Below, piece after piece: positions 1 to 64,000 of a DNA stretch of 64,000 bases. This stretch comes from Microvirga lotononidis (GTDB lineage Bacteria; Pseudomonadota; Alphaproteobacteria; Rhizobiales; Beijerinckiaceae). The notes beneath the pieces were generated by a model, which worked only from the letters and a program-made list of their open reading frames with translations, was not told where the DNA came from and searched no databases. Position 1 is the stretch's first letter, and each line of letters starts with the position of its first letter. The translations under genes and the position numbers were made by a program. The DNA is taken from assembly GCF_034627025.1 (NCBI RefSeq), contig NZ_CP141049.1, positions 1 to 64,000 on the forward strand, in the 5' to 3' direction.

Positions 1-248
1 AGGTCAGTCGTCCCATGGGGCGAGCCTATGCCCTACGCACGAAAAGACCTAGGGCTATTGCTCGCGGGTGAGGTTCAACTTTCGCAACGGGTCGGAAACA
101 GAACCTCATCACCCAGGTGGTTAAAACCAGACCCTAGTCTGAGTTCAGAGGCCACTCACTGGATTAGTGTAACAAAAAACCCCGACAAAAGAGAACGAGC
201 GCCGTCCGATAGCCATCGCGCGGCGCTTTTGCTTGTCATGAGGTCACA

Positions 249-566
249 ATGACAGACGTGAATAGTCGCAGCCTCGCCGATTTCAAACGCTTCCTCGCCC
301 GGCCCGGTGCCACCATCGAGACCCTCCGGAACGATGTCATGGCGAGGAATGGTCAGACGCCCGAAACCCGCCCCCAGGCCTATGGCAGCCGCCAGGTCAA
401 GAAGCTCCAGGCCAATGCGGTCCAGTTCACCGGCGGCAACTGGCTCTGGCTCGGCAAGGCCGCCGAGTATCGGTTCTCGGGCGATGTCGTGACGATCGAC
501 GCCAGCAAGGACGGGTCGTTCAAGGACGTGATCGAATACAAACTTTCCGTCCAGCCTGCAGCTTAG
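249..566 (+). CDS. Conserved small protein of unknown function
   Basis: This 105-residue protein has no signal peptide or membrane segment and I do not recognise its family. The N-terminal third is polar and charged. The C-terminal part (about residues 58-100) alternates hydrophobic and polar residues with a Trp-rich GGNWLWLG stretch, which suggests a small beta-rich domain. A GAGG ribosome-binding site sits just before the ATG. It is the first of a collinear series of short genes running to 4.87 kb, with no promoter that I could assign. A plasmid or integrative-element role is suggested only by the two DNA methyltransferases in the same run. Confidence 0.6.
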   Translation: MTDVNSRSLADFKRFLARPGATIETLRNDVMARNGQTPETRPQAYGSRQVKKLQANAVQFTGGNWLWLGKAAEYRFSGDVVTIDASKDGSFKDVIEYKLSVQPAA

Positions 567-616
567 AACAGGAGACATTCATCGGACTGATCTGGATTCG
601 CAAAGACGATACCCGA

Positions 617-841
617 ATGGGCCTGCTCGATCAGAGCAACCAGCACATCTACGCCACCTATCGCGAGGTGAAGAAGCGCAAGGGCCCGGCCAACACCTTC
701 AGGGTGGAGGGCTACGCCCAGCGCGAGAAGAAGCATCCGGCCGAGGAAATCGAGTGGCCGGACGTGGACGCCGCCAAGCAGGCCTGCCAGCGGATCGCCG
801 CCTGCTACACCCAGGCGACTGTCCAGTCGGTCGCCAGCTGA
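617..841 (+). CDS. Small basic protein of unknown function
   Basis: The product is 74 residues, rich in Lys, Arg and Glu, with no membrane segment. It ends with a short predicted helix around DAAKQACQRIAACY. No family is recognised. It lies 50 bases after the previous gene and 9 bases before the next, all on the same strand, so co-transcription is likely. The ATG is the only plausible start in frame, although the ribosome-binding site in front of it is weak. A chance reading frame is possible, but the even spacing with its neighbours favours a real gene. Confidence 0.5.
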   Translation: MGLLDQSNQHIYATYREVKKRKGPANTFRVEGYAQREKKHPAEEIEWPDVDAAKQACQRIAACYTQATVQSVAS

Positions 842-850
842 GGATCACCC

Positions 851-1099
851 ATGACGTCGCCCGAATCCCAGCTTCGAAACCAGAAGCTCAAGCTGTTCGT
901 CGAGGAGGCGCTCGACGCCGGCGTGTTCTATGAGCGTGACCTGCAAGACCGGATCATTCCGCAGATCCTTCCCTTCGACGAAGCGGTCGATAATCTGATC
1001 GGCACCTTCACCAATCCCTCGTTTCAGGAACTTAGGGATCTGGAAGTTCGCGTCAGGGCTCTTCCCCGCGGATCCTGGGCGATCATTCACAAGGAGTAG
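851..1099 (+). CDS. Small acidic helical protein of unknown function
   Basis: This 82-residue protein is mostly alpha-helical in appearance, with acidic patches around FVEEALDAGVFYERDLQDR. It has no cysteine cluster and no transmembrane segment. The start follows a GAGGATC ribosome-binding site and lies 9 bases after the preceding stop. No family is recognised. Its position in the run before two DNA methyltransferases suggests an accessory role on a mobile replicon, but nothing in the protein itself shows a function. Confidence 0.5.
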   Translation: MTSPESQLRNQKLKLFVEEALDAGVFYERDLQDRIIPQILPFDEAVDNLIGTFTNPSFQELRDLEVRVRALPRGSWAIIHKE

Positions 1100-1123
1100 G
1101 ATGGGGGCGGATGCTACACGCTG

Positions 1124-1552
1124 ATGTTCAGCGACGGAACAGGCAAGCTCGCGATCGGTGTCGCTCACGATACCTATGATCGTCCGCTGCCGTTCGCTGA
1201 GGCACAACGCAGTGTGCTCGGGTATGAGATCTACACGATGCGCCATGCCGTCGAGGCAGAGCGTGAGATTGCCGGCGACCTCAAGGCGATCGCGGATAAC
1301 GGCTTTGCGCTGTATCAGAAGTTCCAGGGCCTCGAGTTCGACCACCGCATCTTCACGACAGCCCAGATCTCCGAAATCCGGCCCAATGGCCATGTCGTTC
1401 TGCGCCTCACGCTCCGCGGGAGCCGCAAGCATTACGAGGCCACCGTCGGCGCTCGCCTGCTAGAGCGCCGCATCGAGGAAGCCAAGAAGCGGGCCGCCCC
1501 ACAAGCGGCACGGCCAGAGCCCGTCGGCCAGACGGCTCTGTTCCTCGCCTAA
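1124..1552 (+). CDS. Unknown protein with a C-terminal charged helix
   Basis: The 142-residue product has a mixed alpha/beta N-terminal part and a basic helix near the C terminus (ARLLERRIEEAKKRA). It ends in PVGQTALFLA, which resembles the QADLFA and QYALFA tails of the two methyltransferases that follow. ATG 1124 is the first start after an in-frame TAG at 1097. An AAGGAG sequence lies too far upstream to be a normal ribosome-binding site, so the start is less certain than the frame. Function is unknown. Confidence 0.5.
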   Translation: MFSDGTGKLAIGVAHDTYDRPLPFAEAQRSVLGYEIYTMRHAVEAEREIAGDLKAIADNGFALYQKFQGLEFDHRIFTTAQISEIRPNGHVVLRLTLRGSRKHYEATVGARLLERRIEEAKKRAAPQAARPEPVGQTALFLA

Positions 1553-1644
1553 CCCCGAACCCCTCCGCACCAGACGGCCGGCCGCGCAGCTATCAGTTGC
1601 GCGTCGGCTTCGCTCGTCCAGATTCTCAACAGGAGCGTCCTTCG

Positions 1645-2499
1645 ATGCCCAAGCTCTCTAAGGAAGAAGCCGCACGCCACCAGGAGGCGGAGAAGCTTCT
1701 CGAAAAGGATGTCCTCACCGTCGCGGAGCGCGAGTTCGTTCTGGAACACTGGCACGAGGGCGCACGTCACCTGAACTCGGTTGCCGGTGCGTTCTTCACG
1801 CCTCTGGAGCTCGCCCGCGACTTTGCTGTCGAGGTCACAGGACGGAAGATCATTGATCTGTGTGCTGGCATCGGCCGGCTGTCCTACCTGATCAAGGTCG
1901 CGGCCGATTTCTCCCGCCAGCCGCTGGACCTCACCTGCGTCGAGATCAACAAGGACTACGTCGAGGTTGGCCGCAAGATTCTCCCGGAGGCTCGGTGGAT
2001 CCACGCCGACGTGCTTGACCTCCCGAAGCTCGCTCTCGGCACGTTCGATTGCGCCATCGGCAATCCGCCGTTCGGAGCGATCCGGACGGATACAAAGGCG
2101 CCGCGGTACAAGGGCAGCCACTTCGAGTATGCGGTCATCGATCTCGCATCGGATCTGGCCGATTACGGGGTCTTTATCGTTCCGCAGGGGTCGGCACCCT
2201 TCCATCTGAGCGGAACCCAGACGTTCAGGCACGCGACCTCGCAGAAATACGAGGCATTTATCAAATCGACTGGAATCTCGCTGCAGCCGAACTGCGGCCT
2301 CGATACCTCCGGTTACGATCACCTCTGGCGTGGAACGTCACCCCGCACCGAGATCGTCTGCGCGGATTTCAAGGACATCAGGGCTGAGCGTCAGTCCATC
2401 CACGATTCTCAAGAATCTCACATCCCAGGCCTCAAGGCCGGCCCTTCGATCAATCCCGCTATCGCGCGTCGGCCCCAGCAGGCCGATCTCTTTGCCTGA
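1645..2499 (+). CDS. Class I SAM-dependent DNA methyltransferase (adenine type)
   Basis: The 284-residue protein shows the class I SAM-dependent fold: a motif I-like DLCAGIGRLS and an acidic loop CVEINKDY after strand 2. It has the amino-methyltransferase signature NPPF (in AIGNPPFGAI), which in this family holds the target amino group, normally of adenine. No target-recognition domain is obvious. I chose ATG 1645 over the start 48 bases upstream because AGGAG lies at the right distance from it. No restriction endonuclease is adjacent, so a solitary regulatory or anti-restriction methylase is more likely than a restriction-modification pair. RNA or protein methylation cannot be excluded. The next gene is a second, unrelated methylase 8 bases away. 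Confidence 0.75.
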   Translation: MPKLSKEEAARHQEAEKLLEKDVLTVAEREFVLEHWHEGARHLNSVAGAFFTPLELARDFAVEVTGRKIIDLCAGIGRLSYLIKVAADFSRQPLDLTCVEINKDYVEVGRKILPEARWIHADVLDLPKLALGTFDCAIGNPPFGAIRTDTKAPRYKGSHFEYAVIDLASDLADYGVFIVPQGSAPFHLSGTQTFRHATSQKYEAFIKSTGISLQPNCGLDTSGYDHLWRGTSPRTEIVCADFKDIRAERQSIHDSQESHIPGLKAGPSINPAIARRPQQADLFA

Positions 2500-2506
2500 G
2501 GTTTCC

Positions 2507-3256
2507 ATGACGCTGAACAAAGGAATGGGCGGTCACCACTCGGCGGCCGCCATGACCGAGACCTGGTTGACCCCGCCCGGCATCATCCAGGCGCTTGGCA
2601 GCTCGTCCTCATTCGACTTGGATCCATGTGCTGCTCCAAAGTCGCGCCCCTGGGACACCGCCCGGAATCATTACACCTGGCCGGAGCAGGATGGCCTGAG
2701 GCTGCCCTGGGAGGGCAGGGTGTGGCTCAACCCGCCTTATGGACGCGCCATGACGGATTGGCTCAAGAAGATGAGCCGTCACAACAAGGGAACGGCTCTG
2801 ATCTTCGCCCGGACCGAGACCGAGGCCTATCACGAGTTTGTCTGGCCCTACGCATCAGGTCTCCTTTTTCTCAGGGGCCGTCTTCACTTCCATTACCCCG
2901 ACGGCCGGAGAGCCGAAGCCAATTCCGGTGCTCCCAGCGTTCTCGTCGCCTATGGCGAGGAGGATGTGGAGCGATTGATCCAGAGCGGCCTCGAGGGCGC
3001 CTTCGTCGGCCTGACCCGTCCGGTGCTGCTGCACATGGTGCTTAACTTCGAGCAGCCCATGCCGCATTGGCGCGAGGTAGTCTGCGACGCGATCAAGAAT
3101 CTCGGCGGCATGGCGAAGCTAAAGGACATTTACGCAGCGCTCGAGGACCATCCCAAAGCTAAGGGAAACCCTCACTTCCGCGAGAAAATTCGCCAGACGA
3201 TCGGCAGGCTTGGCCTCCCACGCATCGACAACGGGCAATACGCCCTGTTCGCCTGA
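2507..3256 (+). CDS. Phage-type DNA N6-adenine methyltransferase
   Basis: The 249-residue protein has the layout of the phage DNA N6-adenine methyltransferase family. TWLTPPGIIQAL is followed by FDLDPCAAP, then VWLNPPYGR as the NPPY catalytic motif at about residues 76-84. The C-terminal 70 residues look like a separate small helical domain with a basic region (HFREKIRQTIGRLGL) that could contact DNA. ATG 2507 is the start because the upstream in-frame extension overlaps the previous methylase gene in a different frame. The gene follows that methylase by 8 bases. Such enzymes on phages and plasmids are known to protect DNA from host restriction; that role here is inferred. Confidence 0.8.
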   Translation: MTLNKGMGGHHSAAAMTETWLTPPGIIQALGSSSSFDLDPCAAPKSRPWDTARNHYTWPEQDGLRLPWEGRVWLNPPYGRAMTDWLKKMSRHNKGTALIFARTETEAYHEFVWPYASGLLFLRGRLHFHYPDGRRAEANSGAPSVLVAYGEEDVERLIQSGLEGAFVGLTRPVLLHMVLNFEQPMPHWREVVCDAIKNLGGMAKLKDIYAALEDHPKAKGNPHFREKIRQTIGRLGLPRIDNGQYALFA

Positions 3257-3295
3257 AGCTCTCAAACCTGATCATTCCTAGCCAAGAGAATTGCC

Positions 3296-4054
3296 ATGAC
3301 GGAGAACGCCACCATTCTGTGCCAGACCGACGTTCGGGACTGGCGCATTGCTGAAGACAGCGCCGAGGACCTGGTCGGACGCCAGACAGAGGACTGGCTG
3401 GTCCAGGTTTCGCATTCTGCCTATCACGGCCTCACCCTTACCCTGAAAGCGCCGGACGGCTCCGACCGTGTGGTCGACATCGAGATCGATCAGGGCAACG
3501 TGGTGGTTCGCTCGTACCGAGGCGACGAGCCCGATGCGAAAATGATCATCGCGGCCGACGCCACCTATGTCTCTTCCTGTTCCGAAGTTGGGCTGCTCGG
3601 GCGCAAGCTCATCCGGTATGAGCCGGAGGACGCCGATTTTTACAGCGGCGAGGTCCCTGTCAACATGGGCACCCTGGCGACCGAGATCATTGCGACCGGC
3701 GATACCTTCCGGGCCAGTCTGGAATGGATCGGGGAGGGCGAGGATGGGGATTATCGTCCCGTCGATCCCAACGACCGTCCCATCCTTCGCTTCGATGTCT
3801 CCCAGAGGGGTGACAACGACGAATGGGAGGACGTGCCCGACAGCAGCTATTGCACTCAGCTCGATGCCCGCCTTCCCCGCCCGATCCGGGAACTCGCAGC
3901 GAGCTTGATCTTGAAGACCGTCGAAGAGGCCCATGCCGCAGGCCTGTCGCTCAAGCGGGTCTGCGAGCGTCTGTCCTGGATGGACGAGGCTGCCGCCAAA
4001 GCCGGCGACACCGCTCCCTTCCTGAAAACCGAATTCATTGCCGCCGCGGAGTGA
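3296..4054 (+). CDS. Acidic protein of unknown function
   Basis: The 252-residue product is acidic, with many Asp and Glu residues, and beta-rich for the first 180 residues. The last 60 residues form helices with two basic patches (LILKTVEEAHAAGLSLKRV). It has no signal peptide or membrane segment, and no family is recognised. It is 39 bases downstream of the adenine methyltransferase and 9 bases before the next gene, so it probably shares their transcript. Acidic DNA-mimic proteins occur near methylases on plasmids, but there is no motif here to claim that. Confidence 0.55.
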   Translation: MTENATILCQTDVRDWRIAEDSAEDLVGRQTEDWLVQVSHSAYHGLTLTLKAPDGSDRVVDIEIDQGNVVVRSYRGDEPDAKMIIAADATYVSSCSEVGLLGRKLIRYEPEDADFYSGEVPVNMGTLATEIIATGDTFRASLEWIGEGEDGDYRPVDPNDRPILRFDVSQRGDNDEWEDVPDSSYCTQLDARLPRPIRELAASLILKTVEEAHAAGLSLKRVCERLSWMDEAAAKAGDTAPFLKTEFIAAAE

Positions 4055-4063
4055 ACCAGTCCG

Positions 4064-4870
4064 ATGACCAAGAAACCGAACAAAGTTGAAGCTCGCTACA
4101 CCGTCATCCTGGACAATTGCGGTAACCCGGATCGGGGCCAGGATCCGTCGCGCCGGCTACCCGGGACCGTTCGGAAGGTTGTTCCGGTGGAGGATTTCGC
4201 AGCAGCCTCCAAAGACTGCCGGGATTACATCGAGGAGAATGACCTCGGCGGCGGCAATTGGACCGGCGGCGCGATACGGGAGAACGGCCAGCTCGTTGGC
4301 AAGGTCAGCTACAACGGGACCATCTGGCCACCTGGCGAGTTTGCCGTCGGCATGAAGCCGCTCTGGCCAGAACCGAAAGAGGAGGAGACTAAGCCGAAGG
4401 ACCCGCTCGAATGGGAGACGGCCCAGGTCGATACGCCGTATGGACCCATACTGATTGGCGGCTGCTTCCGGATCGGCAACGTGAAGAGCGTCGAGGGCAA
4501 GTTCTCCGTCGACGGGCAGCACTATGAGTTTATGACCTACGCAACCTTCGAGGAAACCGGCCTCAAGGAGATCCAGAACCACAACCTCCTCCGAAACGGC
4601 GTCTACTCAGACACCGTCGCTTCACCGAAGAAGGTTCAGGACGTCGTTCGGGCGGCCGTCGCCGCCTGGGCCTCAGTTCGGGCCAATATCGCCCTGATCG
4701 TCCGGAACGAAATCAAGGACACGAAAAAGTCGATCCAGCACGTCGAGCGGCAAATCTCCAGCTATGAGCAGCAGCTTGCCAAGGCTCGCGAGGAGCTTGC
4801 CAACCATCATGCTCAGATCAAGGCGCTTGACGAAAAAGCACTCACCTTGAACACCACTCTTGCGTATTGA
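4064..4870 (+). CDS. Plasmid-type protein with C-terminal coiled coil
   Basis: The 268-residue protein has two parts. Residues 1-90 carry a VPVEDFAAASKDCRDYI ... GGGNWTGG pattern that I associate with plasmid KfrB-like domains. Residues about 200-260 form a clear coiled coil rich in Gln, Lys and Glu. KfrB-like proteins accompany plasmid partition genes, but that assignment is tentative. The gene is the last of the run that begins at 249 and is followed within 10 bases by a hairpin. It may act in replicon maintenance; the sequence itself shows only the coiled coil. Confidence 0.55.
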   Translation: MTKKPNKVEARYTVILDNCGNPDRGQDPSRRLPGTVRKVVPVEDFAAASKDCRDYIEENDLGGGNWTGGAIRENGQLVGKVSYNGTIWPPGEFAVGMKPLWPEPKEEETKPKDPLEWETAQVDTPYGPILIGGCFRIGNVKSVEGKFSVDGQHYEFMTYATFEETGLKEIQNHNLLRNGVYSDTVASPKKVQDVVRAAVAAWASVRANIALIVRNEIKDTKKSIQHVERQISSYEQQLAKAREELANHHAQIKALDEKALTLNTTLAY

Positions 4871-4879
4871 TCGAAACAG

Positions 4880-4903
4880 GAGGCTGCCCACACGGGCGGC
4901 CTC
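4880..4903 (+). terminator. Hairpin ending the 0.2-4.9 kb gene run
   Basis: A 10-base-pair stem with one G-T wobble (GAGGCTGCCC pairing with GGGCGGCCTC around a 4-base loop) lies 9 bases after the preceding stop codon. No long T tract follows, so it may be a weak terminator or a 3' stabilising hairpin. Confidence 0.5.
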
Positions 4904-5016
4904 ATATCGTGTCGAACCATGGAGTCTGTCCGTTCTCGGTCTCACTGCTGACGCTTGGCGTACTTCCGGGCTGGGCCATTTTCGCACCTTGGCTCACCAC
5001 TATTAAGCGCTTTGAA

Positions 5017-6837
5017 TCAGTCCCCGTCGCACATGCGCCTTACCTTGGAGGCAAGCTCGGCATAGGTGTAGGGTTTGCCGATCAGATGTACTCCCGGGTC
5101 GAGCCGTCCGTGATGAACAATCGCGTTCGACGTATAGCCGGTGGTAAATAGGACCTTAAGATTGGGGCGTCGGCGAAGGACCTCGTCAGCCAGAACGCGC
5201 CCGTTCATCCCTCCTGTCAACACGACATCAGTGAAGAGCAGATCGATCTCGGGATGCTGCTCGAAAATTCCTAGAGCGGTACGGCCGTCAGAGGCCTCCA
5301 GAACGCGGTATCCCAATTCGCGCAGTGACTCGGTCGTAAACTGCCGCAGATCGCTCTGGTCCTCCACAACCAAGATGGTTTCTCCAAAACCCGACGGCAC
5401 TGCTGAGCTCTTCTCCAGGGATTCTGCGGAATGGGTTGCTGTGCCGATAAAGCGGGGCAGGTAGACCTTGACCGTCGTCCCCTCGCCAACCTCGCTATAG
5501 ATCTGCACATGCCCTTCGGATTGGCGCACGAAGCCATAGACCTGGCTCAGCCCAAGGCCCGTCCCCTTCCCCACCTCCTTTGTGGTGAAGAAGGGCTCGA
5601 ACACCTTTCCAAGTGTCGCCTTGTCCATGCCGGTGCCCGTGTCAGCGACCGCAATCAACACGTACTGTCCGGGAGAGACCTTCTCCGCGGCCTGCGCGGC
5701 GTACGCCTCATCCAAGTAGGCGTTTGCTGTCTCAATCGTCAGCTTGCCGCCGTCCGGCATGGCATCGCGAGCATTCACGGCCAAGTTGAGAAGCGCACTC
5801 TCTAGCTGGTTTGGGTCAACCTTCGTGCGCCAGAGGCCGCCAGCGAGAACGGTCTCCAGCGCCACCCACTCACCGAGACTCCGTCGCAACAGCTCCGACA
5901 TGCCGGCAACAAGGGCATTAGCATCAAGCGGCTTAGGGTCAAGCGGCTGTCGCCGCGAAAAGGCAAGGAGTCGGTGTGTCAGGGTTGCGCCCCGGCGGGC
6001 ACCGTCGAGGGCCATGTCCTTGGCCCGCTCAATCCGACTGGTGACCGATGACGGCGGCAGCGAGCCGAGATGCCTCCCGATGGTATCAAGTCCCCCGATC
6101 ACGATTGTCAGCAGGTTGTTGAAGTCGTGGGCGATGCCTCCGGTCAGCTGTCCAACAGCCTCCATCTTCTGAGCCTGAACGAGAGCAGCCTCAGCTTTGC
6201 GGCGCTCGGCAACCTCGAGCTCCAGTTCCCGAGTTCGCTGGGCAACGCGCTCCTCCAGCGTCTCATTCAGATGCCGAAGGTCTTCGTTCAAACGTGCAGC
6301 TTCCGCTAAGGCGTGTTGCAGCTCGGTTGCTTTGGTTTCGATCTCGGCACGGGCACCATCAAGGGCTTTCGCCAATGCAACGGCACGCTTGGTTGCATCC
6401 CCCGCGGCTGCGGCAACCCCGAGTGCAGCCTCGCGGGAACTCTCGGTCCGTAGAAGCGCTCCCAAAAGTGGAAAGGCTGCCCCATCGAGGTATGATACCG
6501 TTACCTTCGAGGATCCGCCGATCAGCGCGAGAACGGTCCCATCCTGTCCAATGAACGCATGCACCGGTTTGAGGGTAGCTCGATCGGGATAGGCTATCTC
6601 CCCCTTGAACTCGCCCGGCGCGCGACAGGAGGCCAGGAAATGCCTCCATGTTGTTCCTCCGGGTAGAGTCTGGGGAAACCCCGGTGCTGGCCTCAGAGCG
6701 CCCACCTCGGGATCCTGAATAAGAATGAGGAGCATCTCAGCTCCCCAATACTGGGCCAATGCCGCCGCGGCTGTGCTCCGGCGCCGGACATCGGACAGCT
6801 CGTTGACCAGCTCAACAACGTGGTTTCCGCTCAACAT
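5017..6837 (-). CDS. Hybrid histidine kinase with C-terminal receiver
   Basis: The 606-residue cytoplasmic kinase has four parts in order. A GAF-like N-terminal region spans about residues 1-140 and a coiled coil about 150-220. The HisKA dimerisation helix holds the phospho-acceptor in GGIAHDFNN, near residue 230. Next come the ATPase domain, with NLAVNARDAMPDGG, VADTGTGMD and GKGTGLGLS, and a receiver domain (VVEDQSDLRQ, LLFTDVVLTGG, FTTGYTSN, KPYTYAEL). No membrane segment is visible, so input must come from a soluble signal or partner. It lies 3 bases downstream of the FIST-domain gene, so the two are an operon. The C-terminal receiver suggests a phosphorelay to an unlinked partner. Confidence 0.93.
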   Translation of the reverse strand: MLSGNHVVELVNELSDVRRRSTAAAALAQYWGAEMLLILIQDPEVGALRPAPGFPQTLPGGTTWRHFLASCRAPGEFKGEIAYPDRATLKPVHAFIGQDGTVLALIGGSSKVTVSYLDGAAFPLLGALLRTESSREAALGVAAAAGDATKRAVALAKALDGARAEIETKATELQHALAEAARLNEDLRHLNETLEERVAQRTRELELEVAERRKAEAALVQAQKMEAVGQLTGGIAHDFNNLLTIVIGGLDTIGRHLGSLPPSSVTSRIERAKDMALDGARRGATLTHRLLAFSRRQPLDPKPLDANALVAGMSELLRRSLGEWVALETVLAGGLWRTKVDPNQLESALLNLAVNARDAMPDGGKLTIETANAYLDEAYAAQAAEKVSPGQYVLIAVADTGTGMDKATLGKVFEPFFTTKEVGKGTGLGLSQVYGFVRQSEGHVQIYSEVGEGTTVKVYLPRFIGTATHSAESLEKSSAVPSGFGETILVVEDQSDLRQFTTESLRELGYRVLEASDGRTALGIFEQHPEIDLLFTDVVLTGGMNGRVLADEVLRRRPNLKVLFTTGYTSNAIVHHGRLDPGVHLIGKPYTYAELASKVRRMCDGD

Positions 6838-6840
6838 ACG

Positions 6841-8001
6841 CTATTCCGGAAACACACACACAACCGCCGTGCAATTGTGAAACCCTTCAAACTGCCCCTC
6901 AGCCCGTGCGATCTGGCCATGGGTGTTGCAGCCGGCCAGATCAACCGGACCGAGCTTGTCCCTCACGGCGCCCAGCTCGAAATCGAACTCGTCCCCAAGG
7001 CGCAGGCGCGTTGCAACACAGTCGAAGAAGAGGGCCGCTTTGGGTCGATGGGTTCGCAAGGCCTTGAGCGCAGCATCAGTGGCTGTCTGAGCCGCATCGA
7101 CTGCAGAGCGGTTAGAGGTGCGCATGATGCGGACGATGCTGCCGACGGGAACCTCAGAGGCGCACAGGATCGAGCCATCGGCATTGATCGCGAGCGGCAC
7201 TCGGAGACGGAAGCTTCCTCCGATATCGACCCCTAAGATGTTGTGCAGGAAGAACGGCAGGGGTGAAGCAATGTCGATCGCTTGTCCCGACGCCTCGGCA
7301 TGCTGTTGAAACGCTTCAACTGCAGGCAGGCCGTTGAGGCTGATCAGGTGCATGCCACGGGCTTCGGTTACCCTGAAGGGCTCGCTGGCCGGCAGCCAGC
7401 CATGGCTTACACCGATCCCGATCGGCTTCTCGGAGAGGATCTCGAGCGCCACCGCCGCATCAGTCAGAACCTCAGTACCGTGGAAGACGACAGTACGCTG
7501 GAACTGTGCATTATCCCCAGCCCCGCCGCCGAAGAACTGGTACTGGCCCGCAGAGGCGACTGTGAGCTCTTCAACCAGGGCATCCGCATGTCCTGCAAGA
7601 GCATCTGTCATGATCATGGCCGAGCGATAGCCGACGCTTTGGTCCGAGCGGCCACGGAACCCGGACACCATCTGACGAGCCGCTGAGAGTGGATCGCTGC
7701 TGATGCCTCGGCCTGCGGTGGCGGTGAAGTATGCGTCCCCGCCTTTAAACGCCATGGCGCAAGCCAAACCCTCGCCCCTGGCTTGGTGCGTGAACTCGCC
7801 CGCCGAGGATGCGCCGACCATGGCGTTGGGCTGGCACTCGGCATGAAGGGCGTGAAGGAGCGCTTCATAATCATACTTGGGCGCGGCGAAGACGATGAGC
7901 GCGTCCGGCCGGCCCTTGAGGGCGGCGTTGACCTTGGAGCCGAGTTCACGCCCAGCCTCGGAGCTGTCGTTGAGGCTGGTATAAACAACTGCCGTTTCCA
8001 T
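6841..8001 (-). CDS. FIST-domain sensory protein
   Basis: The 386-residue protein matches the FIST_N plus FIST_C architecture: a periodic first half with AMVGASSAGEFT and QYQFFGGGAGDNAQF, and a second half with ALFFDCVATRLRLG and LAGCNTHGQIA. FIST domains are known as small-ligand sensor modules linked to signal transduction, and the Cys in the FFDC and AGCNTHG motifs fits that family. ATG 8001 is preferred to the start 33 bases upstream because GAGAGG stands just before it. It is the first gene of a two-gene operon with the hybrid kinase. The obvious inference is that it senses a metabolite and controls that kinase. Confidence 0.88.
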   Translation of the reverse strand: METAVVYTSLNDSSEAGRELGSKVNAALKGRPDALIVFAAPKYDYEALLHALHAECQPNAMVGASSAGEFTHQARGEGLACAMAFKGGDAYFTATAGRGISSDPLSAARQMVSGFRGRSDQSVGYRSAMIMTDALAGHADALVEELTVASAGQYQFFGGGAGDNAQFQRTVVFHGTEVLTDAAVALEILSEKPIGIGVSHGWLPASEPFRVTEARGMHLISLNGLPAVEAFQQHAEASGQAIDIASPLPFFLHNILGVDIGGSFRLRVPLAINADGSILCASEVPVGSIVRIMRTSNRSAVDAAQTATDAALKALRTHRPKAALFFDCVATRLRLGDEFDFELGAVRDKLGPVDLAGCNTHGQIARAEGQFEGFHNCTAVVCVFPE

Positions 8002-8335
8002 GTTCCTCTCGTGTATCGCTGGGAGTGTCTGCAAACCGCAATGGAACTAGGGCATCGTTGTCGTTTCGCCATCTCAGGGAGCAGGATCTTTGCCGTGCAT
8101 TCGAATCCTGGTATTCCGAGCGAGTGCATCGGCTGCTAAGCGCTTGGTGATTATCGATTTTCCAGAGTTTCAGGTTTTTCCTTTCGACGCCAATCAGGTC
8201 GCGACATAGCCTGCACACTGGAACAAATGGGGCAAGGTCTCCCCCAACGGGGCGGTCGACACCTCCATTTCAAACTTCGAAACAAGTCCAAAGGATTGCC
8301 GGGCCGCCCTGCGGCTCCTGGCGATCGCCAATGCC

Positions 8336-9290
8336 TTGGAAGGCATGACCCGGGCCGAGGCCGCCCGGCTTGCCGGCATGGAGCGTCAGGCTCTGCACGA
8401 TGCTATTCGGCGCTTCAATGCTGAGGGACCTGACGGCGTGCACGACCGGCATCGGACTGGCCGCCCGGAGCAGCTCACTGCGGGCCAGCAGGCGACACTG
8501 AAAGCCCACATCCTGCGTGGACCTGAGCCGGAGCGCGATGGAGTGAGCGCCTGGCGCCTGGTCGACCTACGCGAGCATGTCGAACGAGTCTATGGGGTGC
8601 GCTATAGCGAATGGGGGCTCTCGTGCCTGCTCAAGCGGCTGAACCTGTCACGCCAGAAGACCCGGCCCTCGCACCCGAAGGGCAATCCGGCCGCGCAGGC
8701 GGCGTTCAAAAAAGGAACTCCCGTCAAAGCTGCAGGCCCTCGCGACCGAGCACCCTGACGCCCGTCTTCAACTCTGGTGCCAAGACGAGGCGCGCTTTGG
8801 CCAGAAAGGCCGGACAACACGGGTCTGGTATGAACGCAGCGTGCGTCCGCCCGGCGTGGTCGATCAGCGCTTCGAGAGCTTGTACCTGTTTGCCGCCTGC
8901 CGTCCCGGCACGGATGAGACCTTCGCGCTGGCGTTGCCGCGGGTGAATGCCGACGCGATGACGATCTTTCTGGCGCACTTTGCTCACCAGCTTGAGCCCG
9001 GCGTGCACGCGGTGCTCGTGCTCGATCAGGCCGGCTGGCACGACGCGCGGGCCCTGCACGTGCCAGAGACGATCACGCTGTTGCCTTTGCCGCCGGCGTC
9101 ACCTGCGCTGAACCCGGTGGAGCGGGTCTGGCTGTACTTGCGTGAGCGTTATCTCTCGCATCGCATGCTCGACGATTATGAAGCGGTGTTGGACGCGGTC
9201 TGCCGCGCCTGGAACCGGCTCCTCGACGAGACAGGGCGTCTCACAACATTGACGGCCTACCCGTATCTCACTGCGTCAGCAATTCCCTGA
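8336..9290 (+). pseudogene. IS630-family transposase relic in two frames
   Basis: The first part (8336-8758) encodes the helix-turn-helix region (GMTRAEAARLAGMERQALHD). The second (about 8714-9290) encodes the DDE catalytic part with WCQDEARFGQKG, LVLDQAGWH and the NPVERVW acidic motif. They are joined only by a +1 change at a run of six A at 8708-8713, where reading resumes as ELPSKLQALATEHPDARLQ. Homologous sequence continues upstream to about 8222 without an ATG (NGAVDTSISNFETSPKDC), so the 5' end looks decayed. Programmed frameshifting occurs in this family, but the missing start argues for an inactive copy. Clear terminal repeats were not found. Confidence 0.8.
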
Positions 9291-9363
9291 CCGGGTATTC
9301 CCGGCAAGTTTGCGACACTTCCCGCCATTCTCGTGGAAGCACGATATAGGACAAATCGCACCG

Positions 9364-11331
9364 CTACTGTGGGGACACCGTCTGACATTCCGGCAAGCGG
9401 TGGACGGGCGCCAGCATGGCCTGCAACTGCTCAGGCTTGATACAAGGCGGGAAGCCGGCGGATTGCATCCCTTCGACCAGCCGCTGCCGCTCGCTATCAG
9501 TGTAGCCAGGGCTGTTCAGGGCAAAGCTCTCGGTCGTCAGGTCGGGATACCGGTTGAGCGCCTCAAGGACGGTCGCCCTCGCTTCCTCCTGGCGGCCAAG
9601 CGCCGCATAGGTCACGGCCGCCTGCACCCAGCCACCGCGCGTGCGGGTCAGCGGATCCTCATGCTCCACCAGACGCAGGGCATCCTCATAGCGGCCAGCC
9701 ATCATGTAAGCAAGCCTGTAGTACCCCGCAGCCGAGGCCGAGTAGTTCGGGTTGAGGCGTATGGCCCGATCCGCTGCCTGTGCGCCGCGCTCGGGCTCAC
9801 CGAATTTGCTCGCCCACCCGGCATAGCTCGTGAGAATGCCAACGTCGCTTGGGTTCAGCCGCAATGCCGTCTCGAACTCGGCTTGCGCCCGCGGCAGATC
9901 GCCGGCCATTCCGAGGATATGGCCAAGGGTGGCATGGGCGGCCGCATCCCGGGGATCGAGTTCGACGCCGCGCCGGATCGCCTGCATCGCGGCCGCCCGC
10001 GCCGTGTCGGCATCAGCCCCATAACGCATTGTCAGGTCTTGGGCGGCCGCCAGCGCCACCCAGGCGCGGGCGAGTTTCGGATCCTCGTCGACCGCCTGCT
10101 CGAGCAAGCGGATCGCCTCCTCGATGCTCTCCTTGGTGAGGTGAGCCATCTCCTCCTGGCCCATCCGGTAGAGGTCGTAGGCTTTCAGGTCCTCCGGTCG
10201 CGCACGCCGGCCAGCCGCCCGTTCGGCTTCCGGGATCGCCCCGCCGGAGGCCGCCAGCCGGGTGGCCACCTGCTCGGCCACCTCGGTTTGTACCGCGAAG
10301 ACGTCCGTGGCAGGCCTGTCCCACCGGTCGGACCACAGGTGCGTGCCGCGATCAGCCTCGATCAACTGCGCCGTCACGCGGACCTGTTCGCCGCTCCGCT
10401 GGATTGAGCCTTCCAGCACGTAGTGGACATTCAACGCCTTAGCGACTGCCCGAATGTCGACCGGCTTGCTGGTGTAGGCCGCGGTGGCGTTGCTTGCCAT
10501 GACGTCCAGGTCACGGTAGCGGGAAAGGTCCGTGATGATGTCTTCGGTCATCCCGGCCGCCAGGCGCCTCGACGCATCGTCGCCGCCGAGATTGTCGAAC
10601 GGCAGCACGGCGATCGAAGGCTTGCCGATAATGGGATTGCCGATGGCAGTCTCGGCGACGGCAGGCTCGCGGATCGTGGGCTTGGTCCCTTGAGACCACC
10701 ACCAGAGGCCGGCCCCCATGAGAAGCAGCATCACCGCAAGAGGGGCAACGAGGGGCCAATGGTGGATGATCTGGCTGCGCCACCGCCAGCCCTGTTCGTT
10801 TCCCGCCATTCTCAGGGCGTAGGTACGGACAGGCTGAGAGATGTTCTTGACGCGCTTCTGTCCGGTGAAGTCGAAGGGCACATTGAGCTTGCCCTTCAGG
10901 TGATCGTAGGCGGTTCCCGAGACCATCACCCCACCCGGGGTGCAGAGTTGCTCCAGACGTGCGGCGATGTTCACCCCGTCGCCAAGCAGATCCTCGCCCT
11001 CGACCACCACGTCGCCGAGGTTGATCCCGATCCGGAACACGATCCGGCGCTCCGGCGCGACCAGCTCTTGCGAGGTGGCCGTCCTTTCCTGAATGGCAAT
11101 GGCGCAGGCGACCGCGTCGACGACGGAGCCGAACTCCGCCAGCACGCCGTCACCCATCAACTTGACGATGCGGCCGCGATGCTCGGCCAGCAGTGGGGAG
11201 ATCACGCTGCCTCGGATGTCCCGAAAGGCAATAAGCGTGCTTTCCTCGTCCTGCTCGACGAGGCGTGAATAGCCCACCACGTCGGCCGCCATGATAGCGG
11301 CCAGTCTTCGCTCGATACGAGTGCTCGCCAT
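9364..11331 (-). CDS. Class III adenylate/guanylate cyclase with TPR region
   Basis: The 655-residue protein begins with a class III cyclase domain (about 1-180): IMAADVVGYSRLV with the metal-binding Asp, LMGDGVLAEFGSV and VNIAARLEQLCTPGG. One transmembrane helix follows near residues 192-212 (PLVAPLAVMLLLMGAGLWWW). A TolB-like periplasmic-type segment comes next (SIAVLPFDNLGGDDASRRLA, YVLEGSIQRSG). At least three TPR-like repeats fill the C-terminal 250 residues. This order is common in alphaproteobacterial cyclases of the Rhizobiales. The product makes a cyclic nucleotide in response to a signal read by the C-terminal part; the ligand is unknown. It stands alone between two insertion-sequence relics, with no operon partner. 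Confidence 0.9.
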   Translation of the reverse strand: MASTRIERRLAAIMAADVVGYSRLVEQDEESTLIAFRDIRGSVISPLLAEHRGRIVKLMGDGVLAEFGSVVDAVACAIAIQERTATSQELVAPERRIVFRIGINLGDVVVEGEDLLGDGVNIAARLEQLCTPGGVMVSGTAYDHLKGKLNVPFDFTGQKRVKNISQPVRTYALRMAGNEQGWRWRSQIIHHWPLVAPLAVMLLLMGAGLWWWSQGTKPTIREPAVAETAIGNPIIGKPSIAVLPFDNLGGDDASRRLAAGMTEDIITDLSRYRDLDVMASNATAAYTSKPVDIRAVAKALNVHYVLEGSIQRSGEQVRVTAQLIEADRGTHLWSDRWDRPATDVFAVQTEVAEQVATRLAASGGAIPEAERAAGRRARPEDLKAYDLYRMGQEEMAHLTKESIEEAIRLLEQAVDEDPKLARAWVALAAAQDLTMRYGADADTARAAAMQAIRRGVELDPRDAAAHATLGHILGMAGDLPRAQAEFETALRLNPSDVGILTSYAGWASKFGEPERGAQAADRAIRLNPNYSASAAGYYRLAYMMAGRYEDALRLVEHEDPLTRTRGGWVQAAVTYAALGRQEEARATVLEALNRYPDLTTESFALNSPGYTDSERQRLVEGMQSAGFPPCIKPEQLQAMLAPVHRLPECQTVSPQ

Positions 11332-11644
11332 TGGAAGTCCATATAACGACCCTTAGGTCCCAAGGCTAGCACCAGCTCGGAAGCCTCGCCGGCGCTACCT
11401 GGGGAATAGGATATCGGTCGGAACTGCTCGAGGCGTGCAGAAGCGCACCGCCTGTCACCATCATCTTCAGTTCGCTTTGACAGCGGGTTGCGTGGACCCT
11501 GCGTGTTATTCGGCCTTGAACCTAGACCCTGGCGCTTGCCAATCGTAAGCTTCTCGGCGGCTAGAGTGAGATCTAAGGAGGTTGTTCATCCCGTCTGAGG
11601 GCCTGAGGGTGGTCGTTGCCAGACGATTCACCCCAAGGACCTGA
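11332..11644. other. Intergenic stretch upstream of the cyclase
   Basis: No gene is supported in these 313 bases. They must hold the promoter of the leftward cyclase gene and the outer end of the rightward IS481 relic. A 9-base inverted match exists between 11579-11587 (AGGTTGTTC) and 12569-12577, which may be part of the IS ends or chance. Confidence 0.4.
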
Positions 11645-12579
11645 GGAATCAACAACCCGCATCAGAATGCCCGCACGACCCGGCTGGGTCGAGCGGAAAT
11701 GATCCGCCGCATCATTGAGGATGATCAACCTATTCGAGAGGTAGCCCGAGGCTTTGGCATCAGCGAGCGCACCGCTCGCAAGTGGCTGGCCCGCTTCAGA
11801 GCCGAGGGGCTGAGCGGATTGGATAATCGCTCCTCTTGCCCACGAACGGTCGCAAACCGCACGGCCGAGTACTGGATCGGTGTGATCAAGATGCTCCGGC
11901 GGGAGTACCGGCTCACCGCGGACGAGATCGCCGGCAAGCTCAACCTTGCCCGCTCCACCCTGGTGGCCTGGCTCACCGGCGCGGCTTGGGTCGCTTGACG
12001 GCTCTGGAGCCGAAGGACCCGCCGCGGCGCTATCAGCGCCAGCACCCTGGCGAGTTGATCCACCTCGGCATCAAGAAGCTGGCTCGCTTCGAGCGGATCG
12101 GTCATCGCATTACGGGTGACCGGCGCCATGCGAGTGCTGGGGCAGGCTACGACTGCTTCCATGTGGCCATCGATGACGCCACTCTGCTGGCCTATGTCGA
12201 AGTAATGCCGGATGAGACCGGTCGCTCCACCACGGCCTTCCTGGTCCGGGCCCTGCGCTGGTTCAGAGCGCGCGGCATCCGGGTCGAGCGGGTGATGACA
12301 GATAACGGGTCTGGTTATGTCGCGCGACTGTTCCGGAAGGCGCTGCGGCTACTTGGGATCCGGCACATCCGCACGAGATCCGACACGCCGAAAACCAATG
12401 GCAAGGCCGAGCGTTTCATCCAGACGCTGCTGCGGGAATGGGCCTATGCGATCCCGTTCAGCTCATCGCATGCGCGAGTTGCTGATCCGCCGCGATGGCT
12501 CACCTGGTACAATCAGCAGCGCCCGCATGGTAGTCTCGGTCGACGAACACCGGCTCAGGCTCTCGCCGGAACAACCTGA
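11645..12579 (+). pseudogene. IS481-family transposase, frameshifted
   Basis: Frame 1 (to 11998) encodes the N-terminal helix-turn-helix region typical of IS481 (NARTTRLGRAEMI, REVARGFGISERTARKWL). The rest of the protein lies in another frame from about 11965: RRGLGRLTALEPKDPPRRY, the DDE core with VAIDDATLLAYVEV and VMTDNGSGY, and RSDTPKTNGKAERFIQTLLR ending 12579. A one-base loss near 11968 explains the break. The usual start position (11648) reads ATC instead of ATG, so the copy seems to have lost its start as well. It is therefore an inactive element. Exact ends were not determined. Confidence 0.82.
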
Positions 12580-12784
12580 TCAGAACTCACACCTAGGCGG
12601 CTGGGGAGGTGCATTTGTGCTACGCACTTCGTTGCCGTGGCGTTGGACACAGATGATGCGCTGCCCCCTTCAGTGCAGAGCGTCATCAGAATGTGCAGGG
12701 GAAGTCTATCTTTCGCTCTCCTCACAATGGTTGAGCAGGCGGCTCAATGCTTTTCGCGGACACTATGTTGTCAGTAACCGCTGC

Positions 12785-13249
12785 TCACTTTGACAAAGCA
12801 AGTTGGACTTTGTGAAAAACGGCGCGCATGGCCTCGGCCTGCGCGGCGTGGCCGGTGTCTCTGAGCTTCTGCGCGGCGTCGTCTAAAATCGAGGGAAGGA
12901 CGCTCAAAGACGCGTGGCGGACCGCCACGCGGCCCACCGTGCCGGCCTTTGCTCGATTGTACCGCTGCGGTGATTGATTGCGCTCGAGAGCGGTTTCGAT
13001 GGCAGCACGGAGCGAAAGCGTCGTGCGGATCGTCATATGAAACGCGGTGAGGGTCGTCGCGAGGGTCGGCAGGGCGATTGCCTCTGCCTCTTCTAGCTCC
13101 TGGGCCGCGTGTTGCAGGTCCAGGATAAATGAGCCGAGTCCAAACAGGACCGCGCGCCACTCGACCGGCAACAGTCGCATCTCGACGGCGACTGTTCGGG
13201 GCGTGCTGCGCGGGACTTCGGCGGTTTGGCTCGACATGGGAGCGTCCAT
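12785..13249 (-). CDS. Unknown helical protein next to SSB
   Basis: The 154-residue protein is almost entirely helical, with no membrane segment: a long helix around LQHAAQELEEAEAIALP and a final helix ending in HKVQLALSK. No family is recognised. It lies 50 bases downstream of the SSB-like gene on the same strand, beyond a strong hairpin, so it may be transcribed separately or by read-through. A second in-frame ATG at 13237 is an alternative start; neither has a good ribosome-binding site. A plasmid-borne accessory role is a guess from position only. Confidence 0.5.
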   Translation of the reverse strand: MDAPMSSQTAEVPRSTPRTVAVEMRLLPVEWRAVLFGLGSFILDLQHAAQELEEAEAIALPTLATTLTAFHMTIRTTLSLRAAIETALERNQSPQRYNRAKAGTVGRVAVRHASLSVLPSILDDAAQKLRDTGHAAQAEAMRAVFHKVQLALSK

Positions 13250-13260
13250 TCAGGGGGTGA

Positions 13261-13291
13261 AAAGAGCGGGGGCGGGATGCCCCCGCTCTTT
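13261..13291 (-). terminator. Strong hairpin after the SSB-like gene
   Basis: A perfect 13-base-pair stem (AAAGAGCGGGGGC with its complement) and a 5-base loop, 8 bases after the SSB stop on the minus strand. The stem ends in a short run of T in the transcript, as expected for intrinsic termination. Confidence 0.75.
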
Positions 13292-13298
13292 GAGGGCG

Positions 13299-13631
13299 TT
13301 AGCCCTCTTCGCGGTTGCTGGAAGCTCGGGACAGGCGGGAGAAGTCGTCGCAGATCAGATCGACGGTATAGACGGTCTCGCCGTTCTTCTCGAAGCTGCC
13401 CTGGCGAAGGCGGCCCTCGGCCTGGACCAGATCGCCGGTCCCGATATGGTCCGCGATGTACTTCTGCGTCCGCTCATTGAAGATCGTCACGGTGTTGTAG
13501 TGCGGATCATCCTTCCACTCGTTGCCATCCTTCACTTGGTAGTTGGCGGCGATGGTGACTTTCAGGGCCTTGCCGACTTGGTTGGTGCGGACAACCTGAC
13601 CGCGGATCTCAAACTTTGCGACGTTTCTCAT
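13299..13631 (-). CDS. Single-stranded DNA-binding protein, OB-fold
   Basis: The 110-residue protein has the SSB OB-fold pattern: an N-terminal strand FEIRGQVV, then VTIAANYQVKDGNEWKDDP, the core HYNTVTIFNERTQKYIADHI, and GDLVQAEGRLRQGSFEKNG leading to VYTVDLICDDF. It lacks the long acidic C-terminal tail of the main chromosomal SSB and is shorter (about 110 against 150-180 residues), which is usual for plasmid-borne SSB-like proteins. ATG 13631 has AAGGAG in front and leaves out a 54-base upstream extension. It probably coats single-stranded DNA during replication or conjugation of an accessory replicon. Confidence 0.85.
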   Translation of the reverse strand: MRNVAKFEIRGQVVRTNQVGKALKVTIAANYQVKDGNEWKDDPHYNTVTIFNERTQKYIADHIGTGDLVQAEGRLRQGSFEKNGETVYTVDLICDDFSRLSRASSNREEG

Positions 13632-14130
13632 GGTCTTTCTCCTTGAAGGTGGGGCTGAGACCCCGTTGCGATGAAACCCGGCCATGACGGCGCGGGCGGG
13701 CCTGAACCCCGTTCAAGGGGGCGGAGCGAAACGGTGCACCTGAGCAAAAGGGAAATTTGCAAGGCGGAGCCTGATGGCGAGGAATGCCCGAAGGGCAGGG
13801 GAAATTTCCCGGCCGCGATGGTTTCGGGACCGAAGGTGCCGGCATAGGGATTCACAAGAGCAAGAGGGGTTGGCCGCCACTCTGGCGAAAGGCCGGAACT
13901 CGCTTCCTGGGTTGGCCCGTGGTATCCGCTCTGCCTCATCCGTCGGCTTTGTGAACGTCGCCCTCGCACCGCGCCGGGTGCGTTGGCGCCTGCCGATGGA
14001 AGCTCCGTCGCAACCGCGCCCTCGATCGTCGCGGATGCAGCTCGCGCGGATCTCGACACACAGGGCGCTGCTGGCTTCTGCCGGCGCAACATCCACCAGA
14101 ACCGGGCGGAGAGGAGAGGGCCGGGCATAT
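13632..14130. other. GC-rich leader region of the SSB-like gene
   Basis: No coding region is supported in these 499 bases. The stretch holds several short inverted motifs (for example GGGAAATTTGC near 13750 and GGGGAAATTTCCC near 13800) and presumably the promoter for the leftward SSB-like gene. Its right end is the insertion point of the IS630 element. Confidence 0.4.
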
Positions 14131-15248
14131 TATTGAGCCGGTCCTCATTGTCTTGAAAGGGTCTTGGTTGGCTCCAGCTTCATCAGCATGAAGCACGTGG
14201 ACATGCGCAAGCTGCCGGCGGCGGCTCAAGAGGAGCGCCGGCGGCAAGTCATTGGGCTCCGGGAGCGCGGGCTGACCTACCGGGCGATCGCGGCCCAGGT
14301 TGGGCTGTCGCCAACCGGGGTCTTCGACATCTGCCAGCGGTTTGCGGCCGAGGGCGCGCAGGGGCTGGTGAGCAAGCCACGCGGGCGCAAGCCGGATGAG
14401 CAACGGCTGCTGGATGCCGCCCAGGAGGCCGAGATTCAGCGCCTGATCTGCCGGCACACCCCGGACGAACTGGACCTGCCGTTCGCCCTGTGGAGCCGGG
14501 CGGCGGTGCGTGCGGTGATCTGGCAGCGCTGTGGGATTGCGCTGGCCGTGCGAACCGTGGGCAAGTATCTGGCGCGCTGGGGCTTCACCGCGCAGAAGCC
14601 GCTCCGGCGGGCGTACGAGCAGAACCCGGCCGCGGTGCGGCACTGGCTGCGGCGGGAGTACCCGGCCATCGTCGCGGCGGCCCGGCAGGCGCGGGGCACC
14701 ATCTTCTGGGGTGACGAAACCGGTCTGCGCGCCGACGACGTGCGCGGCCGCGGCTATGCGCCCCGGGGCCGGACGCCGGTGATCCGGGTCTGCCATCGGC
14801 GCGCCGGGCTGAGCCTGATCGCGGCGGTGAGCAATCGCGGCGCCTTGCGCTGGATGATTGTCGACGCGGCGGTGAATGCCGCAATCTTGATCCGTTTCCT
14901 GCAACGCCTGATCCGCGAGGCAAAGCGCAAGGTGTTCCTGATCCTGGACCGGCTGCGGGTGCATCGCGCCGCCCGGGTCCGCGACTGGCTTACCGCGCAT
15001 CGGGCGAAGATCGAGGTCTTCTACCTGCCGGCTTACAGCCCGGAGCTGAACCCGGAGGAGTGCCTGAACGCCGACCTGAAGCAGGTTGTCACCCGCCAGG
15101 CGCCCGCGCGCAGCAAACAGCAGCTCAAGCGGGCAACGGTCAGCCATATGCGTCGCCTCTCGAAATCGCCCCGGCGCGTCCGAAGCTATTTCAGCCACAA
15201 ACCCGTCCGCTACGCCGCATGCTCAAGACAATGAGGACCGGATCAATA
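14131..15248 (+). mobile_element. Complete IS630-family element with terminal inverted repeats
   Basis: The ends match as inverted repeats of about 27 bases: 14131-14157 against the complement of 15222-15248, with two or three mismatches near positions 6-8 and at the inner end. Both ends begin with TA, the dinucleotide that IS630/Tc1-type elements duplicate on insertion. The element is about 1,118 bp and contains one intact transposase gene. It lies between the SSB leader and a broken copy of a ParB tail. Confidence 0.88.
14188..15234 (+). CDS. IS630-family transposase, intact
   Basis: This 348-residue DDE transposase starts with a helix-turn-helix (LRERGLTYRAIAAQVGLSPTG) followed by a linker and a second winged segment. 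The catalytic residues are visible as FWGDETGLRAD, LILDRLRVH and ELNPEECLN, in the usual IS630 order. ATG 14188 gives MKHVDMRKL; a start 24 bases upstream is possible. The gene fills the element and its frame is open throughout. It is likely to be active, unlike the IS630 relic at 8.3 kb, which belongs to a different subgroup. The minus strand of this gene also reads open for about 400 codons; I regard that as a shadow. Confidence 0.9.
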   Translation: MKHVDMRKLPAAAQEERRRQVIGLRERGLTYRAIAAQVGLSPTGVFDICQRFAAEGAQGLVSKPRGRKPDEQRLLDAAQEAEIQRLICRHTPDELDLPFALWSRAAVRAVIWQRCGIALAVRTVGKYLARWGFTAQKPLRRAYEQNPAAVRHWLRREYPAIVAAARQARGTIFWGDETGLRADDVRGRGYAPRGRTPVIRVCHRRAGLSLIAAVSNRGALRWMIVDAAVNAAILIRFLQRLIREAKRKVFLILDRLRVHRAARVRDWLTAHRAKIEVFYLPAYSPELNPEECLNADLKQVVTRQAPARSKQQLKRATVSHMRRLSKSPRRVRSYFSHKPVRYAACSRQ

Positions 15249-15345
15249 GTGCGCCCTCGCCGCTGCGGTTCGCTCGGCATAACCGTGAAGCGGTCCGATG
15301 AGGTTGAGTTAGCCCTTGCAAACGGCACTGGTCATGACTCTGCAG
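15249..15345 (-). pseudogene. Remnant of a ParB-like C-terminal tail
   Basis: Read on the minus strand, these bases encode MTSAVCKG, a stop codon, then LNLIGPLHGYAERTAAARAH. The end of the ParB-like gene at 15782 reads MTSRARKGELHLARSLFGLAERNAAARAH in part, so the match covers about 28 residues with an internal stop. It is a decayed duplicate of the tail, placed directly between the IS630 right end and the MarR-like gene. This suggests a former second copy removed by deletion or insertion. Confidence 0.6.
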
Positions 15346-15736
15346 CGTTATGAAGACTTGTCAGTTTCACTGCTGCCAACAGTTCGAGAAGGTCTGAATG
15401 TGAGAAATCACCCGTCAAACCTGGAGCATAGGACCAGGCTTTACCCTTGCCATGCCGTCCTTTGGTACGCTTCCGTGTGATTACACCAAGCCTCTCCAAC
15501 CGGGCCGTAAGCCGGATGAGTGATGCTGTGGTCACACCCGTTAACTCTCCCAGGCGAACCGTTGTAATAGGCGCTTCGCCGGTGGCAAACTCATAGATGA
15601 TCAGGAGAATGGCAAGGTGCTGTAGGGCCTGATTGCCTGTGTCCGTCATGCGAACATCAGCAATCACCGATTCAATGATGCCCTTTCGCAGAACAGCGAG
15701 TGAATCGTGGGGCGAAGGGAGAACGTCCGTTTTCAT
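15332..15736 (-). CDS. MarR-like winged-helix regulator
   Basis: The 134-residue protein shows a winged-helix pattern: a hydrophobic helix (LAILLIIYEFAT), a recognition-type segment (LGELTGVTTASLIRLTARLERLGVI) and a basic wing (TRKRTKGRHGKGKAW). A MarR-family DNA-binding role is likely; the ligand is unknown. The start has AAGGA at the right distance. It lies 45 bases downstream of the ParB-like gene on the same strand and may be co-transcribed with it. Pairing of such a small regulator with a ParB-like protein suggests plasmid copy or partition control, which is inference. Confidence 0.65.
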   Translation of the reverse strand: MKTDVLPSPHDSLAVLRKGIIESVIADVRMTDTGNQALQHLAILLIIYEFATGEAPITTVRLGELTGVTTASLIRLTARLERLGVITRKRTKGRHGKGKAWSYAPGLTGDFSHSDLLELLAAVKLTSLHNAAES

Positions 15737-15781
15737 TGCCTGATCCTTAGAAACAGAGTGAAGCGGCGAGGGGAGGGCAAA

Positions 15782-17380
15782 TTAGTGAGCCCTCGCCGCT
15801 GCGTTTCTTTCCGCGAGGCCGAACAGCGACCGTGCTAGGTGGAGCTCGCCCTTGCGTGCGCGGCTCGTCATGGCTCGGAGATAGCCCCCTGTTCTTCCGC
15901 ACTCCTGCGCCATGCGCTTTTCGAAAATGAGCGCAACGGCAGTTGCGGCCGCAATTTCGCCAATGGCCTCGCGTGCCTCGATCCAGGCGGATTTGTTAAT
16001 TCCGATTTCGTGGCAAGCTTGGTCCGCGGCCGCAACCAGATCGGACCATCCGTCGATGCCTCGGGCGAAGCCCTTCATCCGAGGACATGCGGTCATCACA
16101 AGGCCAAGGGAAAATTCAGAATCTGAATTAGAACTTGAGCCGTCAGATTGTGCCGGTCGCGGCGCTGAAAGGGCTTGCGATCCGGCAAAGCCACTCACAG
16201 GCCTTCTCGAAAAGCCTTCTGCGCCGTAGGCGCTCCAGTCTTCATGTCGTGGCGCGATAGCGACACGCCGCAATCCATTACTTTTACTGGAAGAGGCTCG
16301 GTTGTAGCTAGTATTGTGAGGCTCATTTTGAGCCTCCTTGGGGTTCATATTTTGCTGATTTGAAGCCCGAAGGAACGCATTGTCCACACGCTCTTTGAGG
16401 GAAACCAGCGCGCCGTGGATCTCCTGCAATCCCGCAAGGTCCATGTTCGCTGTCCTCATGCCGTCCGTGATAAGCGAGAGGGCTTCAAGCAGCTCGATCC
16501 ACGGTCCCTCAAGCTCGTACGTCAAGCCCGCATCAATGGTCATGCGGATGACGACGATCCATTTCCAGCCCTCGGCGGCAACGGTGGCGCGGTGGGCCTC
16601 AAGCTTCTGCTCGGCGAGGCTATAGGCAAGCTCCTTGTCGATCAGATAAACTTGCTCCTTGGTGGCGAACAAATCGCTCTCGTAAGCGCCTCCGGCCGCA
16701 AGGTACTCCGCGCGGATGAAGTGCGAGATTTTATCGGTCGGGTGCAACCGCTCCTCGGACAAACGGCGCTTGAGGTGGCCGGGTTCACGCTGCCAAGGCT
16801 GCTGCGATCCGAACCATGCCGCTTCCTGCCGGTCGTGGTCGGGCGTGAGGGTGAGCGCCTGGGCCTGCTCCAAGCTCATGTTGTCCTGGCGCAACTCCTC
16901 CAAGATGCGCGGGGAGAGGTCGGCAGGAGCCAGTCGGCGGCGAACGGTCATATGGGAAATGCCGAACCGCGCGGCGATTTCTTCCGGCGATATGCCCTCT
17001 TCCTTGTTGAGTTTGCCGAACGCGGCAATCTCCTCGGCGGGGTGCATGGCCGACCGCTGGAAGTTTTCAGCCAGGGAGATTTCGGTTTCGGTGACACCCT
17101 CGGCCAACCCCTACAGAACGGGAACGGGATAGTCCTTCGTCACCTTGACGCCGAGGATGGTGCCGCCCTTGGCTTGTAGATGCTTGAGGGCGCGCAAGCG
17201 GCGTCCTCCGGCCAGCACCTCGAACTTGCCCTTGCCTGCCGGTTTGACGTTGAGGCTCTGGATCAGGCCATGGGCGGAAATGTCAGCGGCCAGGGCCTCG
17301 ATCCCGGCCTCGGAGTTGAAGCGGCGCACGTTGGCCTCGCTCGGGATCAGCTTGGACAGGGTGACGGTGGAAATGGTCAT
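15782..17380 (-). pseudogene. ParB/RepB-like partition protein with in-frame amber codon
   Basis: The N-terminal part (17380 down to 17114) has the ParB fold: LIPSEANVRRFNSEAGIEALAADI, SAHGLIQSLNVKP and VLAGGRRLRALKHL. A TAG at 17111-17113 interrupts DYPVPVL, after which the same frame continues as GLAEGVTETEISLAENFQRSAMHPAEEI and the helix-turn-helix ISPEEIAARFGISHMTVRRRL. The C-terminal 250 residues are a long variable region. No base is gained or lost, so this is a single nonsense change. The full gene would give about 530 residues. Restart at TTG 17107 could give a protein lacking the nuclease-like N-terminal domain. ParB-like proteins segregate replicons with ParA; no parA is present here. 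Confidence 0.8.
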
Positions 17381-17650
17381 TGGCTCTCTCCTTGGTGTGG
17401 GGCGCAAGCGCCTGCGCCTGCGCCCCTGCCACGTGGCGAACAGCGGGGAGGGAGGGGGGCAACCTGAAAATCCGGAGGGGGATCACCCACCCGGAGGGCG
17501 CGACAAGCGCCCGGAGGGCCGCCGCAGAGCGGTCCTGGCAGGGCCTTGAGGCCCGAAGGATGGGGAGACCGGATTTTCTGGTTGCGTGGGGAGAGAGGGC
17601 CGTGCGCCTCTCTTTCCTCCCCTAAACCATTGTTCTTTGAACGTCTGCGC

Positions 17651-17830
17651 CGGCCACGGCGACGGCTTTGCGAACGGGGAGGCGTCGCCTCCCGCGAAAG
17701 CTGTCCAGGCGCGTTAAACGGCAGTAGCGCCCGGAGCGCAGCGCAGCAGGCCCGAAGCCGCCGCGCCTTCATCAAGCGCCGGAGGGGTGCTGAGGGCCTT
17801 GTGGTCAGGTTTGGGCTGTGCTTATGCGGC
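17651..17830 (+). repeat. Structured repeat element, copy A
   Basis: This segment shares a colinear match of about 180 bases with 20984-21166. Shared blocks include CGAAAGCTGTCCAGGC, GCAGGCCCGAAGCC, CCGCGCCTTCA, AGCGCCGGAGG and CTGAGGGCCTTGTGG. A hairpin GGGAGGCG-T-CGCCTCCC at 17677-17693 keeps its stem in copy B although the loop bases differ. Short reading frames across the two copies go out of phase with each other, so conservation is of nucleic acid rather than protein. Confidence 0.75.
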
Positions 17831-17905
17831 TGGCTTGGAGGGCATTCCATGAGACGGGTGGTGAGAACTGATACGCCCGCCAGCCGTGGTGCGATGACAC
17901 GAAAA

Positions 17906-17923
17906 AGGCCCCGTTTGGGGCCT
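17906..17923 (-). terminator. Intrinsic terminator of the PRC-barrel gene
   Basis: A 7-base-pair stem AGGCCCC/GGGGCCT with loop GTTT lies 26 bases after the leftward stop codon and is followed in the transcript by five T. Confidence 0.85.
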
Positions 17924-17949
17924 CTCTCTTGTTGTGAACCGGCTGGCGA

Positions 17950-18345
17950 TCAGCGCTTCCAGCGGCCTTCGTACTTGAACTCCGGGGCAGCCTTGAGTTG
18001 GTCCTTGCTGGCGTTCATCACCGCGTGCCATTTCTTGCCGTTCTCGTCGTAAGTGACCTTCACGGCGCTCGGGCGCACAATGACATAGCGCTCGCCCAGG
18101 CCGAGGAAGCCGCCGACCGAGACGATGTACCCCGTCAGGTCGCCGTTCGAGAGGATCAGGTCCTTGATCTCGCCGATGGTGTCGTTCGCCTCGTTGGTGA
18201 CGTTGAGGCCGATCAGGTTGTTGCTCAGCACGTCGGTCGGCTGGGCCTTGACGAAGACCTCCTGCGTCGTGGTCACGGCGGTCTGGGCGGAGGCGGCCCC
18301 AGCGATCATCGTCGTGGCGGCAAGGGCAATCAGAATCCGGCGCAT
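17950..18345 (-). CDS. Secreted PRC-barrel domain protein
   Basis: The 131-residue protein has a signal peptide (MRRILIALAATTMIAGAASAQ) with likely cleavage after ASA. A PRC-barrel-like domain follows: SNNLIGLNVTNEANDTIGEIKDLIL, then GYIVSVGGFLGLGERYVIV and VKVTYDENGKKWHAV. PRC-barrel proteins of this exported kind are common in Rhizobiales and are usually of unknown role. ATG 18345 follows GGAG. The gene is monocistronic, bounded by a good terminator, and divergent from a response regulator 110 bases away. Confidence 0.85.
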   Translation of the reverse strand: MRRILIALAATTMIAGAASAQTAVTTTQEVFVKAQPTDVLSNNLIGLNVTNEANDTIGEIKDLILSNGDLTGYIVSVGGFLGLGERYVIVRPSAVKVTYDENGKKWHAVMNASKDQLKAAPEFKYEGRWKR

Positions 18346-18455
18346 GGTTGAAACTCCGTTGAAGCATGCTAGAGGCCGGACAATGCACCGAAACGGCCGA
18401 GGTTCCGCAGGCACCGGCCCCGTTATGGGGCAGGTGCGGAAAGGAGCGATGTACC

Positions 18456-18809
18456 ATGCGTGTTTTGGTGGTTGATGATGACGCGAACATCCGGGACATT
18501 CTCGTCGAAGCCCTGACGGACGACGGCCTGGAGGTTGTGCAGGCGGCGAGCGGCGAAGAAGCCCTGCACTACCTCACCGTGACACCGCCGATTGATGTCC
18601 TGTTCACCGACATTCGGATGCCGGGTGGCGTGAACGGCTGGGAGCTGGCGCGCCGGTTCCGTGCGGCCTCGCCGTCAATTGGGGTTGTGTATGCATCCGG
18701 GTATGTCGAAGACGGGCAGGACCTGGTGCCGGGCGGCATCTTCTTGGACAAGCCGGCCCGGATTGCTGACCTGCTGCCAGCCCTGCTCGCCGCAAAGGAC
18801 AGCGGATAA
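18456..18809 (+). CDS. Single-domain response regulator
   Basis: The 117-residue protein is a bare receiver domain: acidic pair VVDDDANIRD, phospho-acceptor Asp in VLFTDIRMPGG (about residue 50), YASGYV with the conserved switch position, and Lys in FLDKPA. No output domain is attached, so it acts by protein interaction or as a phosphorelay intermediate. AAGGAG precedes ATG 18456 and sets the start; the longer upstream extension is not coding-like. Two further lone receivers of the same subfamily lie at 19.8 and 20.2 kb and one at 32.6 kb. Confidence 0.92.
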   Translation: MRVLVVDDDANIRDILVEALTDDGLEVVQAASGEEALHYLTVTPPIDVLFTDIRMPGGVNGWELARRFRAASPSIGVVYASGYVEDGQDLVPGGIFLDKPARIADLLPALLAAKDSG

Positions 18810-18838
18810 GGTCTGACGGAGGGGCGGAACACAGCCGC

Positions 18839-18870
18839 GGCCCGGTGGGCGTGAGCTTATCCACCGGGCC
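18839..18870 (+). terminator. Inverted repeat after the response regulator
   Basis: A perfect 10-base-pair inverted repeat (GGCCCGGTGG and its complement) with a 12-base loop lies 29 bases after the stop. There is no T tract, so termination may be weak. Confidence 0.5.
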
Positions 18871-19039
18871 TGGCCATGGTAGCTCTCAGGGGTCAAGGGG
18901 CCTAAGGGGACGGTGCCATGGTTACCTGCCATGATACACCTTGCGGGCTCCCCCATCAGCGGCAAAAGCGAGGTAAGTACCTTCCGTTATTCACGAGGCG
19001 TCCGGGAAGCCCGTTCCTCGGGAGCAGCGGATGATGGTT

Positions 19040-19288
19040 TCACGCCAGCGCGCGAACCGTTTTGCGAACGGTCATCACAACAGACACGGTCAGCAGCAGG
19101 TAGCGGTTTTCGTCCTTGACCTGGACCGTGATCTCGCGAGCGTTGCCTTTTGTGAACCGGTCGTGCCCGATCTCAGCTGCACTGCGAGCCGCCTCACTCT
19201 CGGCAGCCTCTAGGTCGGGGTACTCAACGCCATGGTCATCACGGATGACCTTTTCATCCTCGATCACATCAAAGTAGAAGAGCGGCAC
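19040..19288 (-). CDS. DUF6894-like small protein
   Basis: The 82-residue product begins PLFYFDVIEDEKVIRDDHGVE and continues with an alanine-rich helix (LEAAESEAARSAAEIG) and a final strand pair. This is the pattern of a small family very common in Methylobacteriaceae and annotated as DUF6894. A GTG start at 19288 is chosen because AGGAG lies 7-8 bases before it and homologous proteins begin at this point. Function is unknown. It is a lone gene between two groups of response regulators. Confidence 0.7.
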   Translation of the reverse strand: MPLFYFDVIEDEKVIRDDHGVEYPDLEAAESEAARSAAEIGHDRFTKGNAREITVQVKDENRYLLLTVSVVMTVRKTVRALA

Positions 19289-19387
19289 CGTCCTACTCCT
19301 GATCGGTGTATACAAACTGACCGAAGGAAGGATTGTTCGAGGTTCTGGGAAGGCAGCTTATCCAAGCGGAGCCTGGCCAGTCCCGCG

Positions 19388-19624
19388 TCAGGATGGCCCC
19401 TGCTCTCTGTGCCTGCGGGCAACGCGATCGTGTTCTTGGTTCAGGGTGTTGATCTCTTGCGCGAGGGCGGCCTCGGTCTGGCTCAGCGCCCGTGACCGGG
19501 CAATCTGGGCGCGGGTCTGCTCGATCGCCTGCGTGGCTTGATCAACCACCTGATCGAAGGAGCGCCGGCTTTGCTCTGAAGGGCTCGGCTTGGAGTGATC
19601 ACTGGGGTTCTTGGGTGTGCGCAT
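19388..19624 (-). CDS. Small coiled-coil protein of unknown function
   Basis: The 78-residue product starts with a Pro/Ser-rich segment (RTPKNPSDHSKPSPSEQS) and then forms one long helix rich in Gln, Ala and Arg (residues about 25-75), suggesting a coiled coil. No family is recognised. The start at 19624 is uncertain because no good ribosome-binding site stands before it. It might be a chance frame, but the heptad-like spacing of hydrophobic residues is regular. Confidence 0.45.
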   Translation of the reverse strand: MRTPKNPSDHSKPSPSEQSRRSFDQVVDQATQAIEQTRAQIARSRALSQTEAALAQEINTLNQEHDRVARRHREQGPS

Positions 19625-19789
19625 GGCAGGAGACCGCAGCGTGGTCAGATGCTGGAAACTGTTATGGTTCGGATCTTGTACCCAGATCGATGCATCGAGG
19701 CAACAACCTGGGTTAACGGTCGATGCCATCTGCGACCCGGCCTGTGCCCCATGCCTTCAGTCCGAGAGTGTGCCGAAGCCGTGCTTCTC

Positions 19790-20131
19790 TCACGCGAGCC
19801 ATGTCCTCAGGAGGCCAATCACCTGGGACATCCTGTAAGGCTTCGACAGGATGACGCCGCCAGGAACAGGATGCATCTGCTCCGCATAACCGGTCACATA
19901 CACGACCGGGAGATCCGGGAGGCACTGACGGGCGACCCTGGCCACCTCCCAGCCCGTGGCTTCCGGCGGGCGAATGTCGGTCAGCGGGGCACCCACGGCG
20001 ATCCCACTGTGCAGAAGCCGCAGAGCCTGTCCACCACTGGCCGCTTCGATGACATCATACCCGGCTTCCTCGATCCCCATCACGGCCATGTCTCGGACAA
20101 ACGGATCGTCCTCAACGACCAGAACTGTCAT
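19790..20131 (-). CDS. Single-domain response regulator
   Basis: The receiver domain runs from VLVVEDDPFVRDMAV through the acceptor site PLTDIRPPEATGWEV and VYVTGYAEQ to LSKPYRMSQVIGLL. The usual Met-Pro after the acceptor Asp is replaced by Pro-Pro, and the residue before TD is Leu instead of Phe. Both are unusual but leave the Asp intact. ATG 20131 gives MTVLVVEDD; ATG 20146 is an alternative. No output domain is present. It is 104 bases downstream of another lone receiver on the same strand and may be co-transcribed with it. Confidence 0.85.
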   Translation of the reverse strand: MTVLVVEDDPFVRDMAVMGIEEAGYDVIEAASGGQALRLLHSGIAVGAPLTDIRPPEATGWEVARVARQCLPDLPVVYVTGYAEQMHPVPGGVILSKPYRMSQVIGLLRTWLA

Positions 20132-20234
20132 GCTACTCGTAGTCATGACGGGCATATCTAGACAGCCAGAGGACATCATCAACCGCATCCGGTTCCGTAA
20201 AGGGACACCTGCGCGTTGCGCCCCCGCGCAGGAT

Positions 20235-20759
20235 TTAGCCTTCGGGTTCGGGCAGAGGCTGTGCGAGGCCGCCTGCCACACCAAGGCCCGTGTGAAGCTG
20301 ATCGATCTTGATGGCAGTGGGCAGAACCGAAAATCCTGGCGCAGCCGCGGCCTGATCCGGCCGCGGCCGCACGATTGGCTCTGCTGTCTCCCCAAGCGCG
20401 TCCCTGACCAACCGGATCAGCACGGAAGGAGCATAAGGCTTGGGCAGGAAGGGTATCGCCGCGGGCGGATCTTCCATGTCCGGCGTCGTCCGTCCTGAGG
20501 TGACGATCACCTTGAGGCCGGCAAACTGCTCGGCCACAATCCGCGCCAGAGCAAAGCCGTTCAGCGGGCCCGGCATGTCCACATCGGTGAACACCAGGCG
20601 CACATCATCCCGGGCCTCCAGCAGGGTCAGAGCTTCCTCTGCGTTAACCGCTTCGATCACCCTGTAGCCGCCCTCCTCGGTCAGGATGTCGGAGACGAGC
20701 ATCCGCACCAGGGCTTCGTCCTCGACGACCAGAATGAGGGTGGGTCTATCGGTGGTCAT
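20235..20759 (-). CDS. Response regulator with a short C-terminal extension
   Basis: The 174-residue protein has a complete receiver domain: LVVEDEALVRMLV, LVFTDVDMPGPLNGFAL with the acceptor Asp, VIVTSGRT and FLPKPYAPSVLI. A Pro/Ala-rich tail of about 45 residues follows (ETAEPIVRPRPDQAAAA), with no known output fold. ATG 20759 removes a nine-residue upstream extension. The gene probably begins a two-receiver transcript with the gene at 19790. No cognate kinase is adjacent; the nearest is at 5.0 kb. Confidence 0.88.
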   Translation of the reverse strand: MTTDRPTLILVVEDEALVRMLVSDILTEEGGYRVIEAVNAEEALTLLEARDDVRLVFTDVDMPGPLNGFALARIVAEQFAGLKVIVTSGRTTPDMEDPPAAIPFLPKPYAPSVLIRLVRDALGETAEPIVRPRPDQAAAAPGFSVLPTAIKIDQLHTGLGVAGGLAQPLPEPEG

Positions 20760-20983
20760 GCTGCCCCCTGTACCTTTCCAGTGCACTCAGTCAGGAGTGC
20801 TGGAGGCGCTCGGGGCTGGGTGGCGTAAGCCGAAGCCTGCCGATTCAGAAGCGGCGACCAAAACCCTTTATATGCTTTCATTCCGCTGCGGGATAGAGCC
20901 AGGGTGTCACAAGGCAGGCAGGGTTCCAGAAACAGCCTTGTCCGAAATCGATACGCCAGCCTGCCCTAGTAGGTGGAGGATGT

Positions 20984-21166
20984 CGCCGGCGCCGGCGGCT
21001 TTGTGAATGGGGAGGCATGGCCTCCCACGAAAGCTGTCCAGGCCCGAATACGGGAGTTGCGCCGGGAGCGGAGCGAAGCAGGCCCGAAGCCTCCGCGCCT
21101 TCAGAGAGCGCCGGAGGTGCGCTGAGGGCCTTGTGGGCAGATTTGGACCGGTTTGTATGGCGGAAA
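20984..21166 (+). repeat. Structured repeat element, copy B
   Basis: This is the second copy of the element at 17651-17830, in the same orientation. The hairpin becomes GGGAGGC-AT-GGCCTCCC, so the stem is kept with a changed centre. A second possible stem pairs CCTCCG (near 21090) with CGGAGG (near 21111). The copy lies just upstream of the gene at 21236. The region between the previous receiver start and this gene contains no other supported feature. Confidence 0.7.
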
Positions 21167-21235
21167 ACACAAAAAGCGGGGCTGATACAATGATGATCGC
21201 GGCTCAGACTGAGGAGCCGGGAGGGAGTCACAGCC

Positions 21236-21703
21236 ATGGCCCCGACTTTGGTGAAGTTTGAAGTTTATAGGCCAAACGGTAAGGGCAGTAGCGCTATCGG
21301 CATATCGGCCGCAAATACGACGGTCTTTTCGAAGGGCGGAGCCTTGTGCTTCCAGTACCTTTACCCTAACGGCACCAAATTCTTCACTCACATCTTTTCA
21401 CCGATTGGATACAAGCAATGCACCGCCTCGAAAGACTTAACCACGTGGTATGTTTCACCAACGTTCGACCCAACTAAACCCGACATTGTGGAGATCCACG
21501 CCAGCTTCGTTGGTTTCACCGACGACGACGGGACGGCTGTGTTTTGGAATTACGACAGGGGCAATCAATGGCCCGTCGCATTCTTTCCACGAGAAGCCTA
21601 CTGTAGGGTGACTTACGTGGGGCCTGTTAAGGCGCGTGAGCCGGAGTCGGAGTTATGGCCGAACCCCGCGGACCTCGTTCAGGTTCGAGACCTCGGTACC
21701 TGA
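21236..21703 (+). CDS. Unknown beta-rich protein
   Basis: The 155-residue product is rich in aromatic residues and strand-forming stretches (GGALCFQYLYPNGTKFF, DGTAVFWNYDRGNQWPVAFF) and has few helices, which suggests a beta-sandwich. No signal peptide is seen and no family is recognised. GGGAGG stands well placed before the ATG. Its base composition is less GC-rich than its neighbours, which fits recent acquisition. It is a single gene between repeat copy B and a convergent membrane protein gene. Confidence 0.6.
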   Translation: MAPTLVKFEVYRPNGKGSSAIGISAANTTVFSKGGALCFQYLYPNGTKFFTHIFSPIGYKQCTASKDLTTWYVSPTFDPTKPDIVEIHASFVGFTDDDGTAVFWNYDRGNQWPVAFFPREAYCRVTYVGPVKAREPESELWPNPADLVQVRDLGT

Positions 21704-21808
21704 GCAGACTGATCGTTGGCTTTACCATGGGGGCAGGTTGCGACTGAAGTACTTAACAGATACGCTTAACTGACAAGCTTCCGGCGAGTAGCTACCAGGC
21801 ACTTGAAG

Positions 21809-22561
21809 TCAGAAGACCCCGTAGCCGCTACGAGGCGCATAGGTCTCCGTCTGTCCTGTCCGCTGGCTCCGAGCTGGTGCAAGGGCCGGGGCGCTCCAAG
21901 CCCTCTCGCCGTCCAGAACCCACGTCGCGCCGTAGCTGTCGTAAGGTTCGGGACTGTTGGCGATCCGCTCGGCGGTCGCCATCTGTTCCAAGATGTCTTC
22001 CGTGGTCGCGACAAGCAGAGTGTCGGCCGCCTCGGTGTGCCAGGTTGCGAGTTCGTTGAAGGCCCACAGCGGAACCGTCAGCACGCTCCCGATCATGAGC
22101 CAGGTGAGGAACGGATAGGTGACGCCGGCACAGAACAGGCACGCGGCGGCCGAGACGGACAGGAGGAACGCGCTTCCTGGGAACGAGTACCGCTCGATCC
22201 CCTTCATGATGTCCGCGAACAGGGACGGCCTTAGCTGGAACGGCACATGGCCCTGTGGCATGGCGCAATATCGGTCGCTGGAATGGTCGATCATGCCGAC
22301 AAGGACGCCGCTCGGGATCCCGGCGCGGCGTGCGTAGACAAGCGACACCTCATGATCCGGCTCAATGCGGATGGTCGGCTGCACGGTGATGGTGCGGCGA
22401 AGTCCGTTCCGCGATTGAATCAGGATCTCGCGGGTGCGGTTGGTGCGTCCGAAGGACACGACTTTCCGCACCGTTCCGCGCCAGGCGAAGAATGTGAAAT
22501 CCTGATCGGCAATTTGGGTCGAAACGTGCACAGTGCCTCGGGCTCCAGAGTCGCGGCGCAT
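21809..22561 (-). CDS. Membrane protein with cytoplasmic beta region, unknown
   Basis: The 250-residue protein has an N-terminal beta-rich part of about 125 residues (WRGTVRKVVSFGRTNRTREILI). Two adjacent transmembrane helices follow near residues 131-170 (FLLSVSAAACLFCAGVTYPF, TWLMIGSVLTVPLWAF), then a charged C-terminal tail. No family is recognised. The tail contains a possible helix (TEDILEQMATAERIA). The first ATG lacks a clear ribosome-binding site, so the true start may be slightly further in. Confidence 0.6.
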   Translation of the reverse strand: MRRDSGARGTVHVSTQIADQDFTFFAWRGTVRKVVSFGRTNRTREILIQSRNGLRRTITVQPTIRIEPDHEVSLVYARRAGIPSGVLVGMIDHSSDRYCAMPQGHVPFQLRPSLFADIMKGIERYSFPGSAFLLSVSAAACLFCAGVTYPFLTWLMIGSVLTVPLWAFNELATWHTEAADTLLVATTEDILEQMATAERIANSPEPYDSYGATWVLDGERAWSAPALAPARSQRTGQTETYAPRSGYGVF

Positions 22562-22746
22562 TATGGAGGCCGGTTGAGGACTGTTAAGAGGTTGTTAACC
22601 GTTGTCCACCGGCAATGGTCGAACCCCACTCAGCGGCGTTCCATAACGTCCCGTTCCGCGACCTCGGGTCTGTTCGGGTCTGTTGGGGAACCCACGCCTG
22701 CTCCCATAATTGATCGTTGACTAGGTCTGAGTTGCGCCCTGAAACG

Positions 22747-22959
22747 ATGTTTGAGCTGCACCCGGAACTCGCTCAGCTTGAGCAGAATATCGCCGACACC
22801 CAACGACTCGTCGCCAGGCAGATCGCCCGGATCAAGCGGATGAACGAGCAGGGTTTTGATACCGAAACGGCCACGGCCGTACTTCACGGGCTGGAGCAGG
22901 TCCTCGACTACTTTTACGCGCAGCGGGAACGCATCCTCGACATCCTCACGCGCCAGTAA
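22747..22959 (+). CDS. Small helical protein of unknown function
   Basis: The 70-residue product is two amphipathic helices separated by a short loop (NEQGFDTETA), with regular hydrophobic spacing. It could form a dimeric coiled coil. No family is recognised. ATG 22747 is chosen over a TTG 30 bases upstream. It ends 25 bases before the putative left end of the IS21 element, which may have cut away a downstream partner. Confidence 0.5.
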   Translation: MFELHPELAQLEQNIADTQRLVARQIARIKRMNEQGFDTETATAVLHGLEQVLDYFYAQRERILDILTRQ

Positions 22960-23078
22960 AGAATTGGTCAAAAAGCGCATTATGTACGACGCCAACTATG
23001 ATGTCCGCCTGATGACGACAGAGATGGCCGGTTTGGTGTGGGATGCATCACTCTTCTCCCGATTGCGGGAGAAGGTTG

Positions 23079-24608
23079 ATGCCGGGCATTCACGTCACCG
23101 ACCGCCAGGTCAGGCGCTCCATGAGTTCACGCAAGGACGGATATTCTCAGGCCGCCGCTGCGGCACGGGCCGGGTTCAGCGAGCGCACCGGCCGGCGCAT
23201 CGAAGCCGACCCGGTTCTTCCCAGCCAGCGCGAGGGACGGCGCTACCGGACGCGTCCGGATCCGTTCGCCGAAGTCTGGCGCGACGAACTCGTGCCGATG
23301 CTGGAGGCCGCGCCCCAGATCCGGGCCACCACTTTGCTCGAAGAGTTGCAACGGCTGCATCCTGGGCGCTATGGCGACGGCCACCTGCGCTCGCTGCAGC
23401 GCCGGGTGGCCCATTGGCGCGCCACCGAGGGACCGGAGCGCGAGCTGATCTTCCGACAGGAGCACCCGCCCGGCCGACAGGCTCTCTCGGACTTTACCAA
23501 TGGCGCCAAGCTCGGCGTGACCATCGCCGGCCGACCCTTTCCCCATCTGCTCTACCATTTCTGGCTTGCCTATTCCGGCTGGCGCTTCATCAAAGCCATC
23601 TGCGGCGGAGAGAGCTTCACGGCTCTCACCGAAGGCCTACAGGAGGCACTCTGGCAGCTCGGCGGCGTCCCGCGCGAGCATCGCACCGACCGGCTCTCGG
23701 CCGCCTATCGCAACCTCGCCGAGCGCGAGGACGAGGCTAAGGCCTATGCCGCGTTCTGCAGCCATTACGGTCTGCAGCCCACCCGCAACAATGCCGGCAT
23801 CGCCCACGAGAATGGATCGGTCGAAGCCGCCCATGGCCATCTCAAGCTCGGATTACGCGAAGCTCTCGACTTGCGCGGCTCGAAAGACTTCGCCGACCTG
23901 GAGGCGTACCAGGCTTTTCTGCAGGACTTCGCCATGCGCAAGAACGCAGCCGTGCAGGCGGCACTTGCCATCGAGCGCAAGGCGCTGGCTCCTTTGCCGC
24001 GCTTTCGCACCAGCGACTACTCGGTGGCGACTGTCACCGTCACACGCTCCGGCACGATCTCGGTGCGCAACGTCCTCTACACCGTGCCCTCGCGCCTCGT
24101 CGGCTGTCGCCTCAAGGTGCACATCTACGATGACCGTCTTGTCTGCCATCTCGGGCTGAGCCCGGTGCTGACGGTCCCGCGCCGCTACTTCAAACGCGGC
24201 GGTCCCGGTGTCCGTGTCATTGATTACCGCCATCTGGTCCATGCTCTCGTGAAGAAGCCGCAGGCCTTTCGGCACTCGGTCTTCCGGGAGGATCTGTTCC
24301 CGCAGACCGCCTTCCGGCAGGCCTGGGAGGTACTTGATGCCAGGCTCGATCCAAGACAGGCGTGCCGGGTCTATGTCGGCCTGCTGCATCTGGCGGCCAC
24401 GCACGCCTGCGAGGCCCAGCTGGCCGATCATCTCGCGAGGGTTCTCGCCGGCGGCGGCCTCCCGGATCTCGACCAAGCCCGGACCGTCGTGGCCGGGCCG
24501 TTGAACGTCCAGGCGCCGGTTGTCCATGTGAGGGCGCCGGATCCGAGCGTGTACGACTGCCTGATCCCTGTCGATCCCATCGCTGCTTCAGAAGGGGCCG
24601 CACCATGA
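23079..24608 (+). CDS. istA: IS21-family transposase IstA
   Basis: The 509-residue protein starts with a basic helix-turn-helix region (SQAAAAARAGFSERTGRRIE). It contains the integrase-type catalytic core with the acidic residues expected for IstA: LSDFTNGAKLGVTIAG, then EHRTDRLSAAYRN and HENGSVEAAHGHLK. A C-terminal part with a Mu-like beta domain follows (VRNVLYTVPSRLVG). IstA nicks and joins the element ends with help from the ATPase IstB. ATG 23079 follows GAGAAGG. Its stop overlaps the istB start by four bases, the usual translational coupling in this family. Confidence 0.95.
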   Translation: MPGIHVTDRQVRRSMSSRKDGYSQAAAAARAGFSERTGRRIEADPVLPSQREGRRYRTRPDPFAEVWRDELVPMLEAAPQIRATTLLEELQRLHPGRYGDGHLRSLQRRVAHWRATEGPERELIFRQEHPPGRQALSDFTNGAKLGVTIAGRPFPHLLYHFWLAYSGWRFIKAICGGESFTALTEGLQEALWQLGGVPREHRTDRLSAAYRNLAEREDEAKAYAAFCSHYGLQPTRNNAGIAHENGSVEAAHGHLKLGLREALDLRGSKDFADLEAYQAFLQDFAMRKNAAVQAALAIERKALAPLPRFRTSDYSVATVTVTRSGTISVRNVLYTVPSRLVGCRLKVHIYDDRLVCHLGLSPVLTVPRRYFKRGGPGVRVIDYRHLVHALVKKPQAFRHSVFREDLFPQTAFRQAWEVLDARLDPRQACRVYVGLLHLAATHACEAQLADHLARVLAGGGLPDLDQARTVVAGPLNVQAPVVHVRAPDPSVYDCLIPVDPIAASEGAAP

Positions 24609-25414
24609 CCCGATCCTCATCCGCCGCGCCGCCGGTCGACACGGCGAAGTTGCCGGTCCTGCTCACCACCTTGCGTCTGCCGACCATCTCGCGGCTCTGG
24701 CAGGAGATCGGCGCCCGGGCCGATGCGGAAGGCTGGGGATCGGCCCGCTTCCTTGCTGCCCTGTGCGAGCACGAGATCCATGAGCGACACAGTCGACGCA
24801 TTGCCCGCCATCTCGCCGAGGCCGTCCTGCCCCATGGCAAGACCTTTGCGACCTTCGACTTCTCCGCGGTGCCGAGCCTGCGCAAGGCGCAGGTCCTGGC
24901 CCTGGCGGAAGGCGATGCCTGGCTCGACCAAGGTGCCAACATTCTGCTGTTTGGCCCCTCTGGGACCGGCAAGACGCACCTCGCCGCTGCGATCGGCACC
25001 GCCCTGATCGAGGCCGGCCAGCGGGTGCTGTTCACGCGCACCACCGATCTGGTTCAGAAGCTGCAGGCCGCCCGGCGTGATCTGAGCCTGCCGGCGACCC
25101 TGACCAAACTCGACCGCTTCGATTGCCTGATCCTCGACGATCTCGGCTATGTGCGCAAAGATCAGGCGGAAACGAGCGTCCTGTTCGAGTTGATTGCCGA
25201 GCGCTATGAGCGCCGCTCTCTGATCACGACCTGTAATCAGCCCTTCAGCACCTGGAATCAAATCTTCCCGGATCCCGCCATGACGGTGGCGGCGATTGAT
25301 CGTCTGGTGCACCACGCCACCATTCTGGAGCTCAACACCGAGAGCTATCGACGCCGGACCGCGACGGAGGCTAAGAGTGCCGCGGTCTCATTGTCGTCGG
25401 ACGCGTCCGGCTAG
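24605..25414 (+). CDS. istB: IS21-family helper ATPase IstB
   Basis: The 269-residue protein is an AAA+ ATPase of the DnaC/IstB group. It has the Walker A motif LLFGPSGTGKTHLA (about residues 115-128), Walker B CLILDDLGYV and sensor TTCNQPFSTW. The N-terminal segment (KLPVLLTTLRLPTISRLW) is the IstB-specific region that contacts the transposase. It is coupled to istA by an ATGA-type overlap. The stop codon TAG is also the first triplet of the element end repeat. Confidence 0.95.
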   Translation: MTRSSSAAPPVDTAKLPVLLTTLRLPTISRLWQEIGARADAEGWGSARFLAALCEHEIHERHSRRIARHLAEAVLPHGKTFATFDFSAVPSLRKAQVLALAEGDAWLDQGANILLFGPSGTGKTHLAAAIGTALIEAGQRVLFTRTTDLVQKLQAARRDLSLPATLTKLDRFDCLILDDLGYVRKDQAETSVLFELIAERYERRSLITTCNQPFSTWNQIFPDPAMTVAAIDRLVHHATILELNTESYRRRTATEAKSAAVSLSSDASG

Positions 25415-25448
25415 TTGACGCCGCCCCCGGTGACAGGTCCACTGGGGC

Positions 25449-26084
25449 GTGTCCTGGAAAGATCCCAACGCGCTCCAGATCAAGATCACCCTGGCCGAGA
25501 TCGAGCCGCCCGTGTGGCGGCGGCTGGTGGTGCCGTGGACCTGGCATCTGGGACAGCTGCATCTTGCGATCCAGGCGGCGTTCAACTGGTGGGACTACCA
25601 CCTGCATGAGTTCCGCATTGGCGGCCTGCGCTATGGCGATCCGGAGCTGCTCGAGGACGGCGCTTTTGAGGATGACCCGCGCGTGTTCGACGAGCAAGAG
25701 GTGCGGTTGCGCGACTTCGACCGGGAGCCGGGCACGTCATTCACCTACCTCTATGACTTCGGGGACAGCTGGCTTCATACGGTTGAGATCGAGAAGCTGC
25801 TGGCTCTCGATGCGCCTCCTCGCTTCGGGACCTGCATCGCAGGCGCCCGCGCCAGACCTCCGGAGGATGTGGGCGGCGTGAGTGGCTATGAGCGCTTTCT
25901 CGCCATCATGGCCGACCCGGACGATCTTGAGCACACCGAGACCCGGATCTGGTGCGGCGGCCACTTCGACCCGGAATGGTTCGATCTGGCGCTCACCGAC
26001 AAGGACGTCAGGAACGCCCTCAAGCCCAATGTCCGGCGCCGCCTGCACCAGCCTAAGCCCGCACGAAAAAGCCGGTCATCGTAG
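25449..26084 (+). CDS. pRiA4b ORF-3-like passenger protein
   Basis: The 211-residue protein matches the plasmid pRiA4b ORF-3-like family: IKITLAEIEPPVWRRLVVP, LHLAIQAAFNWWDYHLHEF, FTYLYDFGDSWLHTVEIE and CIAGARARPPEDVGGVSGYE. The family often travels with insertion sequences and plasmids, and its biochemical role is not established. Here it sits between two copies of the IS21 end repeat, 34 bases after istB, on the same strand. It therefore appears to be cargo of the element. ATG is chosen at 25449, just after a GTG alternative. Confidence 0.85.
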   Translation: MSWKDPNALQIKITLAEIEPPVWRRLVVPWTWHLGQLHLAIQAAFNWWDYHLHEFRIGGLRYGDPELLEDGAFEDDPRVFDEQEVRLRDFDREPGTSFTYLYDFGDSWLHTVEIEKLLALDAPPRFGTCIAGARARPPEDVGGVSGYERFLAIMADPDDLEHTETRIWCGGHFDPEWFDLALTDKDVRNALKPNVRRRLHQPKPARKSRSS

Positions 26085-26090
26085 TTGACG

Positions 26091-26285
26091 CTACCCGGAC
26101 ACTAAAATTGTCGTTGCACACGTGGGTGAGGCAGCTGAGCTGGCGTCGTAGCCCGTTTCCTCACGCCAGATCATTCGGGCAATGGCACACATCACCCCGA
26201 AGGCCTCGTGGAGCCGGAAGACGCGGTCCGGCTCTGTCTCCTCATTGAGGGCCGACATGGCGGGGTAGTGATAGAGGCTGCTCAT
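26091..26285 (-). CDS. Small unknown protein, probably truncated by the IS21 end
   Basis: The 64-residue product begins SSLYHYPAMSALNEETEPD and contains a helix FRLHEAFGVMCAIARMIWRE. The remaining residues (after ETGYD) are low in hydrophobic pattern and run into the right end of the IS21 element. It therefore looks like a gene that lost its C terminus. No family is recognised. ATG 26258 is an alternative start. Confidence 0.4.
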   Translation of the reverse strand: MSSLYHYPAMSALNEETEPDRVFRLHEAFGVMCAIARMIWREETGYDASSAASPTCATTILVSG

Positions 26286-26300
26286 CAGGGGTGTAACCAT

Positions 26301-26859
26301 CTTTCAGGCCAAGATGGGAACCTATGGCATGCCTAGGCCCTGAAGGCGTTGCGGCCAAAGGCCCCTAACCAACCAGAATGAACAGAAAAGCCTCCCCACC
26401 CGCCGTTGCCGTGGAGGTGAGGAGGCTTCCTTGAAGTGAGGAGGATGTGTCCTCGCCCGAGTAACGGCGGACCTGGCGGATGGTTTCACCGGCTTGAGAC
26501 CGGGTCCGCGACGAAAGGGTTATTGCCAGCTATCGAGCCGATCGGTTTTGCTGGGGTGGATCAAGGCGACCGGCTTGGCCGTTAGCCAGACTGGGCCCAA
26601 TGAAGAGACAGGTAGCAGTGATGACGGGACGCAGCGACAGGCCTTTGCCAGCTTGGTGGCCATGGTTCCTGGCGAGTATGGCGAGCGTCAGCTTCGCTCT
26701 TGCTACGCTTTTAAGGTAAGGTCCAAAGGCCTCCAGCTGAGCTTTTGCAGGCGTGTTCCGGGCGATACGGCCCCGCTGAAACCCATCACACGAGCGTGAG
26801 TTGCCTCTTCACATAGGTTAATCAGGGGCAATGCAGGGCACAGCCTTGAGAATTATGCC
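26301..26859. other. Intergenic region with a hairpin
   Basis: No gene is well supported here. A reading frame at 26494-26799 has no ribosome-binding site and no recognisable pattern, so it is not called. The region holds a hairpin at 26388-26428 and probably the promoter of the NepR-like gene. Confidence 0.4.
26388..26428. terminator. 13-bp stem hairpin
   Basis: AAGCCTCCCCACC pairs with GGTGAGGAGGCTT (one mismatch) across a 15-base loop. It has flanking A-rich sequence on the left and none on the right, so if it is a terminator it would act on minus-strand transcripts. Confidence 0.4.
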
Positions 26860-27045
26860 ATGCAGCAGAATGACACTCGGGATTGGTCGCGTGACCTCCC
26901 CAGCAGCTTGAACTTTTCCCAGGAGCAGGTGGTCTTCTTCATCGGGCATTCCCTAAAGAGCCTGTACGATGATGTGCTCGCAGCCGACATGCCGGAGCAT
27001 CTGAAAGCTCTTGTGCTCAAGCTTGAGGAGACATATCCCCCGTAG
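26860..27045 (+). CDS. NepR-like anti-sigma factor
   Basis: The 61-residue protein carries the compact NepR signature: IGHSLKSLYDDVLAADMPEHL followed by LVLKLEE, with an N-terminal acidic and polar arm. NepR proteins bind the ECF sigma factor EcfG and release it when the anti-anti-sigma protein PhyR is phosphorylated, as the switch of the general stress response in Alphaproteobacteria. Neither phyR nor ecfG is next to it, which is unusual, so it may be an orphan paralogue. The coding frame continues 44 bases before the IHF-alpha-like gene. Confidence 0.65.
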   Translation: MQQNDTRDWSRDLPSSLNFSQEQVVFFIGHSLKSLYDDVLAADMPEHLKALVLKLEETYPP

Positions 27046-27089
27046 GCCATGCCCCTTGTGAGGGCCCCCTTTGTACGGTGGATGATCTG

Positions 27090-27395
27090 ATGACCAGCAG
27101 GAACGTGACCCGAGTGGATCTGGCCCAGGCCGTCGTCGAGGCTGTTGGTTTGACCCGCCACGAAGCGGTGGCGCTCTCGGAGCAAGTGTTGGCCGAGATT
27201 TGCGATACCTTGGAGCGCGGCGAGAACGTGAAACTCTCCGGCTTCGGGAATTTCGTGGTTCGGGAGAAAGCCGAGAGAACCGGTCGAAATCCGAAGACGG
27301 GGGTTGAGGTCCCAATCGAACCTCGCCGCGTTGTCACCTTCACCCCATCCCATAAGCTGAAGGATCGTGTGAACGGCGATCCGGTGAGCGCCTGA
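27090..27395 (+). CDS. IHF-alpha-like / HU-family DNA-bending protein
   Basis: The 101-residue protein has the full HU/IHF fold. The N-terminal helices read VTRVDLAQAVVEAVGLTRHE and AVALSEQVLAEICDTLERGE. The beta-arm region reads VKLSGFGNFVVREKAERTGRNPKTGVEVPI, and the C-terminal helix HKLKDRV. The GRNPKTG motif at the arm tip holds the Pro that intercalates into DNA. The sequence is closer to IHF-alpha than to HU. A second ATG just upstream (27078) would add four residues. It shapes DNA during replication, recombination or transcription. Confidence 0.9.
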   Translation: MTSRNVTRVDLAQAVVEAVGLTRHEAVALSEQVLAEICDTLERGENVKLSGFGNFVVREKAERTGRNPKTGVEVPIEPRRVVTFTPSHKLKDRVNGDPVSA

Positions 27396-27776
27396 TCTAA
27401 GGCGCCGTGAACCCGCCCCTGAAATAAGAGACCTGTTCTCAGAGGCTAATTGCCCTTCGCAGGAGTATGCAAAGCCATCGGTGGCTGTGCCGTGAGCAGC
27501 GGGTATCGCCAAATACGGGGTTTGTACCGACTATAGGTTGAGCAAGCCCGCCCGCTCATCGTGGGGAACGGCGAAGATGGAACAAATCAACAACCAATTA
27601 GAATAGCCGAGCTTGAAAAACTCGAATCATGGACTCATTCTATTTCGGGTCGGCTTAATTCGGCAGACATGTCCAATAGCCGTGCGGGGCTGGTAGGACG
27701 CTCATCACCTCTTCGTCGTTCAAAAGTTTGTCTGAACCGGTGAGTGCATCGGGGCAGGAGTTCAGGAGTCTCTCTT
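27396..27776. other. Intergenic region without a supported gene
   Basis: Two short reading frames exist but have no ribosome-binding sites and no recognisable protein pattern. The 3' part must contain the promoter for the rightward gene at 27777. Confidence 0.4.
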
Positions 27777-28250
27777 TTGGCTACGCTGAAGCAATTTGAA
27801 GAAGCCCTGCGCGCCCAAGGCATGAATATGGCCTTGGCTATCCTGGAGAAGATGCGCAAGGAGGAGAAGAAGACCCGGTCGATCGCTCCGGCCCGTCGCG
27901 TCTCAGGGCGCAAAATGACACCAGAGCTCGCCCGCAAGATCCTCGAGCTTCATAGCACCACCGACATGACCCAGCAGGAGATCGCGTTCCAGCTTGGGAT
28001 CAACCAGGGTCGAGTGAACGAGGTGATCAAGCGCGGAAAGTGGCTCACTGAGGATTCGCAGTCCGAGGAGGCTCAGGCGCGAGATAAGGCGAAAGCCCGG
28101 ATGAAGCGCATGCAGTCGGAGGATACACCGATCCCGCGCAAGCAGCCGGTGGCCGCAGGTGTCGAAGAAGCGCCGAAAAAGCCGAGAGCGAAGTCGGCCA
28201 GTCCTGCACAGTTGTCGATCGACGACTTCCTCAAAGTCTCCGACGACTAA
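27777..28250 (+). CDS. Helix-turn-helix DNA-binding protein
   Basis: The 157-residue protein has an N-terminal helix (LKQFEEALRAQGMNMALAI) and a Lys/Glu-rich linker. A clear helix-turn-helix follows around residues 55-90: MTPELARKILELHSTTDM, then TQQEIAFQLGINQGRVNEVI. The C-terminal 60 residues are a charged, disordered tail ending in LSIDDFLKVSDD. The TTG start at 27777 is chosen because AGGAG lies 8 bases before it; a GTG at 27744 is an alternative. It is probably a regulator; its target is unknown. The gene converges with the Mrr-like nuclease gene. Confidence 0.65.
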   Translation: MATLKQFEEALRAQGMNMALAILEKMRKEEKKTRSIAPARRVSGRKMTPELARKILELHSTTDMTQQEIAFQLGINQGRVNEVIKRGKWLTEDSQSEEAQARDKAKARMKRMQSEDTPIPRKQPVAAGVEEAPKKPRAKSASPAQLSIDDFLKVSDD

Positions 28251-28263
28251 ATGGAATCTTGTA

Positions 28264-29055
28264 TCAGCTAGACCCAGCGCCGCTGGCGACAATCAGCTCA
28301 AGCCGCGGCAGATCGGTGTGGTGCATCAGCAGCACGCCGTTCTTGTGCGCGAGCTGGTGAGCCGACTTGGTGAAGACCGAGTTGGTGACAACCACTGCGT
28401 AGGGTGCATCCTGAAAGGCGGCTGCGGCATAGGCTTCCTGAACCGCCTTGTTGCCGACGGTGCCGTTGTAGAACTTGCACTGGATCACAACCCGCCGGTC
28501 TTCCTTCTCGGCAATGATGTCAGCTCCCTGGTCGCCTGATCCGGGGGTGAGCGCAGCACGCCATCCGGCCTCCTGTAGGACATCCCGGCAGTAGAGCTCA
28601 AATTCCCTGCCGGTCATTGTGTCGTCGAGCACAACCGTCGACTCGGGTGGCTGGTGTCGATCGATGATCCGGTTGATCCGGGTCCTCAAGCGAGCCGCGT
28701 ACCGCTTCGAATCCTTGGCCAGGAGATGATCGATCCTCCTGCGCTGGAATTCCGGCACGAGCGTCTTCTTGATGAAGCTGTTGAGGTGCTTATCCCACCC
28801 CTCCTCAGAGACATTCCCATATTCGTCAGGTGAGAGCATATGGGCGCGTTTCGTCGCTAGCGTCCTGACATGTGTCAGTGCCGCCCGGTCCGTCAGGTCA
28901 TAGATCAGCAGGACCGAATGGATTTTGGTGAGGCGCAGGAACAGTAGCAGGGCCAGCCCGATCCAGGCGGCAACCGGCTGGATATACCAGCCGATACCGA
29001 GGAGGAAGAGCAGAACGGCGCTGAACGCCTTGTGTCTCCAGAGGTAGCGAAACAT
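28264..29055 (-). CDS. Membrane-anchored Mrr-like restriction endonuclease
   Basis: The 263-residue protein starts with two transmembrane helices (FSAVLLFLLGIGWYI, AAWIGLALLLFLRL). A charged linker follows, then a C-terminal Mrr-type catalytic domain (about residues 145-260). The nuclease signature is visible as GREFELYC, then GSGDQGADIIAEKEDRRVVIQCKFYNG, that is, the D-(x)n-QxK core of the PD-(D/E)xK fold. Mrr-type enzymes cut modified DNA; membrane anchoring is known in some homologues. Two DNA methylases at the left of the window could supply modified substrate, but they are 25 kb away. Its specificity is unknown. Confidence 0.85.
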   Translation of the reverse strand: MFRYLWRHKAFSAVLLFLLGIGWYIQPVAAWIGLALLLFLRLTKIHSVLLIYDLTDRAALTHVRTLATKRAHMLSPDEYGNVSEEGWDKHLNSFIKKTLVPEFQRRRIDHLLAKDSKRYAARLRTRINRIIDRHQPPESTVVLDDTMTGREFELYCRDVLQEAGWRAALTPGSGDQGADIIAEKEDRRVVIQCKFYNGTVGNKAVQEAYAAAAFQDAPYAVVVTNSVFTKSAHQLAHKNGVLLMHHTDLPRLELIVASGAGSS

Positions 29056-29175
29056 TCCCTTATCCGGCAGTCGGCGGGTTCCTATGTGACTGCAAGAGAT
29101 TGGGTAGCCGACTGGGGTTACCAGCTGCCTCGCAAAGACTTCCGCGGACTGAAACTCACAGGATTATTTCGGCTG

Positions 29176-29403
29176 CTACTGCCTGGTGATCCGCGTCCGA
29201 TCGAGAATTTGACCGGCGAAGGCTCGCAACCCTTCGGCCGTGCTGGTCTCGTCCCGCTGTATGACGAAGAGCCCGGTATGGAGCAGGATCATTAACTCTC
29301 TGGCTCGTTGAGACTCGGCATCAGTGGCCGGCATCACTTCAGCCATCTTCTCTCTCATGATCGCGGCGTCACGATCCAGGATCTGCATAAGGCGAGAGGT
29401 CAC
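29176..29403 (-). CDS. Small helical protein of unknown function
   Basis: The 75-residue product is a helical protein with acidic and basic patches (QILDRDAAIMREKMAEV, ESQRARELMILLHTG). The start is GTG 29403, which has AAGGAG at the ideal distance; this supports a real gene. No family is recognised. It lies 121 bases upstream of the Mrr-like gene and on the same strand, but is not obviously in operon with it. Confidence 0.55.
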   Translation of the reverse strand: MTSRLMQILDRDAAIMREKMAEVMPATDAESQRARELMILLHTGLFVIQRDETSTAEGLRAFAGQILDRTRITRQ

Positions 29404-29494
29404 TGCATCTCCTTACAAGCGGTTCGTACAGGGGTGTTAGTCTTTGATCACTCACACCCGCTGATTGGTAGCGCTGCGAAGTCGGCAGGTCCAA

Positions 29495-29800
29495 TCACTC
29501 AGGCTTGATGCCAAGGGCAAGGCAGTAGCCGTAGTAAGCGTGTTCTCCGGCCTTATGATAGATCTCCACAATGTCCATTTTCTTGCGCCGGTCGAGCGCA
29601 AAGCGCGATCTGGTCCGTTGAAGGCGCAGATACGCCTTCGGGCAGGCATCGAGTTTGACGGCTTCCCGCAGGCGAGGGAACTCTTCCGTCGACATCTCCG
29701 CCGAGTAGCCATCACGCCCCATAAACATCACGAAGACCTTCCGGTGCTCATTGATGAAGCGCTCGTCGCGGAGAAAGGCAGGGGGCGATGTCTCTGTCAT
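29495..29800 (-). CDS. Unknown basic protein
   Basis: The 101-residue product is basic and aromatic, with a core KVFVMFMGRDGYSAEMSTEEF and a C-terminal segment MDIVEIYHKAGEHAYYGYCL. It has no membrane segment and no family is recognised. ATG 29800 has GGAG in front; an upstream ATG at 29824 is less likely. It lies just downstream of the cold-shock protein terminator, so it is transcribed separately. Confidence 0.55.
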   Translation of the reverse strand: MTETSPPAFLRDERFINEHRKVFVMFMGRDGYSAEMSTEEFPRLREAVKLDACPKAYLRLQRTRSRFALDRRKKMDIVEIYHKAGEHAYYGYCLALGIKPE

Positions 29801-29827
29801 GGGGTTCTCCGATTTGGCAGGCACAAC

Positions 29828-29856
29828 AAAAAAAGCCGCCCCACAATGGAGCGGCT
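29828..29856 (-). terminator. Intrinsic terminator of the cold-shock gene
   Basis: On the minus strand the transcript has AGCCGCTCCA, loop TTG and TGGGGCGGCT, followed by seven T. The stem has one wobble pair. It stands about 40 bases after the cold-shock stop codon. Confidence 0.9.
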
Positions 29857-29894
29857 CGTTGTGAAGGCGGGTCGATCCGCGAAAGTGAGAGGTC

Positions 29895-30104
29895 TTAGAC
29901 CTCCTGCAGGTTGGCCGCAGACTCTTTGCCCGTCCGGCGGTCCTGCTCGATCTCGAAGGAGATCTTCTGGCCGTCCTTCAGACCGCGGAGGCCTGCGCGC
30001 TCCACGGCTGAAATATGGACGAATACGTCCTTGCCGCCATTGTCCGGCTGTATGAAGCCGTAACCCTTGGTTTCGTTAAACCATTTAACCGTCCCAGTCG
30101 CCAT
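29895..30104 (-). CDS. cspA: CspA-family cold-shock protein
   Basis: The 69-residue protein has the cold-shock OB-fold: [18 protein letters not shown] with the RNP1 motif KGYGFI and RNP2 [10 protein letters not shown]. It binds single-stranded RNA or DNA and acts as an RNA chaperone, usually induced by cold or at the stationary phase. The long distance from the start to the next upstream gene (127 bases) would allow a 5' leader, which in this family often controls cold induction; I did not find a fold I can assert. It is monocistronic and ends at a strong terminator. Confidence 0.95.
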
Positions 30105-30231
30105 TCTCGTCTCTAGTCCCTTGTAGTTCCCTCCGGCGGAGCGTCCTGCTCCGCCCTCCGGTGACCGATTGATCACGCGAAGGAGGCTAGTTGGGCAAGG
30201 CAACCGTGGCAACAACGTGGCAAAATCAATA

Positions 30232-31551
30232 TTAACTTTTCTTCGGATGCCGCGATTGCTCCCGGCCGGTCACTTCCGCCCAGAACTGGTCCGCTCGGCC
30301 CTCAAAGGTATTCGGGCCCCGGCTGTCGCTTTGATAGAACTGGCCGGGTGTGATGCCTGGGGCATATTCCTGCTCCACCCAGCCTCTCGCGTCGTCATGC
30401 GGAAAGATGTACCCGCCATAGCCATGCAAGGACTTGGCGCTGGCATAGTGGGTATCGCGCAGATGCAGCGGAACTGGGATTGGCGGAGCGGACTGGGCGT
30501 AGGCCATAGCCTGTCCAATCCCGCGGCAGACCGAGTTCGATTTTGGAGCCCGGCAGATATGCAGAGCTGCATGCGCCAAGACAATTTGGGCCTCAGGATA
30601 GCCGATATGCTGCACGGCATGCAGCGCCGCGACAGCCGTCTGCAGGGCGGTGTTATCCGCGAGGCCGACATCCTCAGAGGCATGGATCATGATCCGCCGA
30701 GCGATGAATCTCGGGTCTTCGCCGGCATGAATTAATTTAGCCAGCCAGTAGAGCGTCGCGTCGGGGTCAGACCCTCGCATTGACTTGATGAAGGCGCTGA
30801 TCGAGTCGTAGTGTTGATCGGCATTCCGATCATACAGAACCGGCGACGCCTGAAACAGGTCTGCGACCATCTCCCCAGTAATCGTCAGCGTTGAGCCCGC
30901 GGTGGCATGGGCCGTAAGCCGGTCCATCGCCGTGAGAACGCGTCTGGCATCTCCACCCGCGTGAGCTGTGAGCTGTGCTAGAGCTGCTTCATCGACGTTG
31001 ACCGAAATTCCTTTCTCCTCGAAGTGGGCCACGGCGCGAGTGACAACGTCCTTCATGTCGTTGACGGTCAGCGGCTCAAGCCGGAAGACAGTCATGCGTG
31101 ACACGAGGGCAGGGGTGAGGACGAAACTCGGATTGCCCGTCGTCGCGCCAATCAGGTCAAAGACGCCGTCCTCGACGAGGCCGAGAAGATAGTCGCTTTG
31201 GCTGCTGCTGAAGCGATGCACCTCATCGGCAAAGACCAGGAGGTCGCGAACCTGCGCTTCCCGGCCGAGTTCCTTGATGTCGGAGACGTTATTGTGCGCG
31301 GGGTGGAGTTCCCGAAACTCTTTCCCGATCTCCTGGCCGATGGATCTCGCAATCGTCGTCTTGCCCGTGCCCGGAGGCCCCCAGAACAGCAATGCGCCCA
31401 CACGCCCGGAGGACACGATGTTCCGGAGCACCGTGCCGGGGGCAAGGAGATGGCGCTGACCAACGATGTCATCGAGGCGGGTTGGCCGTATCTGAGCGGC
31501 AAGGGGCTTGGGGCGGGTACGCGCCGTGGCCGTCTGGAAGAGATCGCTCAT
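30232..31551 (-). CDS. rarA: Replication-associated recombination protein A
   Basis: The 439-residue AAA+ ATPase has Walker [16 protein letters not shown] (about residues 53-67), Walker [16 protein letters not shown], sensor [12 protein letters not shown] and arginine finger region [14 protein letters not shown]. The C-terminal MgsA/RarA domain carries the [24 protein letters not shown] stretch. RarA (MgsA) works at stalled replication forks with SSB. The family signature normally reads DEIHRF; here it is DEVHRF, a conservative change. It is monocistronic. Length and motifs match chromosomal homologues. Confidence 0.95.
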
Positions 31552-31685
31552 GTGTGAACCTAAGGGATGTCCTTGCCCGGTTTCCGGGCGCTATGGGGAG
31601 CCTGAGATATGGTGATTTGATGCCGCGAATTCATCGTCGATCCAAGGCTCTGCGACACTCTTCCATCAGGCCTCCCCAGCATTGT

Positions 31686-31877
31686 TCACGAGTGCCGGTA
31701 GCCGTCGGTTTCGATGCCGATGAACATCCCGTGCCAGGTTCCGCCGAAGACGCTGTCGAATGAGAGGAGCCGGAACCTCTTCCGGAAAGCCCGATAATTC
31801 GGACTGCCATCTGGAGGGCGTTGAAAGAGCTGGTGCATGGACTTGATTTGGGCGCGGGTCGGGCGAGCGCGGTTCAT
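31686..31877 (-). CDS. Small basic protein of unknown function
   Basis: The 63-residue product is strongly basic, with an N-terminal helix (RPTRAQIKSMHQLFQRPPDG) and an aromatic C-terminal part. No family is recognised. It ends 134 bases downstream of rarA's start on the same strand. The ATG has a moderate ribosome-binding site. It could be a chance frame. Confidence 0.35.
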   Translation of the reverse strand: MNRARPTRAQIKSMHQLFQRPPDGSPNYRAFRKRFRLLSFDSVFGGTWHGMFIGIETDGYRHS

Positions 31878-31909
31878 GATTTCCCTCTTCTAAGTGGATT
31901 GAGGTTGGA

Positions 31910-32401
31910 TCACTCGGTGAGGATGTGGGCAGCGGACAGAACGGCTTTGGCCTGATCCGTGAAGAGGACGTCGACCTTCTGCTCTTCCGTCATGAGGTCC
32001 CATGCGGCGCGGAACAGGTCCTGAAGATCGCCAACCTCATGGTCACCTTCCGAATTCTCGCCGTGAACGATGGCGGCGTGGGTATAGGTGTCGGCATCCT
32101 TCACGTCGGCGAGTGTGAGCGGGCGCTTGGTGTCGTCTCGTTCCGTGAGGACCGGCTCAAAGAACTTCCTGGCCGGAAGCCCATCGCCCTCGTCGAACAC
32201 GTTGACGATCTTGCCCTCGATGGCGAGGGTCAGTGCGATCCCCTGAGATCCCTCGAGGCGCTCAATGCGATCGATGATCGCCACTGCGCCGACCGGGAAC
32301 GTGAGCTCGTTGTCATCGGCATCCAGGCCGCTGGTTCCGACCAGCATTTGAACCACGTCGTCTTTCTTGAACCCGAAGGCCTCATGCGATTCCTGGGTCA
32401 T
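31910..32401 (-). CDS. Unknown acidic protein
   Basis: The 163-residue protein is acidic, with a beta-rich N-terminal 70 residues (LTFPVGAVAIIDRIERLE, IALTLAIEGKIVNVFDEGDG) that suggest an SH3-like barrel. A helical C-terminal part follows (LQDLFRAAWDLMTEEQK). No family is recognised. The upstream region has a hairpin with an A-run (32458-32489) that could work as an attenuator. It stands 32 bases from the small gene at 31686. Confidence 0.5.
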   Translation of the reverse strand: MTQESHEAFGFKKDDVVQMLVGTSGLDADDNELTFPVGAVAIIDRIERLEGSQGIALTLAIEGKIVNVFDEGDGLPARKFFEPVLTERDDTKRPLTLADVKDADTYTHAAIVHGENSEGDHEVGDLQDLFRAAWDLMTEEQKVDVLFTDQAKAVLSAAHILTE

Positions 32402-32457
32402 TTCAGGTGTCCTCGATTAATGTTTCTGGGGTTTTCCGCAGTGGGAGTGCGCCAAGC

Positions 32458-32489
32458 AAAAAGGGCCGTCGTATCTCGACGACAGCCCT
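32458..32489 (-). terminator. Terminator-like hairpin with T-run, upstream of 31910
   Basis: On the minus strand the stem AGGGC...GCCCT plus CGTCG/CGACG, with a 3-base bulge, is followed by five T. No gene ends here; the nearest minus-strand gene begins 57 bases further on. It may end a small RNA made from 32.5-32.6 kb or act as an attenuator. Confidence 0.5.
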
Positions 32490-32614
32490 CTTCGTCGGCT
32501 CGAACGAGCGCGATAACCCTTTACTTACCATACGGGCCACTCGTCGGTCCGGGAGCCGAACCGCTGGGCAGGCGCGTCGTTAACCAAGCGGACTAGCTCA
32601 GTGAGGTTGCGTAC

Positions 32615-33043
32615 ATGACACCGATCCTGTCCTCTTGGAGCCACCCAGCCCCGGCTAAAGCTCGCCTTCCAAAGAATCTGCGTCAGCGCGTTCTCGTGGT
32701 CGAAGATGAGTTGATCATCGGCGAGATTGCAGCTGAAGCCCTGACCGAGGCCGGCTTCGAGGTGTTTACCGCCGCGAGTGCCGAGGAAGCCGAGGTGATT
32801 TTGGCCGATGTTTCCGTGGACGTCCTCTTTACCGACATCGATCTCGGCGGCCGGGACGGGTTTGACCTGGCGGCATCAGCGTTGACGCTCCAACCGCTTT
32901 TGTCGGTTGTCTTTACGTCCGGCCGCCCCCGCGCCTGTCACGGAATGTGTGCGTCTGCGGGTGTTCCGTTTCTGCCGAAGCCCTATCGGCTGCCGGAGAT
33001 GATCGAGATGATCGAGCGGGTGGTGAAGCGCAATCCCCAGTGA
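32615..33043 (+). CDS. Single-domain response regulator
   Basis: The 142-residue protein has a 25-residue N-terminal extension and one receiver domain: LVVEDELIIGEIA, acceptor Asp in VLFTDIDLGGRDGFDLA, VVFTSGRPR and FLPKPYRLPEMI. There is no output domain. The gene stands alone between a hairpin and the convergent cation transporter gene. It belongs to the same subfamily as the lone receivers at 18-21 kb. Confidence 0.88.
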   Translation: MTPILSSWSHPAPAKARLPKNLRQRVLVVEDELIIGEIAAEALTEAGFEVFTAASAEEAEVILADVSVDVLFTDIDLGGRDGFDLAASALTLQPLLSVVFTSGRPRACHGMCASAGVPFLPKPYRLPEMIEMIERVVKRNPQ

Positions 33044-33065
33044 GGCGGAATCGGCCTAGCTCGCC

Positions 33066-34031
33066 TTATTCATTCCGAATCCGGACCGGCTCCTCGAGCG
33101 CCTGTTGTCTCTTACGGTATGTTCCCGTGTTCTGGGGTTTGATGAAGAGCGTGGTAATCTCGGGATGCGAGGCCTTCACCTGGGTTTCGATCCGCTTGAC
33201 GCAGGCCTCGATGTCCGCGGTGGTCAGATCATCCTCGAAATCGGCGCTGAGGGCCGCCACCACCTGCTGCGGCCCCATATGCACCGTGAGAACGCCGTTG
33301 GCGCGCTCCACCGCCGGATCGGCCTGGGCGATGGACAGGATTGAGGCCTGCACGTCGGGATGCGCCGCCTCTCCCATCAGCAGCCCTTTCGTCTCCCGCG
33401 CCAGCACGAACGCCGTCGCGGCCAGAACGAGGCCGATGCCGATGGATGCGAGACCGTCAAGCTCGGGCCTGTCGAAGGTTTGGGCCGCGCTGATGCCGAT
33501 CAGCGCGATGAGAAGCCCCAGCAGCGCGGCGCTGTCCTCGAACAGAACGGTGAAGGTCGTCGGATCCTTGCTCTCGTGCACAGCCCTGAAATAGCCCAGC
33601 GATCCTTTGGCCCGGCGGAATTCCTTCAGGGCGAACCACCAGGATCCGCCCTCGAACACCAGGGACAGCCCGATCACCACGTAATTGACGATGGGGCTCT
33701 CCATAGGCTCCGGATCGCGCATGTGGACGATGCCCTCATAGAAGGACACGCCCGCACCCAGGGCGAAGACGAGAAGCGCGACGATGAACGTCCAGAAGTA
33801 GATTTCGCGTCCGTATCCGAATGGCCGCGTCACATCGGGCGGTCGCGCGGCACGGTGTAGACCGTAGAGCAGCAACACCTCGTTGCCCGTATCCACGAGG
33901 GAGTGAATGCCCTCGCTGAGCATGGCGGAGCTTCCGGTCCAGGCCGCGGCTGCGAGCTTGGTGATCGCAATCAGCAGATTGCCAAGCAGTGCCGCGTAGA
34001 TGACCTTTTTGGACGAATGCTGGGACGCCAT
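33066..34031 (-). CDS. Cation diffusion facilitator transporter
   Basis: The 321-residue protein has six hydrophobic segments in the CDF arrangement: KVIYAALLGNLLIAITKLAAA, then the metal-site region SEGIHSLVDTGNEVLL (conserved HxxxD). Next come the membrane segments TFIVALLVFALGAGVSFYEG and ALLGLLIALIGISAA, and a second metal-site pair LFEDSAALLG. A cytoplasmic C-terminal ferredoxin-like domain ends the protein. It exports divalent metals in exchange for protons. ATG 34031 starts at ASQHSSKKVIY; the upstream extension to 34148 has no hydrophobic character and is dropped. No regulator or metal-sensing partner is adjacent. Confidence 0.9.
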   Translation of the reverse strand: MASQHSSKKVIYAALLGNLLIAITKLAAAAWTGSSAMLSEGIHSLVDTGNEVLLLYGLHRAARPPDVTRPFGYGREIYFWTFIVALLVFALGAGVSFYEGIVHMRDPEPMESPIVNYVVIGLSLVFEGGSWWFALKEFRRAKGSLGYFRAVHESKDPTTFTVLFEDSAALLGLLIALIGISAAQTFDRPELDGLASIGIGLVLAATAFVLARETKGLLMGEAAHPDVQASILSIAQADPAVERANGVLTVHMGPQQVVAALSADFEDDLTTADIEACVKRIETQVKASHPEITTLFIKPQNTGTYRKRQQALEEPVRIRNE

Positions 34032-34266
34032 GCGCGGGTTGCTCCGATGGAGCAGAACGACCGCGCATGGCTTCGGTTTCATTGGGCTAGCTGAAATGCT
34101 CTTCGGGCGAGTGTCCGAAGCATCCACTCCTGACCTGAGCAGTGGCAAGCCTTTTCCAGCACGTGTTCAAGACCTTCTCCACGTTCCCGCCCAACCTCCT
34201 GGTGCCCTCATCTGCCCGTCAAGCTATTTTGCACTGGCCATCTGTACGATCCGGCAACCAGCGCCG

Positions 34267-34479
34267 TTACGCAGGGCGGCGGCATCCGGCTAGGTGAGCG
34301 AGTTCGCTTTGGCTAACATGGGTCGGATCGTGCCGGTCCGGGATGAAGCAAGCGAGCTGCTCGGCCTGAGCCAGGAGCATGATGCCATCCTCTGATGAGA
34401 GGCGCCCACCGTCGAAAGCAGCGGTGTTCTTCTTGCGGCCCACGGCTGGAAACGGGAATGTCGGGGTTGTATCGTCCGT
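34267..34479 (-). pseudogene. IS1380-family transposase N-terminal remnant
   Basis: The minus strand reads TDDTTPTFPFPAVGRKK followed by AAFDGGRLSSEDGIMLLAQAE, the N-terminal signature of IS1380 transposases. It begins at an ACG where ATG is expected, has a deletion after LAQAE (QLACFIPDRHDP) and stops after about 70 codons. The rest of the element is missing. Confidence 0.65.
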
Positions 34480-34608
34480 CCTGGCGAGTGTGGCAGCTTT
34501 GAAGGGGTTGCAGGACGGGTGTCAGCAACCAAATCCTACGCTGCTTCAAGTGCTTAAGCTACGTCCGCCAGTCCTTCTCTAGCCACCTCATGAATAAGAA
34601 CGGCTAGA

Positions 34609-34870
34609 TCAGACGTTGGCTGGGCTGGTCACCAAGCGAGGCTTGGTCTGAGCCCGGGCTTTGAGAAGCAAGGCTTTAATGTGCTGCTTGACCTCTGGCT
34701 CGTCGACCGGGAGCCGGGCTGCGATGTCACTGGTCGGGACCCCCGCCGCTAAAAGCCGGAGAACAAGAGCTTCCTGCACCGACAGTGCAGGCCGTTGCCC
34801 CCTTGTATTCTCGTTGGCGGCGGGATCGACATCCGGTTCAACCGGCCATTCTGTTCTCTTCGCGGCAGCG
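34609..34870 (-). pseudogene. Truncated LuxR-type helix-turn-helix protein
   Basis: The minus strand encodes LSVQEALVLRLLAAGVPTSD followed by IAARLPVDEPEVKQHIKALL, a GerE/LuxR-type DNA-binding domain, then a 15-residue tail and TGA. There is no start codon. The 5' side is interrupted at about 34875, where the IS30 remnant begins. It is the C-terminal part of a gene destroyed by insertion. Confidence 0.6.
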
Positions 34871-34877
34871 TAGCACC

Positions 34878-35078
34878 AACGAGAACACGAATGGGCTGCT
34901 GCGTTAGTACTTCCCGAAAGGCACTGATCTGAGCGCGCACAGCGCCGAGGAGATTGCGGCCGTCGCGGCCGCCCTCAACTCAAGGCCAAGAAAGACGTTG
35001 GGCTGGAAAACCCCTGCAGAGGCGCTTGACGAATGGCTGCGGGAGATCAACAGAATCCATGTTGCGACGACCGTTTGA
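34878..35078 (+). pseudogene. IS30-family transposase C-terminal remnant
   Basis: The plus strand reads NENTNGLLR, a stop (TAG at 34905, where CAG is expected), then YFPKGTDLSAHSAEEIAAVA and LNSRPRKTLGWKTPAEALDE. This is the C terminus of IS30 transposases, ending in the stop at 35076. The copy is cut at its 5' end and has a nonsense change. Confidence 0.75.
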
Positions 35079-35081
35079 ATC

Positions 35082-35354
35082 CGTCCAATACGCAGCCGAG
35101 GCCTATGCCCAACAACTGGCTCTGATGAAGGCGAAGGCCTCAATGAGCCGAACGGCTTGCTGCTATGATAATGCCCCGATCGAGTCGTTCTTCCATTCCT
35201 TGAAGGTCGAGCTGGTCCATCAGCGGAAAGGATGACGCGCGAAGAGGCTTGCCGGGATCTGTTCGGCTACATTGAGGGCTATTACAATCGGCAGCGCATT
35301 CACTCGGCGCTCGGGTACCTCACACCCGAACAGGCCGAGCGGAAAGCGCGCTGA
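35082..35354 (+). pseudogene. IS3-family transposase C-terminal remnant
   Basis: The first frame reads SVQYAAEAYAQQLALMKAKA followed by CCYDNAPIESFFHSLKVELV. A shift near 35230 leads to TREEACRDLFGYIEGYYNRQ and then RIHSALGYLTPEQAERKAR before TGA. It is the catalytic end of an IS3 ORFB, with a frameshift and without its N-terminal half. Confidence 0.75.
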
Positions 35355-35936
35355 TCCGGTGTCCACACAATCGGGGGAAGATCACCGCGGCACCAAAGCC
35401 TAGCAATGCAAAGCAGCAAGCGGAAGCGGCTTTGGAGTCACGTTTGGAATCTTCAATCAAACGCCGAAGTGGCTTTTGCGCTACGTAGCCTCGATTACCA
35501 ACTTGCTTGTCCATGGAACAGGGTTGTTCAATGGGACGCGTCTTGTTCGATCGCCCGGGCCGCTCAACGTCCAGTATTAGTTGATCAAAATTTCAATCGC
35601 AGCAAAACCAACGAATAAAGTTCCTGCTCTTAAAGGATGTTATAGATGCTAGGTATGCAGATACTGAAGATGCATCAGCCGTCACACCGGTTACCGAAGT
35701 GTCTACCTCCAAAGAGCGGTATAGAGACGGCTCGAATCGCTATTCGGTTGGATCGGCGTCTAGAACGCACCTGATCGTTGGATCGGCCATAAGAAATTTC
35801 AGTCAATTACGATGAATGCAGTCCATAACGGTCTTGATGCGACTTGATTAAAAAGAAAATAACGTCCATCTTGGCAAGTAAATTAGAGAGGGTTTACACA
35901 GGTCGTTTTTTTGGTTCGCCTCGGGGAGGCGCGACT
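35355..35936. other. AT-richer intergenic region at the left border of block A
   Basis: No gene is supported in these 582 bases. The composition is visibly richer in A and T than the genes to the left, and the stretch follows directly on the insertion-sequence graveyard. It must contain the promoter of the block starting at 35937. No clear promoter motif was identified. Confidence 0.5.
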
Positions 35937-37076
35937 ATGATTAGGCTTGCCACCTACAACGTCGAGAATCTGTTCGCACGCGCGAAGATCTTAGATCGCC
36001 ATGAGTGGGCAGACGGAAAGGGTACATCGCGCATGGAGGCGGCGCGAGAAATCCTTGATGCCGTTGCTGAATTGAATGGGTTACTCGCCCAGGCAGTGTA
36101 CACATCTGAAGTCAAGAGAGAGATCCTCAACGCCCTAGAGACGCTTGATTTACTTGATACGGATGAGAATAAGTTTCTAATTCTCCGCCGCAATCGCGGA
36201 CATCTGCTTAAGCGTCCCAAAAACGGTCCAGTTTTTGTTGCCGCCGACGGGCGCGACGACTGGATTGGCTGGATCGAGATGAAGACCGAGGCCGTTTCAG
36301 AGGTCGCGACGCAAAACACCGCACGGGTCATCGGAAACATCAACGCTGATATCATCGCAGTTGTTGAGGCCGAGAACCGGACGTCTCTTCTTCGTTTTAA
36401 TGAACAAGTTATTACTCCTATCACTGCGCTCAATTACCAAACCATTATGCTTGTCGATGGTAATGACGATCGCGGCATCGACGTAGGGATACTCTGCCGA
36501 GACCCAATACTGATCGACTTCATGCGCAGCCATGTTGACGATCGAGATGGCACCAACCGCATCTTCAGCCGCGACTGTGTCGAGTATCACATGCGTCTGC
36601 CTAGCGGCGATGGGCTAGTCATCCTAGTCAATCATCTGAAGAGCAAGGGCTATGGACGGCCCCGTGACTCAAACGCTAGGCGCAAGCGTCAGGCTATGCG
36701 CGTGCGCGAGATCTATGACGATCTCATAGATCAGGGGATATCAAATATCGCCATCGTCGGCGACCTCAACGACACACCTGATAGCGGCCCACTGTTTCCA
36801 CTGCTCGGCGACGGCTTGTTGCGCGACGTCAGTGAACATCCATCGTTCACGTTCGATGGGCGCCCTGGCACTTATGCAAACGGAACGGCGAGCCAGAAAA
36901 TCGACTATATTCTTCTGTCGCCTAATCTCTTCCAACGTGTGCGCGGAGGAGCGATCTACCGCAAAGGCGTCTGGGGCGGCGCAAACGGCTCACTCTTCCC
37001 GCATTTCCCTGAGATCACGAAGGAGGTTGAGGCGGCTTCGGACCATGCGGCGATCTACGCGGACCTTGACATGTGA
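35937..37076 (+). CDS. Endonuclease/exonuclease/phosphatase-family hydrolase
   Basis: The 379-residue protein has the conserved residues of the EEP (DNase I-like) fold in order: ATYNVENLF, IIAVVEAENR with the metal-binding Glu, DRGIDVGILCRDP, ILVNHLKSKGYG (His and Lys), IAIVGDLNDTPDSGP, QKIDYILLS and ASDHAAIYADL with the C-terminal His. An insert of about 90 residues separates the first two motifs. No signal peptide is visible with the start at 35937, which has GGGAGG in front. It could hydrolyse nucleic acid or a phosphodiester in another molecule. It is the first gene of block A. Confidence 0.9.
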   Translation: MIRLATYNVENLFARAKILDRHEWADGKGTSRMEAAREILDAVAELNGLLAQAVYTSEVKREILNALETLDLLDTDENKFLILRRNRGHLLKRPKNGPVFVAADGRDDWIGWIEMKTEAVSEVATQNTARVIGNINADIIAVVEAENRTSLLRFNEQVITPITALNYQTIMLVDGNDDRGIDVGILCRDPILIDFMRSHVDDRDGTNRIFSRDCVEYHMRLPSGDGLVILVNHLKSKGYGRPRDSNARRKRQAMRVREIYDDLIDQGISNIAIVGDLNDTPDSGPLFPLLGDGLLRDVSEHPSFTFDGRPGTYANGTASQKIDYILLSPNLFQRVRGGAIYRKGVWGGANGSLFPHFPEITKEVEAASDHAAIYADLDM

Positions 37077-37123
37077 CCTGGATGGCCTGGCCGCACTGAC
37101 TTTCAGGGGAAGCCAAAGCGGGG

Positions 37124-38872
37124 ATGAACATGGAATTGGAAGCGCCACCGATCCCTCTATTGGGTGAGGTCAGAGAGGCTCGGGCAGCTTGGGATCGCGA
37201 TACTTGGGATCCGCGCCTCCCGGCCGCCTACCGCAAGGTGTTACGCACCTTTGCACAACTGCAGTCCTCGGGAGCCGAGACCGGCCAGATATGGCATGAA
37301 CTCGCCGACGACGCTCTACGTTTCCTGGGCGGTCAAGGCGACCAATGGTCTATAGGGCTGTCTGCATATAATCACTGGCGCCTCGGTCCATTCCTCGGGA
37401 TAAGCAACGAGGGATCGGGCGCCACTGTCATCGCCGCAGCAGCGCTCCGTTCGCCAAAGGCGATTGCGCTCGGCAAGCGCCGCAACGCGGTTGGTGTCGG
37501 CGTTGCAGTCGATGCCGAGCGCTTGTCTAGTGCCGGCGAGGTGCCTGCGGGCCCGAATGATATGTCGGAGGTGTGGCGCGGCTGCGCGGGACGTCTCCTC
37601 ACCACCACCAATGTCGGAAGCCGTGTTAATGTGCGACTCTACAAGAGCGCGCCAGTCATTGATATTGAAAGTGGCAATGTGGAGGTCGCGAAGGCAGCGA
37701 TTGACGTTGCGATCAGGCCCTTTCGTGAAGCGCCAGGCGGTCCCCGGCCGCTTCAGGTCTCTGTCAGATTCGCGGCGGGAGCGTCTGGCCAACCCACAAT
37801 CCTGCGTTGCCTCAATCAACATATTCGGGAAAGCCAAGGCAAATGGCATAAGCTTTATCCTCTTGCCCTCCATCTAGATTTGCCAGGTCCGGTGGAAGCC
37901 GTAGAACTGATCGAACAGGGCATCGCAACTGCAATATCCGCTCGCATTTCGTTCATCTCAATCGCTGGCGAAACCAGCATCGCAGCTAGTGAATCGATCT
38001 CGCTGCCGGGTTTGCTCGGCCTCGTTGCGCCTGCGGCTCTGGAGGGCCTCATCGCCAGTGCAAAGGCCGCAGGCGTTCGCTTAGTTCCAGCTAATCGGAT
38101 AGACCCAGACGCCGTTATGCATGACATCTGGAGCGCGCTCAACTCGGCGCGAAGCTTTGGCCTAAATATGGGAAAGTATGGGCTGTTCCCACTCACACTT
38201 GAGCAGAGCAATCGTGTGGTCCGGCGCATTCAGCACTGGTTTAAAGACTGGACGGCGGCTCCAGTCTTCTATGTCGATCAAGGAATTCTGACGAGCGAGC
38301 GACTTTATGCTGGCGAGACCGTTGTTCCCGGTATCAAGCTGTGGCTCAAGATGGTCGCAACTCACGGCGTCCATCTAGTACTAATCGACACTGTCGACAA
38401 GGCGCGCGGATGGAAGCTTCTGAAGGAGAATGGCGATCCCAAGGGTCTGCTGACGCTTGAACAAGTGGCGGAAATCGAGGCATTTGGCGCCAAGCTAGGC
38501 GTCAACATTCTCTGGGCAGGTGGCCTTTCGGTCAAACAGTCGCGCCTACTCGCAGCTTTCGGCGTATTCGGCATTTATGTGACCTCGTCGATCAGCACTC
38601 CAGTAGCCGTTAGCGGTCTGTACATAGACGATCCAGGCCTTGCAGCCGCTAGGACCCCGACTTTTGAGGGCGTGCTCGCGCTCAAGTTGCAGATCGACGC
38701 CGGCTTCCTGTCAGCTCGATTGAGCGCCCTGAAGGACCTAGCGTCGCGGTCGCTAGCCGCGGCGATTGACGATGCTGTGGATGACGATGAGCGGCTCGCC
38801 GCAGTGCTTGTGAGGGCTTGGCGGCAGTGGTGGAAAATGATGCCACCGCACCCGGTCAGGAAGGGGAAATAG
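37124..38872 (+). CDS. Unknown protein with an MfnB-like TIM-barrel segment
   Basis: The 582-residue protein is not recognised as a whole. Residues about 415-500 resemble the (5-formylfuran-3-yl)methyl phosphate synthase family (MfnB): HLVLIDTVDKARGWKLL, LEQVAEIEAFGAKLGVNILW and AGGLSVKQSRLLAAFGVFGI. In that family the barrel makes a furan phosphate from triose phosphate. The catalytic lysines of MfnB cannot be confirmed here. The first 200 residues are rich in Val and Ala and contain VGVGVAVDAERL. It is 47 bases after the EEP gene and ends 2 bases before the GMC oxidoreductase start, so it is in the same operon. Confidence 0.5.
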   Translation: MNMELEAPPIPLLGEVREARAAWDRDTWDPRLPAAYRKVLRTFAQLQSSGAETGQIWHELADDALRFLGGQGDQWSIGLSAYNHWRLGPFLGISNEGSGATVIAAAALRSPKAIALGKRRNAVGVGVAVDAERLSSAGEVPAGPNDMSEVWRGCAGRLLTTTNVGSRVNVRLYKSAPVIDIESGNVEVAKAAIDVAIRPFREAPGGPRPLQVSVRFAAGASGQPTILRCLNQHIRESQGKWHKLYPLALHLDLPGPVEAVELIEQGIATAISARISFISIAGETSIAASESISLPGLLGLVAPAALEGLIASAKAAGVRLVPANRIDPDAVMHDIWSALNSARSFGLNMGKYGLFPLTLEQSNRVVRRIQHWFKDWTAAPVFYVDQGILTSERLYAGETVVPGIKLWLKMVATHGVHLVLIDTVDKARGWKLLKENGDPKGLLTLEQVAEIEAFGAKLGVNILWAGGLSVKQSRLLAAFGVFGIYVTSSISTPVAVSGLYIDDPGLAAARTPTFEGVLALKLQIDAGFLSARLSALKDLASRSLAAAIDDAVDDDERLAAVLVRAWRQWWKMMPPHPVRKGK

Positions 38873-38874
38873 CC

Positions 38875-40743
38875 ATGGGAGACAATGCTTCCCGGAACTC
38901 GATGGTACCCTATATTAGCTCATCCGAGCAATTCGAATATATCGTTATCGGCACTGGCGCTGGTGGCGGACCTGTCGCCGCGAACCTCGCGAACGCGGGT
39001 AAGCGCGTACTGGTATTAGAGGCCGGGGGCACGGGCAAGAACCCCACTTCCGAGTTTAAATACTCAGTAGTCGGCAGCAACGCTCGCCTTGATCCGGAAC
39101 TTGGTTGGGCTTATTGGGTCAACAGCCGCTTAAATGAGACGGAGAGGGCCCAGCAGCATTTCTATGTGCCGGGAAAAGGTCTCTACTATCCGCGTGGTAC
39201 GTCGATCGGGGGCTCCACCACCGTCAACGCGATGATAGCACTATACCCGGACAATGATGACTGGAACGCAATCGCGAAACTGACTGGCGACGCGAGCTGG
39301 GACGCCGGCGCAATGCGCGACTACTACGTCCGATTAGAAAACGCACGCTATGTAGATGCTGCGGCCGCCGCTCCTGCACGCCATGGCAGGGACGGTTGGC
39401 TCCCGCTTGAGCAAGTAGGCATGAAAGGTAACCTATTCAAGGACAACTGGCTCACCGATTACTTGGTGTCGCGTTTGCGTGACCAGCCGGGTGGTGATCA
39501 GGTTGCCTTGGCTGCGGCAACGGGTGGCGACTTTCGAGTCGATCCGAATGACTGGCGCGTGGTATGCGAGCGGCGCGTCGGTTTGATCGACCCGCCCCGA
39601 TCCGCCGACAATGGCGCGCGTTGCGGCACGCGCGAGTTGCTCCTCAACACCATCGCAAGGCATCCCGAGGCGATCCGAATTCAGACCGATTGCTTGGTGA
39701 CGCGGCTGCTCTTCGCTGACGATGATCCGACGCGCGTCATAGGCGTCGAGTATCTCGAGGGTCCGCACCTCTATGGGGCCTCATGGTACGCAGAACAGTT
39801 CTCGAGCCGAGCCGGAGTTCGACGCCAAGCGTTCGCAAGCCGCGAGGTTGTCTTGAGTGCCGGCGCTTTCAATAGTCCGCAGCTCCTCATGCTATCAGGC
39901 ATCGGACCTAAGGAAGAGCTGGAGCGTCATGGGATCCAGGTGCGCGCCGACCGGCAGGGCGTGGGTCGCAACCTCCAGGACCGGCTCGAGTCCGGCGTAG
40001 TGTGTAAGCTCCCATTTGAGCCCAACCTTCACAAGGGCTGTATGTTCGGTGCCGAAGGTGACCCCTGTAAAGCAGACTTCGAAAGTGGTAATCCTGATGC
40101 CAGCTATCGCACGAGACTGAATAGGCAATTCTATATGCTCGCACGCTCTAGTAGCAGCCGAGAGGTGCCCAATCTCATGATTTTCGGCTTCACCGGTCGG
40201 TTCCGCGGGTATTACCACCCGACGCGCGTACCGCCCTCGGGTAAGGACGAATTCACTTGGTTCGTTCTCTCTGGCCATACAGAGAACCGCGGTGGACGCG
40301 TCACTCTGCGCTCGGACAGCCCACGCGACACGCCCGAAATCAATTTCAACAATTTTGAGGACGGAACCGATACAGCGGGCCGCGACCTCGATGCGCTGCT
40401 CGCTGGCATTAAAATGGCGCGCCGCATGGCTGGAGGCGTAACCGGCGGCTCGGTACCTGGGGAGATTAGTCCAGGGCCAGAGTGTCGCACCGACGACGAT
40501 TTGCGCCACTTCATCCGCAACGAGGCTTGGGGACATCATGCATCGTGCACCAACCAGATGGGGCCCGCATCCGACCCACTTGCAGTCGTCGATAGCCGAT
40601 TTCGCGTCCATGGAATAAAGGGGCTGCGAGTCGTCGACGCCTCGGTGTTCCCACGCATCCCAGGGCTGTTCATCGCCGTACCAATTTTTATGATTGCCGA
40701 AAAAGCGAGCGACGTGATTCTCGCTGACGCAGCGGCGGCGTGA
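38875..40743 (+). CDS. GMC-family FAD oxidoreductase
   Basis: The 622-residue protein has the GMC signatures. There is an ADP-binding loop at residues 21-32 (EYIVIGTGAGGG), GMC motif 1 (YYPRGTSIGGSTTVNAM) and motif 2 (REVVLSAGAFNSPQLLMLSG). At the C-terminal end come GHHASCTNQMG, with the active-site His, and LRVVDASVFPRIPG. Such enzymes oxidise alcohols, sugars or choline with FAD. ATG 38875 has AGGAAGGGG in front and replaces a longer frame that overlaps the upstream gene. It shares an operon with the MfnB-like gene and probably the unknown gene at 40772. The substrate is unknown; a furan alcohol would fit the neighbour, as a guess. Confidence 0.93.
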   Translation: MGDNASRNSMVPYISSSEQFEYIVIGTGAGGGPVAANLANAGKRVLVLEAGGTGKNPTSEFKYSVVGSNARLDPELGWAYWVNSRLNETERAQQHFYVPGKGLYYPRGTSIGGSTTVNAMIALYPDNDDWNAIAKLTGDASWDAGAMRDYYVRLENARYVDAAAAAPARHGRDGWLPLEQVGMKGNLFKDNWLTDYLVSRLRDQPGGDQVALAAATGGDFRVDPNDWRVVCERRVGLIDPPRSADNGARCGTRELLLNTIARHPEAIRIQTDCLVTRLLFADDDPTRVIGVEYLEGPHLYGASWYAEQFSSRAGVRRQAFASREVVLSAGAFNSPQLLMLSGIGPKEELERHGIQVRADRQGVGRNLQDRLESGVVCKLPFEPNLHKGCMFGAEGDPCKADFESGNPDASYRTRLNRQFYMLARSSSSREVPNLMIFGFTGRFRGYYHPTRVPPSGKDEFTWFVLSGHTENRGGRVTLRSDSPRDTPEINFNNFEDGTDTAGRDLDALLAGIKMARRMAGGVTGGSVPGEISPGPECRTDDDLRHFIRNEAWGHHASCTNQMGPASDPLAVVDSRFRVHGIKGLRVVDASVFPRIPGLFIAVPIFMIAEKASDVILADAAAA

Positions 40744-40771
40744 GACTCCCCTTCGTGGAAAGGAAACGATC

Positions 40772-41671
40772 GTGACTAGCGAAGCTACCACACCACCCGT
40801 GCAGACTGGCGAGCCAGTCCCGGGTTTTCCGCTCAAGTTCACCTGGCGAACGGACAAATGGCGCGATATCTTCGACGAGCAAATCGAACTGTTGAAGGCC
40901 GACGTCGCACGAGCTCGGGCCGACGGGCGCATCGTCCTTTACCTGAGCTGCCCAATTAGCAGCCGGGGCGGTGGATGGTCAGGTACCAATGTCGACATTG
41001 CTCGCCATGTCGAGCGATCAATACTCAAGCGATGGGGCGAAGGATTTTGGGTACTCAATCCCGCACAATATCAGCTTGAATCAAAGGCCGGCACAGGTCT
41101 AATCGTCGGCCATGCTAAGCGTCTTGGAATAGACCTCGATGAACTGTTAGCTAGTGGCTATCCTAGTGGAGGTGATTACCTCCGCATGTGGACCAAAGTG
41201 CTGGTTGAAGATGGAGCTAACAACCTCGGGCACAACTTCGACGCATTCTACTTCCTAGGACCGACAGACGTCTTTTCCTTCTTCACAGAAAATGGATCAC
41301 AGTCGATGACGGCGGGGATTCAGAATTATTTCGCCCGTAAAATGGATTGCGACATTGAGTTTCGCAAGCAGTTCGCCGTGCCCGAGATCGACTTTGGGGC
41401 CTCGGCTAGGTCAGGAGCCCAGGACCATTGGACTCAGCTTCGGTTCGACTTTCTCCGTTTTTACGGCCTGCGAGCTAGCGCCAATTTCAGCCTCGGCAGC
41501 CATGACGAATGGCAGATTCTGCGCCTGATCAACGAAGGCAGGCGTAAGGAAACTACAAGCCCGACGATGCTAGACGGCGACGTCGGTCAACAGATCGCCG
41601 CTTTCTTCGACGGTAACCAGGTGAGCATGGCGGCCACCGAGATTTCAATTTCACGGGGATATTCGTTATAG
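40772..41671 (+). CDS. Unknown protein, possibly deoxyribosyltransferase-like
   Basis: The 299-residue protein has a first half with a Rossmann-like pattern: GRIVLYLSCPISSRGGG, then NVDIARHVERSILKRWG and FWVLNPAQYQLE, and later YPSGGDYLRMWTKVLVEDG. The VLYLSCPISS strand-loop recalls nucleoside 2-deoxyribosyltransferase-like proteins, but key residues were not verified. The second half is unknown. It starts 28 bases after the GMC gene, with GGAAAG in front. It is the last gene of the first operon in block A and is followed by 350 noncoding bases. Confidence 0.4.
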   Translation: MTSEATTPPVQTGEPVPGFPLKFTWRTDKWRDIFDEQIELLKADVARARADGRIVLYLSCPISSRGGGWSGTNVDIARHVERSILKRWGEGFWVLNPAQYQLESKAGTGLIVGHAKRLGIDLDELLASGYPSGGDYLRMWTKVLVEDGANNLGHNFDAFYFLGPTDVFSFFTENGSQSMTAGIQNYFARKMDCDIEFRKQFAVPEIDFGASARSGAQDHWTQLRFDFLRFYGLRASANFSLGSHDEWQILRLINEGRRKETTSPTMLDGDVGQQIAAFFDGNQVSMAATEISISRGYSL

Positions 41672-42029
41672 GGTAGCGCCAAGCCGAATACCTTATTTGA
41701 GAACTAAAACTTTCGCTGAGGAAACGGGAGAGAATGATGCACGGCTTACGACTTGTGGAGGCCCTATAGGGGTTCGCGTTAGTCATCTTCCGATACCGCT
41801 ACAGCTTTCTGCGGAACATCAAAATGCCCAGTGCGTTGGCACTGTGAACCTGGAAGTTACTTGTCTGGATGCCAGACCACTCGCAGTTCTTAGATCGAAG
41901 AATCAAAGAGTGATTTAGACACCCAATCGCAGCTTGCACCCGAAGGCAACGCGAGTTCGGGGAAGTTGCTAGAATTCAATATTAACTATATATTGATTAT
42001 CCAATGCCATGTCTTTTTGGAGGCTGAAG
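41672..42029. other. Intergenic region between the two parts of block A
   Basis: No gene is supported in these 358 bases. A short frame at 41697-41918 has no ribosome-binding site. The right end is AT-rich (around 41980-42000), consistent with a promoter for the peptide gene at 42030. Confidence 0.4.
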
Positions 42030-42302
42030 ATGTGGATTCGATCTAGAAGTCTGCTGCTCGCGTTGGCACTTGCCGTAGCGGCGCTATCGCCGGGGCACGC
42101 TGCGGACGGGAGCGTGACGGCGCACCTTCGAGAGACACTGTTGGTACCGCCGAAAGCGCTTGAGAACGCCACGCCCGCCCCCTTTACGCGGGCCGATACG
42201 GCGACGTGCATATGCGATGGTATCCCCTTCCAGGCGAGTTGTCCGGGTAGCCAGAGAGTAACCTGCAAGTGCCAGCCCCCCGGATATAACTGTTCGAACT
42301 AG
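42030..42302 (+). CDS. Secreted Cys-rich peptide, unknown
   Basis: The 90-residue product has a signal peptide (MWIRSRSLLLALALAVAALS) with likely cleavage after GHA. A Pro/Ala linker of about 45 residues follows, then a C-terminal 32-residue segment with six Cys: two in TCICDG, one in ASCPG, two in VTCKCQ and one in NCSN. The even number suggests three disulphides or a metal site. ATG 42030 has GGAGG 6 bases before it and is preferred to ATG 42009. It stands just upstream of the membrane protein and caspase-like genes on the same strand, so it may be their secreted partner. No family is recognised. Confidence 0.65.
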   Translation: MWIRSRSLLLALALAVAALSPGHAADGSVTAHLRETLLVPPKALENATPAPFTRADTATCICDGIPFQASCPGSQRVTCKCQPPGYNCSN

Positions 42303-42438
42303 TTGTAGTTGTAAGCTGTCGGCTCCAATGATGCCGTCGACCGGTTAACCGGCTATATATATACGGTTGCGCCAAGCGGGCGAGCGACGCAGCACTTTGG
42401 CGTGGTCCGTTCTGCTTTCGAGAGTACAAGGAGCGTGT

Positions 42439-42822
42439 GTGGAAGATCCGGTCGGCACGTCAACAAACGCTTTTTTCACGCTGGAGAGCATGATGACGCT
42501 CGGCGGCGCCACGGGTGCGACGTTCGTCGTAGCAAACGGCATTCAACGTGCCTTCGATTATAACCCGCGTTGGCTCGCGCTCCTGATTGCCCAACTGGTC
42601 TGCCTTGGTGTGGTCTATCAATCGCATGGCGTCGGCAGTGACTATGTGATCGGCGTGATCAACGGCTTTCTAGTGTATTGCTCGGCAGCCGGTGCGACCG
42701 GCGCGGCCGGTGTGGCCTCAGGAGCGGCGCCGGTACGTGACGCGAGTGCGCGATCAGGCAACGTTACGCGCGAGGCCTCCCAGGCACCCGGCCATCGGCA
42801 ACTTTTCACGCCATGGTTTTGA
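42439..42822 (+). CDS. Small holin-like membrane protein
   Basis: The 127-residue product has at least two hydrophobic segments: TLGGATGATFVVANGIQ, then LALLIAQLVCLGVVYQ and YVIGVINGFLVYCSAAGATG. The C-terminal tail is charged. The GTG start at 42439 is chosen because AAGGAG ends five bases before it. Size and topology are holin-like, but no family is recognised. Its last 10 bases overlap the start of the caspase-like gene, so translation is coupled. This suggests that the two products act in the same place, probably in the inner membrane. Confidence 0.6.
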   Translation: MEDPVGTSTNAFFTLESMMTLGGATGATFVVANGIQRAFDYNPRWLALLIAQLVCLGVVYQSHGVGSDYVIGVINGFLVYCSAAGATGAAGVASGAAPVRDASARSGNVTREASQAPGHRQLFTPWF

Positions 42823-45605
42823 CCAGCATGTTGAGTGGATCAATCCAGGCAACAGCGTTCGGCGATCTGACGCGCGCCGTTCTCGTCGGCGTCAGCAACT
42901 TTGAAGACAAAGCCTTTCGGGAACTCAAGGCCTGCGCGCCGGAGACCGAGCGTCTTGGCGCGGCGCTGACGGACCCGGCTGGATGCCGCATACCCGATCA
43001 AAACGTTGATGTCGTCGTCGACGCACGCGCCACTTTGGATCAGGTCATACCGTTGTTGCAAGCGGCAAGCTCAGCGGCAACGCCGGATCAAATCCTCATC
43101 ATCTATTTTGCAGGGCACGGCGAGAAGATCGAAGGCGGTTTCGGGCTGATATTGCACGACACGCGACAGGCCGACCTAGCCCGGACGGCGCTGACCAGCG
43201 CCCAGCTCGACCGAATTTTCTCTGGCTGCAGGGCGCGGGGCCTACTGATAATCCTGGATTGCTGTGGTGGCGCGGCGCTAGCAGAGAATGCGCCCGCCTT
43301 CATGCAGCGGGTTGGGCAGCACGATTTCCGCATCCTCCTGAGCGCCTCGCGGGTCGATCAGTCGTCGTGGGAGACCTCGCGCGGATCCGTCTTTACCAAA
43401 CACCTGATCGATGTCGTGGAAGGGACCACGCAGGTTTCTGCCACACCCGGCCAAGTCTACTTCAATGACCTGTTGCGGCACTTGCGTAACTCAGTGGCTG
43501 AGGAGATTGCCAACGCAGGTGGGGAGTTGCCCCCACAGGAGCCGGTGTTCAATGGCGGCTACATCGACGATCCGCTGATCTTCGTTCACACTGGGGAGAC
43601 GCTGAAGCAGATCCGCGTGAAGGTCCAACGGTATTCGCAATCCTATGTGCGTGCGCGCATTCGCTTCACCATTCTGCTCATTGTGAGCCTATTGCTCCTC
43701 GGACTTGGCGGTTTCTGGCTCGTGCTCGATCAACATTACTTTCTTCAGGCAGGCGACCGTTCGACGGCCGTGTATCATGGCTACCCTGGCTTGAGTGGTC
43801 TAGGGTATCCCAAGCTGCTTTGGGCTGCTGAAGTACAGCGCAATTTCCTCAAGCCCGACAGCCCGCTCGTCAACAACGAAACGGTTGTTGCAAGACGCAC
43901 CCAGCCTCCGTTCGCCACCCTCTTGGCCGAACTGTCTCCGGCAGGCCAGTCCATGTTGTGGGTTTGGGCTGGTCAGAAGGAAGAAGCACGACGCCGGGCC
44001 AAGGCGGGCATGGACGCCGTCGGTGCGGACCGGCCGAACGATTGGGCGGAATTGGCGCAACTCTTCGCTGCCAACGCGACGGCTGCGGACATAGCGCCAC
44101 TTGAGGTACTGAGCCGACATCAGAATGTTTCCGTGGTTCAGGCCGCATTGCGGGCGCTGGCGCGGCTCAAACGAACTGACGCAGTCGAGGCCCTATCCCG
44201 GCGAGGCTTCGACATGAATCAGGCCGGCATCCATGTCAACGCGCTGAAGTATTGGGATCGGCCCTGCGACGACACGCTGCGGGACTATCTGAACAAGTTC
44301 CAGCGCGCCATGTCTTATAAGCAGTTCGTACGCGCGACACTCGAAACAGCATTGGATACACAATGTACCATTGACCTTGACCCGTTGCTGGCCGCCGACC
44401 GGGCCTACCTGGGCGCGGTCGCAACCTACTGGGCAACGCTGGGCGGCGAAACGCCAGGGGCACTTGCCAAGAATATCCAAGGTGAGATTGCAGTCACGAT
44501 CACGCGTATTGCCGAGGGTGACCACGGGGTAGTGCAGAAGGGATTCCCCATCCTAGATCGCCTCGTCGAGATGGGGCTTGCCTTGCCAAAAACCGACTGT
44601 CCTGTGCCTGCCACGGAAACAGGGTCCGCGCCGGCGCGCCAGAGCGTCATTGGCCGTTTCAGACAACTCATGGCGGCGCTCGACGGCGTGTCAAGCCCGA
44701 CAGCATTCCGCTACGAGCGCACGCGTTTGGCCGCATACCTGGCTGCGACATGCAAAGGCGTCACGGTGATCCTGATCCCTGCAGAGCAACCCGGCGCCCA
44801 GTGGTCGATCGCACTTGTGCAAGGAACAGAGCAGCAAATCGTAATGCAGTTTGCTTTCAATTCCAGCAACGTACCGATCGACGCTATTCAACTGGCCGAG
44901 TATATTACGGCGCCAGACCAAGCCGCGCCGCTTCAGGAGTTGGCTGCTGGCAATCTCGATGCATATTGGAAGTCACGGATTCTGCGGAAGCTACGCCTGT
45001 TGAAGGTGCCTGCCGCGCCGATCAACCCTTTCTTTAGCCGCGGAGAGGTGGAGCTTCAGGTCGAGGCCTACCTATGGCAGGCCTCGAGCGATCACGAAGG
45101 CGCGTTGCGCGCAGCTCTGGCGCGGCTGAATGACCCCACCGCTGAATTCCTTCCCGCGTTGTTGACACTTTTGGACAAGGACGAAAGTTCGCGCGCCGTA
45201 ATCATGCGCGCCTTGGCCGGGGCTGTTTCGGATGAGACCCGGCGCACCGCGCTCATCACCCTGTTCGGGACTAAAGATCAAGTTGCCGAAAGGCTAGCTT
45301 CACCCCAATCAGAGATTCGCGCAGTCGCGATCGACTATCTTCAATTCCGTGACGATCTTCTCGACGTTGCCGCGGTCGCGCAGCCGGCGCTGGTGATGCC
45401 GACCTTCTTTTCAGCAAATTTCACGAACATTGCGTTTCACCGCAGCCGGATCCGCGCTGATCTCGCTTCGACGCCTGACTGGGCGATCGCAGTCCGCTCG
45501 AAGCTAATGCTCGATACACGCAACGATCTGTCAAGTGGCCTGCGCCTTTGGATCGACCGGGAGACACGGCGGCGCACCGAAGGCTTGCCGCTGGGTAGCG
45601 AATGA
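42813..45605 (+). CDS. Membrane caspase-like protease with a large C-terminal half
   Basis: The 930-residue protein has an N-terminal caspase-like (peptidase C14) domain, about residues 20-260. The catalytic His is in IIYFAGHGEKI (H102) and the catalytic Cys in LIILDCCGG (likely C151), followed by SASRVDQSSWETSRGSVFTK. One transmembrane helix lies at about 285-305 (RFTILLIVSLLLLGLGGFW). The remaining 600 residues are helical with HEAT/Armadillo-like stretches (VVQAALRALARLKRTDAVEA, SEIRAVAIDYLQFRDDL). C14 proteases often act in programmed responses of bacteria. The domain probably faces the cytoplasm. Start codon 42828 is an alternative. It overlaps the holin-like gene. Confidence 0.88.
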   Translation: MVLTSMLSGSIQATAFGDLTRAVLVGVSNFEDKAFRELKACAPETERLGAALTDPAGCRIPDQNVDVVVDARATLDQVIPLLQAASSAATPDQILIIYFAGHGEKIEGGFGLILHDTRQADLARTALTSAQLDRIFSGCRARGLLIILDCCGGAALAENAPAFMQRVGQHDFRILLSASRVDQSSWETSRGSVFTKHLIDVVEGTTQVSATPGQVYFNDLLRHLRNSVAEEIANAGGELPPQEPVFNGGYIDDPLIFVHTGETLKQIRVKVQRYSQSYVRARIRFTILLIVSLLLLGLGGFWLVLDQHYFLQAGDRSTAVYHGYPGLSGLGYPKLLWAAEVQRNFLKPDSPLVNNETVVARRTQPPFATLLAELSPAGQSMLWVWAGQKEEARRRAKAGMDAVGADRPNDWAELAQLFAANATAADIAPLEVLSRHQNVSVVQAALRALARLKRTDAVEALSRRGFDMNQAGIHVNALKYWDRPCDDTLRDYLNKFQRAMSYKQFVRATLETALDTQCTIDLDPLLAADRAYLGAVATYWATLGGETPGALAKNIQGEIAVTITRIAEGDHGVVQKGFPILDRLVEMGLALPKTDCPVPATETGSAPARQSVIGRFRQLMAALDGVSSPTAFRYERTRLAAYLAATCKGVTVILIPAEQPGAQWSIALVQGTEQQIVMQFAFNSSNVPIDAIQLAEYITAPDQAAPLQELAAGNLDAYWKSRILRKLRLLKVPAAPINPFFSRGEVELQVEAYLWQASSDHEGALRAALARLNDPTAEFLPALLTLLDKDESSRAVIMRALAGAVSDETRRTALITLFGTKDQVAERLASPQSEIRAVAIDYLQFRDDLLDVAAVAQPALVMPTFFSANFTNIAFHRSRIRADLASTPDWAIAVRSKLMLDTRNDLSSGLRLWIDRETRRRTEGLPLGSE

Positions 45606-45835
45606 GCGCGCGACCGCGCAATTTATATACCAATTTCAATTACAAATAGATTCGGAGTTTTATTTTAGGTGTCGCGCCATTTAGAGCAGTCTGAGGTCGC
45701 ACGGATTCACCTGGTTTGATTCCATAGTTGTGGGCTGGCAAAGAGGGATTTCAGCATAAAGGCACCTCTGTCTCTCGACCTGCTCCAACACCTTGTGGCT
45801 GCCGTTGAGGAAGGTAGTCCGATCCGCCAAGGGCC

Positions 45836-46676
45836 GTGGCCCACACTCTCGAGGTGGTGCGCTCGAACCTTGTCAAGCAGACACAGCCGCAACCCTCCCG
45901 CCCGCGCGGCCGGCCGCCCTTACCGAATGCCGCTGTGGTCGAAAAGATCAAGGCTGTGATTGCCACCATGCCCACCTACGGCTATCGGCAGGTGCATGCC
46001 GCTCTGGCGCGCCGAGCGCATGAGCAGGGCCCGGGTCCCTCCCAACCACAAGCGGGTTTATCGCGTGATGAAGGTGCACGGCCTGCGGCTCCAGCGGCAT
46101 GCGGGCGGCGTCGGGACACGCCAGCACGACGGGCGCATCGCGGTCGCGCACTGCAATCTCCGATCGTGCTCGGACGGATTTGAGCTCGATTGTGACAATG
46201 GCGAGAAGATGCGGGTGGCCTTTGCCCTTGATTGTTGTGACCGCGAGGCGCTGGGCTATGTCGCCACCACAGAGAGGATCAAGGGCGAGGATGTCTGCAA
46301 TCTGATGCTCAGCGCAGTCGGGCATCGCTTCGGGCCTGTGAACCGGCTGCCGCACATGGTCGAGTAGCTGATTGACAGCGAGAGCTGCAACGTGGCGGGG
46401 CCGACCTAGTCGTTTGCTCGGGAGACTGGACTGGAGCCGCGTACCACACCGCTGGAGAGCCCGCAATCGAATGGCATGGCTGAGGCCTTCGTGCGCACGA
46501 TCAAGCGCGATTATACCCGTGTCAGTTCCTGTCCAGATGCCCGCTCCGTGATGGCCGCACTGCCGGGCTGGTTTGCTCATGACAACCAGCTTCAACCGCA
46601 TCGGACTCACGGCTATCATTCACCTCGCGAGTTCATCGCGGCCTGTCAATTCAAGGAAGCTGTGTCCACTCTTTAA
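45836..46676 (+). pseudogene. IS3-family transposase ORFB, multiply disrupted
   Basis: Fragments in several frames carry the IS3 (IS2-group) transposase: KIKAVIATMPTYGYRQVHAA, then DNGEKMRVAFALDCCDREAL, VGHRFGPVNRLPHMVE with a stop, TGLEPRTTPLESPQSNGMAE and FVRTIKRDYTRV, ending at HGYHSPREFIAAC. At least two frame changes and two stops are present. It separates block A from block B. Confidence 0.8.
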
Positions 46677-46951
46677 GGGGCAGCAACAAGAAGTGCGCGG
46701 ATCATGTGCGGCTGCCTAGAGACAGCAGGTGCGGTTGCACCGACGTGAAAGTAGACATTTCCAGAATATTCTTGAACCACCCTCCTTATCCTTATCATCA
46801 GGCATTACTCGAATGCGCACCGCCACACCCCTTTGTTGCAGCTTGACGCCGAGTCACTTGCATTTGCATCCTTTCGGCAGAATTGGTCACGGTCATATCG
46901 CGCACGTGCCCTGCCGTTCCTGATGTGCCCCGGAGGACACGGGTATGCGTC

Positions 46952-48643
46952 ATGGCTGAGGTCATTCAAACGATCTTTATCGACCCACCCATTGCTGTGG
47001 CGCGCCTCGGAAGCAGTTCCGAGTCACAAGAGGGATTTATGTGGGCCCGGTCGCCTGATCCGCGTGCCCATGGTGAAACCGCAGTTATACCGGATTGGAC
47101 CCTGCGCGTACTGCCCGATGGCTCAGTTGAACCCTACCTGCCTGGGGAGTTGCGCTTCCGAGACGGTCCGCAAGTCCGTCCGGTTTCCCCATTTTTCGAG
47201 GTTTGGGTACGCTTGGGCGAGAACGGTTCCGATCCTTCGACTTGGAGAGACGCACCCCTCACACCGGCTCTGCTCGCAGCGCAGGGTACCAACCTTACCG
47301 CGCTCGTGGTCACAGTTGACGCACGTAATGCCAAGGCCGCTCGGAGAACTGGACAGCCTCAGTTGGTATTCGGGACATTTCCAGCCGTCCACATTCGGGG
47401 TGATTACCATGCGCCGGTCCCGCTTTATGGAACGAGTCCGCCCGCCTCAAGCCGCCCTATGATACCGCTTGGGAGAGGCATACCCTTGGGCAGCGTGCAA
47501 CTCCTGCGCAGTCGAATGCAGCCAACGGAACGCTCTTGGAGCGAGGTAGTAAATGTGGAGACTGTCCGCCTGAGATTTACGCCCGCAAAAGGGCTTATCT
47601 TCGGGCCACCGGCCGCCGCAGAGACCACTCCCTTGCGTCCGTTTCCGGCTGTTCCAGTCGAGAATGCATTTTTGGACCCTTCGGCTGGTTGGTTTGGTGC
47701 GAGCGATGTTGGCGCATATGGCAATCCTGACGCAGGGCGGGTCGAGCCATCTGACACGTACGATGGTGCTGAGGCACCGGGGGAGAGTGGCCGAGTAGGA
47801 CCGTCGCTCGGCGTGATCGACGACACGTGCGAGGCTCGCATTCAGGTTACCCTCACCGTCCCTGGGTCTCCCGAGCTTCTTGCACGGGCAAATGTATTCG
47901 TGGGACCGCCCGACTTTGCGCCGGACCGACGCCCATTCCTCTCCCTCGCAGACGAGTTGAACGATCGCGCAGGCGACGCGACTGAGCGGAGTGCGGCGCT
48001 GACGGGTGTCGCGCTCGACCAATGGGTGGAGGACCTGTTTGAGCGGGTGTTCGAGACGATCTACCTGTTCAATGTCGACTGGTATCGCACTCGGAGGGCT
48101 GCCACTGTCCCATCCGACAAACTCCGCGCTATGTCCATCCCGGGCGACAAGGTTTCGGAACCAGGGCGAGCAATGGGTGGCCGCGACCCGCTTCGCAGCC
48201 CGGAGTTCACGATCCTTGACCCCACCACCAACGAGCCTTTGCCCCTATCCGAGCATGCGCGTACGCGGCACCGTGCTCTGTCGGACGTGTTGGAGCTGCG
48301 TGCATTTGTGCAGCGTCATCCAGGCCGTGTGAAGGAACTCGTTCGCCGTGCCTTCGAGATTGAGGCTAATGAGGGGGCCATCCAGACTACAATGCGCATG
48401 CCACCATTCATGCGCCAGTCCAACGCGCAGCCTCTTACGCTCGCAAGTTGGCAATATGACCTACTCATGCGTTGGGTCGAGGAGACCGAGCGGGCAGCCG
48501 CTGCTAAGGCTCCCGCAGCGGCGTCAGGCGTAGCGGCTTCTAGCCCAGTCGGACAACTCAGTAGCTTAGCCCAACAGCGGCGTGAGGACGTCCTTGAGCG
48601 TCTCGCGCGCGAGGCCAATAAGTACGGAGAGGGTGACATATGA
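46952..48643 (+). CDS. LodA-N-like protein, half of a split oxidase
   Basis: The 563-residue protein begins with IFIDPPIAVARLGSS, matching the LodA/GoxA N-terminal motif (compare YPPIGIARVGN of the LodA-like protein at 58359). It ends with LTLASWQYDLLMRWVEE (residues about 495-511), which resembles the stretch just before the cofactor-forming part of LodA. The Cys and Trp motifs that form cysteine tryptophylquinone are absent here; instead they occur in the N-terminal half of the protein at 49980. So this looks like the N-terminal half of a split LodA. ATG 46952 has GGAGG about 15 bases upstream. Its stop overlaps the radical SAM gene start by four bases. This assignment is inferred by eye. 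Confidence 0.6.
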   Translation: MAEVIQTIFIDPPIAVARLGSSSESQEGFMWARSPDPRAHGETAVIPDWTLRVLPDGSVEPYLPGELRFRDGPQVRPVSPFFEVWVRLGENGSDPSTWRDAPLTPALLAAQGTNLTALVVTVDARNAKAARRTGQPQLVFGTFPAVHIRGDYHAPVPLYGTSPPASSRPMIPLGRGIPLGSVQLLRSRMQPTERSWSEVVNVETVRLRFTPAKGLIFGPPAAAETTPLRPFPAVPVENAFLDPSAGWFGASDVGAYGNPDAGRVEPSDTYDGAEAPGESGRVGPSLGVIDDTCEARIQVTLTVPGSPELLARANVFVGPPDFAPDRRPFLSLADELNDRAGDATERSAALTGVALDQWVEDLFERVFETIYLFNVDWYRTRRAATVPSDKLRAMSIPGDKVSEPGRAMGGRDPLRSPEFTILDPTTNEPLPLSEHARTRHRALSDVLELRAFVQRHPGRVKELVRRAFEIEANEGAIQTTMRMPPFMRQSNAQPLTLASWQYDLLMRWVEETERAAAAKAPAAASGVAASSPVGQLSSLAQQRREDVLERLAREANKYGEGDI

Positions 48644-49983
48644 GCGTGGTCCAGCAGGTCGCAGAGCCACTCCTAGCCCCAGCGTGGAAGAGGTTCTCAT
48701 CATCTGCGGGCGAACACCTCCTGGTGGTGCCCCACAGTCGACTGTTCGACCTGCCGCCCGACGCTGCGGCGCGGTTCGACGAAGGTGAGGCGGGCGCGCT
48801 CGCCCTTGCCATGACGCTTGGCCAAGCCGGGCTTGGCGAGGACCGGCTAGACGTCGTACCGGAGCCCGCCCCCCAGAGTCTGTCCCTCAACGTGAGCTCC
48901 TCCTGCAATCTCGCTTGCACCTACTGCTACGCCGGCCGCGGCAGTTTTGGCAGCGCACAGATCGCAGCGATGACACCTGAGGTCGCGAACGCGGCGGTCG
49001 ACCGACTTCTCGCAGATGCAAGGCGAGAGCGGCCCGTGACCGTGGGCTTTCTGGGTGGAGAGCCCTTCGTCAACAGGGCACTTGTCCACCAAGTGGTTGC
49101 CTACGCGTCGGATGCGGCACGCCGGCGCGGCTTCGATCTGCGCTTTTCGGTGACGACCAATGGGACCCTACTGAACTCGGCTGACCTCGAACTCGTCCGC
49201 TCTAACCGGTTTGCGGTCACGGTAAGTGTAGACGGTGGAGAGGGTACTCATGACCGGCAGCGTCCGAGCGCTAGTGGGCGCGGCAGCTTTCGACGACTGC
49301 GGGAACACATCCGCCCCCTCCTCATTGAGCCGGGCAAAGCGCAGGTTGCGGCGCGAGTCACTGTCACACGGCACGATCTCGATCTGCCCATGCTCTTCGC
49401 CGAGCTCCGCGAGCTCGGCTTCGCGGAAATCGGCTTCGCACCGCTTCGCGCCGTCAGCGGCCGCCCTCACCGCGACGCTCTCCGCGCGGAGGACTGGCCA
49501 GTCTACTTGGACGCTCTGATCCGCGTCGCGAAGGCGGAGATCCGCTCGGCAACCGCGGGGATGCCCCTCGTCCTCACGAACCTTGCGGTGGCTCTCAAGC
49601 AAATTGGTGCAGGCGCGAGTTCGCCTTTCCCGTGTGGCGCCGGAGGCGGGTATTTTTCGGTGGCGGCAGACGGCCGCTGGTACGCTTGCCACCGTGCTGT
49701 CGGCGAGCCCGACTTCGAGCTCGGCGACAATACTGGCCTCGATCAAGCCAAAAGACGCGCGTTCCTCAGTGCCAGGCACGTCCATGCCAAGGCGGACTGC
49801 GGTGCTTGTTGGGCGCGCTACCTATGCTCAGGCGGTTGCCATCAAGAGGCAGCGACCCGGTCCCTAGAATCGTGCGACTTTGTCCGGGGATGGCTCGAGT
49901 TTTGCCTCGCCACCGCGTGCGAGCTACCTAGTCCCTCGGCCAAAGCCATCACAGATCATCGTTCCGGAGTCTGTCAGGCATGA
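48640..49983 (+). CDS. Radical SAM/SPASM maturase, QhpD/PeaB-like
   Basis: The 447-residue protein has the radical SAM cluster motif CNLACTYC at residues 89-96, then GFLGGEPFVN (SAM-binding GGE) and a C-terminal SPASM region with CGAGGGYFSV, YACHRAVGE, DCGACWARYLCSGGCHQE and a last Cys pair. An 80-residue N-terminal part precedes the barrel. In quinohemoprotein amine dehydrogenase biosynthesis the related enzyme QhpD makes thioether cross-links on Cys residues of the gamma subunit. Here the likely substrate is one of the neighbouring LodA-like chains, in trans. ATGA-type overlaps with both neighbours show strict coupling. No small precursor peptide gene is visible nearby. Confidence 0.85.
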   Translation: MSVVQQVAEPLLAPAWKRFSSSAGEHLLVVPHSRLFDLPPDAAARFDEGEAGALALAMTLGQAGLGEDRLDVVPEPAPQSLSLNVSSSCNLACTYCYAGRGSFGSAQIAAMTPEVANAAVDRLLADARRERPVTVGFLGGEPFVNRALVHQVVAYASDAARRRGFDLRFSVTTNGTLLNSADLELVRSNRFAVTVSVDGGEGTHDRQRPSASGRGSFRRLREHIRPLLIEPGKAQVAARVTVTRHDLDLPMLFAELRELGFAEIGFAPLRAVSGRPHRDALRAEDWPVYLDALIRVAKAEIRSATAGMPLVLTNLAVALKQIGAGASSPFPCGAGGGYFSVAADGRWYACHRAVGEPDFELGDNTGLDQAKRRAFLSARHVHAKADCGACWARYLCSGGCHQEAATRSLESCDFVRGWLEFCLATACELPSPSAKAITDHRSGVCQA

Positions 49984-51713
49984 GTGCGGAACACATACTG
50001 AAGCTCCACCCGCGCAATATTGCGGCCTTGCGGCGCGGCCGCGATCCGCAAGAGGCTTTGCGCACCATTCTCGGCAACCCTGTCTCGACCCGACTGGAAT
50101 CGGGGGTCGGCAACTGTTTCCCTGGCCTTGAGTGTGATCTGCGCAATCTAGAGCGACGCTTCTTTCCACATGTGGAGGTCGATATCTCAGACCAAGCCAT
50201 CCATCTCGTCGCGGTCGACGCGCTGGCAGTGGCGGAGGACAAAGAGATCGATGACGCCTGTCGGGCTGTCTACGCCGAGCTTTCTGATGACCTCCGGGCG
50301 GGTCAGAGTTGGACCGTAAAGGAAATGGCTGGCCGATTCGGCGAGTTGGGCGAGCAGAGGCTCGACATTGGAACCCTGAAGGCGCCAAGCATAGGTGAAG
50401 GGCGCCGCCCACCTGATGCATGGGTGGCCGTGCGCATGCTCACGGAAGGATCGCCTGTCGAACTTATCCTTCAGCGGGTCGACGACGGCCGAGAGCTCAC
50501 GCTCAGGGGCAACCGCCTCCGATACCTTGACGACGGCGGAGCCCTGGCTCCGGTATTCGTGCCAGGTGAACTCACCCAATCACTCTGCAGTCCATGGACC
50601 CACGATTTCCGCGATTGCGGATGTTTCTATTGGGCGTCCAACCACCCCGACATCGCTCTCACTCCCGCCATTGGCGCCGAAGGGGCCGATCCCGCGAGCG
50701 AACAAGACGTATGGGTCGTCTGGGAGCGCAGCGACCGAACCGGCCAGCCGCGACCTGCCAGCAACGAGCGGCCGCGGCGCTTCGAAATGGATCATTATGA
50801 GATTAATGGTGCCTGGGAGGCTCTGAACTTCGTCATCGAGAGCCGGGAGCTGACTGGACCCTATCTCGCCACCGGGCCAAAGGCAGTTCCGGCTCTTGCG
50901 TCCCAGGAGGAACTAGAGGCCAGCCTCCACTACGCTGCTGGTGTCGAACTTGGGGTGATGCTTGAATACCTCACCGCCATGTATTCGCTTCGCGACTCGG
51001 CCGGCCTCGAACTGCCGCTGCGCGACGACGTCCGGGCTGCCACTGCGGAGATCCTGCGGATTGCCATTGGAGAGATGCGGCACCTGAGAGCTGTGAATGA
51101 CTTACTCCGATCCATTCAGGGGCCAGCCCGCTTCAAACCAGCCCTGCGGGTTGCTACGCATGTTCCCAGCATTAAGGAAGGCGAGTTTCGTGCCATACAA
51201 GCCCGCCCCGCGACCCTCGATGTGATCGACGATTTCATCGCCGTGGAGGCCCCGTCAACATCCGTCGACGGCCTCTACGCACCAGTCCTCGCCTACCTGG
51301 AGAGATACGGCACTGACGAACAGGTGCAGGCCGTACGCTCCATCATGTTCGAAGGGGACGACCACTATGAAACGTTTAGTGCAATCCGCGAGTGGCTCGG
51401 GCGCCATCAGGAACGCGATTACCTCCGAGCAGTCACGCTGACCCCGCCACCAAACGACAATGAGGCCGGCGCGATCCTGCGGCACCGATACGCCGAGCTC
51501 CTCGCCGCTCTGTACAAAGGTTATGTGGTCGGCATGCCCACCGGCGCGCCTTGGGTGAACGGGGCCCGCGCCTTTATGCTCGCGCCTGACGGATTTGACG
51601 GGGCTGCCAAAGCTGTCGCGGCACAGGGTTTCCTCGCCATATTCTCTCCCCCGGACGGCGATCCCCGGTTCGAGCCGATCACGCCGCCCACCGTGGCGCA
51701 GCGCCTTGCCTGA
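49980..51713 (+). CDS. LodA-C-like domain fused to a ferritin-like diiron domain
   Basis: The 577-residue protein has two parts. Residues 1-270 contain GNCFPGLECDLRNL (Cys46) and SPWTHDFRDCGCFYW (Trp206), which match in order the Cys (CLGGPFHPGIE) and Trp (VPWQTDEASC) motifs of the LodA-like protein at 58359. These are the residues expected to form cysteine tryptophylquinone. Residues 270-490 are a ferritin-like domain. The diiron ligand pattern is E323 or E329 in YAAGVELGVMLEY, E365 and H368 in GEMRHL, and E458 and H462 in FEGDDHYETF. So an oxygen-using diiron site is joined to the cofactor segment. The first residue overlaps the radical SAM stop. The fusion is read by eye. Confidence 0.6.
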   Translation: MSAEHILKLHPRNIAALRRGRDPQEALRTILGNPVSTRLESGVGNCFPGLECDLRNLERRFFPHVEVDISDQAIHLVAVDALAVAEDKEIDDACRAVYAELSDDLRAGQSWTVKEMAGRFGELGEQRLDIGTLKAPSIGEGRRPPDAWVAVRMLTEGSPVELILQRVDDGRELTLRGNRLRYLDDGGALAPVFVPGELTQSLCSPWTHDFRDCGCFYWASNHPDIALTPAIGAEGADPASEQDVWVVWERSDRTGQPRPASNERPRRFEMDHYEINGAWEALNFVIESRELTGPYLATGPKAVPALASQEELEASLHYAAGVELGVMLEYLTAMYSLRDSAGLELPLRDDVRAATAEILRIAIGEMRHLRAVNDLLRSIQGPARFKPALRVATHVPSIKEGEFRAIQARPATLDVIDDFIAVEAPSTSVDGLYAPVLAYLERYGTDEQVQAVRSIMFEGDDHYETFSAIREWLGRHQERDYLRAVTLTPPPNDNEAGAILRHRYAELLAALYKGYVVGMPTGAPWVNGARAFMLAPDGFDGAAKAVAAQGFLAIFSPPDGDPRFEPITPPTVAQRLA

Positions 51714-52824
51714 CTTTGACCTCGCGGTGCTTGGGGCCGGGCCCGTCGGCCTCGCGGCCGCTGCCGAGGGGGCGCGCCTGGGGCGCCGCGTCCTCCTTGT
51801 GATGCGCTACCCCTTTAACCGAGGGAGGTCCGACACCATGCACGCGCCACGGGTCGAGGCTATTCCTGCCTCGACGCTAGCGCTTCTAGCACGATACGGC
51901 ATCACGCCTGGGCGCGTCGGTGCCGGCGAGGTTCACGGAGATCGTTGGGGGGCTTGGGCGGCGGAGGCTCCGGTAGCGCTGCCTGGGCGGCCGACTGTCC
52001 ATATCGAGCGGACTCTCCTTGAAGGTGCCTTCGTTGATCTGGTGCGCACCGAGCCCCGCATAACCGTTTGTGACGTGCCGGTTGCCCGTGGCGTCGGCGC
52101 CACTGATCTCGGCGCGGCACGCGTCCTCGACGCGACCGGGCGCCAAGCTGTGACGTCGGGGCTCAGAACGGGGCCGCGGCGCCCATGGGTCGGGAGACTG
52201 TTCTGGGCGCCGCGGCGCGCGACCACAGTGCCAGGGACCTTCTCCATCGCGGCCACGCCGAACGGTTACGCGTATCGCCTAGCCAGCACAGTTGGGGTCA
52301 CGCTCGGCCTCGTCGGGCGCGGCTCCGCCATCGCCAAAGGCGCCTCTGTCATTGATCGGTATCTCAGCTGCCACGCTCCATGGCTTCTCGGCGGCATGCC
52401 GCCTTTGTCGGATATGATGCCGGTGGCAGGCGGCGGCGCTACGGTGCAGTGGGGCGCGGCGGCACCGGGCACGATCCTTATCGGGGCCGCAGCCCTTGCG
52501 CGGGACGCGCTCTCCTCGCAAGGCCTTGCTGCCGGGCTCAGCGAAGCCTTGGCCAGCGCTTCGATAGCAAGCGGCTATGACGAGATCCTGTTATCCCACC
52601 GCCAAGAGGAACAGCGTCGGGCGCATCTTGCCCACCTGCTCCAGATTTGCCGCTCTCATCGTTTTGTTAACGAGCCAATCTGGGCTGAGTACATTGCGTT
52701 CTTGGAACGTGAGGCTCGGGCCCCCTCTCTTTCCAGCGCAGCTTTTGTAGACGAAGGTCTCATCGGATTGATCAGACGCAAGGGGAGGCCCCAATCGGCT
52801 GCGACGGCTAGGCCCGCGTCCTGA
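51706..52824 (+). CDS. LodB/QhpG-like FAD-dependent monooxygenase
   Basis: The 372-residue flavoprotein has the dinucleotide motif GAGPVG at residues 10-15, then an RVEAIPAST region and, near the end, an LSSQGLAAGLSEAL stretch of the FAD-binding domain. LodB is known to be needed for making the tryptophylquinone of LodA, and QhpG hydroxylates the precursor Trp of quinohemoprotein amine dehydrogenase. This is the presumed maturase for the split LodA of the operon. The start is TTG 51706, eight bases inside the previous gene; no ATG or GTG suits the frame. The protein is shorter than usual for this fold. Confidence 0.75.
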   Translation: MPDFDLAVLGAGPVGLAAAAEGARLGRRVLLVMRYPFNRGRSDTMHAPRVEAIPASTLALLARYGITPGRVGAGEVHGDRWGAWAAEAPVALPGRPTVHIERTLLEGAFVDLVRTEPRITVCDVPVARGVGATDLGAARVLDATGRQAVTSGLRTGPRRPWVGRLFWAPRRATTVPGTFSIAATPNGYAYRLASTVGVTLGLVGRGSAIAKGASVIDRYLSCHAPWLLGGMPPLSDMMPVAGGGATVQWGAAAPGTILIGAAALARDALSSQGLAAGLSEALASASIASGYDEILLSHRQEEQRRAHLAHLLQICRSHRFVNEPIWAEYIAFLEREARAPSLSSAAFVDEGLIGLIRRKGRPQSAATARPAS

Positions 52825-53433
52825 CGGGGGATGGAAACCACAGTCGTGAAAATCGCGCACAGATAGGTACCTTCAGCTTAGGAGCCAAGAAGCAAAAACA
52901 CACCCACAACTGATTTGCTTGTTCTTGCGTGGAAACCTAAAGTCGATCCGCGATCAGATCTGTGCAGGAAGCTCCCAATCCTCTTCCAATGGTATATTTG
53001 GGGCGGGAGTTCTTGTCAGCATGGCCGGATCAATAACTCATCCCTTCGGTCTCGATCATCAGTTGGCTACAATGCCAGACTTACCCGCGCCTCTGCCGCG
53101 GTGGCCGCCAAATTCGCCGCGGCGGCGCGCTTCTGGGTCGAAGCAAGGAGATGGACGGTCGTGGGAGTTGCCCTTCACCTCGCTTAGCCGCGACCCGGCG
53201 GACCACATCGGCAAGCGGCGCCTCTGGCGAAGGTCAGCTTCACCATAAGTTGTCTACAAGGCCGACCGGCTCACCCGCTCCTTGGCTTCTTATGGATCAT
53301 TGTGGTTAGTTCCAGCCTCAAGCACTGTCTGCTTACTCTATACGCTTGGCAACGTCTAGATTAGGGGCCTATCTTGAGGATCGTTTGTGCGTAAGCAAAA
53401 CAGACTTTCAAGACTAGCGACCGGCGAGGCAGC
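52825..53433. other. Intergenic region between the two block B operons
   Basis: No gene is supported in these 609 bases; short frames at 52915-53248 lack ribosome-binding sites and show no protein pattern. The stretch probably holds the promoter of the second operon. A ribosome-binding site (GAGG) lies just before ATG 53434. Confidence 0.45.
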
Positions 53434-56157
53434 ATGGCGCATCAAGTATTTCCGACCCGTCTAAATTTAGATAGCCAGATCCATTACCATAGTGGCGGGC
53501 CGCCGCCAGTGGATGCGCTGACTTTACCGCCGGGAAAGCTTTATCGGCTGCGGCGAGGGCGTGACGCCTTTCCCAACGGCATGGATTCGACCGAGCAAGA
53601 GGTTCTCAACGATCCTCTCGCGACATTACTCCTGCGCCGAGGCATTTTCCCCCTTACGATGGGAGAACTGGATGCCGCACTCGCAGCTGACGGGACGCTG
53701 CCGCACCGGTTGTCCTTCGTCGTCGCCGAAGGGGGCACCATCCCGTTCAATGAAGCGCCGGCGCTGCAGCGCGGCTTCCGCTTCGTGATCGCTTACGGCC
53801 AGGAGGAGGGGGTTGCCGATCTGTTCGTCAGCACGGCGGCCCCGTTTGACAGCGCCAATCAGTTCTTGCAGGTGCTGGGCTGGGATGCCGCCGCAGGCGC
53901 CTTCCAGTTCTACGAGCGCCGCAACGGCAGCTGGTTCTGGGCAGGCAGTTCATGGGACTCGCTAGAGGAAGACATGCGGGGCAAAGGCCCCTTCGACAGC
54001 CATGTCAACGGCTCGATGGTAATGAAGGAATTGCGGGCCCCGTGGCTTCACTGGAGTAGCCAAAGCCACACGATTCCCGCCGAGACCATGGCGCCGGACG
54101 ACCCGCTTGCCGCCGATCCATTCTTCACCGATGCAAAAGGGGGCGAGACGCTGGAGAAACTGGTCGTCGATGGGATCGACCGGTGGACGAGCGCACGATT
54201 GGCGCTGGCTGTCGGAGCAGACGGCACGATTGCGCAACCCGACCGACTCATGCGTCACCTGCTGACCACGACGACCGTCAACATCGCCTGCTCGCCCGAC
54301 ACGTCGGTCGGACCGCCGGGCGCGCCGATCCGCATCCCCCGCAGCTTCTTCTTCAACACCCGCTGTCTCGTTGACCTACTCGGACTTCATCCGCAGGTCG
54401 AGCGGCCGCAGGTGAGCCGCGAGCGCTATTTGGCCTCCGCCAAAAGGCTCGGCCTCCATTTGGTCGATTCCAAGCAGGGTTTTCGGCGCGACGGCGACGT
54501 GCTTTTTGCCTGGGCCGTGCCGGAGCCTGCCTTTGAGGACATCGACGTGCTAGCGCATCTACTGCGGCGCGGCGTACTTTCCCAACGCTTCGCCTGCGCG
54601 CTCCTCATGGTAGATTTTCCCAATCCTGTGGGCTCAAAGTCGCGAGAAACGTTGATGCGCCACGTCCCCGGAGGCGTGGCGGCCAGCGGCCCCGGGCTGG
54701 AAAATCTGATGATGAAATCGCTGGAGGCGGCGGCTGCGGAAGATCCGTCCTCTCCCGAAGCGGAATTCCTTGTTCACTGGGGCGCCGATGATTCTACATG
54801 GCGGGACGCAGCGGCAGGGCGCATTAGCACCTTCATGGCGGCGGTCGCGGAGCGGCTTGCCGACGATGCTGGCCTTGACGACCTGATGCGGCTGGCGGAG
54901 TCGCGGCGCCGCGAGTTCCGCCGCCGGCCGCTAAGCGAGTTCGGACTGACCCTACCCCGGCTCGCCACTGTGGCGCCGGACGCCCCGCTTCTGCTCCTCA
55001 AAGCCGACGGGCGAGTCACAGGCTCAATCTCAAACAGTGAGGGAAATCCAGCCATGGCTTTCAACTTCGATCCGCCTGGACATCTCGAGGACTTGGACGC
55101 TGCCGGACGCCAGCGATGGCACGGCATTATCTCGCGGATCTTCGACCGCGCTCGGGAAGGTTCGCCGCAAGACAACGACGGGCCGAGGCTCCAGTTCTTC
55201 AACCCCGCATCCACCGCCGCAGGCGCTGATGCCGTGGAGGAGGACATCGAATGGTCGGCCTTTCCGCGGCAGGTTGAGATCGACAGCGGGAGCGATGAGG
55301 AGCGGTGGTCGGTTGCTGACGGCAGCCGCGACGTCCAAGACGAGTACTGCGAATGGAGCGTCGAACGGCAGGACGGCAACATCGTCCGGGTGTTCTTCAC
55401 TTGCGAGGGTCCCGAGTATTGGGAACTTTTGGCTGAGAGCAATTTCGACCTCGTCGTCGACCTCTATCGGCGGCATGTTAATCCGGGCGTAATGCCGGAC
55501 GACCTGCGAGACGGGGCCGGCAACTATCGGCCGCGTAACAAGTGGAACAACAGCACCACACGTGGGGCGATGCACCTCGTTCAGAGGGCGAATACGCTGG
55601 GCGCTGAGATCCAGCTCGCGGCGGGCGCCAGCATCGTGCGCGCCCGGCCGGACGGGACGGTGCTCACCGGAACCCGCGAACTCATCGATTGCAGCGGCTA
55701 CGGGGAGCGCGAGCGCCACAGTGACCCGACAATCGGCGCCAAGGTCAACGCGCATGCACGGGCTAGGTCCGACGTCACACTGGCCAACCCTGTTGGCCTC
55801 TATTTCGCCCGCGTGGACTTCGCAGCATGGGAAACCCCGGACGGCTCCGATCCTGCGGGGCTGTGGCGCTTCACGCGGGGGAAGAACGGCAAGTTCGTGC
55901 GGGCAGTGGTGGAGGCGCCCGCTGGCGCGGGCTTCACGCTTTCGCAGGTCAACATCAACAACCGCCCGCTGCGCTTCGGCGCACAGATTGTCGATACGAT
56001 CACCATGAAGCTCACTGCAGTCGCAACGCGGATTGGGCAGAGCATGGTGCAGCCGACGGTCGGCTGCCGTGGGCAGATCGGGGCCGGCGCGGGCATGGGC
56101 GCGCCATTGTCCTCTGAGGAGCGGCTAGTCGAACGGTGGCTGCGCGGCACCCGGTAG
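53434..56157 (+). CDS. Large protein of unknown family in a LodA operon
   Basis: The 907-residue protein is not recognised. Its N-terminal third contains FLQVLGWDAAAGAFQFYERR, then SWFWAGSSWDSLEEDMRG and APWLHWSSQSHTIP, with the aromatic pattern of a binding domain. The C-terminal third has FFTCEGPEYWELLAESNFD, RPRNKWNNSTTRGAMHLVQR and DCSGYGERERHSDPTIGA. This last part is cysteine- and aromatic-rich, and strongly patterned. There is no signal peptide or membrane segment. It is the first gene of the operon that ends with a LodA-like oxidase and its flavin maturase. It may be a further oxidoreductase or partner of that pathway. Confidence 0.6.
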   Translation: MAHQVFPTRLNLDSQIHYHSGGPPPVDALTLPPGKLYRLRRGRDAFPNGMDSTEQEVLNDPLATLLLRRGIFPLTMGELDAALAADGTLPHRLSFVVAEGGTIPFNEAPALQRGFRFVIAYGQEEGVADLFVSTAAPFDSANQFLQVLGWDAAAGAFQFYERRNGSWFWAGSSWDSLEEDMRGKGPFDSHVNGSMVMKELRAPWLHWSSQSHTIPAETMAPDDPLAADPFFTDAKGGETLEKLVVDGIDRWTSARLALAVGADGTIAQPDRLMRHLLTTTTVNIACSPDTSVGPPGAPIRIPRSFFFNTRCLVDLLGLHPQVERPQVSRERYLASAKRLGLHLVDSKQGFRRDGDVLFAWAVPEPAFEDIDVLAHLLRRGVLSQRFACALLMVDFPNPVGSKSRETLMRHVPGGVAASGPGLENLMMKSLEAAAAEDPSSPEAEFLVHWGADDSTWRDAAAGRISTFMAAVAERLADDAGLDDLMRLAESRRREFRRRPLSEFGLTLPRLATVAPDAPLLLLKADGRVTGSISNSEGNPAMAFNFDPPGHLEDLDAAGRQRWHGIISRIFDRAREGSPQDNDGPRLQFFNPASTAAGADAVEEDIEWSAFPRQVEIDSGSDEERWSVADGSRDVQDEYCEWSVERQDGNIVRVFFTCEGPEYWELLAESNFDLVVDLYRRHVNPGVMPDDLRDGAGNYRPRNKWNNSTTRGAMHLVQRANTLGAEIQLAAGASIVRARPDGTVLTGTRELIDCSGYGERERHSDPTIGAKVNAHARARSDVTLANPVGLYFARVDFAAWETPDGSDPAGLWRFTRGKNGKFVRAVVEAPAGAGFTLSQVNINNRPLRFGAQIVDTITMKLTAVATRIGQSMVQPTVGCRGQIGAGAGMGAPLSSEERLVERWLRGTR

Positions 56158-56215
56158 TGAACCGATTTCAGAGAAAGGTGGAGATAGGCTGAAGCTCACT
56201 CAGGGAGGAGATCGA

Positions 56216-57607
56216 ATGGCGAATATGGCAAACCGCGGCAGCGGCGCCCAAGACGTGGGGAGGCGGGGGGCGCGGGCCCGCCGAGACGGCGACGGGCAAA
56301 CGGCCGCTTCGCACTATTTCCAGCCGCCGATCAGGCGAGCCCGCGCCCCCCGCCTTGCTGCCGGCCTCGGAGCCGCGCCCGCCGTCGGCATCGCTGTCCG
56401 TGGGGTCGAAGTTACCCAGGTCGTCCAGTCGCTGAACAACACGGTGCGCCTCATCGCCGACAAGCCGACCGTCGTGCGGGTCTACCTCGATCCGCAAAGC
56501 TTTGCCGGCACTACGATTGTGACGGCGGAAATTACTTGGCGCCGCGGGGGAGGAGGCGCCTTTTACTGGCCAGCAATGAACCGGGTGCGCATGAATCCCG
56601 CAAACCCGCTCGGGATAGACGAACAGCGCTTCGACATCGATCAAAGCATCAATTTTTCCCTTCCCAACGAGGCGATCGCGGCGGGGGACATCGAGTTGCG
56701 GCTGAACCGGGTAATGGTTCCGGGCGGCCCGGACATTCCCCTAGCGCCTCAGCCCGTGATCCGCCTGACCTTCCGGCCGTCCCCGCCGCTCCGCATTCGT
56801 GTGGTCGGTCTGCGCTACCGCAACAGGGCCAACACTCCCGTGACAGTCACGCCTGACGCCGTACACTTCAATGCGCTGAAATCCTATCTTCTGCGCGCCT
56901 ATCCGGTCTCTGCCCTCGAATGGTCTCAGATCGTGATCGATGGCAATGCCAGGCTGACGCTGCCTTTCGATCCGCCGAATCGGGCAGCGACGGCCGTGTT
57001 CGTGAACGCCCAATTGTCGGCACTGCGCGGCTCCGAGGTGTTCGGCATGAACCTTTCCGGCGCCGAGACGGCTCATATCGATCCGAGGACGCACTATTAC
57101 GGCTTGGTCGACGTCGATGGCAAAAACGGTGCCACAGTCAACTTTATGCGAGGGCAGGCTGACTACAATGAGCAGACGAAGGAATTCCAGATGGTCGCCT
57201 CGGGGCCGTGTGGCGTTCCGAAAACCAATGGCTGGGTTCTGTTCAGCTGGGATACTGATTCGAGCTTTGCGGACTGGTACGGTGCCCACGAGCTCGGCCA
57301 TACGTTCCAGCGCCGGCATCCCGGCTTCCCGCGCTACAATCCACAAACGGGGACGGGGCAGCCTCACGACCCCGACGAAACGGGCTTCCCCTATCCGGAT
57401 GGGCTAATCAGCACCCCGGACAACATCTTCGTCGGCTTTGACATCGGCGATCCGGATCTGGGTGTTCCGAGGCGTGCCCTGCCGGGGAACACGTACCACG
57501 ATGTAATGACCTATGCGGACAATCAGTGGCTTTCGGCTCATACTTATGAAGGGATCCACGAGCGGCTGCTTCTGGAAGACGAACTGTTCGCACCGAAAGT
57601 GGGCTGA
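56216..57607 (+). CDS. Metzincin-type zinc protease
   Basis: The 463-residue protein has the zinc-binding motif HELGHTFQRRH at residues 358-368, that is HExxHxxxxxH with the spacing of metzincins, and a Met-turn-like segment YHDVMTYADNQW downstream. About 340 residues of beta-rich sequence precede it. Metzincins normally have Gly at the sixth motif residue after the second His; here it is Gln. There is no visible signal peptide, so a cytoplasmic processing role is possible. GGAGGAG precedes ATG 56216. It is the second gene of the operon and could process one of the LodA-like precursors. Confidence 0.75.
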   Translation: MANMANRGSGAQDVGRRGARARRDGDGQTAASHYFQPPIRRARAPRLAAGLGAAPAVGIAVRGVEVTQVVQSLNNTVRLIADKPTVVRVYLDPQSFAGTTIVTAEITWRRGGGGAFYWPAMNRVRMNPANPLGIDEQRFDIDQSINFSLPNEAIAAGDIELRLNRVMVPGGPDIPLAPQPVIRLTFRPSPPLRIRVVGLRYRNRANTPVTVTPDAVHFNALKSYLLRAYPVSALEWSQIVIDGNARLTLPFDPPNRAATAVFVNAQLSALRGSEVFGMNLSGAETAHIDPRTHYYGLVDVDGKNGATVNFMRGQADYNEQTKEFQMVASGPCGVPKTNGWVLFSWDTDSSFADWYGAHELGHTFQRRHPGFPRYNPQTGTGQPHDPDETGFPYPDGLISTPDNIFVGFDIGDPDLGVPRRALPGNTYHDVMTYADNQWLSAHTYEGIHERLLLEDELFAPKVG

Positions 57608-57645
57608 GAAGCAGGCGGCGCGACGCCGCGGAAGGAAGGGCAGCC

Positions 57646-58335
57646 ATGGCCGAAGATAACGAGGACAGGCTTATCCACGTGCTCGGCACGGTCGACCTGC
57701 AGCAGGGGACCGGTGAATTCCTCTATGTCAACCCTATCCGGGCCGGCGGGGTTCCGGCCGCCGGGGTGAATGCCGGCGCATCCGGATCGCCGGATTCCGC
57801 TGCACCTCCCCCGAGGCCGTTCGAACTGGTCGCGCAAAGCGCGCAAGGAAGAGAACTGGGGCGCTTCCGGCCTCCGATCCTGCTGCCGAGCGAGGCCGGG
57901 GACAACCCGACCGACGGAATGATCGACGTGGCTATCCCTTTCGTCGAGGGCATGCGGCGCCTCGTCCTTTTGTATGCCGGCAAGGAGGCTGCGGTTTTCG
58001 AGGCCGGCCCGCCTGCCGCCGTGGCGGCAGGCGGGCCGGCCTCAGGCCCTGCCATTGCAATGGGCGCTGCGCCGCTTGGCCACCCGGAGAAGCGCGAGAT
58101 GACCGTGGAGGGCGTGTCTAAGGGGGAACCTGGGGTCAGCTACACCGTCCAGGTGCGTCCGGAGGGCCATCAGGCCTGGCAAACGATCGCCGTGGGCAAG
58201 AATTCGCCGGACTTCCAGCTCGATCGCAACCAGTTCCCGGGCGCAGCGAGCGCCTCCGTCCGCGTGCTACGCAGCACCGGCTTCGACAGCGAGGTCATAG
58301 ACGAGAAGGAGGTAGATCTCCGCTTCGGCGAATAG
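57646..58335 (+). CDS. Unknown protein between the protease and LodA-like genes
   Basis: The 229-residue product appears beta-rich (VEGMRRLVLLYAGKEAAVFE, VSYTVQVRPEGHQAWQTIAV, ASVRVLRSTGFDSEVIDEKE) with a Pro/Ala-rich linker near residues 35-60. It could be two beta-sandwich domains. No family is recognised. It starts 38 bases after the protease gene, with GGAAGGAAGGGC in front, and ends 23 bases before the LodA-like gene. Its place in the operon suggests a partner or chaperone of the oxidase. Confidence 0.6.
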   Translation: MAEDNEDRLIHVLGTVDLQQGTGEFLYVNPIRAGGVPAAGVNAGASGSPDSAAPPPRPFELVAQSAQGRELGRFRPPILLPSEAGDNPTDGMIDVAIPFVEGMRRLVLLYAGKEAAVFEAGPPAAVAAGGPASGPAIAMGAAPLGHPEKREMTVEGVSKGEPGVSYTVQVRPEGHQAWQTIAVGKNSPDFQLDRNQFPGAASASVRVLRSTGFDSEVIDEKEVDLRFGE

Positions 58336-58358
58336 GCAGCCTTCAGAGAGGACGAATC

Positions 58359-60344
58359 ATGGCGGTGCAGGCTTCGGATGTCGAGTGGGTCGGTGTGTAT
58401 CCCCCGATTGGCATTGCCCGGGTCGGAAACGCGCCGGGTGTCGACGACTACACGCTCGCCCCCGAGACCATCGGGGGCCTGCCGGATGCGCGCGGCGGCT
58501 ACCAGACGGCGAACGGCGCGATCAAGCGCCAGGCCGCGCGCTTCCGCCTCTATGCGAAGCTGCGGTCGGGGGGCTTCGCCGAGCTGACTGCGGGCGAGGG
58601 AGTTTCGATCGAGTGGCGCGTTGAGGTCGCGAACCTCAAGGCGGGCTGGTACCAGTTCAAGCAAGCCATGGATCTGCCGCCGCCATTTGCCAAGTCAGCG
58701 CAGTGGCGTAATGCCGACCACCGTCCCCGCGCCGACCTGGACATCCGGCCGGTGCGGCGCGTCATCGGCGGTACGAATCTGAGTGGCCCCGCCTACAGGT
58801 TCGACGATGGGCAGTTCCTGGGCAGCTTCGTTCCCCTCGGCGAGTTGCGCACGGACGAGGCGGGCCGACTCCTCTTCCTCGGCGGCAGCGGCGTGTCCGC
58901 TTCCTTTCCGCCGGGGATGCGGCCCACTACCTTTGCCAACAACGACCGCTGGCACGACGACCTAGCCGATGGGCCCGTGCGCGCCCGCGTGACGATTGGC
59001 GGAACGACGTTCGAGGCGGAGCCCGGCTATGTGGTTGTGACTCCGCCCAACTATGCGCCGGGCCTCAGCGGCCTCGTGACCATGGACGACACGGTGCGCG
59101 AGACTTTCATGGCGCAGGGCTGGCTGCCGCGCCCGACTGAAACGAACTTCTCGGCTGACGTGTGGCCGATCTTCGAGCGCCTTACGCGGTTGCAATGGAT
59201 CAATCACGGGCTATTTGTGGCTCACGGAATCGGCTCGCCACTCAATGCCGCGTCGCCTGAGGTCGTCACGCGCCTTGCCGACGCATCGGCCGAAAACCGC
59301 CCCTGGCGCGAGCGCGTCTTCGCCCTATTCCGCGCCCCAGGTCCGCTGGGTCCGGCGCCGCTTCTCCAATTGCCCTACATCTATGGCGACCTCTACGGCG
59401 AATCCGGGGAGGCCGTCCTTACCTTGCTTTCTGTGACGATGACAATGCATGAGCACCTGCGGCGCTGGAAAGAAGGCGACTTCGCTTCCGATTGGGCCGG
59501 CCCCCCGATCCCAGTTGACTTTGCCGGGCACACCCCCGAGGGGCAAGTTGCACAGCTCACGCGCGCGGGCCTCAGCGAGTGCCTGGGTGGGCCGTTCCAC
59601 CCTGGCATCGAGATTTCCTGGCCGCTGCGCCGCCCTGAGCTTTGGGCGCTCCACCACCGGCCGGAGATCGCGGAGAGAGGGCTTTACCGACTTAATCTGA
59701 TCGCGGAAGGAGAGGCCGTGCGCCAGGATTTCGGGGCGACACTCACGCCCGAGGTCTGCCTTGGGCCGGATGGGGCGACTGGAGCAGCTGGGCCGGGCGC
59801 GCTGACCCGGTGGTTGGGCGTGCCCTGGCAGACTGACGAGGCGTCTTGCAATTCCAGTGCCGACTACGAGCCCAGCACTTTCCTTTCCATGCCGAGTTTC
59901 TGGGGGGCGCGTGTGCCGGAGCAAGTGCTGAGCAGCGAGTCCTGGACCCGCGTGACTGAGGTGCCGGCCACGCCCGGGAACGCGGCCTTCTTACAACGCC
60001 TGAAGCATGCCTTCCACCGAGAGGACTGGCTGAGAGACGTTCGCGGGCGCACCTATTTCGAGCGAATCGACAACATGGTCCGTCTCTGGGCGACTCTGGG
60101 CGTGCTGGAGCCGAGGCCCACGCCGGACTGGCTAGTGCAGACCGGCTTTCCTACCGAGGTCCATCTCGAAACCGGGCGCGACGACGCCAATCCGGGAACC
60201 GACCAGAAACCGAAACTCGTAGCGATCATCGAGGCCCTTGCTGGCGACGTGACGCCGCCCACAATCGCGGCGCCTAGCGAGGGGCCGGCGGGGCCGCAGG
60301 TGCATGTGCCGCCCCGCCATCGGTTCCGACAGGGCGAGATCTGA
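58359..60344 (+). CDS. LodA/GoxA-like CTQ-dependent oxidase
   Basis: The 661-residue protein is a full-length LodA/GoxA homologue. The N-terminal motif is VGVYPPIGIARVGNAPG, the middle part has VTMTMHEHLRRWKEGDF, and the C-terminal domain carries the Cys of the tryptophylquinone motif (SECLGGPFHPGIEISW, C408) and the Trp (GVPWQTDEASC, W490). These residues are expected to form cysteine tryptophylquinone. LodA acts on lysine and GoxA on glycine, releasing ammonia and peroxide; the substrate here is unknown. It is shorter than LodA (726 residues). No signal peptide is seen. A LodB-like flavoprotein follows directly. Confidence 0.88.
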   Translation: MAVQASDVEWVGVYPPIGIARVGNAPGVDDYTLAPETIGGLPDARGGYQTANGAIKRQAARFRLYAKLRSGGFAELTAGEGVSIEWRVEVANLKAGWYQFKQAMDLPPPFAKSAQWRNADHRPRADLDIRPVRRVIGGTNLSGPAYRFDDGQFLGSFVPLGELRTDEAGRLLFLGGSGVSASFPPGMRPTTFANNDRWHDDLADGPVRARVTIGGTTFEAEPGYVVVTPPNYAPGLSGLVTMDDTVRETFMAQGWLPRPTETNFSADVWPIFERLTRLQWINHGLFVAHGIGSPLNAASPEVVTRLADASAENRPWRERVFALFRAPGPLGPAPLLQLPYIYGDLYGESGEAVLTLLSVTMTMHEHLRRWKEGDFASDWAGPPIPVDFAGHTPEGQVAQLTRAGLSECLGGPFHPGIEISWPLRRPELWALHHRPEIAERGLYRLNLIAEGEAVRQDFGATLTPEVCLGPDGATGAAGPGALTRWLGVPWQTDEASCNSSADYEPSTFLSMPSFWGARVPEQVLSSESWTRVTEVPATPGNAAFLQRLKHAFHREDWLRDVRGRTYFERIDNMVRLWATLGVLEPRPTPDWLVQTGFPTEVHLETGRDDANPGTDQKPKLVAIIEALAGDVTPPTIAAPSEGPAGPQVHVPPRHRFRQGEI

Positions 60345-61457
60345 TTGGCGGAGGGCCGGGCACCACAGTGGGACGCGGCGGTCGTGGGCGCTGGAGCGGC
60401 CGGGCTGGCAGCGGCGGGAGAGCTGGCGCGGCTCGGCCGAAGTGTCGTCGTGCTCGATGGCGACGGGATGGTGCGGCGCAAGCCAGGAGAGGTGCTGACG
60501 CCCAATGCCGTGCCCTCGCTCGCAGCTCTCGGCCTTCTCGATGAGCTTGCCATTGATAACCAACTCGCCATGCCGCTCCTGTCGATCCAGCGGTCCTGGG
60601 CCGCAGAAACTGTTGAGCGGGACGACCTTCTAATGCATCCCGGTGGGCGCGGCTGGTCAATCGACCGGCTGCGCTTCGAGGCGCTGCTGGCGAGCCGGGC
60701 CGCCGCGGCTGGCGCCGTGCTGAGCAAGGGCATCCGGGTTGACGGGCTGGACGGTGTGGCCGGGCAGTGGAGACTCAGTGTGGGAGCGGCAGGCCGGGTC
60801 GAAGCGCGCTTCCTCGTGGATGCGAGCGGGCGCCCGGCCGTCCTGGCCCGCCGCCTGGGCGCGCGGCTGGGGCGACCGAAGCGCCTGCTGGCTATCCACG
60901 CCTTCTGCCGCCTCGCCGAGGAGGTTAGCGAGGCCGCGCATCTATCGGTGGCGGCGGCACCGGACGGATGGTGGTACGCGGTGGAGGTACCTCAGCGATC
61001 CTTCGCCTGCGGCTATCTTTTCGCCCCTAGTCTGTCCTCCTCCTCGGCTAGCGACCCGCGTCGCCGGCTGCTCCAGGCGTGCGCCGAGGCCGGGCCGTTT
61101 GCCCTACGGATCCAGCGAGTCGTCCAGCAAGGCGAAATCTGCCTTGTCGACGCGTCAAGCTCGCTTCTCGATAAGGCCGCCGGAGAGGGTTGGATCGCGG
61201 TGGGAGACGCGGCGGCGAGCTTCGATCCACTCGCCTCACAAGGACTCGCGAATGCCTTGGCATCGGGCCTGGCCGGCGGCCGCGCGGCGCACCGTGCTCT
61301 CTGTGGCGACAACTCTGCCCTGCCTGCCTACGCCGCTGCCATCCGCGCGACATGGCAGCACAGTCATGCGCGCCTCGTACCGATCTACTCCGCCGTTCGG
61401 CGCTGGCCTGAGGGCGGCTTCTGGACGTTCATGTCCACGCACGGCCATATAGTGTGA
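60345..61457 (+). CDS. LodB-like FAD-dependent monooxygenase
   Basis: The 370-residue flavoprotein has GAGAAG at residues 15-20, a DGDGMVRRKPGEVLTP stretch, and SQGLANALASGLAGGRAAH near the C-terminal end. It is the partner type expected for a LodA-like oxidase: LodB is required for forming the quinone. The TTG start at 60345 immediately follows the stop of the oxidase gene, so translation is coupled. The other LodB-like gene of the window also starts at TTG. It ends the operon; 370 noncoding bases follow. Confidence 0.85.
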   Translation: MAEGRAPQWDAAVVGAGAAGLAAAGELARLGRSVVVLDGDGMVRRKPGEVLTPNAVPSLAALGLLDELAIDNQLAMPLLSIQRSWAAETVERDDLLMHPGGRGWSIDRLRFEALLASRAAAAGAVLSKGIRVDGLDGVAGQWRLSVGAAGRVEARFLVDASGRPAVLARRLGARLGRPKRLLAIHAFCRLAEEVSEAAHLSVAAAPDGWWYAVEVPQRSFACGYLFAPSLSSSSASDPRRRLLQACAEAGPFALRIQRVVQQGEICLVDASSSLLDKAAGEGWIAVGDAAASFDPLASQGLANALASGLAGGRAAHRALCGDNSALPAYAAAIRATWQHSHARLVPIYSAVRRWPEGGFWTFMSTHGHIV

Positions 61458-61827
61458 ATCAGGAACGACCGTTGCTGGAAGGGCGATCTTCTCGACGCGC
61501 TCCCGCTCGCTCGGCCTGAACAAGGGGTCCCATGCACGTCTGCTTTAGAGAAAGTTCATGGCGCGTGTTCAAGACCGTAATTGGCACATTTGCGAAGTAG
61601 ACTGAATGTCTGCTGACGAAAGGGACAACAGACATTCCCGAGGTGTTCGCATTCTCCTCGGATGAGCCATTACCGACTTTCGATGTTTGGTAGTGGGGAA
61701 AGCACGGATCCAATGGCTTTGGAGAGATGCAAGATCGTCCTCCACCCGGTCGTGGTGCCAGACCATACCGCCTGACAGGGTTTCCGTATCCAAGTGCCGG
61801 AGTGACCGACCTGCTGCGGGCTTCTCA
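61458..61827. other. Intergenic region after block B
   Basis: No gene is supported in these 370 bases. Short frames on both strands have no ribosome-binding sites. No terminator hairpin with a T-run was identified after the flavoprotein stop. Confidence 0.4.
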
Positions 61828-62322
61828 TCAGCGCCTCCGACATACCCAAAGATGATCAGGGCCCGCCATCGCTGGAGGGCCCTGGGTCGAGCACGGTGCT
61901 TGCTTGGGCGCTCTGGCATGAAGCCTTGAGCTCAGGCAGCAAGACAAAGCTCGTGCTGCTCGACCTGCGGGATGGGCATCGCCGGCGCTGCGGGATCTGG
62001 GCTCCATTCGATGTTCAGCAGGCAAGGCCGCTTTCACCTCCGGCAGACGCGGCGGCTCGCCTTCGGGCATGCCATCGGCGAGCGCCAGGTCGAGGAGGTA
62101 CTCGTCCCAGGCCCAGCGCCACAGGATCTCACGCTTGCAATTAAGGGTGAGACGGGGATGACGCACCACGTCGTTGGGTGACGCGAACACGGACGCGGGG
62201 GTCACTAGGGCGCGATCCAGGTCGGGCAGGGCACGGACTTCGTGGCGACGAGCGTTGGCAGGGAGCCAAGGCAACCCGATGATGGCGCCTGGGGCGGGCG
62301 GGACGGAGGGTTCGGTTCTCAT
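61828..62322 (-). CDS. Small protein of unknown function, degenerate C terminus
   Basis: The 164-residue product has a conserved-looking segment in its first two thirds: VRALPDLDRALVTPASVF, then SPNDVVRHPRLTLNCKREIL and WRWAWDEYLLDLALADGMP. After about residue 100 the pattern is lost (many Arg, Ala and Cys), which suggests a frameshift or a decayed end. I recall similar short proteins in Methylobacteriaceae but cannot name a function. ATG 62322 leaves out 15 bases of the frame upstream. It stands 11 bases after the gene at 62334 on the same strand, so they are co-transcribed. Confidence 0.5.
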   Translation of the reverse strand: MRTEPSVPPAPGAIIGLPWLPANARRHEVRALPDLDRALVTPASVFASPNDVVRHPRLTLNCKREILWRWAWDEYLLDLALADGMPEGEPPRLPEVKAALPAEHRMEPRSRSAGDAHPAGRAARALSCCLSSRLHARAPKQAPCSTQGPPAMAGPDHLWVCRRR

Positions 62323-62333
62323 CCCACGCTCGG

Positions 62334-62600
62334 TCAACTATGACTGGTGTCCAGCGCCCTGAGGGCAGCAAGGATGTCGTCGATCACGACAACGGCGCCC
62401 GACCCGGGGATCTGCCGCCATCCAGGTCGGCCTTCGACCGAACAGGCGTCCGACGCCCATTCGGCCAGCAGGGCCCGCTTCTCGCCTCGCGACAGGAGGG
62501 CATGCCCGAGCACCTGCTGCGGATGCGTGAAAGGGTGACTGGATCTGTGACGGGAAAACGTAAGCTCGCTCGCGATGTCATCTCTGAAGGTGTGTTGCAT
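62334..62600 (-). CDS. Small protein of unknown function
   Basis: The 88-residue product starts at ATG 62600 with AGGAGG about 5 bases upstream, a strong ribosome-binding site. It contains HALLSRGEKRALLAEWASDA followed by DDILAALRALD, the pattern of a small family of Rhizobiales proteins of unknown function. It lies 30 bases after the terminator of the Hsp20 gene and heads a two-gene transcript with 61828. Confidence 0.6.
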   Translation of the reverse strand: MQHTFRDDIASELTFSRHRSSHPFTHPQQVLGHALLSRGEKRALLAEWASDACSVEGRPGWRQIPGSGAVVVIDDILAALRALDTSHS

Positions 62601-62630
62601 GGATCCCTCCTGAATTCTGCCAAACGGTCC

Positions 62631-62657
62631 AGCCTCGGGCAGGAGGCGCCCGAGGCT
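62631..62657 (-). terminator. Hairpin after the Hsp20 gene
   Basis: AGCCTCGGGC pairs perfectly with GCCCGAGGCT across a 7-base loop, 18 bases after the Hsp20 stop on the minus strand. No long T-run follows. Confidence 0.6.
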
Positions 62658-62675
62658 ACTTCGCTGCCGGCTCGC

Positions 62676-63164
62676 CTACGCGGCCTTGGTCTTCTGCGGT
62701 TCGTGCTCGATCTGCTTGGCGTTGTCCTGCGCCATCACAGGCTGATCGTTCGTGGCGATCTCGATCCGGCGCGGCTTCAAGGCTTCGGGCACCTCGCGCA
62801 CCAGATCGACCGTGAGCAGCCCGTTCTCCAGGCTCGCACCCTTCACCTTCACGTGGTCGGCGAGGTTGAACGTCTGCTTGAAGGCTCGGGTGGCGATGCC
62901 GCGGTGCAGGTACTGCTTGTCCTCCTCGGCAGCCTTGTGTCCGGTCACCAGCAGGGCGGAGCCGTGCTGGGTAAGCTCGATCTCGTCCGGGGAGAACCCG
63001 GCCACCGCCATGGTGATCCGGTACTGGTCGTCGCCCACTTTCTCGATGTTGTAAGGCGGCCAGTTGGTCATGGGCTCGACGCGCGCGGACTGATCGAGCA
63101 TGTCGAACAGGCGGTCGAACCCGACCGTGGAGCGGTACAGGGGGGAAATGTCGAAGGTTCTCAT
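62676..63164 (-). CDS. Hsp20-family small heat-shock protein
   Basis: The 162-residue protein begins RTFDISPLYRSTVGFDRLF, the IbpA-type start of Rhizobiales small heat-shock proteins. The alpha-crystallin domain follows: YNIEKVGDDQYRITMAVAGF, then ELTQHGSALLVTGHKA and ASLENGLLTVDLVREVPE, with the C-terminal IxI-like motif RRIEIA. It holds unfolding proteins in an ATP-independent way. ATG 63164 has GAGGAT at a good distance; ATG 63170 is an alternative. The noncoding upstream region (63.2-63.48 kb) may carry a thermosensor leader, not resolved here. Confidence 0.93.
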   Translation of the reverse strand: MRTFDISPLYRSTVGFDRLFDMLDQSARVEPMTNWPPYNIEKVGDDQYRITMAVAGFSPDEIELTQHGSALLVTGHKAAEEDKQYLHRGIATRAFKQTFNLADHVKVKGASLENGLLTVDLVREVPEALKPRRIEIATNDQPVMAQDNAKQIEHEPQKTKAA

Positions 63165-63478
63165 AGCCATATCCTCTTTGAGCAACATGGATCCGAGAGC
63201 GCCGGACACCGCCGGCGCCCGTGTGCCAAGCTCGTCTGAGCCTTGGCAGCCTTCGAGTTAGGAACAGGATTTTACGTCGTCAAGACCGCCAACTCTGCCA
63301 AAACAACGCGGTCAGCCGTCTTAAATCGTGGGATCACTCAGACTTGTAACGCGGCTCGATCGGGATCCTGCTGGGGCTGGAGCGCTGGGTCTCGCGTTCT
63401 TGGCTTTTGATGCGAGGAGGAAGATCCGAGTCCGGGCCGTGTCGGTTCATCCGGCAAAGAACGGCTTCTCTCATCGGT

Positions 63479-64000
63479 TCAACCCTCGCCATAAACTTCG
63501 CCCCTCGGGAAGCCGGAAGGCAAGGGCGCATCGATGATGCAGACGACCCCTGTGGGCCGGAACTCGTGCTGCACATGTCCCTGGAGTTCGCGGGCCAGCC
63601 CGTGGAGCAGAAGCCGCGATCCGAACCCGGCACGGGCCGGCGGCGTAACCGGTGGTCCGCCGATCTCCTCCCAATGGACGCGAAGACGATGAATTCCATC
63701 GCGGCCGGCTACCGCCCATTCCAATCGGACATGTCCGGTTGGGCTCGAAAGGGCGCCGTACTTTGAGGCGTTGGTGCAAAGCTCGTGCAGGGCCATCGCA
63801 AGTCCGAGAGCCATGAATGGAGGCACGCGAACGGCCGGACCACTGGTATGCACCCGTTCGGGATTCGCGCAATGGGGTGCCACGATTCTCGTCACGAGCT
63901 CATCCAGCCGGGCGCTCTCCCACCGCTCTTCGGTCAGGACGTTGTGGGCCGCCGAGAGCGTCAGCAGCCGCGCCTCAAACTGCCTGTACCCTGCGTTCGC
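63479..64000 (-). CDS. HWE-family histidine kinase, 5' end cut by the window
   Basis: The visible 174 codons encode the C-terminal part of a kinase and continue off the right edge of the window. The segment includes QFEARLLTLSAAHNVLTEERW (the HWE dimerisation region) and LALGL-type ATPase motifs: ALHELCTNASKYGALS (the N box), VHWEEIGGPPVTPPARAGFG, with the Trp-Glu of the HWE group and the GFG glycine box. This family is typical of Rhizobiales and often has PAS domains in front, which lie outside the window. It is probably a stress-sensing kinase. Confidence 0.85.
   Translation of the reverse strand, partial: ANAGYRQFEARLLTLSAAHNVLTEERWESARLDELVTRIVAPHCANPERVHTSGPAVRVPPFMALGLAMALHELCTNASKYGALSSPTGHVRLEWAVAGRDGIHRLRVHWEEIGGPPVTPPARAGFGSRLLLHGLARELQGHVQHEFRPTGVVCIIDAPLPSGFPRGEVYGEG

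Follow-up and report, generated by a model that had tools for sequence, protein, structure and literature searches.

A recurring bacterial gene set that appears to encode a two-chain LodA-type quinoprotein with QhpD- and QhpG-like maturases

The window analyzed here, a 64,000-nucleotide stretch of DNA from Microvirga lotononidis (positions 1 to 64,000 of NZ_CP141049.1), carries at 46952–52824 four overlapping genes that set LodA-like sequence beside a radical SAM gene, and the locus raises the question of what such a combination makes and which residues would carry its cofactor. We put the probability at about two in three that the four genes specify a single quinoprotein together with its maturases. 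This would be a LodA-type enzyme composed of the first and third products (p1 and p3), with a cysteine tryptophylquinone (CTQ) formed by Cys213 and Trp218 of p3 and caged by Cys–Asp thioethers.

A coupled gene set and its recurrence

All four genes lie on the forward strand: p1 (46952–48643, ATG start, 563 residues, like the N-terminal half of LodA and without a cofactor motif), a QhpD-like radical SAM/SPASM maturase (48640–49983, 447 residues), p3 (49980–51713, 577 residues, the putative quinone-bearing chain with a C-terminal ferritin-like domain) and a LodB/QhpG-like flavoprotein maturase (51706–52824). Successive overlaps are 4, 4 and 8 bases, so the coupling given in a preliminary description of this DNA is borne out; the motifs that it had named were likewise located, the LodA N-terminal motif IDPPIAVARLGSS in p1, and GNCFPGLE (with Cys46) and SPWTHDFRDC (with Trp206) in p3. 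The flavoprotein reading frame is open over 51595–52824, and its likely start is the TTG codon at 51706. Upstream of the set, the window encodes a caspase-domain protein at 42813–45605 (PF00656, 56 bits), and a GMC oxidoreductase at 38875–40743 flanked by two proteins that have no Pfam match (37124–38872 and 40772–41671). With PADLOC, the window's only matches are the upstream caspase and, at 47.5 bits, a weak and generic radical SAM assignment to viperin.

The four-gene set is real and recurs in other genomes. Among 297 genomes of the same order we found two full-length p3 relatives beyond the window's own, both accompanied by p1 and a radical SAM gene, the remaining three matches spanning the ferritin-like part only; a search of 398 genomes across the phylum with a three-row p3 alignment gave no further full-length p3 besides the window's, and viral contigs gave no match. 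Scanning GTDB with the three-row alignment returned 63 loci, several of them near-duplicates, that by record title represent at least eight phyla (Pseudomonadota, Cyanobacteriota, Actinomycetota, Myxococcota, Acidobacteriota, Planctomycetota, Nitrospirota and Chloroflexota); L008, one of the two relatives from the order, is on the same contig as L044 and was counted once. Of these 63 loci, 60 have p1, 58 have the radical SAM gene, and in 56 a flavoprotein adjoins the core. Contig ends account for the losses except in L037, where p1 is missing and the p3 frame is also broken, in L050, where the radical SAM gene and flavoprotein are missing and 1.3 kb is left on the contig, and in L014, where a flavoprotein is absent from roughly 10 kb searched beyond the gene.

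Two orders prevail, p1–radical SAM–p3–flavoprotein and p1–p3–radical SAM–flavoprotein, in a tblastn tally for which many flavoproteins are too divergent to be detected. An apparent lack of the flavoprotein from p1–radical SAM–p3 loci proved to be an artefact of tblastn sensitivity, the count of 56 coming from reading of open frames together with an HMM. Most of these proteins had served to train that HMM, and its scores for those are circular; L029, L037 and L073, whose flavoproteins lie upstream in divergent orientation, stood outside the training set. A tblastn search of 72,556 plasmid records with p3, no motif being part of the query, gave 17 matches, 12 of which were examined: p1 and the radical SAM gene occur in all 12 loci and a flavoprotein, by tblastn, in 11, an unmatched ORF sitting in its place in L080. 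In seven annotated plasmid records, p1 or short p3 are entered as hypothetical proteins. On Azospirillum argentinense plasmid p5 (L083), positions 5722–7997 hold a homologue of p1 and a radical SAM gene of reduced length beside an IS3 transposase; the p3 motif is absent from this stretch, which looks like a remnant. Tyrosinase-family genes lie near the set in L081 (Mesorhizobium sp. AR10) and L078 (R. leguminosarum), with a multicopper oxidase gene as well in L081; the part of PMC4417212 available to us describes tyrosinase or multicopper oxidase genes near some lodA operons.

A probable LodA scaffold and its maturases

Pfam models, suggested at the outset as a check on the LodA character of p1 and p3, do not support it: no Pfam family matches p1 at E≤1, LodA_N (PF17990) included, whose only match in the genome is at 58398–59039, and p3 scores 16.9 bits against LodA_C (PF18417), below the cut-off of 25. 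The structure model of p1 does have the fold of the LodA N-terminal half. For the p3 model, LodA and GoxA are absent among the best 50 structural match rows, which are mostly ferritins, and the cofactor segment has pLDDT below 60 in both structure models; a C-half LodA fold is still compatible. The alignment for the p1–p3 fusion model comprised 22, then 45 rows, with the p3 N-terminal motif in register, about ten of 19 p1 rows running 37–51 residues beyond the join. A single cysteine of p1 is well conserved, Cys 293 (38 of 43 aligned rows). In a Polyangia MAG, p1 and p3 are naturally fused (L036:8318–11653).

We consider it very likely that p1 and p3 make up a split LodA-type enzyme. The set shares with LodA (L-lysine epsilon-oxidase) and GoxA (glycine oxidase) the fold of the p1 half, the cofactor motif PGxLT..PWxxD...C ... 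[FY]W and a flavoprotein neighbour; it differs from them in consisting of two chains (or of a single fused chain, or apparently of three), in the extra Cys203 and Cys215, the ferritin-like domain in p3 and a radical SAM partner, as well as in having no LodA Pfam model above cut-off. Neither the word "radical" nor the word "split" occurs in the main text of PMC4417212.

The assignment of the second gene to the radical SAM/SPASM proteins holds: its product scores 51.8 bits with PF04055 (cut-off 29.5), and its best NCBIfam model is TIGR03906 (QhpD) at 261.3 bits, under the equivalog cut-off of 453. QhpD is also the best model for the radical SAM proteins of five relatives (287.0–328.6 bits, none reaching 453), the next-best NCBIfam model is the ranthipeptide maturase PapB, and identity between the window's protein and an annotated maturase of quinohemoprotein amine dehydrogenase (QHNDH) is 33% over 358 columns. 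The fourth gene had been called LodB/QhpG-like; QhpG (NF049967) is indeed its best NCBIfam model, but at 43.9 bits (with a query beginning at 51694, which adds four residues ahead of the likely start) the window's flavoprotein falls far under the cut-off of 240. That cut-off is passed by five of the nine flavoproteins tested from the set (L008, 248.4 bits; L078, 287.5; L079, 272.6; L085, 279.9; L036, 249.6); L035 remains below it at 101.5 bits, and those of L009 and L015 gave no QhpG match at the limits used. Because the best families of the pair are QhpD and QhpG and the neighbour of canonical LodA is GoxB/LodB-like, we infer QHNDH-type maturation on a LodA-type scaffold.

The proposed cofactor segment

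Residues 203–224 of p3, CSPWTHDFRDCGCFYWASNHPD (50586–50651, forward strand), contain the counterparts of the QhpC crosslink residues in the same order: C203/C27, D209/D33, C213/C37, C215/C41, W218/W43 and D224/D49. QhpD links Cys to Asp or Glu at three places in QhpC, including Cys41–Asp49. We take the other two thioethers of QhpC to be Cys27–Asp33 and Cys7–Glu16. The third crosslink may also be matched in p3, as residues 45–53 (NCFPGLECD, 50112–50138, forward strand) place Cys46 close to Glu51 and Asp53, and C46-F-PGLE51 resembles C7..DPGWE16 of QhpC. From the sequence comparison, QhpC-type crosslinks and a CTQ at Cys213–Trp218 are likely. As in QHNDH, where peaB precedes qhpC, the radical SAM gene lies directly ahead of its proposed substrate; unlike QhpC, the p3 segment is part of a chain of 577 residues, in which 151 residues separate Glu51 from Cys203. 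The QhpC family itself (QHNDH gamma, PF08992) has no match in the window's genome and is matched in 5 of 289 genomes of the class, and neither a heme subunit nor a QhpE protease occurs among the ORFs scanned around the set.

A residue-and-spacing pattern common to QhpC and p3, composed after both sequences had been seen, matched 65 times in 2,491,608 six-frame residues (69 sequences), every match being the p3 motif; it occurred in none of 20,025 shuffled p3 sequences and in 4 of 1,000,000 QhpC shuffles. The profile–profile similarity of p3 and QhpC is not clearly above chance: the comparison gave a single-comparison E of 0.069, and its score was reached by 11 of 200 column shuffles with two QhpC sequences and by 4 of 150 with four, the two additional ones coming from L093 and L094 among the five QhpC loci in genomes of the class. 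It is therefore conceivable that the likeness is convergent, and that p3 holds a Cys/Trp-rich site of an ordinary kind, for metal or a crosslink, in which a QhpD-like maturase makes different bonds; the shuffles and the Cys-Cys-Trp spacing (C-x-C-x2-W in p3 vs. C-x3-C-x-W in QhpC) would fit this explanation, whereas the six functional residues in order, the two identical spacings and the assignment of the maturases to QhpD and QhpG argue against it. We regard it as unlikely, and convergence alone would leave the predicted chemistry unchanged.

The comparison of p3 with LodA profiles (49 aligned columns, E 0.008, probability 4.9%) aligns PGELTQSLCSPWTHDFRDCGC...FYWASNHPDIAL of p3 with PGALTRWLGVPWQTDEASCNS...PSFWGARVPEQVLS of LodA, and pairs Cys213/Trp218 with C497/W515 and Trp206 with W490 of the canonical LodA; the LodA partner of Cys213 is the Cys after the DxxxC motif, and that of Trp218 is the downstream Trp. 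In GoxA, Asp678 lies within PWQSD(678)AASC(682), and PMC7876137, in the part available to us, equates it with QhpC Asp33, four residues ahead of the CTQ residue Cys37.

Cys213, Trp218, Trp206 and the thioether residues are invariant in all 45 aligned p3 rows, and Cys46 is present in 42. All six crosslink residues are found in 62 of 65 p3 proteins, those of L037, L058 and L074 standing outside the count (two frames start late and one contig ends). Motif conservation among the 63 GTDB loci is partly circular, as they were picked with two patterns derived from the motif itself; for this reason the plasmid set, chosen without the motif, is the better test, and there the block is kept in 12 of 12 p3 proteins and Cys46 in 10 of 12. 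Glu51 and Asp53 are invariant save for three related cyanobacterial proteins that have Gly for Glu51 and keep Asp53.

These alignments bear on the preliminary interpretation, a split LodA with CTQ made from Cys46 and Trp206, which it took for the cofactor motifs, and with one unrelated crosslink added by the radical SAM enzyme. The interpretation is partly supported. Its two-chain LodA-type enzyme is very likely. The near-complete conservation of Cys46 and Trp206 agrees with their pairing; as a cofactor pair they nevertheless fail, for Cys46 is replaced by T in L066 and L072, by S in L009 and L084 and by F in L081, while p1, the radical SAM gene and the 203–224 block are all kept there, the LodA CTQ pair aligns with Cys213/Trp218 rather than with Cys46/Trp206, and in LodA the CTQ residue Trp581 comes after Cys516. 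We consider that pairing very improbable. The same five Cys46-substituted loci constitute a natural test of the third thioether.

Ferritin-like domain, neighbouring genes and proposed mechanism

The C-terminal part of p3 (residues 302–556; 50883–51647, forward strand) is a ferritin-like domain, absent from the preliminary description, in which residues 316–436 match PF12902 at 46.3 bits (cut-off 22.3). Its diiron-type ligands E323, E365, H368, E423 and H462 are invariant in 45 of 45 rows, and position 458 is E or D; because of this invariance a metal site is likely, and the domain is probably diiron. Any role of the domain in accepting electrons or handling peroxide is a guess. The ferritin-like proteins of PF12902 include the structure 3hl1 (Caulobacter CC_0557); in p3 such a domain is fused to the cofactor domain; a PF12902 protein is a separate neighbour on all three plasmids scanned (R. 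leguminosarum, M. endofungorum and Rhizobium CB3171). The part of PMC4417212 available to us describes PF12902 genes next to lodA-like genes of fungi, and also LodA proteins fused to pfam14518.

Could p3 carry thioethers without a quinone, working through its diiron-type domain, with the flavoprotein otherwise occupied? The invariance of thioether residues and metal ligands alike would agree with this, as would the distance of some flavoproteins, the window's among them, from QhpG. However, Cys213 and Trp218 are just as invariant as the thioether residues, a flavoprotein adjoins the core in 56 of 63 loci, and five of the nine tested pass the QhpG cut-off, which makes a quinone-free p3 improbable.

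About 6 kb beyond the set lie a canonical single-chain LodA/GoxA-family oxidase (58359–60344, forward strand) and its LodB/GoxB-like flavoprotein (60345–61457, forward strand), neither of which appeared in the preliminary description. The oxidase passes both LodA Pfam cut-offs (LodA_N 209.6 and LodA_C 97.7 bits) and scores 353.5 bits with NCBIfam GoxA (cut-off 750); the flavoprotein scores 200.6 bits with GoxB, 146.1 with LodB and 129.6 with QhpG, all below cut-off. Between the set and this pair, on the same strand, are f907 (53434–56157), matched by neither Pfam nor NCBIfam at E≤1, and the associated genes g463 (56216–57607), with nothing above a Pfam cut-off, and g229 (57646–58335), with no Pfam match. 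All three, together with canonical lodA and lodB, adjoin the split set in L009, L070, L072 and L079 (a Bradyrhizobium barranii plasmid); L022 has g463, g229, lodA and lodB without an f907 match. The two maturases might act on another nearby substrate, such as canonical LodA or f907, given the canonical LodA that is found close to the set in the window and in L009, L022, L070, L072, L079 and L082. We find this scarcely probable: only 3 of 36 GTDB loci of at least 20 kb have a canonical lodA match, while the grouping of p1, p3 and radical SAM gene is kept; moreover, canonical LodA is devoid of the thioether cysteines and has a flavoprotein of its own.

We therefore return to the caged CTQ at Cys213–Trp218 and propose the following sequence of events. 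With p1 as the N-terminal half and p3 supplying the cofactor segment and the ferritin-like domain, the QhpD-like radical SAM enzyme would act first, forming the Cys203–Asp209 and Cys215–Asp224 thioethers that cage residues 203–224 and, where Cys46 is present, perhaps a third to Glu51 or Asp53; the QhpG/LodB-like flavoprotein would next hydroxylate Trp218, and Cys213 would join Trp218 to give the quinone, with Asp209 as the putative catalytic base near it. The p1–p3 complex would then oxidize an amine or amino acid to an aldehyde or keto acid plus ammonia, and the electrons would pass to O2 or through the ferritin-like domain.

We found no paper on the combination of a LodA-type protein with radical SAM and QhpD–QhpG-type maturases in the openly licensed PMC literature. 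The part of PMC7876137 available to us treats QHNDH, LodA/GoxA and methylamine dehydrogenase as having divergent routes to tryptophylquinones, with convergence on the same cofactor. We tentatively suggest, as a possibility somewhat short of even, that the set bridges the LodA and QHNDH families as a missing link, its LodA scaffold having kept, or gained, the thioether-caged CTQ of QhpC and the QhpD/QhpG pair and coupling the quinone to a diiron ferritin-like domain. If this is true, both tryptophylquinone families share one ancestral cofactor segment, and LodA has lost the cage along with the radical SAM enzyme. Common origin becomes directly testable in an enzyme that unites a LodA-type scaffold with QhpC-type crosslink residues and maturases of the QhpD/QhpG type.

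In conclusion, our proposal gives a function to plasmid proteins annotated as hypothetical, radical SAM, ferritin-like or tryptophan 7-halogenase, and offers a natural split-protein system for CTQ assembly, with a possible diiron partner domain for a quinoenzyme. What is encoded appears to be a widespread bacterial set for a two-chain amine-oxidizing enzyme whose built-in quinone is made by the type of helpers that belongs to another quinone enzyme, and a split LodA-type set with QHNDH-type maturases would connect two enzyme families hitherto studied separately.
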